Shown piece after piece: positions 1-64,000 of a DNA stretch of 64,000 nt. The stretch covers positions 372,001 to 436,000 of the forward strand of contig OZ004594.1 of NCBI GenBank assembly GCA_963924555.1. Direction: 5' to 3'. The first letter of the stretch is position 1, and each line of letters starts with the position of its first letter. A program made the position numbers and the translations under genes. This DNA is from Crambe crambe. Lineage: Eukaryota > Porifera > Demospongiae > Poecilosclerida > Crambeidae. The notes beneath the pieces were generated by a model. It worked only from the letters and a program-made list of their open reading frames with translations. It had not been told where the DNA came from and did not search any database.

Positions 1-482
1 TGGAGAAGGCTATGTGTGCTGCAAGGTCAGCAGACACACATACCCACCACCAGGTCTTGTCTGTGTAAGGAAGGGGGTCAGGACTGGATAATATGGTGGA
101 GAAGCCACAGGGACTTACCCATAACTCTAACATTGATGAAAGAAGCAAATGTAAGTAGAGCTGGTAGGGAGTAGATACACTGTGGAAAGTGGTAAAGGAT
201 CGTCAATATGGGAAGACAAAAGTTTTCAATAGCTAAGCTCACACACCATCCATAGTAATGGGTCCGGGTCATTGAGCTGTTGGTGCAAATGAATGTGCTG
301 AAAAAATAGAGTGGGCTTAATTTGAAGTATCTTCTTACCTGCGCACTGGCTGCTAAGACAAAGAATAAGGTCATGAGACAGAGTGAAATTCTTCCAGTAG
401 TGCAGCCACCGAAGCCTCGCGACCTGCTGGAGGACTCCGCGTCCGATACAGTCCCTTGTTGTTCTGCTCTGCTGGTTTTCAT
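1..482 (-). CDS. TMEM220: TMEM220-like membrane protein, 5' part (partial)
   Basis: Four exons read leftwards and run off the window: 482-339 (ATG at 482), 297-247, 179-119 and 18-1. Introns are 41, 67 and 100 bp with GT-AG ends, and phases 0, 0 and 1 agree. The spliced protein has a polar N-terminus, a hydrophobic helix (RISLCLMTLFFVLAASAQ) and then LNDPDPLLW followed by a second hydrophobic stretch, IYSLPALLTFASF. The NDPD-x-x-x-W signature between the first two membrane helices is characteristic of TMEM220, a small multi-pass protein of poorly known function. An upstream GTG extends the frame to 533, but 482 is the first ATG. It is head-to-head with the kinase-kelch gene 172 bp away. Identification rests on about 85 residues, so a related small membrane protein is possible. 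Confidence 0.7.
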
Positions 483-654
483 GTTACAATTTAACACATA
501 GCGCTGACTCAGCAAACTATCTTCACTTCCCACTCAATTACTCCCACGCATGTCGCTCCACCCCCAATACCCTCGCTAGACGTTCTGCTCGGGTAGGTGA
601 ATCTAGAAACTAGATATAGCTAGTGCAAATTGAGAACAAAGTCATCTTTGAGTG
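483..654. promoter_or_regulatory. Short shared promoter region of TMEM220-like and kinase-kelch genes
   Basis: This 172 bp gap separates the two divergent start codons, so 5' UTRs and promoters of both genes must lie in or next to it. No TATA box or other strong motif was recognised. Shared use is inferred from the geometry only. Confidence 0.45.
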
Positions 655-3600
655 ATGACCAACGTTAACAAGGATCTCCCTAAGGATTACATCATCACTA
701 ATGTGGAGGTGCTGGAGGACAAGATGCTGGGAGAAGGTGCCTATGGTATCGTCAAGATCGGCAGGTACTATGGCCTCCTGTGTGCTGTGAAGAAACTGAA
801 GCCTTCCATGTTCCCTGCTGGAATGCAGCAACTCGACCAGCAAACTGAACTGATCTTGCAGAGTTTCTATAACGAGTGTGAGAAGATGAGTAAGATCCGT
901 CACCCGAACATTGTGCAGCTCTTGGGGGTGTACTCTGACAGTCACAACAGACTGCCTGTGATTGTGATGGAACTAATGAACGAGAGTCTATCTCGACTCT
1001 TACATCGTACCAAAACGCTCCCTTTCCACGTGGAAGTGAACATAGTCCACGACATCGCACAGGCTCTGGCCTACCTCCATTCTTTCAAGCCTCCCATTGT
1101 CCACCGAGACATCTCCAGCAATAACATTCTACTTAACGATAGCTGTAGAGCCAAACTTACAGACCTAGGGGTCGCTAAAGTTGCCAAAGGATCCTTTTTG
1201 AGTTGGGACGACACCCCTGCCCCAGGCACTCTTGCATATATGCCCCCTGAGGTCAGAAAAATCCCTGCTGACTTGACTCCTGCTATGGATATATTCGCCA
1301 TAGGGATCAACATGATCCAAATCAGGACTCACAAGTTCCCTCGTCCCGGGCCAGAATATACTTCAGGACGGCTTGGGTTCAATAAAATGGTGTCAGAGAA
1401 AAACAGACGGAGAGACCACCTTGACCTAATTCCAAAGAACGACCCCTTCAAGGCACTGATACTGGACTGTATTCGTGACAACCCTCGCAACCGCCCCTCA
1501 GGGATGAAACTGTGTGAGGCAACTGAAAGGTTAAAGGCAGAAGTGAAGTACAAAGAAAGTATTGAGCTGGCAAGTGCAAAGGTTAGTTGGCTTCATGTCA
1601 TGTGTTCCTCTAGTGACTTCCTTAAAAGGTTAGGGTTGAGTTTTTTGTGGCTTCTTGCTGGCTTCAATGACTGCCAGTGGTAATAGTTACTCACCACATG
1701 ACTGGAAAGGAGGATAACTTAGGACCCAGATAGGGATAACCCTCACTAGTGATCCCAATAGAGTGGAGGAATAAAAGAAAGGGGATAACCCTGTTATTAT
1801 TGTCCTGATGATAGAGTGGAGGCTCAGATGGGATACGGGAACAGATTGACAAACTGGAGTACAAAATAGCTGAGTTGACGGAAGAGCTTGCAGACAAGGT
1901 ACAGTACAGAGGTCAAGATACAGTACAAAGGTCATTCAGTGGATCTCTATAAACCACACCCCTTTCCTTATAGAGTAGAGTCATGTGATCACTTCATTGT
2001 TGGACTCGAGTAAAATAGTAGAACTCACCCACCTTATATGTAAGTGCCCATTCTTCTTTGTTTGAGCAATTCTAGAGTGAAAAGAAGTATGTAGCCCACA
2101 TGACCCCTCTCCCTTTTCACTATGGAAGTAGCCATCTTCTCCTAGGCTTAGCTCCTTATCTCCACCTTTTCTTTCTCCCTGCACAGACCAGTCAAGTAGA
2201 GAGATTGGAGAGAGAGTTGAAGGGCGAGAGACGATACGCAGAACAAGTGATGGAGCAGGTAAGCATGCTGTTGCCTTGGCTACACTCCCACTGGCCACAC
2301 CTGCTATAAAGCCTTCAGTAATGATGATGGTTATTCTTCTACTCTATAGAGTGAGAGATGTAAGCTGGACTATGAGATCAAACTGGCACAACTGACGGTA
2401 AGAATAGACCAATACAGTGGATGGAACCTTTATGTAGTGGACAGCTTGAGGTTTCTAATTAGCTGGTTCCTTGGAAAATGTCCCTAATTAATGTCCTGAA
2501 TATAGACCACTGCAATTGTGCATAATATAATAAGAATGATGTAAATAATATCATTGCAGGATGGTAAGATCACTGCCAAGTATAGCACGGCCCTCCCTGG
2601 ATCTAACGTGGATGCCTTGGACACCATTGGTCCCATTGCCAGTACCAGCATCACCACCACCAAGAAGAAGAAACGCTTCAAGCTGAAGAAGCTGCTACGG
2701 AAACGAGACTCACACAAAAAGAGCCACAAGGAGGCTGACTCCCTGCCACAAGACAGATCATTAGGTCAGTGATCTGCTTGATCATAAATGTTGACCTATT
2801 GACCTTTTCCCTCTATGTCTACTGTCACCCTCTAAAGCCTTATAGGGAATCTCTTTATATTTGTAGGAGATGAGAGTGGAAGTGTTTCAGACACCAATGC
2901 TAGGTCCTGCCATTCTGACAAGGCCATGGACGAAAGGACACGTTTTTCTTTTTCATTGGAGAAGCTCTCTGATACTACTGAGGCGTTTGTGGACGTGGTA
3001 ACAGAAGTAGTGGTGGAGGAGGAGGAAGAAGAGGAGGAAGAGGAGGGGAGAGTGAAACCTCTGTCAGAGCTCACTAAACACGACTACAAGGTGAACCGGT
3101 TGAGGTGGTACACTCACAATTGTCTTCCTGTTGGTCTTCATGGTTCTACCCTTCGAGTTCACACAGTTTCGGATCACCTGTGCGTGTGTGGGGGCGTATT
3201 GCAAGATGACTCCCCTAACAAGTCCCTCCTCTACTGCCCAATCAGAAACTTGACACGCTGGTTCAAGGCGGACTCTGATGTCCCACAGTACTTTTCTGCA
3301 TCTGTGGTGCTGCAAGACGAGTTAATCCTGATTGGTGGGGTCAGTGCTGTAGACGGCAAGTGCACAACAGCCTTGTCTTCGTACGACTTCAATGCTCAGG
3401 TCTGGGTCCAGCGTTACCCTCCCCTCCCTACCCCACGATCCTCGCCCTCAGCATTCATCTATGCTGAATATCTGGTGGTGATTGGAGGACAGAATGATCA
3501 GCGGGAGATACTGAGCGTGGTGGAAGTCCTTCACCTTCCTACTCAAGTCTGGGAGACTTCAGCACGTCTGCCAGTCCCTGTGGCGGGCGCCTCCACTGTC

Positions 3601-4038
3601 GTGTGTGGAAACATCGCTTACCTGGTGGGAGGTGTTGGCCAGTCTTCATGTACCCAGTCGGTTCAATCCGCACCTGTTCGCAAGATCCTCTCCTCCTGTC
3701 ACCGATTCTCAATCCTCTCCAGCATAACGTCTGAATTTACCTCCTCAAAGAATATTTGGAAGAAATTGCACGAGTGTCCCTTTACCAAGATGACGGCTCT
3801 GTGTGCCGGGAACCAGCTACTGGCTTTCGGAGGGGAGCAGGTCACTAAGTCCGCTCAAGCTGAACCTGCAGAGTGGATCTGGATATATGACCAGGACGAG
3901 AACACCTGGAGTCCTGTGCAAGGTATGCCCTCCCCTCGCAAGCTATGTGCAGTAACCATGTCACCCGAGGGGGACGTTGTGATCATTGGGGGAGAACCCG
4001 ATCACACAAAAATTGACATTTCAGAAGTCATGGGATAA
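655..4038 (+). CDS. TKL-like protein kinase fused to coiled coil and kelch propeller
   Basis: Six exons join in frame to an 835-residue protein: 655-1581, 1815-1898, 2187-2258, 2350-2397, 2560-2764 and 2867-4038. The first exon is a complete kinase domain: glycine loop GEGAYGIVKIG, AVKK lysine (about residue 46), HRDISSNN catalytic loop, DLG in place of DFG, and PPE in place of APE. The residues needed for catalysis are present, and the HRD-x-S-S-N-N loop resembles tyrosine-kinase-like families. Exons 2-4 encode a heptad-like coiled coil. Exon 5 has a lysine-rich patch and exon 6 an acidic run. The last 350 residues carry kelch-type repeats (IGG and VGG turns with downstream W). Such a protein probably dimerises and presents a substrate-binding propeller to its own kinase. 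The family is expanded in sponges, but I know no vertebrate orthologue. GTG at 652 is not needed because ATG follows at 655. Confidence 0.85.
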
Positions 4039-4294
4039 GTCATGTGACTAAATTCAATCTTAATATAGAGCATCTCGCATCTTCTACAGGTTCAATTCCT
4101 TTTCAGCACAATAATTTTTTGTTAATTTCTTTGTTTTCGTGGCAATCATACAATGGAACTATTTTTTGATGGAGAATTGGATGAGAATGATAATAATAAT
4201 TGAAATCATGATATAACCTTTTGACTGTAAGTAACACACGCACACGCACGCACACACACACACGTGGTTGAGAATGGTGAGATGATTGGAAAGG
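4039..4294. other. Convergent 3' intergenic spacer with CA microsatellite
   Basis: The kinase-kelch stop (4038) and the RADIL-like stop (4295) are only 256 bp apart, so the two 3' UTRs probably overlap or abut. An (AC)n tract lies at about 4232-4263. No gene is seen. Confidence 0.6.
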
Positions 4295-6383
4295 TTAGAG
4301 AGTTTTTGATGGTCCAAGTGTTAGAGTGATATCGTCTTCTGCCTCCTTCATATACCGTTCAGCTCTGCAGTAAAATAATCACACGCAGTCACTCGAATCA
4401 CGTGATGCGATGGGATAAAGGAGAGTTGTGACAATAATACTCACATGAGGTAGTCAGCACCATCCAGCAACTGTTCATCAATGGCTAGGATCTGGTCTCC
4501 GACCTTCAACTGATGACAAGCAGCTGCCGTGCTTCCCGGGAGGACCTGTTGCACCACTATCAGTGACTCTTCACTTCCTTCATCCTTAGGAGAGTGACAC
4601 AAACATGATATGACATGATGTACCTTCCAATAACAAAGGACACTCTGAAGAAGATAAACCTCCAAACTAAAAGTAAGGTCTATTCCAAATGGCGGGGTAA
4701 TTCCAAACAGTTCAAAACTCCTCAAGCTTATGAGCTGTATTTTGAAAGTTAATTGTATTCTACAAATTTTGTCTGTAGTTTTGAAATATTTGAACTATTT
4801 TGAATTACCTGCCATTCGGAATAGCCCTCATAACCTCCAAAAGAGGACTACCGCTCCAGCCTCGTTCCCAGGCCTTCCTCTCTCACGTACCGCACGCTTA
4901 TTTTTCTTCTTCTTCTTCTCTTCCTCCTGTGCGGTACGTGAGAGAGGAAGGCCTGGGAACGAGGTTACTACCTCTCTACAAAGGACACAAGGATGGTGGG
5001 ACATAAGGAAGGTGGGACATAAAGATGGTGGGACATAAGGATGGTGGGACATAAAGATGGTGGGACATAAGGATGGTGGGACATAAGGAAGGTGGGACAT
5101 AAAGATGGTGGGACATAAGGATGGTGGGACATAAGGATGGGTCTCAAGTGTGTCCACTATTTGGAGGTTCCTCATAATATTATTCAGTACCTTTTTCTCT
5201 ACCATGATGAATCCAAAGCCTTTGTCCCCCCGTGGGATGGTCACAGTTCTGGATCCTTGTGGGAATGTTTTTGCCCTGCCACTGGAAGCCAGAGCCCCTG
5301 CTACCGACTCAAGATGGATTCTGCTGTCTGGTTCTGGTTCCAAAATCAGTTTTTCTGGAGTTGCAAAAGATCGGGCACTAAGAACTGATCTGACCCTACC
5401 AATGCACCCTGCGGATGGCAGCTCAATATTTCCATTCTGGTACAGGAATGAATCCATGATCTTTTGTGTTGTGCCATTGGAGAGAGATTGACTATATCTG
5501 AAACTTTTCTCAAGATTCTTGTGGTTTTTATGTACTTCTGACTTAGCAAGAAGATCTTCCTCAGACTCGGTGTGGCTGCCGATGCCTGCTACCGTTCCTT
5601 GTGTCATGGACCTTCCTCCTCCATTCAGGACAGCCACCGAGACTGCCTCCACTTTGGTAGGCAAGCCATTCTTGCTCGTGTCTGTCTTGCGGAGATTCGT
5701 ATGCAGCTGTTCCAGGGTGTCCTGAAAGTGACTTGATTCCGATGGGGGCTGGTTCAGGTCGAGGGCATAACTGGACGTCGGAAACTTGAAACCAGGGTGG
5801 TTGTCAAAGGACTCTTGCAAGGAACCTAACAGAGTTAATCAGATTAGTATACTGGAAGAATACTGACTTTCAGTATTTAGTATATCAAGGGTAGCCTAAG
5901 TTATACTGACCTCCAGTAAGGGCATGTAAAGCATCCTCCTTTGATGGAGTCCAATGTTTAGGGACTTCCGTGATGGAGATGGGCAGAAGGTACTGACTCA
6001 AGAGATAGTGAAGTTGAGAAGGATGAAGTACTGGAAACTCGTGACAAAGAGCAGACCAATTCAACTGCATGCAAAAAAAAAAAAAAAAAAAGGTGAATAA
6101 GTTTCAGGTATGCACTAACTTCATACGCACCTGTAGGAGTTTTTCAGTGGGTGTTGCCAGCAGATCAATGGCTCCAGAGAACTTGGCCAAATAGTGGAGC
6201 ACTACATCCTTGAAGCCAACCTGACAGGCCCAACCTTCCAGCAGGTTTAAGTTCTCCCTGAGCACCGTGCCGCAGTAATACTGGTATAAACCTAAGTCTC
6301 CTCCCTGCTCCAGCAGTGAGTTAAACATGGTGGCATTCACAAAGAAGAAGATATTAGCGTAGAATTGTGAGATGACCTGTTGA

Positions 6384-6444
<61 letters not shown>

Positions 6445-9400
6445 AAAGATGGAACATGTCATCGCGCTTATTTTACCTCAAGATGGAGATGCTGTTCAGT
6501 TAGCATGTCCAGCAATGTCTGCAGAAATTCGACGGCTTCTCCAATAACTTTAGGCTTGGTGCCTCTCCTCTCCTGCACGTCTTCCTCAACACAACTCTCC
6601 AGCATCAGAGGTAGAGACTGGTACAGAACCTGCATGGATAACCACACCCACTAAGCTTATTAAGGTAGAGCTAGAGCTTGATGCAGACCACATCCACAAC
6701 CACACCCACTAGCAGCATAAAGTCAACTGACCTTGCTGACTGGGAAGAATGCCTGTTGGAAAGTGTACACAAGAATACTATACAACATAGCCACAGGGTC
6801 ATCCTCGTTCTCCTCTCGATCCCCTGTCCCATGTGGGTGGGAAGGAAGTTGGAAGGAGGTGCTATGTGTGACGAGGAAGTTATAATACTCCAAAGTGTTT
6901 GCCAGCCAGAAGATAACTGGCTCCAGCAGAGGGAACAGATCTTTGATGCAGAGGAGTGGCTTCTGAGGCCTGCATGCCATCGTTAATTTGGAATGGAATG
7001 AGAATAACACTAATTAAATAGACTCACATTTCCAAATTTGGCTCCCATGCTGTCACCTTTTTGGTGAATTCCTACATGAAAGAAATTGTCCATTAGGTTA
7101 GTCTCCAAAAATCAATGCAATTTTGTCTAATTGGAAGCTCTTTGATGACAATAGTAGCTTAGCTAATTGAATCAACCCAACACAACACCTGGATGGAAGG
7201 ACAGAGCACAAAGTGTGACCTAACACCTATCGACTCATTAAGCACACACTATGCATGTTGACTAGACTCACCCACAGGACTTCTTGAATGCGGTCGGTGG
7301 TCTTCTGGATGAACCTGAGGGCAGCCTCGGCGCCACTGCTCATGACACAGTACTCAGTGCACATGGCCAGGATGTATGCAGGTGCCAGCTTGAACGGACA
7401 AGAGCTAGAGCTCTCACTCGAGATGGCATAACTGAGCAGCCTCTCTTCTTCGCTTGGTTTGAAAGAGAAGACCAGTTTCCGATCTCTTGGCAGAGGCAGA
7501 GATTGGGTTTTCCCTAGATTTCTGTGAGGATTCTTTTTGTCATTTTCTGTCTTCTTCTTGTATGGAGAAGCAGGTGATTCTAAACTCTCATTGGAGGTGC
7601 CACTGCCGGGAGAGAGCTTCTCAGGATCCTGGACATTGATGATCTGGCAGCTCACTCTTCTGACTTTTTTATGTGCAGCATTAGAAGCCTTGAAGTGGTC
7701 ACTGTGACCTGATCCCTCTTTCAGACCTTCTCTCCTCACAACAGCAAATGTCTTCACATTGTCATTTGATCGAGCTATACCAGCAAGAGAAGAGTCTCTT
7801 CCATTTTTCAAAACTTGGTCAATATTCTCTTTCGGATTGCTACTTCTCTTGGCGGACTCCTTTGGAATGGTCACTTGGGCAACAGGGTGTGGTCTCCAGC
7901 TGTATTCCGGGATGTGGTTGGAACCAAGGGACTTGTAATCCTGGAACATGAACAGGTAAATATTCCCTACTCCAACGAGGTCTCCATGTCTTAGGGTCGC
8001 AGACTGCGCTACTTCTTGCTGATTGAGAGTGATAAGGAGGTTGGGATTTCTCCGCTTGAGGACGTACTCCGATTTCAATTCGTTTCTGTTTGATAGGTTG
8101 GGGTCGGCTATTGGTTGGTGACATATACAACAAAGAGGATTCACCATTTCGGAGAAATCAGAGTGGTGAAGATAGACTGTATCTCTGGAAGGTGCAGAGT
8201 TAGCCTCATTGCAAGTGAAGCTGCCTGAAAGTTCAGTTGATTCAGAGCTGAGCTTGTGGACAAGGTACTCCTTGCCGAGGTCTTGGAGATGCAAACTCAG
8301 CAAAAAAGCTGAGCCTAAACTGGCTGAATACAGGGCAATGCTGTCATCATGTGATGACACATTTGGTGTGTCAGACTGATCTGAACTGACGGAGGACTTG
8401 GTGGAGTTGGTCTGACGATGTGTGCCCTTATGAAACTCCACCCCACTGTCAGGTGACGAGCACATGAGCCCAGCAAAGTCAGGGGCATTAGTCACGTTGA
8501 TGGATATAGGAATCTCTGAATCTTGTTCAGTCGCTCCATTTCCCCTTCCAGTACTGATCTTGGAATGAATTCTGGTTCTGATTTCAGGTTTCTTATTGTC
8601 ATCAGCAGCAGTAGGGGAGGGTGGATGCTCAAGAATAGTGATATGGGTATCAGGATCTGCACTGTCCACCGACTGATTGAAAATACGATTTTTTCTTGCT
8701 CGCTTCCTTTGATACGTGTTTCCAAAAATCCCATAATCATCTTCTTCTTCCACATTCAAGTGATTGGGTGTTGGGGTCACATCGTCAGGGGTCTCCATGA
8801 TGTCCACGGAATGTGACTTCTCGTGAGACACACCCCTCATGGGATTAAGATTGCCCTTTGATCTCAATTCAAATCTCCTTGTAAAGCCCTCTTGAGGAGT
8901 GAGATAGAACTGTATGTTGTAAGGTGTCTCCTTTGGACCCAGTTCTCTGCAGTAGCACACCACAAACTCCTCCACTGCTGCATGGCGTCGAATTAAAGGA
9001 CTGGCATTGAGAATGTTGAAGTTTGGCAAAGTCGATGTGACCCCACTTGAGGTCCCTGCAGCCTGGTAACTCATCTGCGAGTGGATTGTGCTCGACATAT
9101 TCTGCCACTTTCCTATGACATCGAAGAGAGCGTAGTCTTTAGGGTCCTTTGATTTCATGTTGTACCTCTCCAGAGCTTGAGCGATCACTTCAAGAGTGGT
9201 AGCCTTCTCCGATACTAAGACACTTTTGTAGACTTGAGCTTGTTTTCCCTCCATGGAGTAAATATGGATGACAGTGCTGAGAGTGAACTTTTTCTCCACT
9301 GCCACTCGAGGAGAGAAGAGGCTGCTGGTGAGTGCAATGTCTTCTTTCTCTTCCTTGTCTTCAAAGCTGTCTTGAATCATGGAGGTGGGTGGTGAGTCAT

Positions 9401-12400
9401 TGGGTGGAGTGCTGGTTGAAGGTGCAGTGGCTGGAGTCTGCTTCGACTTCCTCCTTACTCGAAGGGATCGGGTGATAAAGTTGGTCACAGCAGCTTTTGA
9501 GATACTGATTTTCCTGGTGCTTGTTGGCGTTTCTTGCTGTTGTGTGGATCCTGATACCTTTAAATGCGTCGGGGAGGAGAGGGACGTGCCTCCTTCTTCC
9601 TTACTCTGGTTGGATTTCTTTCCTCCCATTTTGATGTTCACTAGAGAAGAAGTGGATTTGGACTTTGAACTCTTGCTGGAGGCAATGCTGAGAGCACTGC
9701 CAAAGCTGGTCATACTGTTGTGGTGTTCAGGCTGGGAGAGGTTGAGGTCGTAGTCCATGGGGCACTCCCCCAAATGACTGCTCCGTCGAGGGGTCAGGGG
9801 GAAGGAGTTCGGTGGGAGGCTACTCTTGAAGAAGAACTTTGGTGAAGCCAATCCTTGAGCAGAGCAGTCCAGAGCTATCTCCAGAGGCTTCTCCTCGGCC
9901 TCCAACTCCCTCTCCACTACAGAAATAAAATGATCTTTAAGTTTTAGCTATACACTTAGCTAGTAACTTCAGGATATCCAGCTCTGGGATTTTAAATATT
10001 TTTGTACTTACTCTGTCCTTGAACCAGAGAAATGGAGCTAGGTTGTGTGCCATCCACAGCATCCAGCTGATACTCGTGGGGCAGAAATCTTGTGATCAGT
10101 TCAGGCAGCAGATCGGACACAGTCGAACTGCTGTTAACATGGAGATTTTCAGAGAATCTGTCTAATCCGTCAGAGTAGTGGAACTTGAGAAGGCCTGAAT
10201 ATATGTCTTCCTGCAGGAATGCAATAAGGGATGCATTAATTACTCTGTTGACAGACTTAGAAGACTTTGGAGAGTAATTTTTAAAATGTTATGATGTTTC
10301 CTAGTGTTATCAATGTTATGCGCAGCATTGAACTCCTTAATAGTCTTAATTTATAGAATAGATAATTCAAGGTAATTCTTCCCAGCAAATGAATTCTTTG
10401 AACTTTAGTCATTAATCTCTGAACTAACAGCTATACACAAAAGAGTGTCACTCCTACATGCCTGGGGGCATGCAGGGTTATAATAACAGTATACATGCTT
10501 TATGGAGTCAAAGCATTTCGAAAAGAGGAGGGGGAAGGAGAGAGGGAGGGGGAAAGAGAGAGGGAAGGGGAAAGAGAGAGGGAAGGGGGAAGAGAGAGGG
10601 AAGGAGGGAGAAAGAGAGAGCTAGGAGAAAGGGGGAAGGAGGGAGGGTGGGGAGAGGGGGAAGGAGGGAGGGGAGAGGGGGAAGGAGGGAGGGGAGAGAG
10701 GGGGCAGGGAGAGGGGGAAGGAGGGAGGGGAGAGGGGGAAGGAGGGAGGGCGGGGAGAGAGCAGGGAGAGGGGGAAGGAGGGAGGGGAGAGGGGGGAAGG
10801 AGGGAGGGGAGAGGGGGAAGGAGGGAGGGGAGAGGGGGGAAGGAGGGAGGGGAGAGGGGGGAAGGAGGGAGAGCGGGGAGAGAGGGAAGGAGGGCAGGGA
10901 GAGGGGGGAAGGAGGGAGGGGAGAGGGGGAAGGAGGGAGGGGAGAGGGGAGAAGGAGGGAGGGGAGAGGGGAGAAGGAGGGAGGGGGGAAGGAGGGGGGA
11001 AGTCTTGTGGCTACTTTCTTGGCAAACTCTAGTCCATGTACGAGGCAAATTGATCTCACTTGGCAAGAACAGTTTACTGGACAAGCAACAGCTGCCCATG
11101 CAGGACTCTCATAAGGAATGCTTAAGCCGGAATATGCGTGCCTACAACCAACACCACTAGCCTTAAGAGGACAGACAACATGATGTGCATCCCATGAAAG
11201 GAGAGGAATAAACTGACTTCAACGCTACACCCTTTGAGAGAACACAGTGCAAATTTATAAGGACAATGTGATTTTTTTTTCCTGAGCAAATAACTATTTT
11301 CAAAGCAGCAAATAGTGGCTGATGCAAGTGAAACCACTCTCTCTCTACGGTGGAACCTCCACACCTCCACTACGAAAGAGGACTAACCTCCCAACAAAGG
11401 ACAATTAAGGGCCTGGAAGAGTACACAATTATACCACCAGCCAGGTTAATGGAGCCATGGCCCCCACCAGCCAGGCTAATGGAGCCATTGCTCACACTAT
11501 ACCACCAGCCAGGTTAATGGAGCCATGGCCACAAGTGAAGACACCTTGGCAAACACAATAGGGAAGGATATCACCTTCCTTTGATGAACTTTGTAAGCCT
11601 TGAGTGTATGGAGGTCATTAAGCAATAGTTAGTGACGATCAGGATTTTGTCATCCCACTTTTTGATCAGCACATGTGTACAGTGGAACCTCATCTGGCTA
11701 TAACGGTCACCCTTAAGACTGAGAGATGACCTCTAATATGAGGCTCAACTATCAATACTGTCAGAATTTCAGATGGTAATGATTCTAGTTAATTCCATAC
11801 CTTTCAACTATAGGAAGTATAGGGAAGACACTCCCACTAGGGAAGACACTCCCACCATTATGTCAATGTCTATTGCTGTAGAGGCCACAATGGCTACTGT
11901 GTCTATTATAAGAGGTAATTATTGTTGATGCAGCTAGCAAAAATGAAATTCAAAGCAGGTAATGCATACAACTGTGCAACCAGCCCGTGAATAACACATA
12001 AAACAAGGTTAGCTATTATATATGGACCATGCACGCCATATTACATCATACCATGGGGCCATCATGTCATACTTAACATATACCATGGGGTCATTATGTC
12101 ATTATGAAAGCTATATCATTCTTTTTCTCCATACCATATCTTGGTCCATCTCCACCCCCAAGATGGTGTCATTATCCACCAATTCTCCTCCTTCCCTGGA
12201 CATTATTGGCCTCAAGTCCTCAATGCTCATGTCATACGGATGATAAGACTTCAGAGAGAACCTGCCAGCTGTTCCACTACCATACTCCCCAAACACGAGT
12301 TCACCTTTCCTTGGTAGACAGAGTGGAATATTTCCCATGGCTATTCCATCAAGGATGTAAAAGTCCAATACTCTCACTCACTAGATAGCAGAATTCTGAG

Positions 12401-15143
12401 TCACTACTGATAGTAATAAATCGATGCTTTGAAGAACCAGTTTCTTCTGATTTATTATGTCTTCTGATCTTCTTATATACAAAGAGGAAATGCAAGGCAA
12501 GCAGGTCGAAACTGGATTTGCTAGTAGTGAAGAATGCAATCTTTGTTTGTCAGGAGAGAAAATGTTGGCAACTGGCCTCACCACTCAACTTGGCAGAGAA
12601 AAGCGACTCTTAAAATAGGGTGATAGAAAATCTTGGCATGGGCAGCAACTCCCTGAATCTTCCTGTTGAGACTGGCTTTAGCTAGTTAGTTGACCTCTCT
12701 ATCTCTCATCAATTAAATATAATAGAAACCAACTCTGACAGCTCACAAGAATCAATATCCTGTGCACTAGACACACACGAAATCTACAGGTCTTTTTTAA
12801 AATGTGATATGCACGACCAACTCAAGCATTCCTGCAATTGAATAGCAGTGCTAAGTGACGGGAAGTATGTACCTTCCAAGTATGTACCTTCAATTATGCA
12901 TAGCCACAACGAATGCACTAGTAGGACTTGGCTCATACCAAAGAGTCCATGGGCTTGGCTAACTCAATTAGTATTGATCTCTTTATGCAGCATTGAAACC
13001 CAAGTAAGGGGATAACCCTAGTGACTCTGACTAGTAATTATCACTGCCTGTAATCCAGAGACCCTGTACCCAAATTAGCTATGCATGTGTTTCATCTTCA
13101 CTGGAATGTCAAGAATTAAACTCATGTAAAGTCAAGCATAATTTTAAAGAATTTTAACACAAATTCCTCACATCAAAGAGAAGTACTCTAGAGATTCAGA
13201 TTTAATGGTCCTGAAATCCTATAATAAACATCTTTTATTTTTCCATTCTTGAAATGAATGTTTTTTGCATAGTAGAACAGTGGAACAGCCCATCAGTTGT
13301 CAGAGCACTTGGAAACAAGCATAATTCATGTAGCTGGATTCCATATGCTGGCTCTGGCTCTAGTAAAGGAGACACTCCTGATGTGTAGCTGTGTGTAGCA
13401 CATGTTTCAGACACTGGCACTTATGCACTTAATGTTCACAGCTAATAGCCAAACAGAGCTGAACTGACTGAAATCCCAAGCCCCCTTTTAAATCACTTTT
13501 TTGTCTTGCCTAACATCCTATAACAATGGAGACTATAGCCAGTGAGATATTGTTGAGTTTTTTTTTAAGGTGTAGTATTGGTAAGAGGACTTTGAAGAGA
13601 TAACTAACAGAGAGAACATCCACAGGTACAAAGTTCCTCTTCTGCATAGAATAGAGAATGTGTGTATGGTAAGTCCAAGCAATGCCTCCATTGTGTCTCT
13701 CTGTTGGCATATAAAGGCAACAATAGCTGCATATACGATTGTTCCACCATGAGACTACTTCTGAACCTGCCTGTACCCATGCACTTACAATTGTATACTG
13801 AATCTTGCATAGTTAGTGCCACAGCTTTGAATAACACTTTACTGCACTGTATAGAGAAGGCATGTAAATAAATTCTTTCTGAAGTAGGTGGGGCCATTGG
13901 GGAGTGCCGAAAAGAATGCACGCTGATTATAACTGTAATAACGACTTCACGTTAGAGAGATCACACCTGGATGCAAACAAAGACATGCCCCATTTCTTGC
14001 AGTGTGCACGAGTATCAATTTGTGGGCGTAGGCATTAGTAATCCTGGTGATTCATTTAGCTATGTGTAAGAAAGAAGAGAAATTGCTAATTTGCCCTTGA
14101 TTGGTTAATAGTGCTGAATTGAAAGACTGTATCCTCCTCAGTAAAACACTAGTACACTTAACGCATGAACATGCACAGATAAGGTCTATCAGTAGAGGTG
14201 GAAATCATGTTAGTGATGCAAAGCATGGATGGTATAAGGCAACAACTGTGGGAAGTAATGGAGCATGGAAGAAACAAACACTAACAGTCCATACAGATAC
14301 TCAACTGCACTAAGTACATAAGCTCCCTATACTGATCTCCATCACTGCACCATGTCTATTTTACATTCAAAGGAACTTGTTTATGAAAAATGCGGCAGAG
14401 GTATTGATAACACAGACAGGTGTCTACATTATACTTCTGGTCTGCATGAAACAGCTGTAGAGCCTAACACAGGGATGTATAGCATTGCAGCCATTGATCT
14501 CTTCTAATCTATTTCTGCAATTTGTGCTACATGTTGTATATACATACATAACGAGATTCTAATGATTGTTTTCCTGTCATTTGATAGGGAGAGTTTAAAT
14601 TTTATGTCAAGATTGCAAATTGGTCAGGTACAGATTTGTTTACTCCCAAAAAATGCATAGCAAGAGCAGAAATAAAACCACAAATTATCATAATACTAAT
14701 TCCATAGTTGTTTGCATATTCTAATGTAGCTAGCTATGATGTTACCAATTAGCATTGCAGCTTACCTCACTTGCAGAATGAATCCTTAGCTGATAAAGTT
14801 TCTCATGGCCACGATTATATCCTTCTACTCTGTCAGGAAGGTGTTGCTCACTGCTGAAAAAGGCCTTGGGCTTGCTGAAGGGCAGTCCACGCCCCAGGGC
14901 ACTGTTGAAGCGCTGGCGGTAAGAGGCAGCCTTTGCTGGACTGCCTGAGGGCCCTTCAGTGCTGGAAGGTAGAACATTCATGGAGAGAGGCCGAGGCTTG
15001 TCGGTCCACCAGTCACGCCTCTTTCTTCTCATCTCGACTTCCACTCCAGATTGCCTAGGGTGATGCTGCTCTTCTACCTTCGTACCGGATGCCATTATTT
15101 CAGCAAACAGCACCTCTTCGGCTGGTATAGTGGTTATGTCCAT
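4295..15143 (-). CDS. RADIL: RADIL/afadin-family scaffold: RA-RA-FHA-DIL-PDZ
   Basis: Eleven exons on the minus strand join in frame to 1633 residues: 15143-14766, 10210-10012, 9916-7272, 7071-7028, 6969-6732, 6629-6477, 6376-6131, 6064-5911, 5825-5191, 4584-4445 and 4364-4295. Domains in order: a Ras-association-like fold at about 127-195 (exon 2); a Ser/Thr-rich linker; a second RA domain at about 405-535 ending in the RRFELR motif; an FHA domain at about 775-850 ([15 protein letters not shown]); a DIL domain at about 1030-1350 ([24 protein letters not shown]); and a PDZ domain at about 1545-1625, split between exons 9 and 10 (GFGFIMVEK, then [21 protein letters not shown]). RADIL and afadin are Rap/Ras effectors at cell adhesions. 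The DIL and second RA segments look more RADIL-like, while the paired RA domains resemble afadin. Intron 1 (4555 bp) is far longer than any other intron in the window. Confidence 0.9.
4860..4964. repeat. 105 bp foldback (perfect 36 bp inverted repeat)
   Basis: The arms at 4860-4895 and 4929-4964 are exact reverse complements around a pyrimidine-rich 33 bp loop. The element sits in the RADIL-like intron between the two PDZ exons and would form a stable hairpin. It has the size and shape of a small non-autonomous foldback/MITE. No clear target duplication was found. The flanking AGGAC/AAAGGAC-type sequence recurs near 11375 and 35570, so it may have landed in an older interspersed repeat. Confidence 0.7.
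4988..5142. repeat. Minisatellite, 16 bp unit, about 9.5 copies
   Basis: Unit AAGGATGGTGGGACAT, with AAAGATGG and AAGGAAGG variants, repeats head-to-tail without spacers inside the RADIL-like intron that interrupts the PDZ domain. It lies 24 bp from the foldback element. Confidence 0.9.
6380..6441. repeat. (GA)n microsatellite at a splice acceptor
   Basis: A pure GA tract of about 56 bp. On the coding (minus) strand it is a CT tract immediately before the CAG acceptor of RADIL-like exon 7 (6376), so it doubles as the polypyrimidine tract. Confidence 0.9.
10518..11002. repeat. Polypurine satellite in RADIL-like intron 1
   Basis: About 485 bp of almost pure G/A on the plus strand, built from a roughly 21 bp unit (AAGGAGGGAGGGGAGAGGGGG and variants). 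It gives long open frames on both strands (Gly/Glu/Arg or Pro/Ser/Leu) that are composition artefacts. Such tracts can form triplexes, G-quadruplexes and R-loops. Confidence 0.9.
11003..14765. other. Rest of RADIL-like intron 1: repeats, no convincing gene
   Basis: About 3.8 kb of AT-rich sequence. It holds three copies of a CCACCAGCCAGG-containing unit at about 11431-11530, short near-repeats around CCATGGGG at 12045-12090, and scattered interspersed-repeat fragments. One minus-strand open stretch (12377-12111, 88 codons) looks protein-like but has no start, partner exons or recognisable domain. Confidence 0.5.
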
Positions 15144-15322
15144 ACTCACTGCACACCAAAGAAACTTCACGAAACACTACAAGAAACTAATTTATAATTA
15201 CCAGATTGGGGGAGTGGTTTTGTAGTCGAAATGAATTCCTTCGTGTTATCACCTGGCAACGTGCTACAAATTGCACAATTGCTAACCACGTGGCCGGCCG
15301 TGGACTCGACGTACCTGAAGAG
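15144..15322. promoter_or_regulatory. Bidirectional promoter region between RADIL-like and BRX1
   Basis: The 179 bp between the divergent ATGs at 15143 (minus) and 15323 (plus) must hold both 5' ends. GC content rises near the BRX1 side (GTGGCCGGCCGTGG). No named motif was identified. Confidence 0.45.
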
Positions 15323-17101
15323 ATGGCACAGCCCACAGCCTCAAGAAAGAGGAAAAAGACAACTGAAACAGAAGAGGAAGAGATTCATGATTCCACCACA
15401 GCTTCAAAAAAGGTGACAGCAAAAATAGTCTGCAGACTTATCAATGAACTCAGTGTTTCTACTAACACAGCAAAAGACATGGACCAACAAGGAACGTGTT
15501 TTGGTATTCTGCTCAAGGGGTGTTACCTACAGGTATCATCATTTCACTGTTACTTTGAGCTCATTTTTACAGATGTTTTAGAGCACGTCATCTGATGAAT
15601 GACCTTCGTACTTTGATCCCACATTCACGAAGAGGTCAGTATGTGATAGGTTCACATTGATATTTTATCTTATTTGTTTGTTTGTTTGTGTGTGTACCAG
15701 ACACGAAATTGGACAGGAAGGACAAGTTACCTCTTATCAATGAGGTGTGGTCATGTAGTATCTAGTTCAGTTTATTTCAGGCCTGCTGACTTTGTAGGTT
15801 TGTGAAATGAAAAACTGCAAAAAGTGCATCTTTTTCGAGATGAAAAAGAAGAAAGATTTATACATGTGGGTATCGAATGTTCCCAATGGCCCCTCGGCTA
15901 AGTTCCTAGTGGAGAATGGTAAGTGTTACTTAATCAATTCATTTACATGTAGCGACACTCCCATATTTTTTATTTAGTGCACACCATGGATGAGTTGAAA
16001 TTGGCAGGGAATTGTTTGCTAGGATCAAGACCATTGCTCTCCTTTGACAGTGTACGTAAAACTTCACATTGAGGGGTTCCTTGTGTGTCTTAAAGGGAAA
16101 TAGTCTTACAATAGTGCTACCTTTGGTAGGTGTTCACGGATGCTCCTCAATATGCTCTCATCAAAGAACTCTTCATTAAAGTACTTCAATAAAAGTGTGT
16201 GATTATGAATAGATGGCTATATTTTGCTTTAGATCTTCAGCACTCCTTACAACCATCCTAAAAGTAAGCCGTTTGTTGACAACGTTTTCAACTTCACTCA
16301 CTTGGATAACAGAATTTGGTTCAGAAACTATCAGGTAATATAGTGCTAATTAGGGTTCATTTAGTTGGTGTGTGATAATTATTATGATCCACAGATAATT
16401 GAAGGAGGTTCATCACTCACTGAAATAGGTACGTTTTAATAAGGTAGTGGACTTCATGTGCACAAAATTAATATTATGTAATCAGTATGTGTGAAGACTT
16501 GTAACCAAGACAACCAAGTACAATTACTCTCTTCTCTCCATATTATGTAGGACCAAGGTTTGCTCTCCAGCTGATCAAGGTATTTGATGGAAGTTTCAGA
16601 GGAGGGACACTGCAGGCGGACTGCAACTGTCCCTAAAACTCTTTTCCCCCCAATTAATGCACATCAATTTGGCCTTTGATTTGAGTTAACCAAAAAGATA
16701 AGAACACAATTAAGAAATGAAATTTTTAAAGTTTGTACCCCCTGCAAACTCTTAGCTCTACTGCAAAAGCTGAAGCTTGTTCATCCTTGCAAACACTTAT
16801 GCTAGGTATTCATGTAGGTATTTGATGGAAGTTTCGGAGGAGATACACTATTCGAAAATCAAAACTACATCACCCCAAATGCTGTTAGTACTTATTAGAT
16901 TTTGGTTCAAGAATGACCGAGATCTGGAGGGTATAATTGGCTCTCTCTTGTTTGCTTCAGAGTCGCCACATTCTGAGAGCTGAAGGTGCCCACAAGTATA
17001 AGAAACGCATGGAGGCCAAGAAAATCTTCAACACAAGAAAAGAAGAAGAAGCTGCAGAGATGACTGCTGATCCTCTAGAGGAAATGTTTCACACAACATG
17101 A
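15323..17101 (+). CDS. BRIX1: Ribosome biogenesis protein BRX1 (Brix domain)
   Basis: Twelve exons give 291 residues in frame: 15323-15412, 15471-15532, 15573-15634, 15701-15744, 15798-15918, 15978-16051, 16130-16180, 16233-16334, 16395-16428, 16551-16579, 16818-16883 and 16961-17101. A basic N-terminus (SRKRKK) precedes the Brix domain, whose hallmarks are all visible: RVLVFCSRGVTYR, RHLMNDLRTLIPHSR, NEVCEMKNCKKC, LYMWVSNVPNGPSAKF, GSRPLLSFD, DNRIWFRNYQI and IGPRFALQLIKVFDGSFGG. BRX1 is a nucleolar factor for large-subunit rRNA processing. The C-terminal tail after the domain is shorter than in human BRX1. Intron 10 begins with a copy of the start of exon 11 (see findings). Confidence 0.95.
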
Positions 17102-17301
17102 AAAAAAAAAAGTTTCTTTACCTACAAATATCAAAAATGTGTGAATGTCAAAAAAAATATGTAAATAACATATAAAAGCTTATAATGACTCAGAGATGAA
17201 GTGTGGCATAGCCAAACCCTTTAGTCCTACAGCACTAGTCAAGAGGGAAATATGGTAAAGAGTCAGCTATGCCGGAAGCATGTGACATTATGTACATGTA
17301 A
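17102..17301. other. Convergent spacer BRX1/DCXR
   Basis: 200 bp between the two stop codons, with an A-rich tract directly after the BRX1 stop. It serves as 3' UTR for both genes. Confidence 0.5.
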
Positions 17302-17713
17302 TTAACATGCAACAAAACCACCATCTACCGACAAGGTCACACAGTTCACCATGGCACTTTGCTCACTCAGCAGAAACAGAATAGGCTTCACAACCTCCTC
17401 CTCCTCTGTAATGTGAATGAGGACGTCATTTGGGTGTTGTTGGGTCTGTCTAAATAGAGTGCGTACCTACAAACCGTCCCAGTGGTATCCTGGAGAGCAT
17501 CCCAGCAGCCTTATTTGGGTCTGACCATGCCTTCTTTCCCATGGTTGTCATGACCACAGTAGGGTTGACTGCATTCACTCGGATCTACATAATTATGGAA
17601 GAGATGGATCAACTTCATCGTTAATAAGCCCTTATGTACTGACCTTGTGGGGACCAAGTTCCAGTCCCATAACTTTAGTCAGCATATCCAGTCCCCCTTT
17701 AGAAGCACCTACA

Positions 17714-17744
<31 letters not shown>

Positions 17745-18841
17745 CATACATACATACAAATGCAATCATATTGAAAGTTCCTAGCAAGGCTCCAGGAGGT
17801 TATGAGCACTGCGTGGCTCCTAGTGCCTAGCTGCTTAGTGCACAGGCATCCTGGCTTTATATACCAGGTCTAGAAATTCCAGGTACCCATTTCCAGCTAT
17901 ATTCACAGCAAATAAACGCAAGTGAAAGAATGGATAAACATGTCAATGTCACTGGTGGGACTTGATCTCCCAGAGTGCAGCCATACTCCCAGTGACTAAT
18001 GTATACATACATAAGTTATGAAGCATAACATACAATCTACATACAATAGACAGCATGATCCTTGAGGGCACAGAGTGAAGATAAACTGGAGACATTGACG
18101 ATGGCTCCTCCTTCTCCACGTTCCACCATTTCCTTCGCCACACACTGCAGCCAACCAAGCCAGCCACACACCCAATCATCAAACACAAACAAACATGCAG
18201 TGAGTGAGTCTGAGACACAACCAACATTAACAGGCTCCAGGTAAATACCTGGGTGGGTGCGGTGGGTGGGTTACCCCATTACGCCAATATTGTGCAGTGA
18301 AAATGTTTATTGCTTTGACTCACCTGTGAGAGAAAAAGGACAGCTTTCAGATTCACATCCATGATCCTAAGATAGCAGATGATTATGCTGTTCACACCAC
18401 ATTTCAGTCTCACAGCACACGTACTTGTCATATGCTTCAGGGGTGACCTCTAGAAAAGGCTGCAGCTCTGTCACACCTGCGTTGTTCACTAAGAAGTGAA
18501 TTGGATGGAGTTTTTCCACTTCTTTCTTTGTTGCCTCTATGTTGGACACATCCACACATACTGTCACTATACCAGGCACCTGCACCATATACACACAGAC
18601 AAAATGTAACACAATTTAGTCATGTGATTTATATACCTCTTTCTCAAGAGCTTCTAAGTCAGCTTGAGTTCTACTCAGGGCTAGCACTTGGGCCCCACAC
18701 TTAGCCAGAGCCTTCACGGTAGCACGCCCTATTCCTGCAGTCAGTTTACAAGAATTGAAATTTGCGACACTCTTCAATAAGCTAGCCACCTTTTCCAGCT
18801 CCTGTGACTAGCACTCTCTTCCCAGTGAAATTATACTCCAT
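17302..18841 (-). CDS. DCXR: L-xylulose/dicarbonyl reductase (short-chain dehydrogenase)
   Basis: Eight exons on the minus strand encode 244 residues, the same length as human DCXR: 18841-18790, 18734-18637, 18579-18425, 18366-18324, 18144-18045, 17708-17644, 17584-17467 and 17405-17302. The Rossmann signature TGAGKGIG is at residues 13-20 and NNAG follows the fourth strand. The catalytic residues fall at S136, Y149 and K153, the positions used in mammalian DCXR. The C-terminus runs [18 protein letters not shown], then SVDGGFVAC. The enzyme reduces L-xylulose and alpha-dicarbonyls with NADPH in the uronate cycle. A closely related carbonyl reductase (CBR2-type) cannot be excluded. The start codon is 106 bp from the divergent HAUS2 start. 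Confidence 0.9.
17713..17757. repeat. (ACAT)n microsatellite
   Basis: About eleven ACAT units lie in the DCXR intron, directly upstream (in gene orientation) of the acceptor of exon 6. Confidence 0.85.
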
Positions 18842-18947
18842 TGGTCCTCAACCGAGACCCTCCCACAAAAGGTAAGGGTCGTCAGTAATGCAAATGTGTT
18901 TGGCGCGAAATTTAGAACAAAGATTCTAGTCGGTACTGTATAGTGCC
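18842..18947. promoter_or_regulatory. Bidirectional DCXR/HAUS2 promoter
   Basis: The 106 bp gap between divergent start codons is the whole space available for two promoters. It contains one near-palindromic E2F-type site (listed separately) about 40 bp upstream of the HAUS2 ATG. Confidence 0.6.
18899..18910. promoter_or_regulatory. E2F consensus site
   Basis: TTTGGCGCGAAA matches the full two-sided E2F consensus TTTSSCGC/GCGSSAAA. HAUS2 is a mitotic spindle gene, so cell-cycle control by E2F/DP would be expected. The match is seen in the sequence; binding is inferred. Confidence 0.6.
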
Positions 18948-19793
18948 ATGGAAGTGAATCCTTGGGACAGTCATGGTTCAACTCTAGGGATAAAGCTAGG
19001 AGATCCTGCCAGGCTGGTGGCTTTAGGACGAAAACATGGCTTGATCTCTGGAAATTCCCTTCAGGAAATTGAAAGAAGTGCCCAAGAGAAAGTCTCAGAA
19101 ACCAGCTCTGTGAGGATGATAAGAGTGCTCAAAGAAATTTCTGACCTCAGAAAGGAATGTCGACAGGTACTTAGTGAGTGTCGAGTTCACTTTTCCAATT
19201 CACTTTTTGTGCAACTTATAACAGCTGGAGATTCAAATTCACCAGCACTTACTGGATAGAGAAGTGGCTGATCTTTTACATGTTGACTGCATAAAGGAGC
19301 GACTTGTTAACGTAGACGGTCTTCTAGCCCACCTGACCGAAGTGATTAGGGAAGAAAAAACACTCCTTCAACAACTGCAGACTAAGACAGCTGAGAATTC
19401 CCTCAAAATTGAAGCCTCCCACCAAATGTATGTATGGCACAGTGTGTTGTGTATTCAATGTGATGTGATTTAAAATTCCCACACTTTTATTCATTAAAGG
19501 CATGCTCATCAGGTGCTTCAGTCCTTAGGAGAATCTGTGACCTCTGCACCCACCAACTTGGCCCTCCTGCAGTGGGCAAGCCAATTTGAACTGCATCAAA
19601 CACTCTTGGTATGTCAACAATGTGGTTAGCTTAACTATAACAACCGTTCCACTGCCCCTTCCTGTCATTTGACGCAACATGATTTTAGGGATCAAAACTT
19701 GCCCATGGTAAACAAACTCTCATCGATTATCAAGGGATTTACCAAACTACTCAAAGACTTCACCAAATTCACCACAAACCATCTTCACAGTAA
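18948..19793 (+). CDS. HAUS2: HAUS augmin-like complex subunit 2
   Basis: Four exons give 211 residues: 18948-19166, 19225-19427, 19500-19608 and 19689-19793. The N-terminus has the NPWD motif seen at the start of HAUS2. The middle (VADLLHVDCIKERLVNVDGLLAHL, then EEKTLLQQLQ) lines up with the HAUS2 region before its second helix, and the whole protein is helical and coiled-coil-like. Augmin recruits gamma-tubulin ring complexes to spindle microtubules for branching nucleation. Human HAUS2 has 235 residues. Similarity is modest, so the call depends on motif order and length. It shares a 106 bp promoter with DCXR that carries an E2F site. Confidence 0.78.
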
Positions 19794-20200
19794 CATGTAA
19801 GATACTGCTGTTCAAGGAAATCAATGTTAAAAGAGTAATAACAATAAGTGCACAAATCAATATACAGTGAATCGCTGTTTACTCAATAAATAGGATTTGT
19901 AATAATTACTTGCAGGTTGCATATCAAAAGAAATTGCAAGCATGTCATTAAGTGCAAGAATGAAAATGCATAGACAGAAAATGATAACAAATAATACATC
20001 AACTTAGAAAGCTACTTGATGCATGCCAGCCCTAGCTAAGCTGATGGCAATAATAATAACATGGAGAGACATCCCCATGCAATGAACCAGAGGTTAACAA
20101 AATTAATGACACTGTGAGAGAAAGAAATTTATTTTCCCATTTTGTACATACAGTCAGAGAATAGTAGTTATTATAGTGGTACTGTAAATAGGTGATTTCG
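19794..20200. other. Convergent spacer HAUS2/CK1
   Basis: 407 bp of AT-rich sequence between two stop codons, containing AATAAA-type signals on the HAUS2 side (around 19885). No gene, RNA or notable repeat is seen. Confidence 0.5.
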
Positions 20201-20336
20201 TCACTTCCTATAACTCTTGTGTCTGCTACTGCTATTGGTGTGGCTAAAATCTGCGTTCTGGGCAGTGGCTGGGTCTCTTTCATGTGACGATGGGTGTGAA
20301 CTCCTTACTTGCATTGACGGTTTTGTCCATTCTACG

Positions 20337-20368
<32 letters not shown>

Positions 20369-23300
20369 GTCACTTCACTCTTGGAAGGAAGTTGCATATT
20401 ATTATACCTCTGCCTGAATAGTTGTGAGCCCCTCCCCCTGAAGAATGTGGTCCTCCACCAGCCCCACCTCCTCCAGAGGCGACAGCTTGCTGGTCCTTAT
20501 CGCTCCGAGACCGTGTGCGGGTCATAGGCACTGTACGGAAAAGCAAACCACATGCACAGTATAGCAGTTATGAAACCTGAATCTAATGTATCAAAAGATG
20601 ACTAACTTGCTCCAGATGATCCTTGTGGTCTAACTGGTGTTCCTGAGACAGCTTGTCGAGATACAGGAGTCAGTACTTGCTGTACGAGCACCACAATATT
20701 AATGTCACATGCATATCACATGCACAGTTGGTTTTACCTGAGGACCACCATACGACGGGTGTGGATGGCTCTGTGTGGCACCTCCCACTGCTCCCTGACC
20801 GGATTGCTCTCCCCCACCCGAGGAGGATGAGGACTACATACGTAACACAAATCAGTGATCTCATCATACTTATATGGCTAAAGGGGCCACCCACCATGTC
20901 CACATCAACAGTTTCTATTACAAATTCACTCACCCCTAGCCCTAGCCCAGACACTATCCCCCTTCATCCCTTCCCTTTCCTCACTATTCTTGTAGTGTTC
21001 CAGTCGAATACATAATCATAGGTATAGCCCAACTTGTGGAAGAGACTGCGAAACAGCTGCCTGAGGTAGGCATAGTCAGGCTTGTCGTCAAACTTGAGTG
21101 AGCGACAAAAGTTCAAGTATGTGCCAAATTCACCTGCACACAATTGAGAGAGAGAGATTAATCATCATTACCATAATTATGCACAGAGAATTAACCTATT
21201 GAGACACCAACAACTACTCTTGCCAGATGATAACAAAAGCACCAATACATACTAATGGCTATTTCTAAGCCAGTCCTTCCTTTAGTGTGGTCTGCATTTG
21301 ATGGATATAACCACACCCACACAACATGGATTGATATCATGTACACAACTACTTCATGATTTATTATTATGGGTATGGTAGATCAACATAAACATCCATT
21401 GAAAGAGGGAGCTCCCCACATATTGACATTCCATTGGATTCAGTTGAAAGGCAACAGTATAAGGAAGTGTAACTGCCGGCCAGTGTTTAATAGCAACCAA
21501 ACACCTCCAGCACAACACATTCTTGACTATTAGGCTGTACAGACACTGCAGACTGTCAGGAAGTAGATGATGACACAACTAGATGCATTCTAAATAAAGC
21601 ACACCATTAATCTTGTGTGTGTGTGTGTGTGTGCCATGTATACAGGCTGAGCTCGAGATTGAGTACTCAATAACCCTTTCTGAATTAAACTGACTCACTT
21701 GGGTACCCTCGGCAAAGAACTTCCACCGGAGTAGACATCTTCTTCTCACTAATTCTCTCATATTTTTGTTTCTTTGTGGCTGCCTTGAGACCTTGCCAAG
21801 GTAAGTTTCCCAAATTGAAGTACATCATCATATAACCCAGAGATTCCAAGTCATCACGACGACTTTGTTCTGCACGAAGGAGAAAGCACAAAGAAAAGAG
21901 TAAAAGTATCTTATTGGGAGAGAAAAAGTTATAAAAGACTGATGAAATACAGAGAAAATCTTATTGGGAGAATAACTTAGTGGAATGTACCTCCCTTCAG
22001 CTAGGGGGAACTTGCTACACATGGAAGGGTAGGGTGGGGTTGGAAATAAACATTAGTAGTGGGAGAGGGGAAGCCATCATGATGTGTAGCAATAGACTAA
22101 ACTAGTGATTAGCTAAAAGAGGAGGGGTGAAGGGGATTGATAGACTGGTGACTTTTGATAACCACCCTAATGAAAACATGGATCAGCTTCCGCCTACCTA
22201 TTCCTAAGTGAGTATTGATGGAGGCATAGCGAGCCGTGCCTGTCAAGTTCTTGTTTTCCCGGTAAGGGATGTGCTGGTGGGAACGAGCATCTCGGTATTT
22301 CTTGGCCAGTCCAAAGTCAATAATGTAGACCAGATTGCCTTTCTTTCCTAAGCCCATCAGAAAGTTATCTGGCTTGACATCACGATGAATAAAGTTTTTT
22401 GAGTGGATGTATTCAATTCGGTTTATCTATAACAAAAGAGAAGCTTTAAAAATCACTCCCCTCAGCTCTATATAGGGGCAGCATTATTGGGTGGGCCATG
22501 ATCCATCTGGCCCAGCCGCCCAGCAATGGCACCAGTAGCCAAGGGAAAGGCACTGACCAATTGATCTGCCAGTAGCAGAACAGTTTTGAGACTGAACTTC
22601 CTAGAGCAGAAGTTGAAGAGATCTTCCAGACTGGGGCCTAACAGTTCCATTACTAGCACATTGTAGTCACCTTCTGTCCCACACCACTTGATCGCTGGAA
22701 TGCCAACTGCAGGGAGACAATTAATACATAAAAGGTCAATAGGTCAGAGTACAAAGGTGGGAGGGAGGGCGGGGTGGATGGGCAAGAATTTAAAGGGAAA
22801 AGGATATTAGGCTGTAATAAGAGTGGAGCAGAACGTTAACACCGGACAGACACTACCCAAAACCAAATACAGCATGCAGTACAGCTCAGCAAGTGAATCG
22901 TCACTACTCCAAACACAAAAAGCTTAAAAGTGCTCAGCGATGGATGTCAAGAGGAATGTGGACTATTGAGTGAGTGGTAAGGCTACAGGCTACATGGGAT
23001 GACATTAACCCATTAATGTATGCAACACACCAAATACATCCTATTACAGACAATGCTACAAGCTTAATGATGGACAATTATATTCCAGGTTATTCCATCC
23101 CTTGTGACATATTTAACTACAGAGATAAGTAACACTTAAATCTTTGATATGCGATTCCTACTACAGCTCAACAACAGATAAGCAATAATCTTTCCAAGTT
23201 GATACATGCCCTGGCCTTCCCCGAACCCTGTCATCTACTAATGTTTGCTCTAACTCAAGGAAACCTTCCCTTTCCCAACTCCACTACAACATTGTTTATC

Positions 23301-24480
23301 ATGGTGTAACTCAGGGCCTCCACCCTCAAAGTAATAATAAACAATTGACATCATAGCACTCCTACCAAGGTCCTCCTTAACATCATTTATATACCACTCC
23401 TACCAAGGTCCTCCCCTCACTCACCCCCAGACTGCATCATCTTGTAAAATTTTGCTTCAATATGAAGCTGAGGGTGATTTGTCTTGACGCACTCCAGCTT
23501 TATGGCCACTTCCTCGTGAGAGGTGATATTGGTACCTACAAAGTACGAGAAGTATGCATACAAACATAATTACTCAGACGAATTTTCCCATCAGACAATC
23601 AGGCTTAAATACATACTTTCATGGATGTCAATTTTCTCTAAATGATTAATCCTGACCGATCAAGCATCTGATTTACTGGGAAGACATGTACTGCATTATG
23701 TATGTACCAGGTCAAATCAACTACAATCACAACTCAAGAATCCATGGAAACAAAGAATCCATCACTCTGTTACTCCGTAAGACCATGACAATGTTCAGGA
23801 AGAACACAACACACAGCCAAATCAACCCCCCAGTTGGCACTCAACACAGAATACAGGCAACTTGTATGCATTTGATGGGACGTTTCATGAGAAACGTAAT
23901 TTACACAGCATCACTATAGTAACTGCTGTATGATCACCTCTCAGAATATTTCTTCTTTCTTCACTAGATCAACCATGAATCACACAATTTAAGGACCCAT
24001 ACTATCATTACCTGTGGTCATACATATTGGGTTAAGCCAACTCACTCATTTGGTTTTCAGTGAGTATAGACTGACACACCAGACACAACCTCACACTTGA
24101 CCAGAAGTGTGGTTCAACAGGAAGAGCAACACAACGACAACAACAACAAATGGTCCCTACTAAACAAAGGGCCTCCTACAAAACTTCCTCAATTGGGGCA
24201 AGCACCCAATCAGGTGTTTGAGTAAATGAACACTCAGCATACCTAAAAATGACACTAGTTGAGTCATCTTTCTCCCCGTGAACATGGAACTGATACATTG
24301 TTGCTACAGGTCATTAACAGAGTGGCAAAATGTAACCTAGCACTTATACTTGAACTAGGTGGGGTCTGGATGTGTGTGTACACTGTGTGACTGTGTCCAC
24401 GTACCTAAATAAATGTCTCCAAAAGAACCACTGCCAATCTTTCGGCCCAAGCGATATTTGCCTCCTACTCTTAGCTCCAT
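20201..24480 (-). CDS. CSNK1D: Casein kinase 1 delta/epsilon
   Basis: Ten coding exons on the minus strand yield 435 residues: 24480-24405, 23535-23425, 22706-22558, 22426-22198, 21869-21699, 21133-20985, 20833-20738, 20679-20607, 20530-20408 and 20331-20201. Key residues fall at the positions used in vertebrate CK1 delta/epsilon: K38 (VAIKLE), D128 (HRDVKPDN) and D149 (DFG), and SIN replaces [43 protein letters not shown] and YDYVFDW mark the delta/epsilon branch rather than alpha. The 150-residue tail is Ser/Gly/Gln-rich with an RTRSRS cluster and differs from vertebrate tails, as expected of this autoinhibitory region. The kinase acts in Wnt, Hedgehog and clock pathways. A 5' UTR intron is likely: an acceptor lies about 20 bp upstream of the ATG and a donor near 24707. 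Confidence 0.95.
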
Positions 24481-25054
24481 GGCTGCCAGTTTAGCACCTA
24501 AAAAAAGATTCATAGACTGAACTCATCATGTTGATGACTTGAGCACAAACATTCAGTCTCACACAACAACTCTGACCAGGGGTAAACTCTACACCACGAA
24601 CTAAGTGGAACGCTGCCTAAAACCCACACTGGGAAGTCTGACTAATATCCTACCTTCCTCAGGGATCCCTGATGGTAATGCTAATGAGAAGACTACGAGT
24701 ACTCACGCAATTCCACGACGGAGAGGTGAATTGTGAGTGTGTCCAGAAACGTCTTAGGGAACTCTAGAGACTAGCGCGTTCTATGATAGCGTCTCTGCCG
24801 ACTTCAAAGTGTCAGTAAACCCCACATGGATCACTCCGCCATTTTCGTCGCTGACTTGATTTAGAACCGCAAAAATTTTATTCGCATTCCGTTCCAACCT
24901 ACGCTAATCAGCTGACTAGGCAAACTAGGTCATGTATGACGTAATTACTATTTTTATAACCTCAAATGTTTTGGTGAAGATGATCGTGCTACAGTACTAT
25001 TAAAAGGAACATAGTAGGTTTAGCATTGTAGGAGTAAAGCAAGAACTGAGAGCC
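24481..25054. promoter_or_regulatory. Intergenic region with CK1 5' UTR exon and divergent promoters
   Basis: Between the CK1 ATG (minus) and the vWA-protein ATG (plus) lie a probable CK1 UTR intron (about 24499 to 24707, donor GTGAGT on the minus strand) and a 5' UTR exon upstream of it. The core promoters should be within about 24800-25050. No named motif was recognised. Confidence 0.45.
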
Positions 25055-29541
<4,487 letters not shown>

Positions 29542-29806
29542 GTTCTCCGAGAACTATTATTTGTTAGACCTAGAATTATCTTTGTGTAGAAGGTCACAAT
29601 ATAGTAACTCACTAACTTGCACTTTAGCTAGTTCCAAATTATTATATTGCACATACTCTGTGCTTTGTTATAATTTTTATAAAGAATTCCCATGACTAAG
29701 TGTGCCACAACTGACAAGAGTTCCTGTGCATGTAGCAATTGAGTGAGTGTGTGCAGTCAGTGAAATTAAACCAAATATTATGCATATGATTGGACGACTC
29801 TATCAG

Positions 29807-30857
29807 TTAGTTTTGGTGGATGGGTTGTTCAGGGAGCGTGCATGTGACAAGGACCTCACTGAACTTGTCTATGAGTGTTAGCAGCTGTGAGCGACCAATG
29901 TTCTCCATCAGCATAATCCCCTCCAAGTGGTGCTTCCCATGGAAGTACTTGGATAACCTAACAAGGACAAAACTGAGTCATAAGGTACTTCCATGGATAA
30001 CCTATTTAGGATAACAGAGTCAGAGTCAACCAGGAACATGAGACAATAACTCGAGATAACCAAGTAAGGATAAAACAAGACAGACCCGAGCCATAAGGCA
30101 CTTTGATAACCATATAAGGATCCATTCAGAGTTTTGCACCTGGACTAAGTTAATGCATATGGCTGAACAGCCAAGCAAATTCCATGAAAGCCGAGCAATT
30201 AGCAATATATTTTATTACACCATGTTATTCTCATATTCAGGGTTTTCCCAGGGGACTTCCCCAGGAAGCTTTTATTATAATGTAAATGTACACTAACAAC
30301 TGATTCAAAACACCACATGCTCCATACGTTACCGTGAGAACTGCTCCAAGTCATCAGGATCCATAGCTGCCGAAGTGTTCAGAATGCTTCGTCTCTCTTC
30401 AGGTGTCAAGTGAGAGAGAAGGTCCGCTTCCTTATCCACACCCTCATACTCTTCCATCTGCGTTGCTAAGATAGATACATCCGCACATATATACTCACTG
30501 ACACCTGGTAAAGGGTCAACATTACCTGAGTCCACCGATTGGGAACTCTCTCTGCTGAATGTAGGGGTGTGGTCACCACTGAATCCAGAGCTGCCAATTA
30601 AAGGGTTTCCCTCACTAGTCTCAGTGGGCACTATGTAGACATAGGTATGCAGCTGCAAGGAAGTGCACACAATCAAATTAGGGTTATAAGGGAAGGCAGT
30701 CATACATGTTTGCCAGTCATAAAGGAAAATCAAATCATGTTACCATATAATTATTATATGAAGGAATTTTTCTTGGACCATAACATATCAGATACACACC
30801 TGTACTATTTGTTTATGTTGAAGCAACCACACTGTGATCTTGATGATCCTCTAGTGT

Positions 30858-30902
<45 letters not shown>

Positions 30903-33213
30903 GGGAGAGAGTCATCGTTTTTCTCACTGTCAATAAGACACTGTTACCTCATCGGGAATGGTGTCCTTGATATCGCCCAGGGAGATGGGGAGGGAGAAGT
31001 GGGAGAGGACCTCTGGGAGCAAGAGGGTCGGGTTGGAAAAAGTAGCAGAGAATCGGCGAGCCAATTTTGAATCCCTGCAGGGAGAGGGAGGAGGCAGCAA
31101 TCCCATGCTTAGGCAAACATGATCTCAGAACTTGATCTATTGCTATTCCTCACATGATTGGACTGTCATGTGATACGCATGCATGATCAAACAGCTGTTT
31201 CTGATATCATATAACAGTATTTAGTAAACATAACACACACACACACACCCCACACAAACACATTACACACGAGTGATGAAGCAGAATATAAGTAGTTGCT
31301 GAGAAGACAGTTTATGGTTTGCTTGCATTATCATTGTCCACTTAACTCAGCAAAAAAAGCCCCCAGATCAGACTCAACAAATTTGTAGGACTCCACTCAG
31401 TGGCACTCAGTGGTATAATTACAAGTCCCTTTGTCCATTAGGGTAGACTCAATCAAGTGCCACCTCCTAACAAAGACTTTCCCTGTTTGCTAGCACCTCT
31501 GCCAAGCATCATAGTTGTTGCAAAAAAACCACATCCAGTCATTGCCAGGTTATCCTGGCACCAACAATTGGCAGGGATCTCCCCAGTAAGGGGGCTGGGT
31601 ACCGGGTAGCATGTTCCACTCAATGACTCACACTCGTGTGTCACAGCATGGACTGGTGATGTACATGTTACTCTCGGATAGGGGGTAAATGGTCATGCCA
31701 CACCCCCAGGTCACCAGGTGAGAGGCCATGGCCAGCGTCTGCTGTAGGGGGATATCTGCATCCAGGGATACTGCCTGCAGGCTGGGGGGCAGGGAGTTCA
31801 TACATCACTTGTATGTGTCACATGACTTATGTCACATGACTGACTTATGCACCTTTTCATTGGAGAAACAGCTTGTATGAGGCGGTGCATGGCAGGACTG
31901 GACGTGGGAGGGAGGGAGGAGAGGAGAGAGTCCGTCCCTTCAAAGAGGAGGAGAGCAGAGTATGACCTGCATGGAGAGAAGACAGAGGGGATCAGGGTGG
32001 ACCTCTACGCACAGCGGAGTGGCCACTGACCAGACACAAGGGTGAAAAGGGGTGGAGTCAGTATTTGATGACATGACTCCAGGGGCAATGAATGTGTTGA
32101 CTTCTGACCAGGAATTGATGCGAACTTGAATGTGTTTTTTTCCTTGCTGAAGGCTGGATGGGGGAAAACCCAGGGGGTTCAGTAATCAATAAGCTAAGGG
32201 TACTTATTCATAACTATGAATATAGTCCTAATAATTCTAGGAAATGAAGTTATTACTATTACCTACACAAGATGGAATTCATACTCTGTGCAAGGGAGCT
32301 TTCAGTTATGATGTAATCTGAGAGATTAAGTATATTAATCATGTAATGGCCAAAGCATTTATCTCTTCCCAGGCAGGACTGGGAATGAGACTATTATCTC
32401 ATGTGATTACTGGTCAGCAAAAAAGGTGCTGACAACTGCTGACTGTAATGATATGCCTCTCAGACAATCAAAGCTAGACCACCACAGTGACAGACCTGCA
32501 CTGGGATCAGGAATGTCAGCATCCTCAAGCAGCTGCATCAGTAGAGCCACTTGGTCTCGAAGGTAGCCACATCTACAAAAAAGAAGCCATTTTAAAGAGA
32601 GATAGCTACATAAAACTTACTTTTTCTCTTCATGGATGATGGCTGAACCTAGCAAGTGTGAGAGGTGGTCGTATGCTTTTATAGTTTCAGGGGAACAGTA
32701 CGACTGAAGGAAATAGACCAACTTTAAGTCCTCAAAAATATATATCCATTCTCTCTCTTACCTGAAACACAAATACCACATTGAAAGTGATGCTAAACGA
32801 GTCGTTTTGGATAGAGAAAGGATGGCCAATGAATTTCCACTCGTCTACACTCAGCTCAAATTTCTTGTTGATCATGAGGGAGCTGGGGGCCAGGATTTCT
32901 GCTAGAGTGGTGGGGGGCAGCTCACTAAAGGGGGAGGGGGGGAGAGAAGGGGGAAGTGTAATGTGTGGCTTGGTGGTGGTGATGCGTTACACAAGCTCTA
33001 AACTCACTCCATCACGTCCTTCTTTCCTGCATGAATGAAGAAGATAAGGTTGCACACATGATAACAACGTTAAGGTCAAACTGACTGACCTCCAGCTCCA
33101 TGTTCAGTGGCGGTCACCTTAGGGGTCTTGTGACCCCTGGTGTAGAGCAAGAGTCGGTTGCCACGACTCCCTGATGTTATGAAAGCCAAGGAGGAGGGGA
33201 AAGAAACACTCAT
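29807..33213 (-). CDS. NPRL3: GATOR1 complex protein NPRL3
   Basis: Fourteen exons on the minus strand encode 498 residues: 33213-33090, 33026-33008 (19 bp microexon), 32924-32762, 32703-32621, 32572-32496, 32317-32263, 32153-32031, 31966-31853, 31781-31632, 31074-30948, 30850-30800, 30652-30526, 30465-30333 and 29957-29807. All phases match. Recognisable NPRL3 segments: [11 protein letters not shown] at the N-terminus, [40 protein letters not shown] then [32 protein letters not shown], and the C-terminal [25 protein letters not shown]3 with NPRL2 and DEPDC5 forms the Rag GTPase-activating complex that restrains TORC1 when amino acids are low. The protein is shorter than human NPRL3 (569), mainly in the linker regions. 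Confidence 0.93.
30872..30901. repeat. (GT)n-(G)30 tract in NPRL3 intron 10
   Basis: A GT microsatellite runs into 30 consecutive G on the plus strand, just beyond the start of exon 11 (30850). On the transcript it is poly-C/CA upstream of the acceptor. Confidence 0.9.
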
Positions 33214-33332
33214 CCTAATCCACTTATATTCATAGCTACCATAATATTTTTAAGACGAATTGATAATTTTGGGCGTGACTTAGAAATAGTATTAGATAAT
33301 TTACAGCTAAGCTGTCAGCTAGGTGAGCTAAG
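33214..33332. promoter_or_regulatory. Divergent promoter NPRL3 / SPRY-RING A
   Basis: 119 bp separate the two start codons. The sequence is AT-rich and contains no motif that I can name. Confidence 0.4.
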
Positions 33333-35375
33333 ATGGGATCTGTTCTGTCTAGAACCGAGTTCCACGATGATTCCAGTAAAAGATCTACTAAAGCGCAGCT
33401 AAAAGAAAGAAATAAGCAAGTCTACTTTGGTGAGAATACAGTCAATCAAGTGGCATGTTTATTGGGGCCTCTGTCAAGAGAGAAGAGCCATGAGACTTAT
33501 CACTTAAACCTCAAGCTTGAATGTTCGTTCATGAGTGAGCCTGTAGTTGGACTGGCTGTGAGAGAGTTCAATGCCACCAACCCAGTGGCTATTAAAGGTA
33601 ATCCTAACTTCTATCTGTGGTATATCACTAAAGGCAAGGTTGAATTCAGAGGTAAAGTTGAAGAACTTGGGTCCTCGATACCGACAGCAAAAAGTGGAGA
33701 TGAGCTTCTCATAAGCTTTGTGATGGCAACTAACAGAGTTACACTGGCTGTAAGTAACTGTGAAAGACAGTCATCTCATGAAATAACCCTTCCCAATCTT
33801 CCTAACAAGTTATATCCCTTTGTTGGGGAAGTGGATGGAGGGGGTTCTCCTACATCCTTTTTGATCATTGAAAGCTCTACAACAGAACACAATAATAATG
33901 CTTTGATAGACATGACCTACAAAATCATGTTCACCATTACCTACGGAGTTATTAATGCCGAACATAACCTCAAGCGAGTCACGAGAAAGTCAGCCCAACA
34001 GGGAAACGGGTGTGCCCTCCTTCCTATAAAAATGTCCACAGGTATACATCACTGGAGTTTCATAGTGCGCTGTGACTTTGGTGCCTCCTTGTGCTTGGGG
34101 TTAGCGAGATATCCCTTTAAACTCTCAGAGGAATACATTAAAGATCACCTGAAACACATCTACAGACATCCAGGTCTGATCTTATACAGGTCATATAGAG
34201 GATTACTATACAGAGATGGCAAACAGCAAGATCAGTCTCTGGACGCACTTGGGTGGCAGCATGGCAGTTCGGTTGTGATGGAGTTCATCTTCGATGCCAG
34301 CAAAGGCACGCTTGAAGTGATCAGAAATGGAAGAAGCATGGGAACCGCTTTTGAAAATTTAAATGGAATCTTCCAACCTGTCGTTTGTTACTATGCAGCA
34401 TATGAAAAAGAAGTCGAATTTAAGCAATATTTGACGTCAGAATCGTCACTTGATTTCGTAACATCTCCTCCCAGTAGTTTAGAATCTAATACAACTTCAT
34501 CATCCAGTTCTGCTGTCAATGCTGACACTATATGTTTCGATGACTACCACATACGTGGAAAAATTCAACTCACAGCTGACAAGAAAACTGTTTACAGAGA
34601 TAAAGTGCAGTCAGGGAACTCTTTCTGCTTCCTGAATATAAGGTGTGAAAAGCTCGGGCAGTACAGATTCTCTTTCGTCGTAGAGCACGATCAAGGTGCT
34701 TCCACCTGCCTGGGGGTCACTCAAGCAACTACTCCAGCTAAAGTCAAGTTGAATGATGTAGGTAATGTTTACACATCTGAAAGCCTCTACTTGTATCGGT
34801 CCTTCCAAGGGATGCTCTATGTACAAGGTCGAGAGCAGTCCTCCAAACTGGAAGAATTTTGGATGAGTGGCTCACTCGTCGAGATGGAGGTTAACGTCGC
34901 CAGCAATGAAAGCTCCGTGAGATTCAAAGTGAACGCAATGGATCAGGGCATTGCCTTTTCTGGACTCCAACCTCCTCTGACACCTCTGGTCGCCTTCTAT
35001 GCCGGGATGGAGAAGCGGGTGACCATCCTACACTATGAATTTGTTCCAGTTACACAGGTCATTTCTCCAGTCGAAAAATCTCTCCAACAGCTTCAACTGA
35101 AAACAAACGAATTAGGTCCAAACGATATTCAAACTACTCTGACTCATGCTTCGAAACCTTTGCTGCCTATTCTAGCGTCTTCAGCAGACGCAGCTGCATA
35201 TTATCCCTCCTGCATGTCATGTCAGAACCAGAATGACATTATTGCGTTGCCATGTAAACACTCAACTGTCTGTTCTAAGCACTTATCAGTGGGACTTAAT
35301 GCCCCCACACGACGGTGCATGGTATGTGATCAAAAAATAGCACAAACTTGGAATATTCTGTTGACCAAGAGCTAG
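33333..35375 (+). CDS. Single-exon protein with three SPRY-like domains and a C-terminal RING (copy A)
   Basis: An uninterrupted 680-codon frame. The N-terminus MGSVLS fits the N-myristoylation rule (Gly2, small residue at 6). Three consecutive segments of about 150 residues look like SPRY/NHR-type beta-sandwiches: about 45-190, 195-370 (IHHWSFIVRCDFGASLCLGLARYP, then LYRSYRGLLYRDGK) and 400-570 (YRFSFVVEHDQGASTCLGVTQ, then LYRSFQGMLYVQG). The second and third clearly repeat each other. The end is a RING finger of C3HCHC2 spacing (CMSCQ, LPCKHSTVCSKH, RRCMVC), like the membrane-linked MGRN1/IAP type. It is therefore probably a membrane-tethered E3 ubiquitin ligase with SPRY-like recognition domains. 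The family name is not recognised. A broken paralogue lies at 48021-49330. Confidence 0.75.
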   Translation: MGSVLSRTEFHDDSSKRSTKAQLKERNKQVYFGENTVNQVACLLGPLSREKSHETYHLNLKLECSFMSEPVVGLAVREFNATNPVAIKGNPNFYLWYITKGKVEFRGKVEELGSSIPTAKSGDELLISFVMATNRVTLAVSNCERQSSHEITLPNLPNKLYPFVGEVDGGGSPTSFLIIESSTTEHNNNALIDMTYKIMFTITYGVINAEHNLKRVTRKSAQQGNGCALLPIKMSTGIHHWSFIVRCDFGASLCLGLARYPFKLSEEYIKDHLKHIYRHPGLILYRSYRGLLYRDGKQQDQSLDALGWQHGSSVVMEFIFDASKGTLEVIRNGRSMGTAFENLNGIFQPVVCYYAAYEKEVEFKQYLTSESSLDFVTSPPSSLESNTTSSSSSAVNADTICFDDYHIRGKIQLTADKKTVYRDKVQSGNSFCFLNIRCEKLGQYRFSFVVEHDQGASTCLGVTQATTPAKVKLNDVGNVYTSESLYLYRSFQGMLYVQGREQSSKLEEFWMSGSLVEMEVNVASNESSVRFKVNAMDQGIAFSGLQPPLTPLVAFYAGMEKRVTILHYEFVPVTQVISPVEKSLQQLQLKTNELGPNDIQTTLTHASKPLLPILASSADAAAYYPSCMSCQNQNDIIALPCKHSTVCSKHLSVGLNAPTRRCMVCDQKIAQTWNILLTKS

Positions 35376-36587
35376 CAATGATAGTTCTATTAATATCATT
35401 TACATTCTCTAAACATCGATCATCACAGGTTATTACTATGATCAGTTTTTGTTTTGTTGTTTGTTTTTGTTTTATTATTATTTTTGTTGTTTTGTTGTTT
35501 ATTTGTTTTGTTTGTTTTGTAATGATATCAAGTGGTTGACCTATAACATTACAGTGGGAACATCTGATAAAGGACACTCCAAATGAGGACAAACCTCTCA
35601 ATTCAATAAAGGACAAGCAATCTGAAGTGACTACCATACACTTCAGTGTTCTCACCAAAGACTACTCTGATGGGGCCCTTTTTTCTTTCATATGATTAAA
35701 ACAATGTATTTTAATAGCCACAAGAATATCAAATCCTTTAATGTGGTATTCAAGCACTGCTCTGATCAGTTTGACTGGGGAGAACCCTGCCATTCTGCAC
35801 ACACACCAGTTAATGCTACTTCTAATGTATCCTCATATTAAGTCGGTATGAATCTCTTTTTCTTCCATAACTATAAATTAGTGTAGATTATGTTCTGATC
35901 TCTTTGTCTCATGGCTATATAAAAACCACCACTCTTCATTTCGAACAAGACTCAATTAAGGATGAGAGAGGACCATCATGTGTAAGACTCAATTACTTGA
36001 TTAAATTGCATGACCATTTGGGGAAGAGTTCAAGACTCATAAAGGAGAAGATGGGAATTCTCAAGGGGAATGGCCTGCACTGAGGAATTGGCCTTGCTTG
36101 TGATGACTGTGGAGGGATCTTTACTGTGCCCATGGATGTGAGAAAAAAAGATGTACAAGGTTTAAAACAAGACTAGCTAATTCCTATTAAGAAAAAAAAA
36201 CTCAAGGTGTGCAGCTTGTGTAGTAGAAGAGAAAGTGGCTGAGTCACCACACACTAGAAGAAAGGTGTGGATACCATCATAGATAGCTAGCTGATAAATC
36301 ATCATGATAGTGAAAGATTTTTGATTGATAGTGTGGTGGATGCCAAACAGTTTTCAATGTCTCAGTAAGAATTGCTAACCTTCCACCAGAAATGATCATG
36401 GTCAACTGTCAGAGGTAGCTAGTGTGGACAGGAGCATGTCAGTCATTAATCTGGCGTAGCCAGCCCCGAATGCCGAATGATCTTCAAAGTCTCACTGGTG
36501 GATGGATACTTTCAGGATACATGTATCCAGAGAGTAGAACAAGGCTCTATTTTTGGCAACGTGTATCCACAAAATTAATGTGACCCT

Positions 36588-36630
<43 letters not shown>

Positions 36631-39584
36631 TACAACAAACTTTGTAGAGAATAATTATATTTTCAGGGCTGGATCCAGGATTTTCAGATAGGTGGGGTTG
36701 CAGGACTAGGACCACAAACACTACAGAGAGTTATCTAATGTGTGACCTTGAAAATGTAGCTAAGCCAATTTTAGCCAAAGTGCTCTGTAAGATATCTTGA
36801 AGTGACACATGCAAAGGTCACAGGTGTGATCGTTAAGGAAATCACAGTTAGTATGCACTGAGTTATCTAATGTGTGACCTTGAAAGTAAAGCCCAAAATG
36901 GATGTGTCATGAATACATCTTTCTTTTGACTGTAGCCTTAGATGATGAGTAACCACATTTAGCTCCTAGTTAAGTTCATGTGCATACATGTTCTCTCTAC
37001 TTCACATTGTCAAAGAAAAAAACATGTAAGATGGGGTCAAATTGCATTAAAGTGCACCATTTCATCCAGCATAGATAAAAATCGTTTCACTTTTTGATAA
37101 AAGCACCAAACTTTGTGTACATGTACTTTGATGTATTGTGAACATTTTCAGATATTGGGGCACCCGCAAAGGTGCCTGCATTAGCTGTGGCACTGCTTCT
37201 TGGTCTGAAGAAGAAAATGCCCCTGGACCGGCACACTTTGCACACTGTGTAGCCTATGTAGGTTCTACCTATACATAACTGCATACTGTGAAGTATACTG
37301 AAACAGAGAAAACAATTTTTTTGATAATTCACTGAAGAGCACAACGTAAGTTTCAGGAATCTTTCTTGCAAATATCTAACCCTTAAAAGACAGCCTCAGA
37401 CCATTTCAGATTTAGCAAGCAGGTAACCAAGATACCTCATTTACTCCTTAAGCTCAACTGTACTTCCTAAGGAGTGTATAGGGCTAAAGCATCGTCATGC
37501 GTAAAACTGGAAATAACTATCTCCTTATTTGGTAATATATCAATAGCAAGGTAGAGTTTGTGAGGTAGTCAACAAGGCTATATTTCTCCTACACTTTTTG
37601 TGATTCATACCGGTAGGGAAGATTATTTATGTTGCTGGTTTAGCTACAGTTATATCTCTCAATGCAATTATAAAAGACATAATATCTCACTTGTTATGTT
37701 GTTACAAGCTACCTGGTTGAATTCCTGGTGACAGCTACATATTAGTATGTAGCCAGTTACATTATTATAGATGGACCACATGAGATACAACTGCTGTGCT
37801 AGCCAATTGAATGACAAGTAGTCTATTAGAATTATAATAATATGTAACAATGCAAGCAACTATCAAGGGTTTTATTGACCACTAAAAGCTGGTCAGTATA
37901 GAGCTTGCAACTAGAGTAGACAGCATGGTCTATTTGGAATAAGTAGTAAATAGGGCATGCCTGGCGTTGCATTCTCTCAACGTCATCCATGCACCTGCTA
38001 TTGTCAAGACAAATCTTTGTTCCTATATACATAGGGTCTCCTGTGTTTTAACATTATGGTTGCTAAAAATAGTTTAGTGTCCAATTCACATGATCTGAGA
38101 AACACTTCGGATAGAAAGAACACATCCAATATAAGCTTACCAGTTGATAATGCCAATGAGAGACTCCATGTGTATACATGGAGTTGCATGTAGCTATACA
38201 CATGCATGCATAGTTTCCCTGTGTGCATGCATGCATACAGTTTACGATTATGTTACAAGATTCAATATCAAAAAAAGTTTTCATTTGCAAAAGGGTCCTG
38301 ATACTCTGATATTAATAGCTATATTAAAATAATCACAAAAGATGTGCCAAGCCGCCTGGACAACGGCTGTGCAGTTTTGCAAATCAGTCAGTAGTGCAAG
38401 GTTCAGGATGTTTGTCACATCATACTAAACTAGCGGACTATACCAAAATAGCAATACTGTTATTAGCTTTGAAGGATCAGCATATTGATTTTTCAATATT
38501 CCATGGCGGCCATTTTAAAAATGACAGCCATGGCTGACAAAGGCACAATTACAGGCGTGAAACATGTTCACAATACTTAAAGGTATAGCTATGTGTATAA
38601 ATTTTGATACTTTTATCAAAAAGTGAACAATTGATCTAAATTTGGTAGCTATGCTGCTCCACTACATTTAAGCACTTGGGAACAAAAAAAAGGGAGTTGC
38701 AATCCCCTCAATCCCATCCCCACCTGCACCTTGTACACTATGTCACGTAAAGTATGATTCAAATTCACTCACAGCTGTCAGCTAGCTATAGTTATACTGA
38801 AGGTATAGACACCTTCATTAGGACTGAAGTGTGTGTCCTGGTGAACTATTTATGATCCTATTCACTTTCGTCAAAAGTTCTTAAAATGTAGAAGAATTCA
38901 CATTGCGATAGCTACTAGCTCTTTATAGCTCTTTGATTGATTGCACCTATATAGCTCTTCCCCCATTACTTGACCCATAATATTATTTGATGTCTCTTTG
39001 CCTCTCTTTTCTTTCTTTTTAAAGCAATAGCAATTCCAATCCTACTATTCTCAGCCATTTTAACTTGCATAGATACAAATGGATGTGTATTTGAATACAT
39101 GTATCCATCCGGATACAAAGTATTCGTGTATCCAGATACAAAAGTGTCCTAGTGGATGGTAGGCTTTATGTTTTCCTGTATCCCATGGCCATGCAGTGTT
39201 ACATAACCAGGTCATTTTCCCCTGCAGAGATGCTCAATGCCAGTTGATTCAGAAAGCAATTAGATTACACTTGAACATTGCAACTATGATCAATACATAG
39301 TAAGTATGAGATCAGTTGCACTTTTGAGATAAAGCTTCCCAAGACAAAACTGCCTTACATCTGCTGCCCCAAGGACCTCCTTTGAGATGAAGAAATGTAC
39401 GCAGATCATCAGCAAGCAAGCACAATGACTGTCAAGGGGTGGGGCTTGTATTTAAACATTGCCATTATGCGCCCATGTATTATGCGCCCCATGCGCCACG
39501 CCCTTGATTTCCTCCTCCTTGAATGTACATTGAATCAAGAGCGCAAAACATCTGCTGCCTGAAAAACAACTTGCAACCGCTAGT
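35376..39584. other. Intergenic region of duplicated unit A
   Basis: 35376-36200 and 39150-39584 are homologous to 49325-50560 and 50690-50957 of unit B. The roughly 2.9 kb between them (36230-39150) has no counterpart in B. It contains a (G)41 run at 36588-36628 and otherwise AT-rich sequence with short palindromes such as CATGCATG near 38205. A degraded NHL-like reading remnant is at about 36060-36160. No complete gene is seen. Confidence 0.6.
36588..36628. repeat. (G)41 homopolymer
   Basis: Forty-one consecutive G. The true length may differ because such runs are error-prone in sequencing. Confidence 0.85.
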
Positions 39585-42500
39585 ATGGACCAGGAAAGAC
39601 TTAAAAAGGTAAGAAACTATCAGATGGTGCTATTTTTTAATGATATATGCCTGGTTACAAGTCCTTATGTGTGTGGACTCAGATATATCTCTAAGTACAT
39701 GTACAATCAAAAAGGCCGCCTAGGCGGAACAGACTGCAGCTGGCAAGTCATTGTAGCAGCTGCTGATTTTAGTCCAGACGCTATCTAGGCTAGCTAGCTG
39801 TGCATTTGTTTAGGTGTAGAAAATTCTTTAGGTTTGCCATTGTGTAGTTTAATAGCTACTTGAGTGTGCTAGAATAGTTGCTGTGACTGGTTTGTTTCCT
39901 CACAGATAAAGGAACATGAGGAATGGATAGAGGAATTATTGGAGGTAAGTTGTTTGTGGAAGTAGTTGCTTGTGTTGGTCCAGTGCCTCCAGCAAGACCC
40001 TCCAGTCACTGCAAGCACCTCAGGCCCATAGCAGGAGGCACATAATACATAGCAATAGCCTGTTAAGATTGAGGGGTGCTCGTTTGCAGGGAGGAGTTGC
40101 TTGTTGGAATGCTGGACTACTCTACCTTAAAGCAGTTACCTCCAGTATTATTTGCCCCACTGTTTTGAGGGTGCTCCTCATCTGGAATTTCCACAGGAAG
40201 GCCAAACCCCCTGTTCAATTTTATGACCCAAATGCTGACTCAGCATAATTCCTGTGCACCTCTGCCGGGGGAAGTGGGTGGGGTCTTGAGACCTGTGTAC
40301 CCCATGGCACTATTGAGCATAACATGTAACGAAGGTTCTCCATGTTTGGAGTCTGCAGCTCAAATGCCTTGCATGCTAGACCCCTGCTCAATTTTCGACA
40401 GACCATAACACCCCCATGCGGGTCTGCCGAGGGAAATGGGCGGGGCCTGGTGACTCATGACCCCCATGACTTTCTGGAGCATACTTCACTCTACACGTTC
40501 TCCAAGTTTGGAGGCCGTAGCTCACATGCTGTGCGTGTGGTGATTTTTTTTGTGGTGCATGATGGTTGTCTTTGTGTGTTGGTTGTATTTGTCTCACCTT
40601 CTCTCTCTCACTCCTCACAGTTGAAGGCAAGGGTTCAGATGATGATGGAGTACTGTGAACGGGTGAGTGATGAGTGTAGCAGTGGTGTGATGAGGGCGTG
40701 GCATGTGGCCCAGTCCATACCTAGTGTGTGTTCCATGTGTGCAGTGTATTGCTGAATGCAAGGAGGAGTTGGACCAGCCCTCCCTGTCTGTGGAGAGGAG
40801 GAAGAAGCTGGAGGAGGATGTGCAGGAGTATGAGGGATACATCCAGAGCCATAAAGAAGCCATCCATAAGTATGAAGAAGAAATAAAGGAGAGAGAAAAT
40901 GCCCTCAGGCAACTGAATTGTAAGTATCAAGATGTATAAGTACTTGGCACTAATTAGATGATGTAGCAGTACATGGTGTAATGTAAATAATACCCCCAAG
41001 CTAAAATAAGTGTGTGGTATATGTAGCGCATGTAATTAGTAGTTGTAGAAATTAATTAGTGGTTAATTAAAAGTAGGTGAAAATAATTAAAGTTTGAAAG
41101 GCCATAACTTTTGAATGGAAAGTGCTATAGTCTTCATTTAAACACCATTCTGCTCAGAAAAATTCTCTCTTCTCTCTGTACAAGTGATATCTTTCTCTAA
41201 GACTTGTGCTATCTAGATGATTAATTTTATTACTTTCTTTAAAGGAATTTTATAGAATATAAAGTGACTTTCTGTTGTTTGTAGTGGATATATGAAGTAA
41301 ATAGTATATATTCACAAAGTCCTTCTTCCCTATTCTGTAGCTTCTTCCCCTGGACCCCCCAGACCTCCTGAATCCCCTGGACCTCCCTCTGAGCCTGTCC
41401 TTCCAGCTGAAGGACCCACCAACTCTCCTACTGAATCTGGTGAGTTGACTCCTAGTAACCAAATGCAGCAACAAGTCACTCACAGACCAGAGTGGACTTA
41501 CTGTATCCCTTGTGGACATCAAACAACTGCTTGTTTAATTACAACCCTATCAAATTAAATTCCAAAGTAAATCCTTTGACACCTGTAGGGTAGTGATATA
41601 GAGACATTGGTGGGTGCCATTAGTGGCTTTCCCATATTCACCCTTCAGAGATCTCATCATAGTATTCTCTCTTCATGCTATAGGTGGAGAGAAAGAGGCA
41701 TTAGCAACATCAATGGATGACAAAGGTAGATATAACAATCAATATCTTTCACCCCCTCCCCCCTTAAACCCGACCATGTCTCCACTCCCCCTTAACCCAA
41801 AGTGATTTGTCATAATTACCCAGGAGTGACGTCATCAAGTCCTCTGGACGAAGCCACAAGAATAAAGTTGGTGAGTAGAATACATGTGCTGGAGTCTTGT
41901 AGGCATGAGACTAAAGAGTCCAATAATAGCATGTTTCCTATCATGTGCAGCCAATGTCAGATTTCCAGTCTTTTATATTCTGATCATATTTTCATAGCAT
42001 GACAATGCAATGGAGAAGGGGCATGTTGATACGAGTATTATTAAGGCGGTAATTGTGGGGGCAGCTGGTGCTGGCAAGTCCTCTTTCGTATCTCTCCTCT
42101 TTGAAATCATTCTTCCACATTTCCGAATCAGTACGGGAGTCATCGAGAAAGCCAAGAGGGTCATGACCACCTGTCTGAGGTTAGGCATGACTGAAGCACT
42201 AAATAATCAGGTCTGGGAGGTCGTTGGAGCTGAGGAACTTATAACTATTCTCGCAGACGCCATCAATGCGAGCATCGACTTTGATTCAACCTCTTCTGCT
42301 ATTTTTGTACAGCAGAAATCGAATAATGGAGCCTCGAAAGAGCATGGAAGTTTTGATTCGGCCAGTACCTCAACGTTTACCGACTATACAGTGGCCAGAA
42401 CGACTGTGATCAAGCTGATTGGTCGATCCAAGAAAGGTAGATTGCTGAAAATGACTTGGATCTACATCATAGACAGTGGAGGGCAGCCTCAGTTCCATGA

Positions 42501-44469
42501 GCTTCTTACAGCTTTCCTTCGAAGTGCTACACTCGGTATCTTTGTTTTTAGGCTGTGCGATCAGCTTGATGATAAGCCGCAAATTGAATATTACGGAGAA
42601 GATGGCGAGCCTCTTGGTGAATCGTATCCTTTCCCCATGAGCCACAAGGAAATATTCCAGCACTGTGTCCAGACCATCTATTCCCTCCCCTCCACTGCCA
42701 CTGCAGAGAAGGGGCAGGAGGCACCTCGGCCTAAAATCTTAGTAGTTGGGACGCATCGCGATAAAGAAGAAGGTTGTCCTGAAAGTCGTGAGCAAAAGGA
42801 TCGAGTGCTTAAAGGTATTTTGCACCCAGAATCAGTGTCCAAATCAAGATCAGTTAGTGATGTCATCTACTATGGGAAGGGTTGCATATTCCCCCTCAAT
42901 GCTCGATCACCAAATGCAGAAGACAAGGAAGTTGTTGGTGACATTCGATGTGAAGTGGAAGACCTTGCACCTCCACACACACCGATCCCCCTCCAATATT
43001 ATGCCCTCGAGCTGGAAATCGAAAAGCAATTGAAAGATAATCAGCAACAGGTCATAAGCGTTCACGATTGTCTAAATATTGCGCGTTCTCTCCATTTCAC
43101 AGAAACCGCAGCCAGAGCAGCTCTCCTTCATCTCGACAGTCTCAACCTCATTCAGTACTTCCCTTCGAGTGCTGAGGAAGTCATCTTTTGTGATCCCAAT
43201 GTCCTCCTCAATAAGGTCAATGAGCTGATCAAGAAGAGCTACAGGTTGAGAGGTGGTTCAGAGCCTCGAGCCGATACTGGCGGAAAGTGGATCAACTTCC
43301 ATCAGCGTGGTGAGGTGACCTTGGATATCCTTGAAAAGTTTTCTTATGGTTATGTGCCAGGTCTGTACGACCACCACACTGTGGCCAAGATCTTTGAAGA
43401 TCTCTTGATTCTTACCCCACTTGACTTTGATCTCAACCTGTACTTCATGCCTGCTTTGCTTGATATCAAGAACGTCAAAGATATTCAGCGACCAACCAAA
43501 ACGTGCCTCGTTATAGCTTTCCCCTCGGGGTATGCCCCCTTGGGACTCTTTTCTTCTTCTGTTGCTTTTCTTACTTCGACCAAAAACAAGTGGCCTTCTT
43601 CTTGGAAATTTTTCCTTAAAAGTGGTCAGCTCTTCAGGAATGCGATCACCTTTGAAGCAGGTTTGGCTCGTGTCACTTATTTAGATCTTTCTACTCACTT
43701 CGAGATCCATGTGGAGACCCGTGTTAAACGCAAGGTTGCTAGCATGCGCCAAATGGTGAAGACTGGCGTCTGCAAAGCTCTCGATGAATCTATCAGAGTG
43801 CGCAACATCAGCAATGCTTCCTACACTCTTGCTTTTCCATGTCCCTGTGACTCGGAGGTCGGAAATGGGGCCGAGGATTTTCATTTAGCAGAGATTTATG
43901 ATGAAAGTCTACCGGGAGAAAAGTTCTGGAAGTGTAAGAAGAATCCAGGTGAATGTGGTGAGCTTGAACAACACCATGTGGAGTGGCTGAGCACACAAGA
44001 AAAGGAAGCTGAAGCTAAGAAAAATGATGGTAGGTAATAATAATGCTGATATAGTATATAGTGATAACCTGTCCTCTTCACCCCCCCCCCCCCCCCCCCC
44101 CAACACACACACACACACACACACACTGTAGACACTCAGTGTTCTCTTGGAATGGCTGACCATTTTGAAGTGACTCAGTTGCTTAAAGATCTACACAAGG
44201 AGGACATTATAAGGTTGGGGACAGCTCTAGGATTGTCCTTCGTCAAACTGACGAAAATGGGAATGTTTCCTGATGAAATGGTTGCTGCCTGGATAAGAGG
44301 AGACGACAACGTTAACAAGACAAGTGGTCCTCCCAGCTGGGAGAGTCTAGCCACAGCTCTCGATAAAACTCATCACACAGATATAGCCTCCAAGGCCAGG
44401 AAGGTGAGTATGGAAGGAGAGGTGGAGAGACACTACTTAATATTGTTATTCCAATTACAGAAGAGTTGA
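39585..44469 (+). CDS. ROCO (Roc-COR) GTPase with N-terminal coiled coil and C-terminal death domain, copy A
   Basis: Ten exons give 926 residues in frame: 39585-39608, 39906-39944, 40621-40662, 40745-40919, 41341-41439, 41684-41725, 41824-41870, 41998-44029, 44132-44403 and 44461-44469. Residues 1-95 form a charged coiled coil, followed by a proline-rich hinge (about 95-130). The large exon 8 carries the Roc-type G domain: P-loop GAAGAGKSS at 177, DSGGQPQFHELL (switch II) at 315 and GTHRDKE (G4) at 407. A COR-like region follows, with LYFMPALLDI near 637. Exon 9 encodes a death-fold domain (LGTALGLSFVKL, then PPSWESLATALDK). Such proteins relate to LRRK/DAPK1/MFHAS1-type ROCO signalling proteins and are likely to signal by oligomerisation through death domains. 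The last exon is unlike that of copy B. Confidence 0.85.
44081..44126. repeat. Poly-C and (CA)n tract before the death-domain exon
   Basis: About 21 C followed by about 12 CA units, ending five bases before the TAG acceptor of ROCO A exon 9. It acts as an unusual polypyrimidine tract. Confidence 0.9.
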
Positions 44470-44598
44470 CTGTCAACATTTCTCCTTCATTTCTCTAACA
44501 CTCAGGTGAGCTTCAAATAGGAATAGCATGCATAGGTGTAAGATTAGAGGGGGGGGGGGGGATTTAAGACCTGGACAGGCTATACTTTGTGTCCTCTT

Positions 44599-46008
44599 TT
44601 AAAGGGTAGGTTGAATGAAAAAAAAAATTTTTTTTAAATATCACCAAAACCCTTTCAAGGTAGTCTATAAACTAAATATATTACAATTTTAATTCACACT
44701 ACAGCATAACACCCACAAAAAATCATTCTTTTCAGCTAGAAATCGACATTAGATATTTACTTCCTGTTGTGGGCGGGGCTTAACGATGACGCAGACGTAG
44801 GGATTCATTTGGCCACATGCTATAAATTATGGCAACAGATGGTAGTCTAGGTGACCATAGTTCTGGAGAAAGCACTTTAGACTCAAGCTCTTGACTAGGA
44901 AGTAGTTCAGGTGACAGCTCCCTAGCACTTTCATATGCATCTTCTGAGTTTGAAGGTGCTGATGAGCCAGAAGGAGTGCATCCATTTCTCTATGAGCCTG
45001 TTACCAGTAGTGATGATGATGAAGGGAGTGATTCAAGTGATGGTGACTCACCTAGACTTCTCAATACAGATTGGTAAGTAAACAGCAGTTCAAGTGTATT
45101 GATTTTTTTTGTTTCTCGATGTTGAAGGTGCACTTAGCTAATAATGCCTACAGCTATAGAATGTCTCTGCTGTAGTGAAATTACAGAAATGATGAATAAA
45201 AGATCAACAGAAGAAGTAGGGTGTATTACTCTTCACCCGGGGTTTCAAAGTGTTTGCTTGAATACATGGGTTCTCCAAACCGCATGTTATAGCTATAGAC
45301 AGCAGTATGGTGAAAATGCTATTGAAGGAGCTATTCAAGCAAACACTTTGAAACCCCGGGTGAAGAGTAATACACCCTACTTCTTCTGTTGATCTTTTAT
45401 TCATCATTTCTGTAATTTCACTACAGCAGAGACATTCTATAGCTGTAGGTATTATCATACAGTGACCACAAGTGCACCTTCAACATTGAGAAACAAAAAA
45501 AAATCTAACTATTCAATACACTTGAACTGTTGTTTACTTACCAATCTGTATTGAGAAGTCTAGGTGAGTCACCATCACTTGAATCACTCCTATCACTACT
45601 GGTAACAGGCTCATAGAGAAATGGATGCACTCCTTCTGGCTCATCAGCACCTTCAAACTCAGAAGATGCATATGAAAGTGCTAGGGAGCTGTCACCTGAA
45701 CTACTTCCTAGTCAAGAGCTTGATTCTAAAGTGCTTTCTCCAGAACTATGGTCACCTAGACTACCATCTGTTGCCATAATTTTATAGCATGTGGCCAAAT
45801 GAATCCCTACATCTGCGTCATCGTTAAGCCCCGCCCACAACAGGAAGTAAATGTCAATGTCGATTTCTAGCTGAAAAGAATGATTTTTTGTGGGTGTTAT
45901 GCTGTAGTGTGAATTAAAATTATAATATATTTAGTTTATAGACTACCTTGAAAGGGTTTTGGTGATATTAAAAAAAAAATTTTTTTTTCATTCAACCTAC
46001 CCCTTTAA
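44599..46008. mobile_element. 1.4 kb imperfect palindrome carrying P2X7-like coding sequence, TTAA at both ends
   Basis: A left arm from 44599 to about 45264 is the inverted complement of about 45333-46008, with a loop of about 70 bp. Both outer ends read TTAAAGGG(G)TAGGTTGAATG inward, so a TTAA target duplication is possible. Each arm contains the same coding start: an acidic Ser/Asp-rich exon beginning at 44829 (mirror at about 45777) with a PFLYEPV motif, and a zinc-binding-like segment, PTAIECLCCSEI then CITLHPGFQSVCLN. The left arm continues into the loop as WVLQTACYSYRQQYG. The latter matches the cysteine-rich cytoplasmic domain of P2X7-like proteins that are widespread in invertebrate genomes. 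Both arms have an in-frame TGA in the first exon, so neither is an intact gene. Small indels differ between arms. Confidence 0.75.
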
Positions 46009-48020
46009 GGGACATGTGTAGTCAGATAGTGTGACCTCCTTCCCTTGAGTTCTGCAAGAGACTTCCTTGGGATTATTTACTATGATTATTTATGTGATTC
46101 TGCAGATCCAGCTCTTTTCATTGTGCTTTCCTTGGAACAGTTTCAGTAATTGATTTTTATGCACTCTGTCAATTCTGATTCGGTAATGATCGTTAATTTA
46201 TAAACATTATATTACGCGTAATGACGTGACGCGTAATTTCGAAGACCCTTACCAACTTTCAACCAAAACAACTATTGATGAGGACCTTCTCTACAGGTTC
46301 CTCTCTAACAGCAGCAGCGGCCCCTTAGTGTGTGTGTGGTGGGCAGCTGGATTCTACACTGCTCATCAAGGTAACTATGTATGTGTACGTGTATTAAACT
46401 ATACAGTAGTCCATTGCAATTGTCCAGACACCCAAGTGGATTTTGGATCAACTTTGGTTTGGTGTGCATGACAGAAGGCTAGAAACTCCAGGTGAAGTGA
46501 GTTTTCTTCCATTCATTTTACATTATATAATGCACCTCCCAAGCACCTCCAAGCATAACTATCTTAATGTGGACTCTTGAAGTTACAGTTAATCCAGTAG
46601 CAAGTTATGTCTTCCTTGTCCCTCTGTGTGGACCAAATAATTATCCTATTTGAACTATAACAATGCCCTATCAAAACGACTTACAATAGGGTCTGCAACG
46701 TGAAAAATCGATATCCTAGTTTTGCATAACTTGCACCTGTTTTTAAGTAGAGGGGGTTGAAGCTTAAACAGCCACACCTTCAAATCCTGGGTTTGTGATT
46801 GCTTAACAGAGAAATTCACTCGCGATGTACATTTTTGCGGTGTCAGCAAAATTGAGGTCAAGGGTCAAATTTAGAATCAAATTTATTTTTGGTCAAATTT
46901 AGAATCAAATTTTGGTGGCTCTAAGTGTTGTGCTCACCTTGACTGCCAAGTTGCTTCAAATTGAGCTGCTATAACTCCTGAAACAGAGCCTTGGACCCCT
47001 TATTCGCAAGAAGATGAGTTCTTGGAGAGAACAATCAGCTGTGCTAGATGGAGGTCCATGAGAGGGCAATCCCTCAATATTCGGTTGTTTGGGGCTTGGT
47101 TTTCAAATGTGTGATTAGTGTAGTTAAGTCATATTTGTATTCAGTAATAACAATCGATTCTTCCACATCAAATAGCCCATTTACTGCTTCAATTTCCATA
47201 TAATCAATGATCTAAGACTGGATACAGATATTTCAAGCCTTTCAATAGTGTATGATGCATATTGTTCATTGACTTTCACTCTTGAGTAACTAGAGTTTTT
47301 ATCAACATAAAAAACCGTTCCATCCCCACAATTCAGCTTCTGATTCATTTTCCATCCTATAATTTGGAATGAGGGACTCTAGCTCCTAAAGGAGACTTTT
47401 AAAGGGTAATTTTTGTTTGTTTATTTGTTTGTTTGTTTATTTGTTTGTTTATTTGTTAATTTCAGAGTTTGAAATCATTTACAATGCTACAATGTTTTAC
47501 CTGAGAAATAAGCACCTAATATACAATACAACTCCTTATCTTCGATCACGAATCCGATGTAAATGTGCATGCATGCATGCACGGAATTCAATGCCAGTTC
47601 TGGTATGGGGATGGAATCTGTAAATTATACTGGGTCCAATGATAGGACCCAATAATTATGGGGTCTGATATATTATTTTGGACCCAGTATACCTGGGCAG
47701 ATATGCTATAATAATTATTGGACCCAGTATACCGGGCCAGAAATATATTGGACCCAGTATTAATAATATTATTGGACCCAGTATACAAGGCCTTAAGAAA
47801 CTATCAGATGGTGTAATATATGTCTGTGTAGTCTACATGCCCTATTAAACTTAGCAGCTTTGTGTAGCCTAGACTCTGAACTCTGCTAGTCAAAAAGGCC
47901 GGGCCGCCTAGCTAGGCGGAAAAGCTGCAGCTGGCTGTCATTATACCAGCTGCTGATTTTAGTCCAGACACTATCTAGGCTAGCTGTACATTTGTTTAGG
48001 TGTAGAATATTCTTTAGGTT
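46009..48020. other. Intergenic sequence between units A and B
   Basis: No complete gene is seen. It holds an unassigned open stretch at 46226-46471, a GTTT/ATTT-rich tract at 47410-47462, and five or six copies of TTGGACCCAGTAT (some inverted) at 47625-47795. From about 47792 to 48020 there is a third copy of ROCO intron 1 (compare 39610-39838 and 50983-51243), which runs directly into the truncated SPRY/RING copy. Confidence 0.6.
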
Positions 48021-49330
48021 TGGGAAATGGGTGTGCCCTCCTTCCTATAAAAATGTCCACATGCAGGTGTACATCACTGGAGTTTCATAGTGCGCTGTGA
48101 CTTCGGTGCCTCCTTGTGCTTGGGGTTAGCGAGATATCCCTTCAAACTCTCAGAGGAATACATTAAAGATCACCTGAAACACATATACAGACATCCAGGT
48201 CTAATCTTATACAGGTCATATAGAGGATTGCTATACAGAGATGGCAAACAGCAAGATCAGTCTCTGGACACACTTGGGTGGCAGCATGGCACCTCGGTTG
48301 TGATGGAGTTCATCTTCGATGCCAGCAAAGGCACGCTTGAAGTGATCAGAAATGGAAGAAGCATGGGAACTGCTTTTGAAATTTTAACTGGAATCTTCCA
48401 ACCTGTCGTTTGCTACTATGCAGCATATGAAAAAGAAGTCAATATTTGACGTCAGAATCGTCACTTGATTTCGTAACATCTCCTCCCAGTAGTTTAGAAT
48501 CAAATACAACTTCATCATCCAGTTCTGCTGTCGATCCCGACACAATATGTTTCGATGACTATCACATATGTGGAAAAATTCAACTCGCGGCTGACAAAAA
48601 ACCGTTTACAGATAAAGTGCAGTCGGGGAACTCTTTCTGCTTCCTGAATGTAAGGTGTGAAAAGCTTGGGCAGTACAGGTTCTCCTATCAAGGTGCTTCC
48701 ACCTGCCTGGGGGTCACTCAAGCAACTACTCCAGCTAAAGTCAAGTTGAATGATCTAGGTAATGTTTACACATCTGAAAGCCTCTACTTGTATCGGTCCT
48801 TCCAAGGGATGCTCTATGTACAAGGTCGAGAGCAACCCTCCAAACTGGAAGAATTTTGGATGAGTGGCTCACTCGTTGAGATGGAGGTTAACGTCGCCAG
48901 CAATGAAAGCTCTGTGAGATTCAAAGTTAACGCAATGGATCAAGGCATTGCCTTTTCTGGACTCCAACCTCCTCTGACACCTCTGGTCGCCTTCTATGCC
49001 GGGATGGAGAAGCGGGTGACTATCCTACACTATGAATTTGTTCCAGTTACACAGGTCATTTCTCCAGTCGAAAAATCTCTCCAACAGCTTCAACTGAAAA
49101 CAAACGACTTAGGTCCAAACGATATTCAAACTACTCTGACACATGCTTCAAAGCCCTTGCTGCCTATTCTAGCGTCTTCAGCAGATGCAGCTGCATATTA
49201 CTCCTCCTGTATGTCATGTCAGAACCAGAATGACATTATTGCGTTACCATGTAAACACTCAACTGTTTGTTCTAAACACTTATCAGTGGGACTTAATGCC
49301 CCCACACTACGGTGCATGGTATGAATAGCA
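48021..49330 (+). pseudogene. Truncated, frameshifted SPRY-RING copy B
   Basis: About 95% identical to the last two-thirds of copy A (from about codon 223). The first 670 bp are missing, replaced by ROCO intron-1 sequence. Relative to A it has a 4 bp insertion near 48062, a 10 bp deletion near 48440 that brings TGA into frame, an in-frame 15 bp deletion near 48688 (loses five residues of the third SPRY-like domain), and a 9 bp deletion at 49322 that stops the frame right after CMV and removes the last RING cysteine. It is annotated as a relic. A transcript starting at the new AG at 48066 is conceivable but would still lack a complete RING. Confidence 0.85.
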
Positions 49331-49681
49331 CAAATTTGGAATATTCTGTTGACCAAGAGCTAGCAATGATAGATATCACTTATATATTTATTTCTTCTAG
49401 TGATCCTTGCAGGTTATTATAAATATTACAATCAGTCTGATTTTTGTTGTTATTGTTGTTGTTGTTATTGTTGTTTTTGTTTTTGTTTTTTGTAATGATA
49501 TTAAGTGGTTGACCTATAGCATTACAGTGGAACATCTGATAAAGGATACTCCAAATGAGGACAACCTCTCAATTCAATAAAGGACAAGCAATCTGAAGTG
49601 ACTACCATTATTTATACACTCTTCAGTGTTGGTGTTAGATCACTTTCATGGGGCCCATTTTTCTTTCATGTGGTTAAAACA

Positions 49682-50109
49682 CAGAGTAGTGGCTTAATAT
49701 TGTGATGTTACCTGAATACTTGGTAACTTGATTAAAAAAATCAAAGTAACCAAAGGTAACTGGGTAACAGGAAGGGAAAATCATACTACCACAGTCTTGA
49801 AAGCGTGGTAACCTATGGAATCAATGGTAACCGAAGGTAACTGTAGGTAACTGGGTAACAGGAGGGGAAAAGTATCTTAAAAACGTGGTAACCTATGGAA
49901 TCAATGATAACTGGAGGTAACCGTATGTTTTCTCCGTCCTGTTATCCAGTTACCTTCGTTACCTTTGGTTACCTCAGGTTACCATTGGTTCCATTATCCT
50001 GTTTTATAGTGTCATGCTTTTCCCCAAAGTATTCAGGTAACATCACAATCAATCATAAATGATCCCCCATAACCCCCCCCCCCCTCCCCCCCATATCTTG
50101 CCATATCTC
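49682..50109. mobile_element. 428 bp non-autonomous insertion with 8 bp target duplication
   Basis: Unit A shows the empty site (TTAAAACA occurs once near 35696). In B, TTAAAACA flanks the insert on both sides (49674-49681 and 50110-50117). The insert contains an internal inverted repeat (49700-49722 against about 50025-50047) and many GGTAACC-type copies. An 8 bp duplication and a CAGAG start would fit a hAT-type MITE, although the right end is not a clear inverse of the left. Confidence 0.65.
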
Positions 50110-50313
50110 TTAAAACAATGTATTTTAATAGCTACAAGAATATCAAAATTCGCACTGCTCTGATCAGTTTCACTGGGGAGAACCCTGCCATTGTGTGCAC
50201 ACACCAGTTTAATATTGTACTTCTAATGTATCTTCACGTTAAGTCAGTATGAATCTCTTTTTTCTTCCATCAGTGTAGATATGTTCTGATCTCTTTGCTA
50301 TATAAAACCCACT

Positions 50314-50502
50314 TTGAACAAGACTCAATTGCATGGGCAGTTGGGGAAGAGTTCAAGACTTGTAAAGCAGTTTCAAGCAGAAGATGGGAATTTCCAATTC
50401 CAAGGAGAATGGCCTGCAGGAATTGGCCTTGCTTGTGATGACTGTGGAGGGATCTTTACTGTGCCCATGGACATGAGAAGAAAAGACGTACAAGGTTTAA
50501 AA
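50314..50502 (+). pseudogene. NHL-repeat-like coding remnant
   Basis: The stretch reads RLVKQFQAEDGNFQF, then GIGLACDDCGGIFTVPMD, the spacing of one NHL propeller repeat as in TRIM-NHL proteins. The counterpart in unit A (about 35960-36160) is interrupted. There is no start, splice partner or second repeat, so it is treated as a relic. The assignment is tentative. Confidence 0.35.
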
Positions 50503-50957
50503 CAAGAGAATTTCAAACATAAGGTAACTGGTGTGGAGTATGTCAGTCATTAATCTGGCATAGCCAGCCCGAGCGCTGAATGATCTTCAATGTCTCGGCA
50601 TGGTTAGTTGAACTCCCAGATCAACTCTCATGAAGACTCAGAGGGGTATAGCTACATATGAACAGCTTGCAAGACAAAGCATCCTCTGATATTTTCCTGT
50701 ATCCCATGGCCATGCAGTGTATAACCAGGTCCCCCTGAGATGCTCACTGCCAGTTGATTCAGAATGGGACCTAAGCTTGACCTTGCAGAAGGGAGATACC
50801 TAACATCTGCTGTGCTACCCCTCAACCCCGCCCTCGACTCAATGGGACATTGCCATTATACGCCCATGTATTATGCGCCACGCCCTTGATTTCCTCCTTG
50901 CAAAGACGTCACAATGTGCAATCAAGAGCGCAAAACATCTGCTGCCTGAAAAACAAC

Positions 50958-53900
50958 ATGGACCGAAAAAGACTTCAAAAGGTAAGAAACTATCAGATGG
51001 TGCCCATATTTTATAATATATGTCTGTGTAGTCTACATGATTAAACTTAGCTTGTCTAGCCTAGACCTCTGCTAGAGCTAACCGGTATTGATGCTTAAAG
51101 CTAGCATCAATCAAAAAGGCCGGGCCGCCTAGCTAGGCGGAAAAACTGCAGCTGGCTGTCATTATAGCAGCTGCTGATTTTAGTCCAGACACTATCAAGG
51201 CTAGCTGTGCATTTGTTTAGGTGTAGAATATTCTTTAGGTTTGAGTAGAGCTATGCCATTGTGTAGTTAGCTACTTGAGTGTGCTAGAATAGTTGCTGTG
51301 ACTGGTTTGTTTCCTCACAGATAAAGGAACATGAGGAAAGGATAAAGTGGTTATTGGAGGTAAGTTGTTTGTGGAAGTAGCTGCTTGTGTTGGTCCAGTG
51401 CCTCCAGCAAGACCCTCCAGTCACTGCAAGCACCTTAGGCCCATAGCAGGAGGCACATAATACATAGCAACAGCCTGTTAAGATTGAGGGGTGCTCGTTT
51501 GCAGGGAGGAGTTGCTTGTTGGAATGCTGGACTACTCTACCTTAAAGCAGTTACCTCCAGTATTATTTGCCCCACTGTTTTGAGGGTGCTCCTCATCTGG
51601 AATTTCCACAGGAAGGCCAAACCCCCTGTTCAATTTTATGACCAAAATGCTGACTCAGCATAAATCCCTGTGCACCTCTGTCGGGGGAAGTGGGTGGGGT
51701 CTTGAGACTTGTTTACCCCATGGCACTATTGAGCATAACATGTAACGAAGGTTCTCCATGTTTGGAGTCTGCAGCTCAAATGTCTTGCATGCTAGACCCC
51801 TGCTCAATTTTCGACAGACCATAACACCCCCATGCGGGTCTGCCGAGGGAAATGGGCGGGGCCTGGTGACTCATGACCCCCATGACCTTCTGGAGCATAC
51901 TTCACTCTACACGTTCTCCAAGTTTGGAGGCCGTAGCTCACGTGCTGTGCGTGTGGTGATTTTTTTTTGTGGTGCATGATGGCTGTCTTTGTGTGTTGGT
52001 TGTATGGTTGTCTCACCTTCTCTCTCTCACTCCTCACAGTGGAAGGCAGGGAGTCAGGGGTATATAGAGGACTGGGAACAGGTGAGTGATGAGTGTAGCA
52101 GTGGTGTGATGAGGGCGTGGCATGTGGCCCAGTCCATACCTAGTGTGTATTCCATGTGTGCAGAGGATTGCTAGATGCAAGGAGGAGTTGGACCAGCCCT
52201 CCCTGTCTGTGGAGAGGAGGAAGGAGCTGGAGGAGGAGGTGCAGAGGTATGAGGGATACATCCAGAGCCATAAAGAAACCATCCATAAGTTTGAAGAAGA
52301 AATAAAGGAGAGAGAAAATGCCCTCAGGCAACTGAATTGTAAGTATCAAGATGTATAAGTACTTGGCACTAATTAGATGATGTAGCAGTACATGGTGTAA
52401 TGTAAATAATACCCCCAAGCTAAAATAAGTGTGTTCGATATGTAGCGCATGTAATTAGTAGTTGTAGAAATTAATTAGTGGTTAATTAAAAGTAGGTGAA
52501 AATAATTAAAGTTTGAAAGGCCATAACTTTTGAATGGAAAGTGCTATAGTCTTCATTTCAGCACCATTCTGCTCAGAAAAATTCTCTCTTCTCTCTGTAC
52601 AAGTGATATCTTTCTCTAAGACTTGTGGTATCTAGATGATTAATTTTATTACTTTCTTTAAAGGAATTTTATAGAATATAAAGTGACTTTCTGTTGTTTG
52701 TAGTGGATATATGAAGTAAATAGTGTATATTCACAAAGTCCTTCTTCCCTATTCTGTAGCTTCTCCCCCTGGACCTCCCAGACCTCCTGAATCCCCTGGA
52801 CCTCCCTCTGAGCCTGTCCTTCCAGCTGAAGGACCCACCAACTCTCCTACTGAATCTGGTGAGCTGACTCCTAGTAACCAAATGCAGCAACAAGTCACTC
52901 ACAGACCAGAGTGGACTTGCTGTATCCCTTGTGGACATCAAACAACTGCTTGCTTAATTACAACCCTATCAAATTAAATTCCAAAGTAAATCCTTGGACA
53001 CCTGCAGGATAGTGATATAGAGACATTGGTGGGTGCCATTAGTGGCTTTCCCATATTCACCCTTCAGAGATCTCATCATAGTATTCTCTCTTCATGCTAT
53101 AGGTGGAGAGAAAGAGGCATTAGCAACATCAATGGATGACAAAGGTAGATATAACAATCAATATCTTTCACCCCCTAAACCCGACCGTGTCTCCACTCCC
53201 CCTTAATCCAAAGTAATTTGTCATAATTACCCAGGAGTGACGTCATCAAGTCCTCTGGACGAAGCCACAAGAATAAAGTTGGTGAGTAGAATACATGTGC
53301 TGGAGTCTTGTAGGCATGAGACTAAAGAGTCCAATAATAGCATATTTCCTATCATGTGCAGCCAATGTCAGATTTCCAGTCTTTTATATTCTGATCATAT
53401 TTTCATAGCATGACAATGCAATGGAGAAGGGGCATGTTGATACGAGTATTATTAAGGCGGTAATTGTTGGGGCAGCTGGTGCTGGCAAGTCCTCTTTCGC
53501 ATCTCTCCTCTTCGACATCATCCTTCCTCACTTCCGAATCAGTACGGGAGTCATCGAGAAAGCCAAGAGGGTCATGACCACCTGTCTGAGGTTAGGCATG
53601 ACTGAAGCACTAAACAATCAGGTCTGGGAAGTCGTTGGAGCTGAGGAACTTATAACTATTCTTGCAGATGCCATCAATGCGAGCATAGACTTTGATTCGA
53701 CTTCTTCTGCTATTTTTGTACAGCATAAATCAAATAATGGAGCCTCGAAAGAGCATGGAAGTTTTGAGTTCGCCAGTAGCTCAACGTTTACCGACTATAC
53801 AGTGGCCAGAACGACTGTGATCAAGCTGATTGGTCGATCCAAGAAAGGTAGATTACTGAAAATGACGTGGATCTACATCATAGACAGTGGAGGGCAGCCT

Positions 53901-55912
53901 CAGTTCCACGAGCTTCTTACGGCTTTCCTTCGAAATGCTACACTCGGTATCTTTGTTTTTAGGCTGTGCGATCAGCTTGATGATAAACCGCAGATCGAAT
54001 ATTACGGAGAAGATGGAAAGCCTCTTGGTGAATCGTATCCTTTCCCCATGAGCCACAAGGAAATATTCCAGCACTGTGTCCAGACCATCCATTCTCTCCC
54101 CTCCACTGCCACTGCAGAGAAGGGGCAGGAGGCACCTCGGCCTAAAATCTTAGTAGTTGGGACGCATCGTGATAAAGAAGGAGATTGTCCCGAAAGTCGT
54201 GAGCGAAAGGATCAAGTGCTTAGAGGTATTTTGCACCCAGAATCAGAGTCCGACTCAAGACCAGTTAGTGATGTCATCTACTATGGGAAGGGTTGCATAT
54301 TCCCCCTCAATGCTCGATCACCAAATGCAGAAGACAAGAAAGTTGTTGGTGACATTCGATGTGAAGTGGAACACCTTGCACCTCCACATACACCGATCCC
54401 ACTCCAATATTATGCCCTCGAGCTGGAAATTGAAAAGCAATTGAAAGATAATCAGCAACAGGTCATAAGTATTGACGATTGTCTAAATATTGCTCGTTCT
54501 CTCCATTTCACGGAAAAAGCAGGCAGAGCAGCTCTTCTTCATCTCAATAGTCTCAACCTCATTCAGTACTTCCCTTCAAGTGCTGAGAAAGTCATCTTCT
54601 GTGATCCCAATGTCCTCCTCAATAAGGTCAATGAGCTGATCAAGAAGAGCTACAGGTTGAGAGGTGGTTCAGAGCCTCGAGCCGATACTGGTGGAAAGTG
54701 GATCAACTTCCATCAGCGTGGTGAGGTGACCTTGGATATCCTTAAAAAGTTTTCTTGTGGTTATGTGCCAGGTCTGTACGACCACCACACTGTGGCCAAG
54801 ATCTTTAAAGATCTCTTGATTCTTACCCCACTTGACCTTGATCTCAACCTGTACTTCATGCCCGCTTTGCTTGATATCAAGAACGTCAAAGATATTCAGC
54901 GACCAACCAAAACGTTCCTCGTTATAGCTTTCCCCTCGGGGTATGCCCCCTTGGGACTCTTTTCTTCTTCTGTTGCTTTTCTTACTTCAACAAAAAACGA
55001 GTGGCCTTCTCCTTGGAAGTTTTTCCTTAAAAGTGGTCAGCTCTTCAGGAATGCGATCACCTTTGAAGCAGGCTTGGCTCGTGTCACTTATTTAGATCTT
55101 TCTACTCACTTCGAGATCCATGTGGAGACCCGTGTTAAACGCAAGGTTGCTAGCATGCGCCAAGAGGTGAAGACCGGTGTGTGCAAAGCTCTCGATGAAT
55201 CTATCAGAGTGCGCAACATCAGCAATGCTTCCTACACTCTTGCTTTTCCATGTCCCTGTGACTCAGAGGTCGGAAATGGGGCCGAGGATTTTCATTTGGC
55301 AGAGATTGATGATGAAAGTGTACCAGGAGAAAGATTCTGGAAGTGTAAGAAGAATCCAGGTGAATGTGATGATCTTGAACAACACCATGTGGAGTGGTTG
55401 GGCACACAAGAAAAGGAAGGTAATGAGTATACTCATACTGCATATGACCAATATTTACAATGTATTGAAACTCTAAAGATCATCACAATTCAACTGCAGC
55501 AATGAGTCCCTCAACCAGCAAAGTTCAGTCAACGAGTTCTCCACTCAAACCTTGTCAAGAAATTGATGCATCTCTGAGTGAGTGTCTCAGTCTTATGAGG
55601 TAATAACTATTTTCATGTATTGAGTTGTTTGGTACAGGTCGTCTCAATGTGAGACGAGCACTGAAAGGTGTGACCACTGAATGGGATGACCTGGCAGAGG
55701 TTCTTGGACTACCGTGTCCAGAGATCGATACCATAAGGGCAAACAATCCTAATGACGTGAAGCAGTGTCTGAAAAAAGTGATTGAAGCATGGCTCATGAA
55801 GAAAGGGGATGAACCATCATGGACCAACCTCTGCACAGCCCTCAAAGATCCTCTAGTTGATCGTAAAGACATTGCATCAAGTATTGAAAAGCAGTTCATA
55901 CATTCACGCTAA
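50958..55912 (+). CDS. ROCO (Roc-COR) GTPase with coiled coil and a different death domain, copy B
   Basis: Nine exons encode 917 residues: 50958-50981, 51321-51359, 52040-52081, 52164-52338, 52760-52858, 53103-53144, 53235-53281, 53409-55419 and 55638-55912. Exon structure, phases and most sequence match copy A through exon 8, including P-loop GAAGAGKSS, DSGGQPQF and GTHRDKE. The final exon is unrelated at nucleotide level to copy A exon 9 but is also a death-fold domain (WDDLAEVLGLPCPEIDTI, PSWTNLCTALKD). Homology to A stops within a few bases of the exon 8 donor. Reading through the donor would give an alternative end at 55505. Exons 1-4 differ from A only by amino-acid-changing substitutions. 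Confidence 0.87.
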
Positions 55913-56367
55913 CTAGTTTGCAAATTTAAATTTTTTTTGCTTGTTTTTGTACCTTTTTTGTTATTCTTGTTGCCAAAATTTTATATATGCAAGCGCAAGT
56001 GCAAGTACATGGTTGTTATGTTGTAAATGATGATGTAATGATGATGCAATGATGAATGGTACTGCCCGGCCCACTATCACTTTCTTGGGTAACAGGAGAT
56101 AATGGTGCTGGTTTCCAAGGAGGAAGGTTGGATGAGATGCTGGCATTGGACATGGAGGAAGAGAGGGTGGGACTGTTCCTGCCTGCTCCTTTCACAAAAG
56201 CAGATCCTCCTCTGAATTTTTTTCAGACATGGTGGGGACAGGGGGAGTAGTTGGTCGAGGGGGTCTGATAGGAAGATGACCACCAGGAGGTTTAGGGGGG
56301 TTCTATCCACTCTCCTAGCATGTTTTGCTACCAACTTTTGTGACCAGCATCATGCCCCATATTTAGC
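55913..56367. other. Spacer between ROCO B and F-box gene
   Basis: 455 bp between convergent stop codons. On the minus strand at about 56230-56310 a proline-rich reading (PPRPTTPPVPT) without start or splice sites could be an exon remnant of another gene. Nothing else is recognised. Confidence 0.4.
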
Positions 56368-58061
56368 TCATACATGATGCATCACATATTTAACTAGTGA
56401 CACTTCCTGTATTGGCTTTAATCTGCTCACACTAACACAAAACAGTTCTGTTAGATCACACACACCAGCCACTGAATTCATCCATTCTTCACTGCCTAAG
56501 GAGTGAGTCTCCAAGAAAGAAGATGAAGATAGAGAATATTTAGTCCGATAAATCACTTCAGCCACTAGTCTGCTGGCACTGGCAGTCCGCAAAACCATCA
56601 CTGAAATCTCCTTCAAGTGAGTCCTTACTGCCACTAAAGTATACAAGTGACCAACTCCAATAGAGTCCACAAATCGAATACGAGAGCAATCCACCATAGT
56701 CTCTGCTTGTTGGTATGATCCTGATTCCAGGTTCCAAATATGGGAATGGATTGTTTGAGTTTTAGTCACGAGTGCTACGAGTTTGTGATCTCGTGATAGA
56801 GCAAATGTCCCCTTCAAAGGATCGACACTGTAGAACACTGGGTCCTCCGATGGACACAAGATTTTTATCGGATCCGAAATTTTATACTCTGGTTCCAATT
56901 TCTCAATTCTGAATTGCACAATAACAGATCCAAACTGAACCAGGACATTGTGGTTTCTACATCGAGTATCTCTGTCAACTTCACTGGGGTACACATGAAT
57001 TTTATTCACTTTGAAGAACGGATCATCTGTCAGACTCGGCTCCGGCATGAAATCAACAGTCAACCTGAAGGAGATAGAGTTGGTTGGTTCTTTCTGGAGT
57101 TCTAGCAGTTTCATCTCCCACCGTTTGTCGCTACTCAAGATCTTTGCCATTATCACAACCAGTGAACAAGCAGCACAACAGGAGAAGACATTGTAGACAT
57201 TGGACACTATGCTGTCCTCCCATTCAGTAATGGCAGGGGGTCCAAGGGGTTTCCCAGACGAGAATATAAACTCCACCCATGTGGCATTGTTCCCGTGCAA
57301 CAGAACCTTAGTGGGCGTCGACCAACTCCATATCACTTCAAATAGACCACAGGGGAAGATGTTTTCAAGCACGGCACACTCACACATCATGTTCCCATCC
57401 ATCCTGAGCAAAGATAAGCAGGGGCTGACTCCATTGGCAACTTTTATGCAGAAACCATTGCACACTGGGTGTACTAACACATATGTACAGTCACCATCCA
57501 CTTCCGTTGCTGTGGACTCCCCAAAAGGAACAGTCCCTGATTTCCTTCCCCCTCCTCTTTCATCACACTTCATATTTCCACTCTCTTTCTGGACACAGTT
57601 TGGGTATTTCATCTCTGAATGAGAAATGCAGTTCCTAAGGCAGAATTCCTGCTTTTTCCATTTAATGGCTACAGCACTGTATGATCCATGGACTTCTTTT
57701 TCTTGTTTCAGCACCTCGGCAGACATACCAGAAGAGCATACAATCTTCCAGTACTTATCACATGACATGATCACCTGATGCCACGATTTGCTTACCTATG
57801 AATATTTACAACGACACCAACTGAAACTGGTTTTCCTTTCCTGGAAGTCATATCAAAACTCACCAAGACACAGCAGCCAAGCACACAGGAGAGGTCCAGA
57901 AAAGAAAGCACATATTCAACCAGTTCCCTGGGAAGAGAGGTCAGGAAATCTCTCTTGAGGTGGAGGGACAAAGTAGCCAGTAAGCCCACTTGCTCCTGGT
58001 GACTGCACTTTCCAAAGAGCTCTCGGACGAGGGAAATTCGTTCCAATGAAGATGCAGACAT
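56368..58061 (-). CDS. F-box protein with propeller-like C-terminal region
   Basis: Two exons on the minus strand, 58061-57864 and 57795-56368, give 541 residues. The F-box occupies about residues 38-80 and spans the single 68 bp intron: SLPRELVEYVLSFLDL, then SKSWHQVIMSCDKYWKIVC. F-box proteins are the substrate adaptors of SCF ubiquitin ligases. The remaining 440 residues are beta-rich, with several short hydrophobic strand pairs (GTFALSRDHKLVALVT, HIWNLESGSY). They look like a degenerate WD40-type propeller, so an FBXW-class adaptor is likely, but repeats are not clear enough to name a family member. The start is 139 bp from the divergent membrane glycoprotein gene. Confidence 0.78.
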
Positions 58062-58200
58062 TTTAAATTTTCTCTCTATTTATCCGATTGTTTATGCAAT
58101 TAGCTAGTGGGAGGGGCTCGTAAGTGGCGATTACATAATGAAAATTCCGACTAGCTAGCAGCTCTAGCATGTTCTCATATGGACAATAGATAATCTGAAA
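58062..58200. promoter_or_regulatory. Divergent promoter F-box / membrane glycoprotein
   Basis: 139 bp between the two start codons, AT-rich on the F-box side. No motif is named. Confidence 0.4.
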
Positions 58201-59653
58201 ATGAAGCGTTCAAGACTAGGTGCATCTCTACCAGTCCGACTAATAGTGGCTCTAATCTTGTCCTACTGCGCATGCGGTGCCATAGGAGGTGATTCAGGGA
58301 GTACGAGTGGTGGTGGTGGTGAAGGAACCTCTGCCCCTAACAGCACAGACGATGGAGGAGACTGGTGGGACGATGACACCACAGACAACGCAACCAACTC
58401 GGCGGAGTTGTGTCGTGGATTGATGGATGTGAACTCCAGCCAGCCCATTTATTCCAATGACACCAACAACACTTCAGATGACTCTTACTGTGAGCCTATT
58501 AAAGGGTTTGGCTTTTAATTAAAACCTCCTCCAGGACTGTGGGGTGGGTTAATAATTTTAGGCAGGCGAAGTGTGTGTGTAAATGGATTTAGTGGTACCA
58601 CAATATTTAAGCAAGATAAAAGAAAAATGTTACTTTTATTTATTTATTTATCTTTTCTCCTACTCCCTGTGAGTCGTGAACTAGAGTAGAGGATGTAGCC
58701 TTTTTTTAATTTTTTTTTTTAATTTTTATTTTTGTTTTGTTGTTGTTGTTTCCACTGCACTCTTATGTTCACACATTGAGGCATCTATGGGATTCACCCA
58801 TGACTGTCTTGACTGTCTGTAGTGTGAGGAGGACAAGACAGGACATCTGCTTCCATTGAGGACAATGCTTAGGCAGCTGTAGTCCTATCACCATTTCTTT
58901 GTGGATAACTATGTTTATGTAGGCATTGGAACCAGTAGGGTCCGATATAGTGAGCCTATGTCCATGTAGGCATTGGAACCAGTAGGGTCCGATATAGTGA
59001 GCCTATGTCCATGTAGGCATTGGAACCAGTAGGGTCCGATATAGTGAGCCTACACATAATGATATTATTCTGCAATGTCTTTAAAGTTGTTATGCAGTGG
59101 AAAGGCAATGTGACTCATTAATGTTTATGGCATTATGTATACCCAAAAATTTCCCACTTTCTCACTTTCTCTCTAAAATTCCTCTGATTACAAATCCCGT
59201 TTAGAAGTAGATCAATTTCACTATGAGCAATTCTCAGCATTAATCATCCATTTAACTTCTCCAGCTGCTTGTATTGGTTGCCGTCAAAATATGAATCAGC
59301 TAGTCACCCTGACTACAGACAACGTGAGTTACGTGGATGCCCAGTCAATGATCGCGGCTTCAGTGAACCTCAATGGGACCTCCAACTACAGTATACTTTA
59401 CTACAAACTCTGCTACAGGAGGTTGGCAGTGTTTGATTCCCATGAGGTCATCGAGTGCGTTAGCAATGGGACGGTGATGGAATCCACTTACCAGTGGAAG
59501 AAGAGCGGGGTGGCCATTTTGACTGTTCATGTCTACACAAGCCCTAGTTACAACAGTTCCGACCTTCTGGGCTGTGGGAGTGCAAGTGTCATCGTCGCCA
59601 GTAAGTGATAATTGTGTTTCCCAGAGCTGTTAGTCATCAAAAAGTAACCTCCC

Positions 59654-59684
<31 letters not shown>

Positions 59685-62129
59685 ACACACACACAACTGC
59701 CTGCCCACATCAATTCTTACTAGGTGCTTTTTTGTAGATCACATGATCGTCATGTGATTATGTTATACTGCCTTTCCTTGAAAACAAGAATTCATGGCCT
59801 GTGTTTTCTTACAGATAACTATGGTTTGAATTTAACTGTGAAGCTGAGTAACGAGGCGTCCCTTTCCAATCCATCTACTGAGCAGTACAGAATTAAAGAA
59901 GTGATGGGGGAGGGGGCGGGGTCAACAGAGGATGAGCCTTTCATCATAGGAAACGTGACCTTCATAAGCATTGCCAAGCTTCGCTCTGGCTACTCTAAGA
60001 AAGTGAAGTATTATTACGAGTGTATCGTCAGAGGCCCCTATTTCGAGGAAGCAATTTCCACGCAGCAGCACAATTGGACGATGGAGTTCCTTGAAACAGG
60101 GAACTACTCTTTCACTGTGCATGCAATAGCAGTGTTGAACCAAGCACTGGCACATCACGCTGAGTTTACCGGCAAATTCACTATTCTCGGTAAGAGACAT
60201 ACTTGTGGCTACAGTAGATTGTGCTGTGGTAGGAAGTGTGGTTCCCTCACAATCCTTTCCATAGTAAACTTTTACTCTGCCCAGTGCATGTCAGTATCAC
60301 ATGATGTAGTCATTCATGTTCACTGGGTTGCCTCATGCCTTCAGGGGTTGATCCAGAGAATGTAGCACTGAGGCTGAGCTCACATTAGTTAGGTGTGTAT
60401 CATTATGCACACACCACACAACTTTGAAAGGTGTTACAGCATGGCTGTACCATCTGTGGATTGTGTAGTTATAGAGCTGGAAAGCAGCTGCTTACTTCAT
60501 GCATGTGACTTGAATGTACAATATTTAGCATAGACCCGACCCCTGAACTTGAATGCAACTGTTTCACACTCACTCATAATTCCATCCTCTTCCACACACA
60601 CACGCACACACACACACAGAGGGTGTAAGTAACACATTGATCCAAGTGGGCAACAATAACTCCATCAGAGTTGGGTCTAGAGAAGAGGTCACAGTCACAG
60701 CAGAAGGAAGGTAAGCAACGAGAGCATGTCTACTCATTCTATTGTGATCCAGCTATAAAGAAGCTCTTTTTCAGGGAATGAAGTAGTTAGCTTTGTACCC
60801 AGGCCCACTGTTTTTCATGGAGTGGGCCTGGGTACAAGACTAAGGTTTCAGAGACAACTCATGATTGCCTTTCTTTCCTTGCAGTGTTCCAATCATAGCA
60901 TGCTGGTACCAAACTCAGATACTGAGTGAAGTAGCCACTCATCTGACTCCAGCACCACCCCACTCTCCTCTTCCATCCAAGGGCCATCACAGACGGAAGA
61001 ACACTACACTCATCCCCGTGGAGAACTGTGTGCTCTTCGAGGAAGAAAATGTCACCGTTTTCAGAGAGTACAGAATTTTCAACGAGGTGGGGACGTTTCA
61101 GTACGTTGCACGTTTCTACAACAGAGCCAGTCGTGCCAGAAAGAACTTCACTTATCATGTCATAGCAGGTAGTCATGGAAACTAATGTGAATTGGGCTAT
61201 TTTTCCTCTGTGCATCTTGGCACTCATCCCTTTGAAATAATAATTCTAGTCTTCATACCTTAATGTCAGGAACAGTTCTAACTTGCAAAAATATCTGAAC
61301 CATTATCTATAATTGGAACACTTAATGTCAGAACAGTTTTACTTAAACCATTATGTCAAATTCCATAATTGTATTTTTTGGGATTCTTTTACACATCCAT
61401 TGATGCCCTTTTCTTCAATTGGTGTTGTTTTTAAACCCTCCGGTGCAAAATAATTACCGTTTGAAAGGTTTACAGGACCAAGAGGCCATTGATAAGAAAA
61501 GAATGTCGGAATGTAGAGAGAGTTCTTTGCAATGGATGTATGCACATCTTTCAGGTCATTTAACTAGCATGGACTAATGGAAGTACAAATTCATCCGTCT
61601 ATTTATGGAGCAGAAGTGCTGAAATTGTAGCATTAATGTCATGAACACACATCAATCCTATGTTTAAAGAGGCACCCATTGTTGTCCTCTTTAAAGTAAA
61701 TACTTCAATCCTATGTGGTAGCTCTATTTAAAGGGGCAATGCTCTATTATCATCCTTTGAATTCCCACAGGTCCTTCACCGGCCGTGGTAGCCTCCAGTG
61801 CTACTGCTGTTGTGGCCCTAACGGTGATAGTGGCTGTCATTGTGATAATCATTGCCGTCATCGTGGGTGCTTACATTCCTTACAAGAGGTACAAGAATCG
61901 TATGACAGAGACGGCAGACTTCAGATTCGTGGACTTGAGTGAGACAGGGACACACTGGGATCGCTTCAAGCTCAAAGCCAATCAGATATTGGATTACATC
62001 AGACGGAAACGTCAGAATGAGAAGATAGGGTTGGTGAATCTGGGTTCGGACCCTGTACCTGATGAAGAAAGACGATTATTCTATGGAACTAATACTATGA
62101 CACAATTTGCTCCATACGAAACTTTATAG
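58201..62129 (+). CDS. Type I membrane glycoprotein with beta-sandwich ectodomain
   Basis: Six exons join to 577 residues: 58201-58489, 59265-59600, 59815-60189, 60620-60710, 60885-61168 and 61771-62129. The N-terminus is a signal peptide (basic start, hydrophobic VRLIVALILSYCAC), followed by a Gly/Ser/Asp-rich segment. The ectodomain has many N-x-S/T sites and repeated beta-sandwich-like modules of 100-130 residues, compatible with PKD- or Ig-like folds. One transmembrane helix lies at about 470-497, followed by a stop-transfer YKRYKNR and an 80-residue cytoplasmic tail (DFRFVDLSETGTHWDRF). The layout resembles TMEM130/PMEL-type PKD proteins, but I do not recognise an orthologue. All internal junctions are in phase. 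Confidence 0.75.
58917..59052. repeat. 47 bp tandem repeat, three copies
   Basis: Near-identical units beginning TGTAGGCATTGGAACCAGTA, in intron 1 of the membrane glycoprotein gene. Confidence 0.9.
60793..60838. repeat. 46 bp hairpin (17 bp perfect arms)
   Basis: The arms TTGTACCCAGGCCCACT and AGTGGGCCTGGGTACAA flank an 11 bp loop in intron 4 of the membrane glycoprotein gene. It may be a foldback remnant; the arm shares a CCCAGGCC core with the foldback at 4860. Confidence 0.6.
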
Positions 62130-62463
62130 CAGCTGATCAGTGAATTATTGTATCAATTTCTTTTCTGTTATTGTGGTAAGTTTTTTATTTCATATTGTGT
62201 GTTAATTTTTCCAGTTAACCCTCAAAACCCCAACTTTTGTAATCCACTTTCGGGGGGATCAAAATAATTATTTTGTGTTAACAGTGTCATCTCTTCATGA
62301 TCATATCATTTCATTGTTTGTGTAAACTACCACAGTCAGTTGTGTGTTAAAAAGTTAAAAAGCAAAAATTGTACTTTAACTTATAGCAGACAGTCTTGAG
62401 CTTAGAGTTAAGCACTATAATAATTATAGTGATGATGATAATGAACAGAATCAAGGCTAACAT
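62130..62463. other. Convergent spacer membrane glycoprotein / DNAL4
   Basis: 334 bp of AT-rich 3' UTR sequence between two stop codons. No gene or notable repeat is seen. Confidence 0.5.
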
Positions 62464-62872
62464 TCAAACACACTTCCACAGACAGATGGCAGTATTAGTA
62501 GCAAAAAACATGTAGAGAAGATTCTTAACATCATGGGTGATTTCAAATCCGAAACCCATTCCCACCACTGCATGCCATGCTGGCCCAAACTTCTTGTCCA
62601 TGGTATCCTTAATCATTTTGGCTGCACTTTCGTTGCTGTTACTATGCTTTTCACAAGCAGTCACACACAACTCCATGGCCTCAACTCTCATTTCTTCATT
62701 CATATCTGAATACTGTGATAGATTAAGTGATGGGAGATGTGGTTAATCTCTATAGAACCCATACCTTAATCAAGGGGTAATTGTGAAGTCGCCTGTTATA
62801 GAATCCAGTCCCAGTACCCTCAGAAACCTCTGAAGGGGCAGCTCCTCCCTCTACTCCAGCATCCTCTGCCAT
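62464..62872 (-). CDS. DNAL4: Dynein axonemal light chain 4
   Basis: Two exons on the minus strand, 62872-62765 and 62712-62464, give 118 residues. The body is almost the vertebrate sequence: MNEEMRVEAMELCVTACEKH, ESAAKMIKDTMDKKFG, WHAVVGMGFGFEITHDVKNLL, ending in WKCV. DNAL4 is the LC8-related light chain of axonemal outer-arm dynein. The N-terminal extension (Glu/Gly-rich, then RRLHNYPLIKYSD) is slightly longer than in human DNAL4 (105 residues). It is divergent from ENDOV. Confidence 0.96.
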
Positions 62873-63045
62873 CAGCTGTGCATTATTTAGAATCAAGTAT
62901 ACTCAAAATGTAGTAGAGTCTTGTATACTTACGACACTTCTCTAGTCTTGATATGATGTTTTTGGTCCTTGACGTCGCTAGGCAACGCTATACATTTATC
63001 GATCCTTTACCGATCTTTACCAATGTCGACCCGTACCAATTTATA
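62873..63045. promoter_or_regulatory. Divergent promoter DNAL4 / ENDOV
   Basis: If ENDOV starts at 62953 only 80 bp separate the genes; if it starts at the in-frame ATG 63046, 173 bp do. The second start leaves a more usual promoter length and gives the better N-terminus (MADRDEVEEL). Confidence 0.4.
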
Positions 63046-64000
63046 ATGGCAGATCGAGATGAAGTTGAGGAACTCTCTGATCTTCTAGAATCTTTACCTA
63101 CTAGATCAAGAGAAGACAGGAAAGTTGATGAAGTTGAGAAAAATGAAGACGTTTCTTCCAAGGAGCAAGCGAAGAAAAAAATCTGGGAAAAGTAACTTTT
63201 CCTACTCTTTTTCTTTTTTGGTTCCCACTCATCATCTTAGTATGTAGGATGCAAGAAGAAATGAAATCAGAACTTATAGAAGAGGATAGTGCAGAAGTTC
63301 AAAGTTGGAATAAAGAAGGCAATGCATTTTCAGGACTTCACCACATTGCTGGAGTTGACATCTCCTTTGAGAAAGATTGTCCTAATCATGCATGTGCCAT
63401 GCTCACTGTCCTCTCATTTCCAACTTTGGAGATGCTTCACGTCAGCAGTGCAGTGGTGGAGATGACAGAGCCCTACATCCCTGGCTTCTTGGCTTTCAGA
63501 GAAGTCGGTTTCCTTCAAGAAAGGTTGGATGCAGTGAAACAAGACCACCCTGATTTTCTCCCTCAGGTCATCTTTGTAGATGGGAATGGAATCCTGCATC
63601 CACAAGGCATGTTAGCATATACAAGTCAAACTGTGAATGGATTGGTATTTGACTTGTTCACAGGTTTTGGTCTGGCCAGTCACCTGGGTGTCCTCTGTGA
63701 CATACCTTGTATAGGAGTAGGAAAGAAGCTGTTTCATGTGGATGGATTAGAGAAAGGACAACAGCACAAAGAACAGGTGTGCTATGCTCTAGTCGGTGAA
63801 TAATCTTACATGTGGACACCTCAATACTTCCTGTCCTGATTCTGCACTGAAGAGTGACTTCTTTCTCGAGTAGGTAGCTAAAGAGTTATTGAAGAAAGGA
63901 GACTATTTTCTGCTCAGAGGAGAGTCAGGGAAAATTTGGGGGGCTGTGAGTGAGTTTAGCATGACTTTGCCTTTCTTTATAGCCATATTCTTTATAGGCT
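63046..64000 (+). CDS. ENDOV: Endonuclease V (partial, 3' end beyond window)
   Basis: Exons 63046-63191 (or from the in-frame ATG at 62953), 63248-63606, 63664-63776 and 63874-63945; the gene continues off the right edge. Catalytic landmarks are intact: GVDIS (first Asp), PYIPGFLAFRE (Glu), FVDGNGILHPQG (second Asp), then FGLASHLGVL and GVGKKLF (Lys). ENDOV cleaves beside inosine, in animals mainly in RNA. The intron 63607-63663 appears to use a GC donor (AAG|GCATGT). It is 57 bp and stop-free, so retention would insert 19 residues between HPQG and FGLAS. The N-terminus is acidic and Lys-rich and longer than in mammals. Confidence 0.95.

Follow-up and report, generated by a model that had tools for sequence, protein, structure and literature searches.

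The 64,000-nucleotide stretch of DNA analysed here (the window) carries two paralogous genes, copy A and copy B, in which a cassette module precedes a Roc-COR GTPase exon. Exons 1–4 are 24, 39, 42 and 175 bp long and are entered in phase 0. An earlier note on this DNA had placed these exons in both copies; its eight sets of coordinates are correct, and the internal splice sites are GT/AG.

39585..39608, + strand: copy A exon 1, with the start codon and N-terminal helix; the spliced frame of exons 1–8 is open
39906..39944, + strand: copy A exon 2, 39 bp, phase 0-0; codons 15, 17, 18 and 21 vary among the C17 copies
40544..40620, + strand: copy A upstream cassette flank, the final 77 bp of intron 2; 2 bases are missing in copy A
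40621..40662, + strand: copy A exon 3, hypervariable, 42 bp, protein positions 22–35, of which 22, 25, 26, 28, 29, 32 and 33 vary
40663..40744, + strand: copy A intron 3, its initial 59 bp being uniform cassette flank
40745..40919, + strand: copy A exon 4, end of helix 1, DQPSLS loop and helix 2
41341..41439, + strand: copy A exon 5, proline-rich linker, open spliced frame
41684..41725, + strand: copy A exon 6, linker
41824..41870, + strand: copy A exon 7, linker
41998..44034, + strand: copy A exon 8, Roc-COR GTPase, 3' splice end approximate
44152..44403, + strand: copy A terminal exon, death-like by eye only (0 Pfam families), putatively joined by splicing
50958..50981, + strand: copy B exon 1
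51321..51359, + strand: copy B exon 2
51963..52039, + strand: copy B upstream cassette flank
52040..52081, + strand: copy B exon 3, hypervariable
52082..52163, + strand: copy B intron 3, cassette flank
52164..52338, + strand: copy B exon 4
52760..52858, + strand: copy B exon 5, placed by aligning with copy A
53103..53144, + strand: copy B exon 6, placed by aligning with copy A
53235..53281, + strand: copy B exon 7, placed by aligning with copy A
53409..55420, + strand: copy B exon 8, Roc-COR GTPase, 3' end approximate
55640..55912, + strand: copy B terminal exon, Death domain with TAA at its end, putatively joined by splicing

A structure model of copy A exon 8 (pLDDT 83) returned LRRK1, LRRK2 or Roco structures in all of the top 17 Foldseek matches (E 2.1e-8 to 5.6e-16; query-length TM-score 0.33–0.51), and a profile search matched LRRK2 (E 8.7e-7); as modelled, copy A thus has the ROCO arrangement of a Roc GTPase followed by COR. 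Two observations count against the reading that we come to favour: i) the Roco matches have an rmsd of 5–11 Å, and ii) the Pfam hits to Roc (5.3e-5) and COR-A (0.0062) both fall below their cut-offs. The death-domain end that the earlier note had given to these genes stands for copy B, where PF00531 scores 37.9 bits against a cut-off of 22.6 (E 1.9e-9) in an exon probably joined to exon 8. For copy A it stands as a candidate only: the terminal exon has no Pfam match, a further point against that reading. Elsewhere, one copy on contig C8 gave a Death score of 0.0017, below cut-off, and one on C16 gave no match. Among the best 66 of 516 candidates, a GTPase exon resembling that of copy A lies in the cluster for 15/15 C17 copies and in at least 24 places beside 32 C18 copies.

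Across exons 1–4, 22 of the 93 codons (32 bases) differ between copies A and B, distributed as 3, 3, 9 and 7 per exon, and none of these differences is synonymous, as first reported. The introns adjoining exon 3 are indeed nearly identical (12/676 in intron 2, 1/82 in intron 3). Intron 4 differs at 7/421 and introns 5–7 at 10/461 positions, giving 30/1640 bases (1.8%) for introns 2–7; intron 1 is not near-identical, with 47/287 aligned bases differing in an alignment that is partly poor. The complete lack of silent changes is unsurprising, because only about one would be expected in 48 silent sites at 1.8%. The real signal is the excess of replacements, with pN of 0.130 (30/230.7 sites) against 0.018 in introns 2–7; the Nei-Gojobori pS of 0.041 for these exons reflects path averaging only, as no codon pair is synonymous. 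Exon 8 does have the many silent changes ascribed to it (46 silent and 39 replacement codons of 669; pS 0.109, pN 0.027) but is unfit as a clock, its silent divergence being six times that of the adjacent introns, which implies that the two parts of the gene differ in history.

Copies A and B are two of at least 77 copies of the exon-3 cassette, which are found on five contigs. Allowing up to three mismatches, a 55-bp upstream flank pattern has 73 genome matches (67 exact; copy A, with its 2-base deletion, is absent from these) and a 40-bp downstream pattern has 76 (63 exact). Every match lies on C8, C15, C16, C17 or C18, and a reversed control pattern has 0 genome matches. Only 1 of the 136 flanking intron bases has a minor allele at 5% or more, against 21 of the 42 exon-3 sites, in a count that ignores indels. 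Exon-3 diversity is 0.24–0.27 within contig groups and 0.25–0.27 between them, and that of the 75 bp upstream of exon 3 is 0.003–0.009 in every comparison; the remainder of intron 2 varies by 0.3–5% within groups and 8–41% between. Among 65 of 67 copies, the two gapped ones being dropped, the 134-bp flanks are identical in 1084/2080 pairs, in which the median exon-3 difference is 10/42 bases. The C16 copies are absent from the group diversity, third-base, flank-pair, intron-2 correlation and flank-versus-consensus sets, and L075 is a 5' piece only. Within this one assembly, the flank search found no candidate allele of a cassette on any further contig, and an exact 23-base flank piece had no match in viral and prokaryotic collections, which may omit this or a near genome. 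Protein searches found one relative in Ephydatia muelleri at 31%; the closest relatives, at 88–93%, are others.

Exon 3 was counted in 74 of the 77 copies, omitting L024 (36 bp), L034 (donor lost) and L085 (60 bp). Its 42-bp sequence is distinct in 71/74, and no copy contains a stop codon where column shuffling predicts 24. Differing codon pairs are synonymous in 185 cases and non-synonymous in 17,629 (1.0% synonymous), a fraction that speaks against both codon-blind hypermutation (14.7% simulated; 9.4–19.0) and full randomisation of seven codons (4.8%; 3.9–5.8). Variation at third bases is almost confined to codons whose residue changes, and the silent positions are about as uniform as the introns. 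Third-base adenines of exon-3 codons 3, 9 and 13 are conserved in 67, 65 and 67 of 67 copies (199/201 cells), which rejects adenine-type mutagenesis. At the seven variable codons, replacement pN reaches 0.54 (Jukes-Cantor 0.94), about 60 times the silent divergence at the remaining codons (0.016) and about 170 times the flank divergence (0.76 of 134). The paralogues lack normal silent variation in exon 3, and exon 4 has some (pN/pS 1.8 to 3.2 for modal-length exons in 15, 15, 28 and 8 copies).

The variable codons recur with a period of 3.5–3.65 residues in both helices and in four groups (15, 13, 28 and 8 copies, exon 2 from C17 only; permutation p 0/5000 to 0.0032). Exon 4 is modelled as a helix-loop-helix (pLDDT 97), whose helix 2 bears a second variable stripe at positions 60, 63, 67, 70, 71 and 74 in the C17 copies.

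The exons are mosaic between copies. L012 and L020 are nearly identical upstream (0/1493 upstream, 0/39 in exon 2, 1/679 in intron 2) and diverge downstream (12/42 in exon 3, 14/175 in exon 4, 104/829 in introns 4–7). Recombination alone fits such a mosaic but not the pair L027 and L029, which have 0/613 differences in intron 2 (0/594 counted) and yet differ in exons 2, 3 and 4 and at 5/7 variable codons; since the differing exons lie on both sides of an identical 613-bp stretch, two exchanges would be needed. The latter pair comes from a comparison of C8 copies less than 1.2% apart in intron 2, the exon-3 counts of L024 being unused because a 6-base deletion misaligns it. Targeted exchange, which the earlier note had offered beside selection, may have played a part: the exons are mosaic, but copies seldom have whole exon-3 sequences in common. 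Old balanced lineages with homogenised introns are also unlikely, because the silent positions of exon 3 are about as uniform as the introns, unless they are constrained.

Taken together, the data favour, at a probability of roughly 0.58, a germline recognition repertoire under extreme diversifying selection, its scaffold homogenised or constrained. Strong diversifying selection at the N-terminal helical module, proposed from the two copies, draws support from the paralogue patterns, the helical period and the uniform flanks; self/non-self recognition may be what these genes serve. Several observations weigh against this reading: i) pairs more diverged in intron 2 are no more different in exon 3 (Spearman 0.017, p 0.65; 707 within-contig-group pairs with at least 300 aligned intron-2 columns), with a weak trend in exon 4 (0.17, p 6e-5); ii) a replacement excess of about 60-fold over silent and 170-fold over flank divergence goes beyond what stepwise selection is commonly expected to produce; iii) the low synonymous fraction mostly restates which bases vary, because column shuffling already yields about 1.5% (279/18,330); iv) with path averaging counting silent steps, the plain Nei-Gojobori pN/pS of exon 3 comes to just 3.8 and pS in the variable codons to 0.138; and v) the variable stripe lies 86–120 degrees from the conserved hydrophobic stripe, not opposite to it.

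Some of these features would sit with a dedicated, position-directed process that rewrites chosen codons, the flanks acting as recognition or copying signal and selection only purging broken products, although we regard such a process as improbable. The sharply bounded, uniform 136 bp of flank on five contigs enclose saturated codons, L027 and L029 differ across an unchanged intron, two or three bases are changed in 56% of the variable codons that differ, and 15 of 21 variable-codon pairs have no association at p 0.05. Against it, six pairs are associated (p<0.05) where about one is expected, the near-invariant adenines and the residue-linked third bases reject adenine-type or codon-blind mutation, and no flank copy was found outside the clusters genome-wide at up to three mismatches. 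Should active diversification nevertheless place new residues along one face of the helix and leave silent and core positions alone, a doubtful proposition, these genes would be the animal equivalent of a randomised helix library whose output is of the cell-death type.

It is similarly unlikely that strong functional constraint acts on the flanks, for instance as signals for regulated inclusion of exon 3, and that exon-3 diversity is far older than they suggest. A short symmetric exon beside conserved flanks is a known mark of regulated exons, and exon 3 is 42 bp and phase 0-0. In L066, intron 2 departs from its own group at 36/548 positions and the flanks at 1/131. L089, which has no exon-4 acceptor, has flanks 3–5% different from copy B, with indels, against a mean difference from group consensus of 0.3% in 65 other copies (C15 and C16 excluded); its flanks may simply be older, because its intron 2 is 4–8.5% different. 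The uniform silent positions of exon 3 speak against constraint as well, as do a 20-bp deletion inside the downstream flank of L022, the lack of any Rfam match and an ordinary RNA fold (z +1.3; 187/200 shuffles as good).

Less probable again is that the variable face sets which copies pair, and so stops cross-assembly of signalling proteins or self/non-self alleles, in place of reading foreign ligands. The position of the stripe along a coiled-coil-like hairpin, bordering the hydrophobic stripe, would permit such contacts; against this, Trp, Tyr, Gly and charged residues abound at the variable positions, a make-up that does not resemble the usual packed core. Assembly or base-calling artefact, suggested by frameshifts or odd inserts in a few copies (L056, L079), can be dismissed, as the same codons vary in frame and stop-free in 74 copies on five contigs.

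The earlier note knew of no described system of this kind, which is too strong a statement: genes in PMC11378527 and PMC1805685, neither of this family, evolve alike, and we found no closer precedents than their brown-algal LRR-ROCO exons and fungal NWD repeats. According to PMC11378527 (citing Zambounis 2012), the algal genes encode Roc-COR proteins, proposed as immune receptors, that shuffle short LRR exons of the same phase, one recognition unit each, with positively selected binding-surface sites; these are 72-bp phase-2 exons in tandem within a gene, variable on the concave LRR face, and LRR-ROC-COR is the sole architecture. The sponge genes, in contrast, have one helical exon of 42 bp and phase 0 in each of at least 77 copies, intron flanks uniform across contigs and, in copy B, a Death end; exons 1–4 have the lengths given above and a helical period, not those of tandem 72-bp phase-2 LRR exons. 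Non-self recognition genes of Podospora (NWD/HNWD) have, according to PMC1805685, about 70 near-identical units homogenised between genes, with four surface codons in each under positive selection; the units are WD-40 repeats inside fungal NACHT genes, whereas here they are single exons of separate genes with Roc-COR in place of NACHT and WD repeats, and the flanking introns are uniform too. Homogenised units with few diversified surface codons recur here as a pattern only, conversion being putative. In snake-venom ASSET, or accelerated exon evolution, as described in PMC2711939, exons change in their surface segments while introns remain similar (>85%), by a mechanism its authors call unknown, and segments switch to unrelated sequence. 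In the sponge, fixed codons change in a kept scaffold. PRDM9 zinc-finger arrays likewise have homogenised repeats and hypervariable contact codons, in DNA-binding fingers of one gene, and bacterial diversity-generating retroelements have a fixed scaffold with chosen variable codons. The likeness to the latter extends here to a fixed scaffold and chosen codons, several with a fixed third base; unlike them, these exons show no adenine-specific replacement. At up to three mismatches, the flank search turned up no template copy.

Under the favoured reading of a selected germline repertoire, each gene would encode a receptor whose N-terminal helical hairpin (exons 1–4) is followed by a proline-rich linker and then by a Roc-COR GTPase as switch, with a death domain at the end. 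Core positions of the hairpin would be kept while about 20 codons, one stripe per helix, differ among copies, giving each its own putative binding face, akin to an engineered helix library. Ligand on that face may trip the GTPase switch, which would then recruit death-domain partners. Diversity would arise from ordinary mutations retained by very strong diversifying selection, through an arms race or rare-type advantage, and be spread by tandem duplication and recombination between copies, with gene conversion or functional constraint keeping introns and silent positions uniform; the cellular location, the selective agent and the cause of flank likeness are what we infer. If this holds, an animal would inherit at least 77 helix-face variants as a library linked to a Roc-COR switch, on a recognition scaffold that is, to our knowledge, unlike those of known hypervariable receptor kinds. 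The replacement-to-silent ratio is so high that it poses a testable question, whether selection alone or directed mutation is at work, and the pattern would offer a natural design rule for helical binders.

Exons 1–4 of copies A and B, two tandem ROCO paralogues, differ in 22 of 93 codons, and every difference changes the residue; the earlier note, which had claimed this residue-only pattern, is exact in its count. The following features are numbered within the window.

10423–11218: long G- and A-rich low-complexity repeat
33327–35375: gene 5′ of copy A, with a SPRY domain (E 1.7e-13) and a RING-like end under the Pfam cut-off
39585–40919: copy A, exons 1–4
44599–46008: 1.4-kb stretch immediately after copy A that matches its own reverse complement at 91%, a large fold-back element
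48022–49681: incomplete duplicate of the SPRY/RING-like gene, 5′ of copy B, 90% identity over 1.7 kb
50958–52338: copy B, exons 1–4

Copies A and B lie inside a 4.6-kb duplication of 93.7% identity, and alignment of introns 2–7 counts 30 differences over 1640 bases. Because intron divergence is so low, the lack of silent codons in exons 1–4 is unremarkable; the remarkable feature is rather the 32 changed bases, with 13 of 42 bases differing in exon 3. Exon 8, encoding the Roc-COR GTPase, carries 46 silent and 39 replacement codons (n = 669), and its pS of 0.109 far exceeds the divergence of the adjoining introns; the gene is therefore a mosaic, and exon 8 is unusable as a clock.

The genome holding contig C17, on which the window lies, comprises 143 Mb and has genes with introns. 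The one relative bearing an organism name is Ephydatia muelleri, at 31%, which together with the genome's general character tentatively suggests a sponge. A DNA search spanning exon 2 to intron 7 located at least 15 copies on C17 and numerous others on contigs C8, C18 and C15; querying with the cassette alone (exon 3 and its intron flanks) added C16. No search scored more than 40 candidates, so the copy numbers are lower bounds. Seventy-seven cassettes were read (C17, 15; C18, 32; C8, 18; C15, 2; C16, 10); exon 3 was 42 bp long in 74, 36 bp in one and 60 bp in one, and one had lost its donor. A 78th cassette, L089 (C17:1042300–1044300), has no exon-4 acceptor and diverged flanks, and is probably a pseudogene. 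The 60-bp exon (L085, C16:703850–704700) is 18 bp longer because the scaffold is repeated internally and in frame, with the variable codons differing between the two repeat units, and L037 on C8 bears a tandem duplication running from the exon 3 end into intron 3. Exon 4 has a poly-G insert in L079 (C16) and a frameshift in L056 (C18), marking either broken copies or sequencing errors. Among the 66 of 516 candidates scored, a GTPase exon of 88–100% identity accompanies all 15 C17 cassettes, and at least 24 GTPase exons of 58–63% identity lie within the C18 cluster of 32 cassettes. Two others, 92% (C8:1028407–1030398) and 89% (C17:3697611–3699599) identical to copy A exon 8, are distant from every cassette found.

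Variation in exon 3 is confined to particular codons of the consensus X-Lys-Ala-X-X-Gln-X-X-Ile-Glu-X-X-Glu-Gln. Codons 1, 4, 5, 7, 8, 11 and 12 accommodate 9 to 16 residues apiece, codons 2, 3, 6, 9, 13 and 14 are nearly fixed, and all copies but one have Glu or Lys at codon 10. Third bases change almost exclusively together with the residue; across 67 copies, that of codon 4 is C or G, never A or T, and that of codon 11 is C in 66. The 74 copies carry 71 distinct exon-3 sequences, and none of the 74 contains a stop codon. Differing codon pairs among them are synonymous in 185 cases and non-synonymous in 17,629 (1.0% synonymous). Shuffling the columns also gives few synonymous pairs (279, against 18,051 others; 1.5%), so the low count mostly reflects which bases vary; the absence of stops is not explained in this way, as the shuffled null contains ~24 stop-bearing copies. 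Between variable codons, 15 of 21 pairs are not associated at p 0.05 and six are. Codon usage at the variable positions of the 74 copies is skewed: Leu is written TTG 22 times, CTC five, CTT twice and CTG never, and Arg is AGG in 61 of 65 cases and never CGG, with TGG, one transition away, common. CpG decay may account for the missing CGG.

By plain Nei-Gojobori counting the ratios stay modest, at 3.8 in exon 3 (all copies) and 1.8 to 3.2 in exon 4, because averaged paths book silent steps at codons differing at several bases; pS in the variable exon-3 codons, computed with averaged paths, is 0.138. Overall, silent divergence at the nearly fixed codons is 0.016, with group values of 0.000 in C17 and C16, 0.001 in C18 and 0.038 in C8. 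The residue-only pattern supports selection for new binding faces. A directed mutator is conceivable only if it leaves silent and core positions untouched. Full randomisation of the seven codons was rejected, with 4.8% synonymous changes in simulation versus 1.0% in the data, as was blind hypermutation, at 14.7%.

The variable positions trace one side of a predicted hairpin. Variability is periodic in both helices of all four contig groups, recurring every 3.5 to 3.65 residues (permutation p between 0 of 5000 and 0.0032; helix 1 read from residue 22 onward in C8, C18 and C16). Twenty C17 positions reach 1.2 bits (15, 17, 18, 21, 22, 25, 26, 28, 29, 32, 33, 36 and 39; 60, 63, 67, 70, 71, 74 and 76), joined by 77 and 78 in C18 and C16 and by 81 in C16. 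Hydrophobic positions conserved in all four groups (30, 37 and 44; 57, 61, 68, 75 and 82) form a stripe 86 to 120 degrees from the variable one. Exon 4 is predicted to fold as a helix, a DQPSLS loop and a long helix (pLDDT 97), and copy A exon 8 as Roc-COR (pLDDT 83). At its end copy B has a Death domain (E 1.9e-9); the copy A end has no Pfam match and resembles it by eye only. Downstream of one C8 and one C16 cassette, open frames look P-loop-like by eye and have no Roc match; COR-A matches fall under the cut-off (5.6e-7 and 1.5e-4, respectively), and the terminal region is death-like under the cut-off in the C8 copy (0.0017) and by eye only in the C16 copy.

The cassette flanks (77 bp 5′ and 59 bp 3′ of exon 3) are nearly uniform. 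Indels left out, 21 of 136 flank sites vary, one with a minor allele of at least 5%, compared with 33 and 21 of 42 sites in exon 3. Genome-wide, a 55-bp upstream flank has 73 matches (67 without mismatch) and a 40-bp downstream flank 76 (63 exact), and the reversed control pattern has none; the upstream flank of copy A, with its 2-base deletion, is not among the upstream matches. The edges of the uniform span are sharp: in the 67 copies examined, group-specific (nearly) fixed bases occupy two upstream positions (40534 and 40543) and three downstream ones (40723, 40724 and 40730), and no position between 40543 and 40723. Outside it, intron 2 diverges by 8 to 41% between contig groups; exon 3 differs by 0.24–0.27 within groups and 0.25–0.27 between them. 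Beside selection, a further cause must be invoked for the uniformity of the flanks, either constraint or conversion between copies, and the outliers do not settle which: L066 differs from its own group at 36/548 bases in intron 2 and only 1/131 in the flanks, a flank of L022 lacks 20 bp, and L089 differs from copy B by 3–5% in the flanks and 4–8.5% in intron 2.

Exon-3 residue difference is uncorrelated with intron-2 divergence (Spearman 0.017, p 0.65, 707 pairs), and exon-4 difference correlates weakly (0.17, p 6e-5). L027 and L029 are identical in intron 2 (0/613) and differ at 13/1068 bases upstream and 19/1586 downstream of exon 4, versus 6/50 in the exon-2 region, 7/42 in exon 3 and 16/175 in exon 4. 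L016 and L018 share an identical exon 8 over 1491 bases and differ at 3/677 bases of intron 2 and, across introns 4–7, at 4/884, versus 10/39 in exon 2, 12/42 in exon 3 and 17/175 in exon 4; upstream, 64/1106 bases separate them. Between L012 and L020 no base differs in exon 2 or over 1493 bases upstream, and the differences begin at exon 3, a pattern that one exchange near the intron 2 end explains. These comparisons therefore indicate that recombination among copies is frequent, yet is not by itself the source of the replacement-only pattern.

We found no description of the hairpin/Roc-COR cassette family in the open-licence literature searched; the available text of a sponge NLR survey (PMC12909245) and of a Dictyostelium allorecognition hotspot paper (PMC12324515) does not describe it. 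Related behavior is reported in three studies: brown-algal ROCO genes with LRRs in separate exons, subject to shuffling and diversifying selection (PMC11378527), Podospora NWD genes, which evolve in concert while selection acts on four of their surface codons (PMC1805685), and snake toxins in which exon segments switch and introns are kept (PMC2711939).

Our chosen reading is that the copies constitute a germline recognition repertoire. In each product the helical hairpin would bear a binding face of its own, Roc-COR would act as the switch and the death domain as the output; a microbe, a virus or another individual are the candidate selecting agents.
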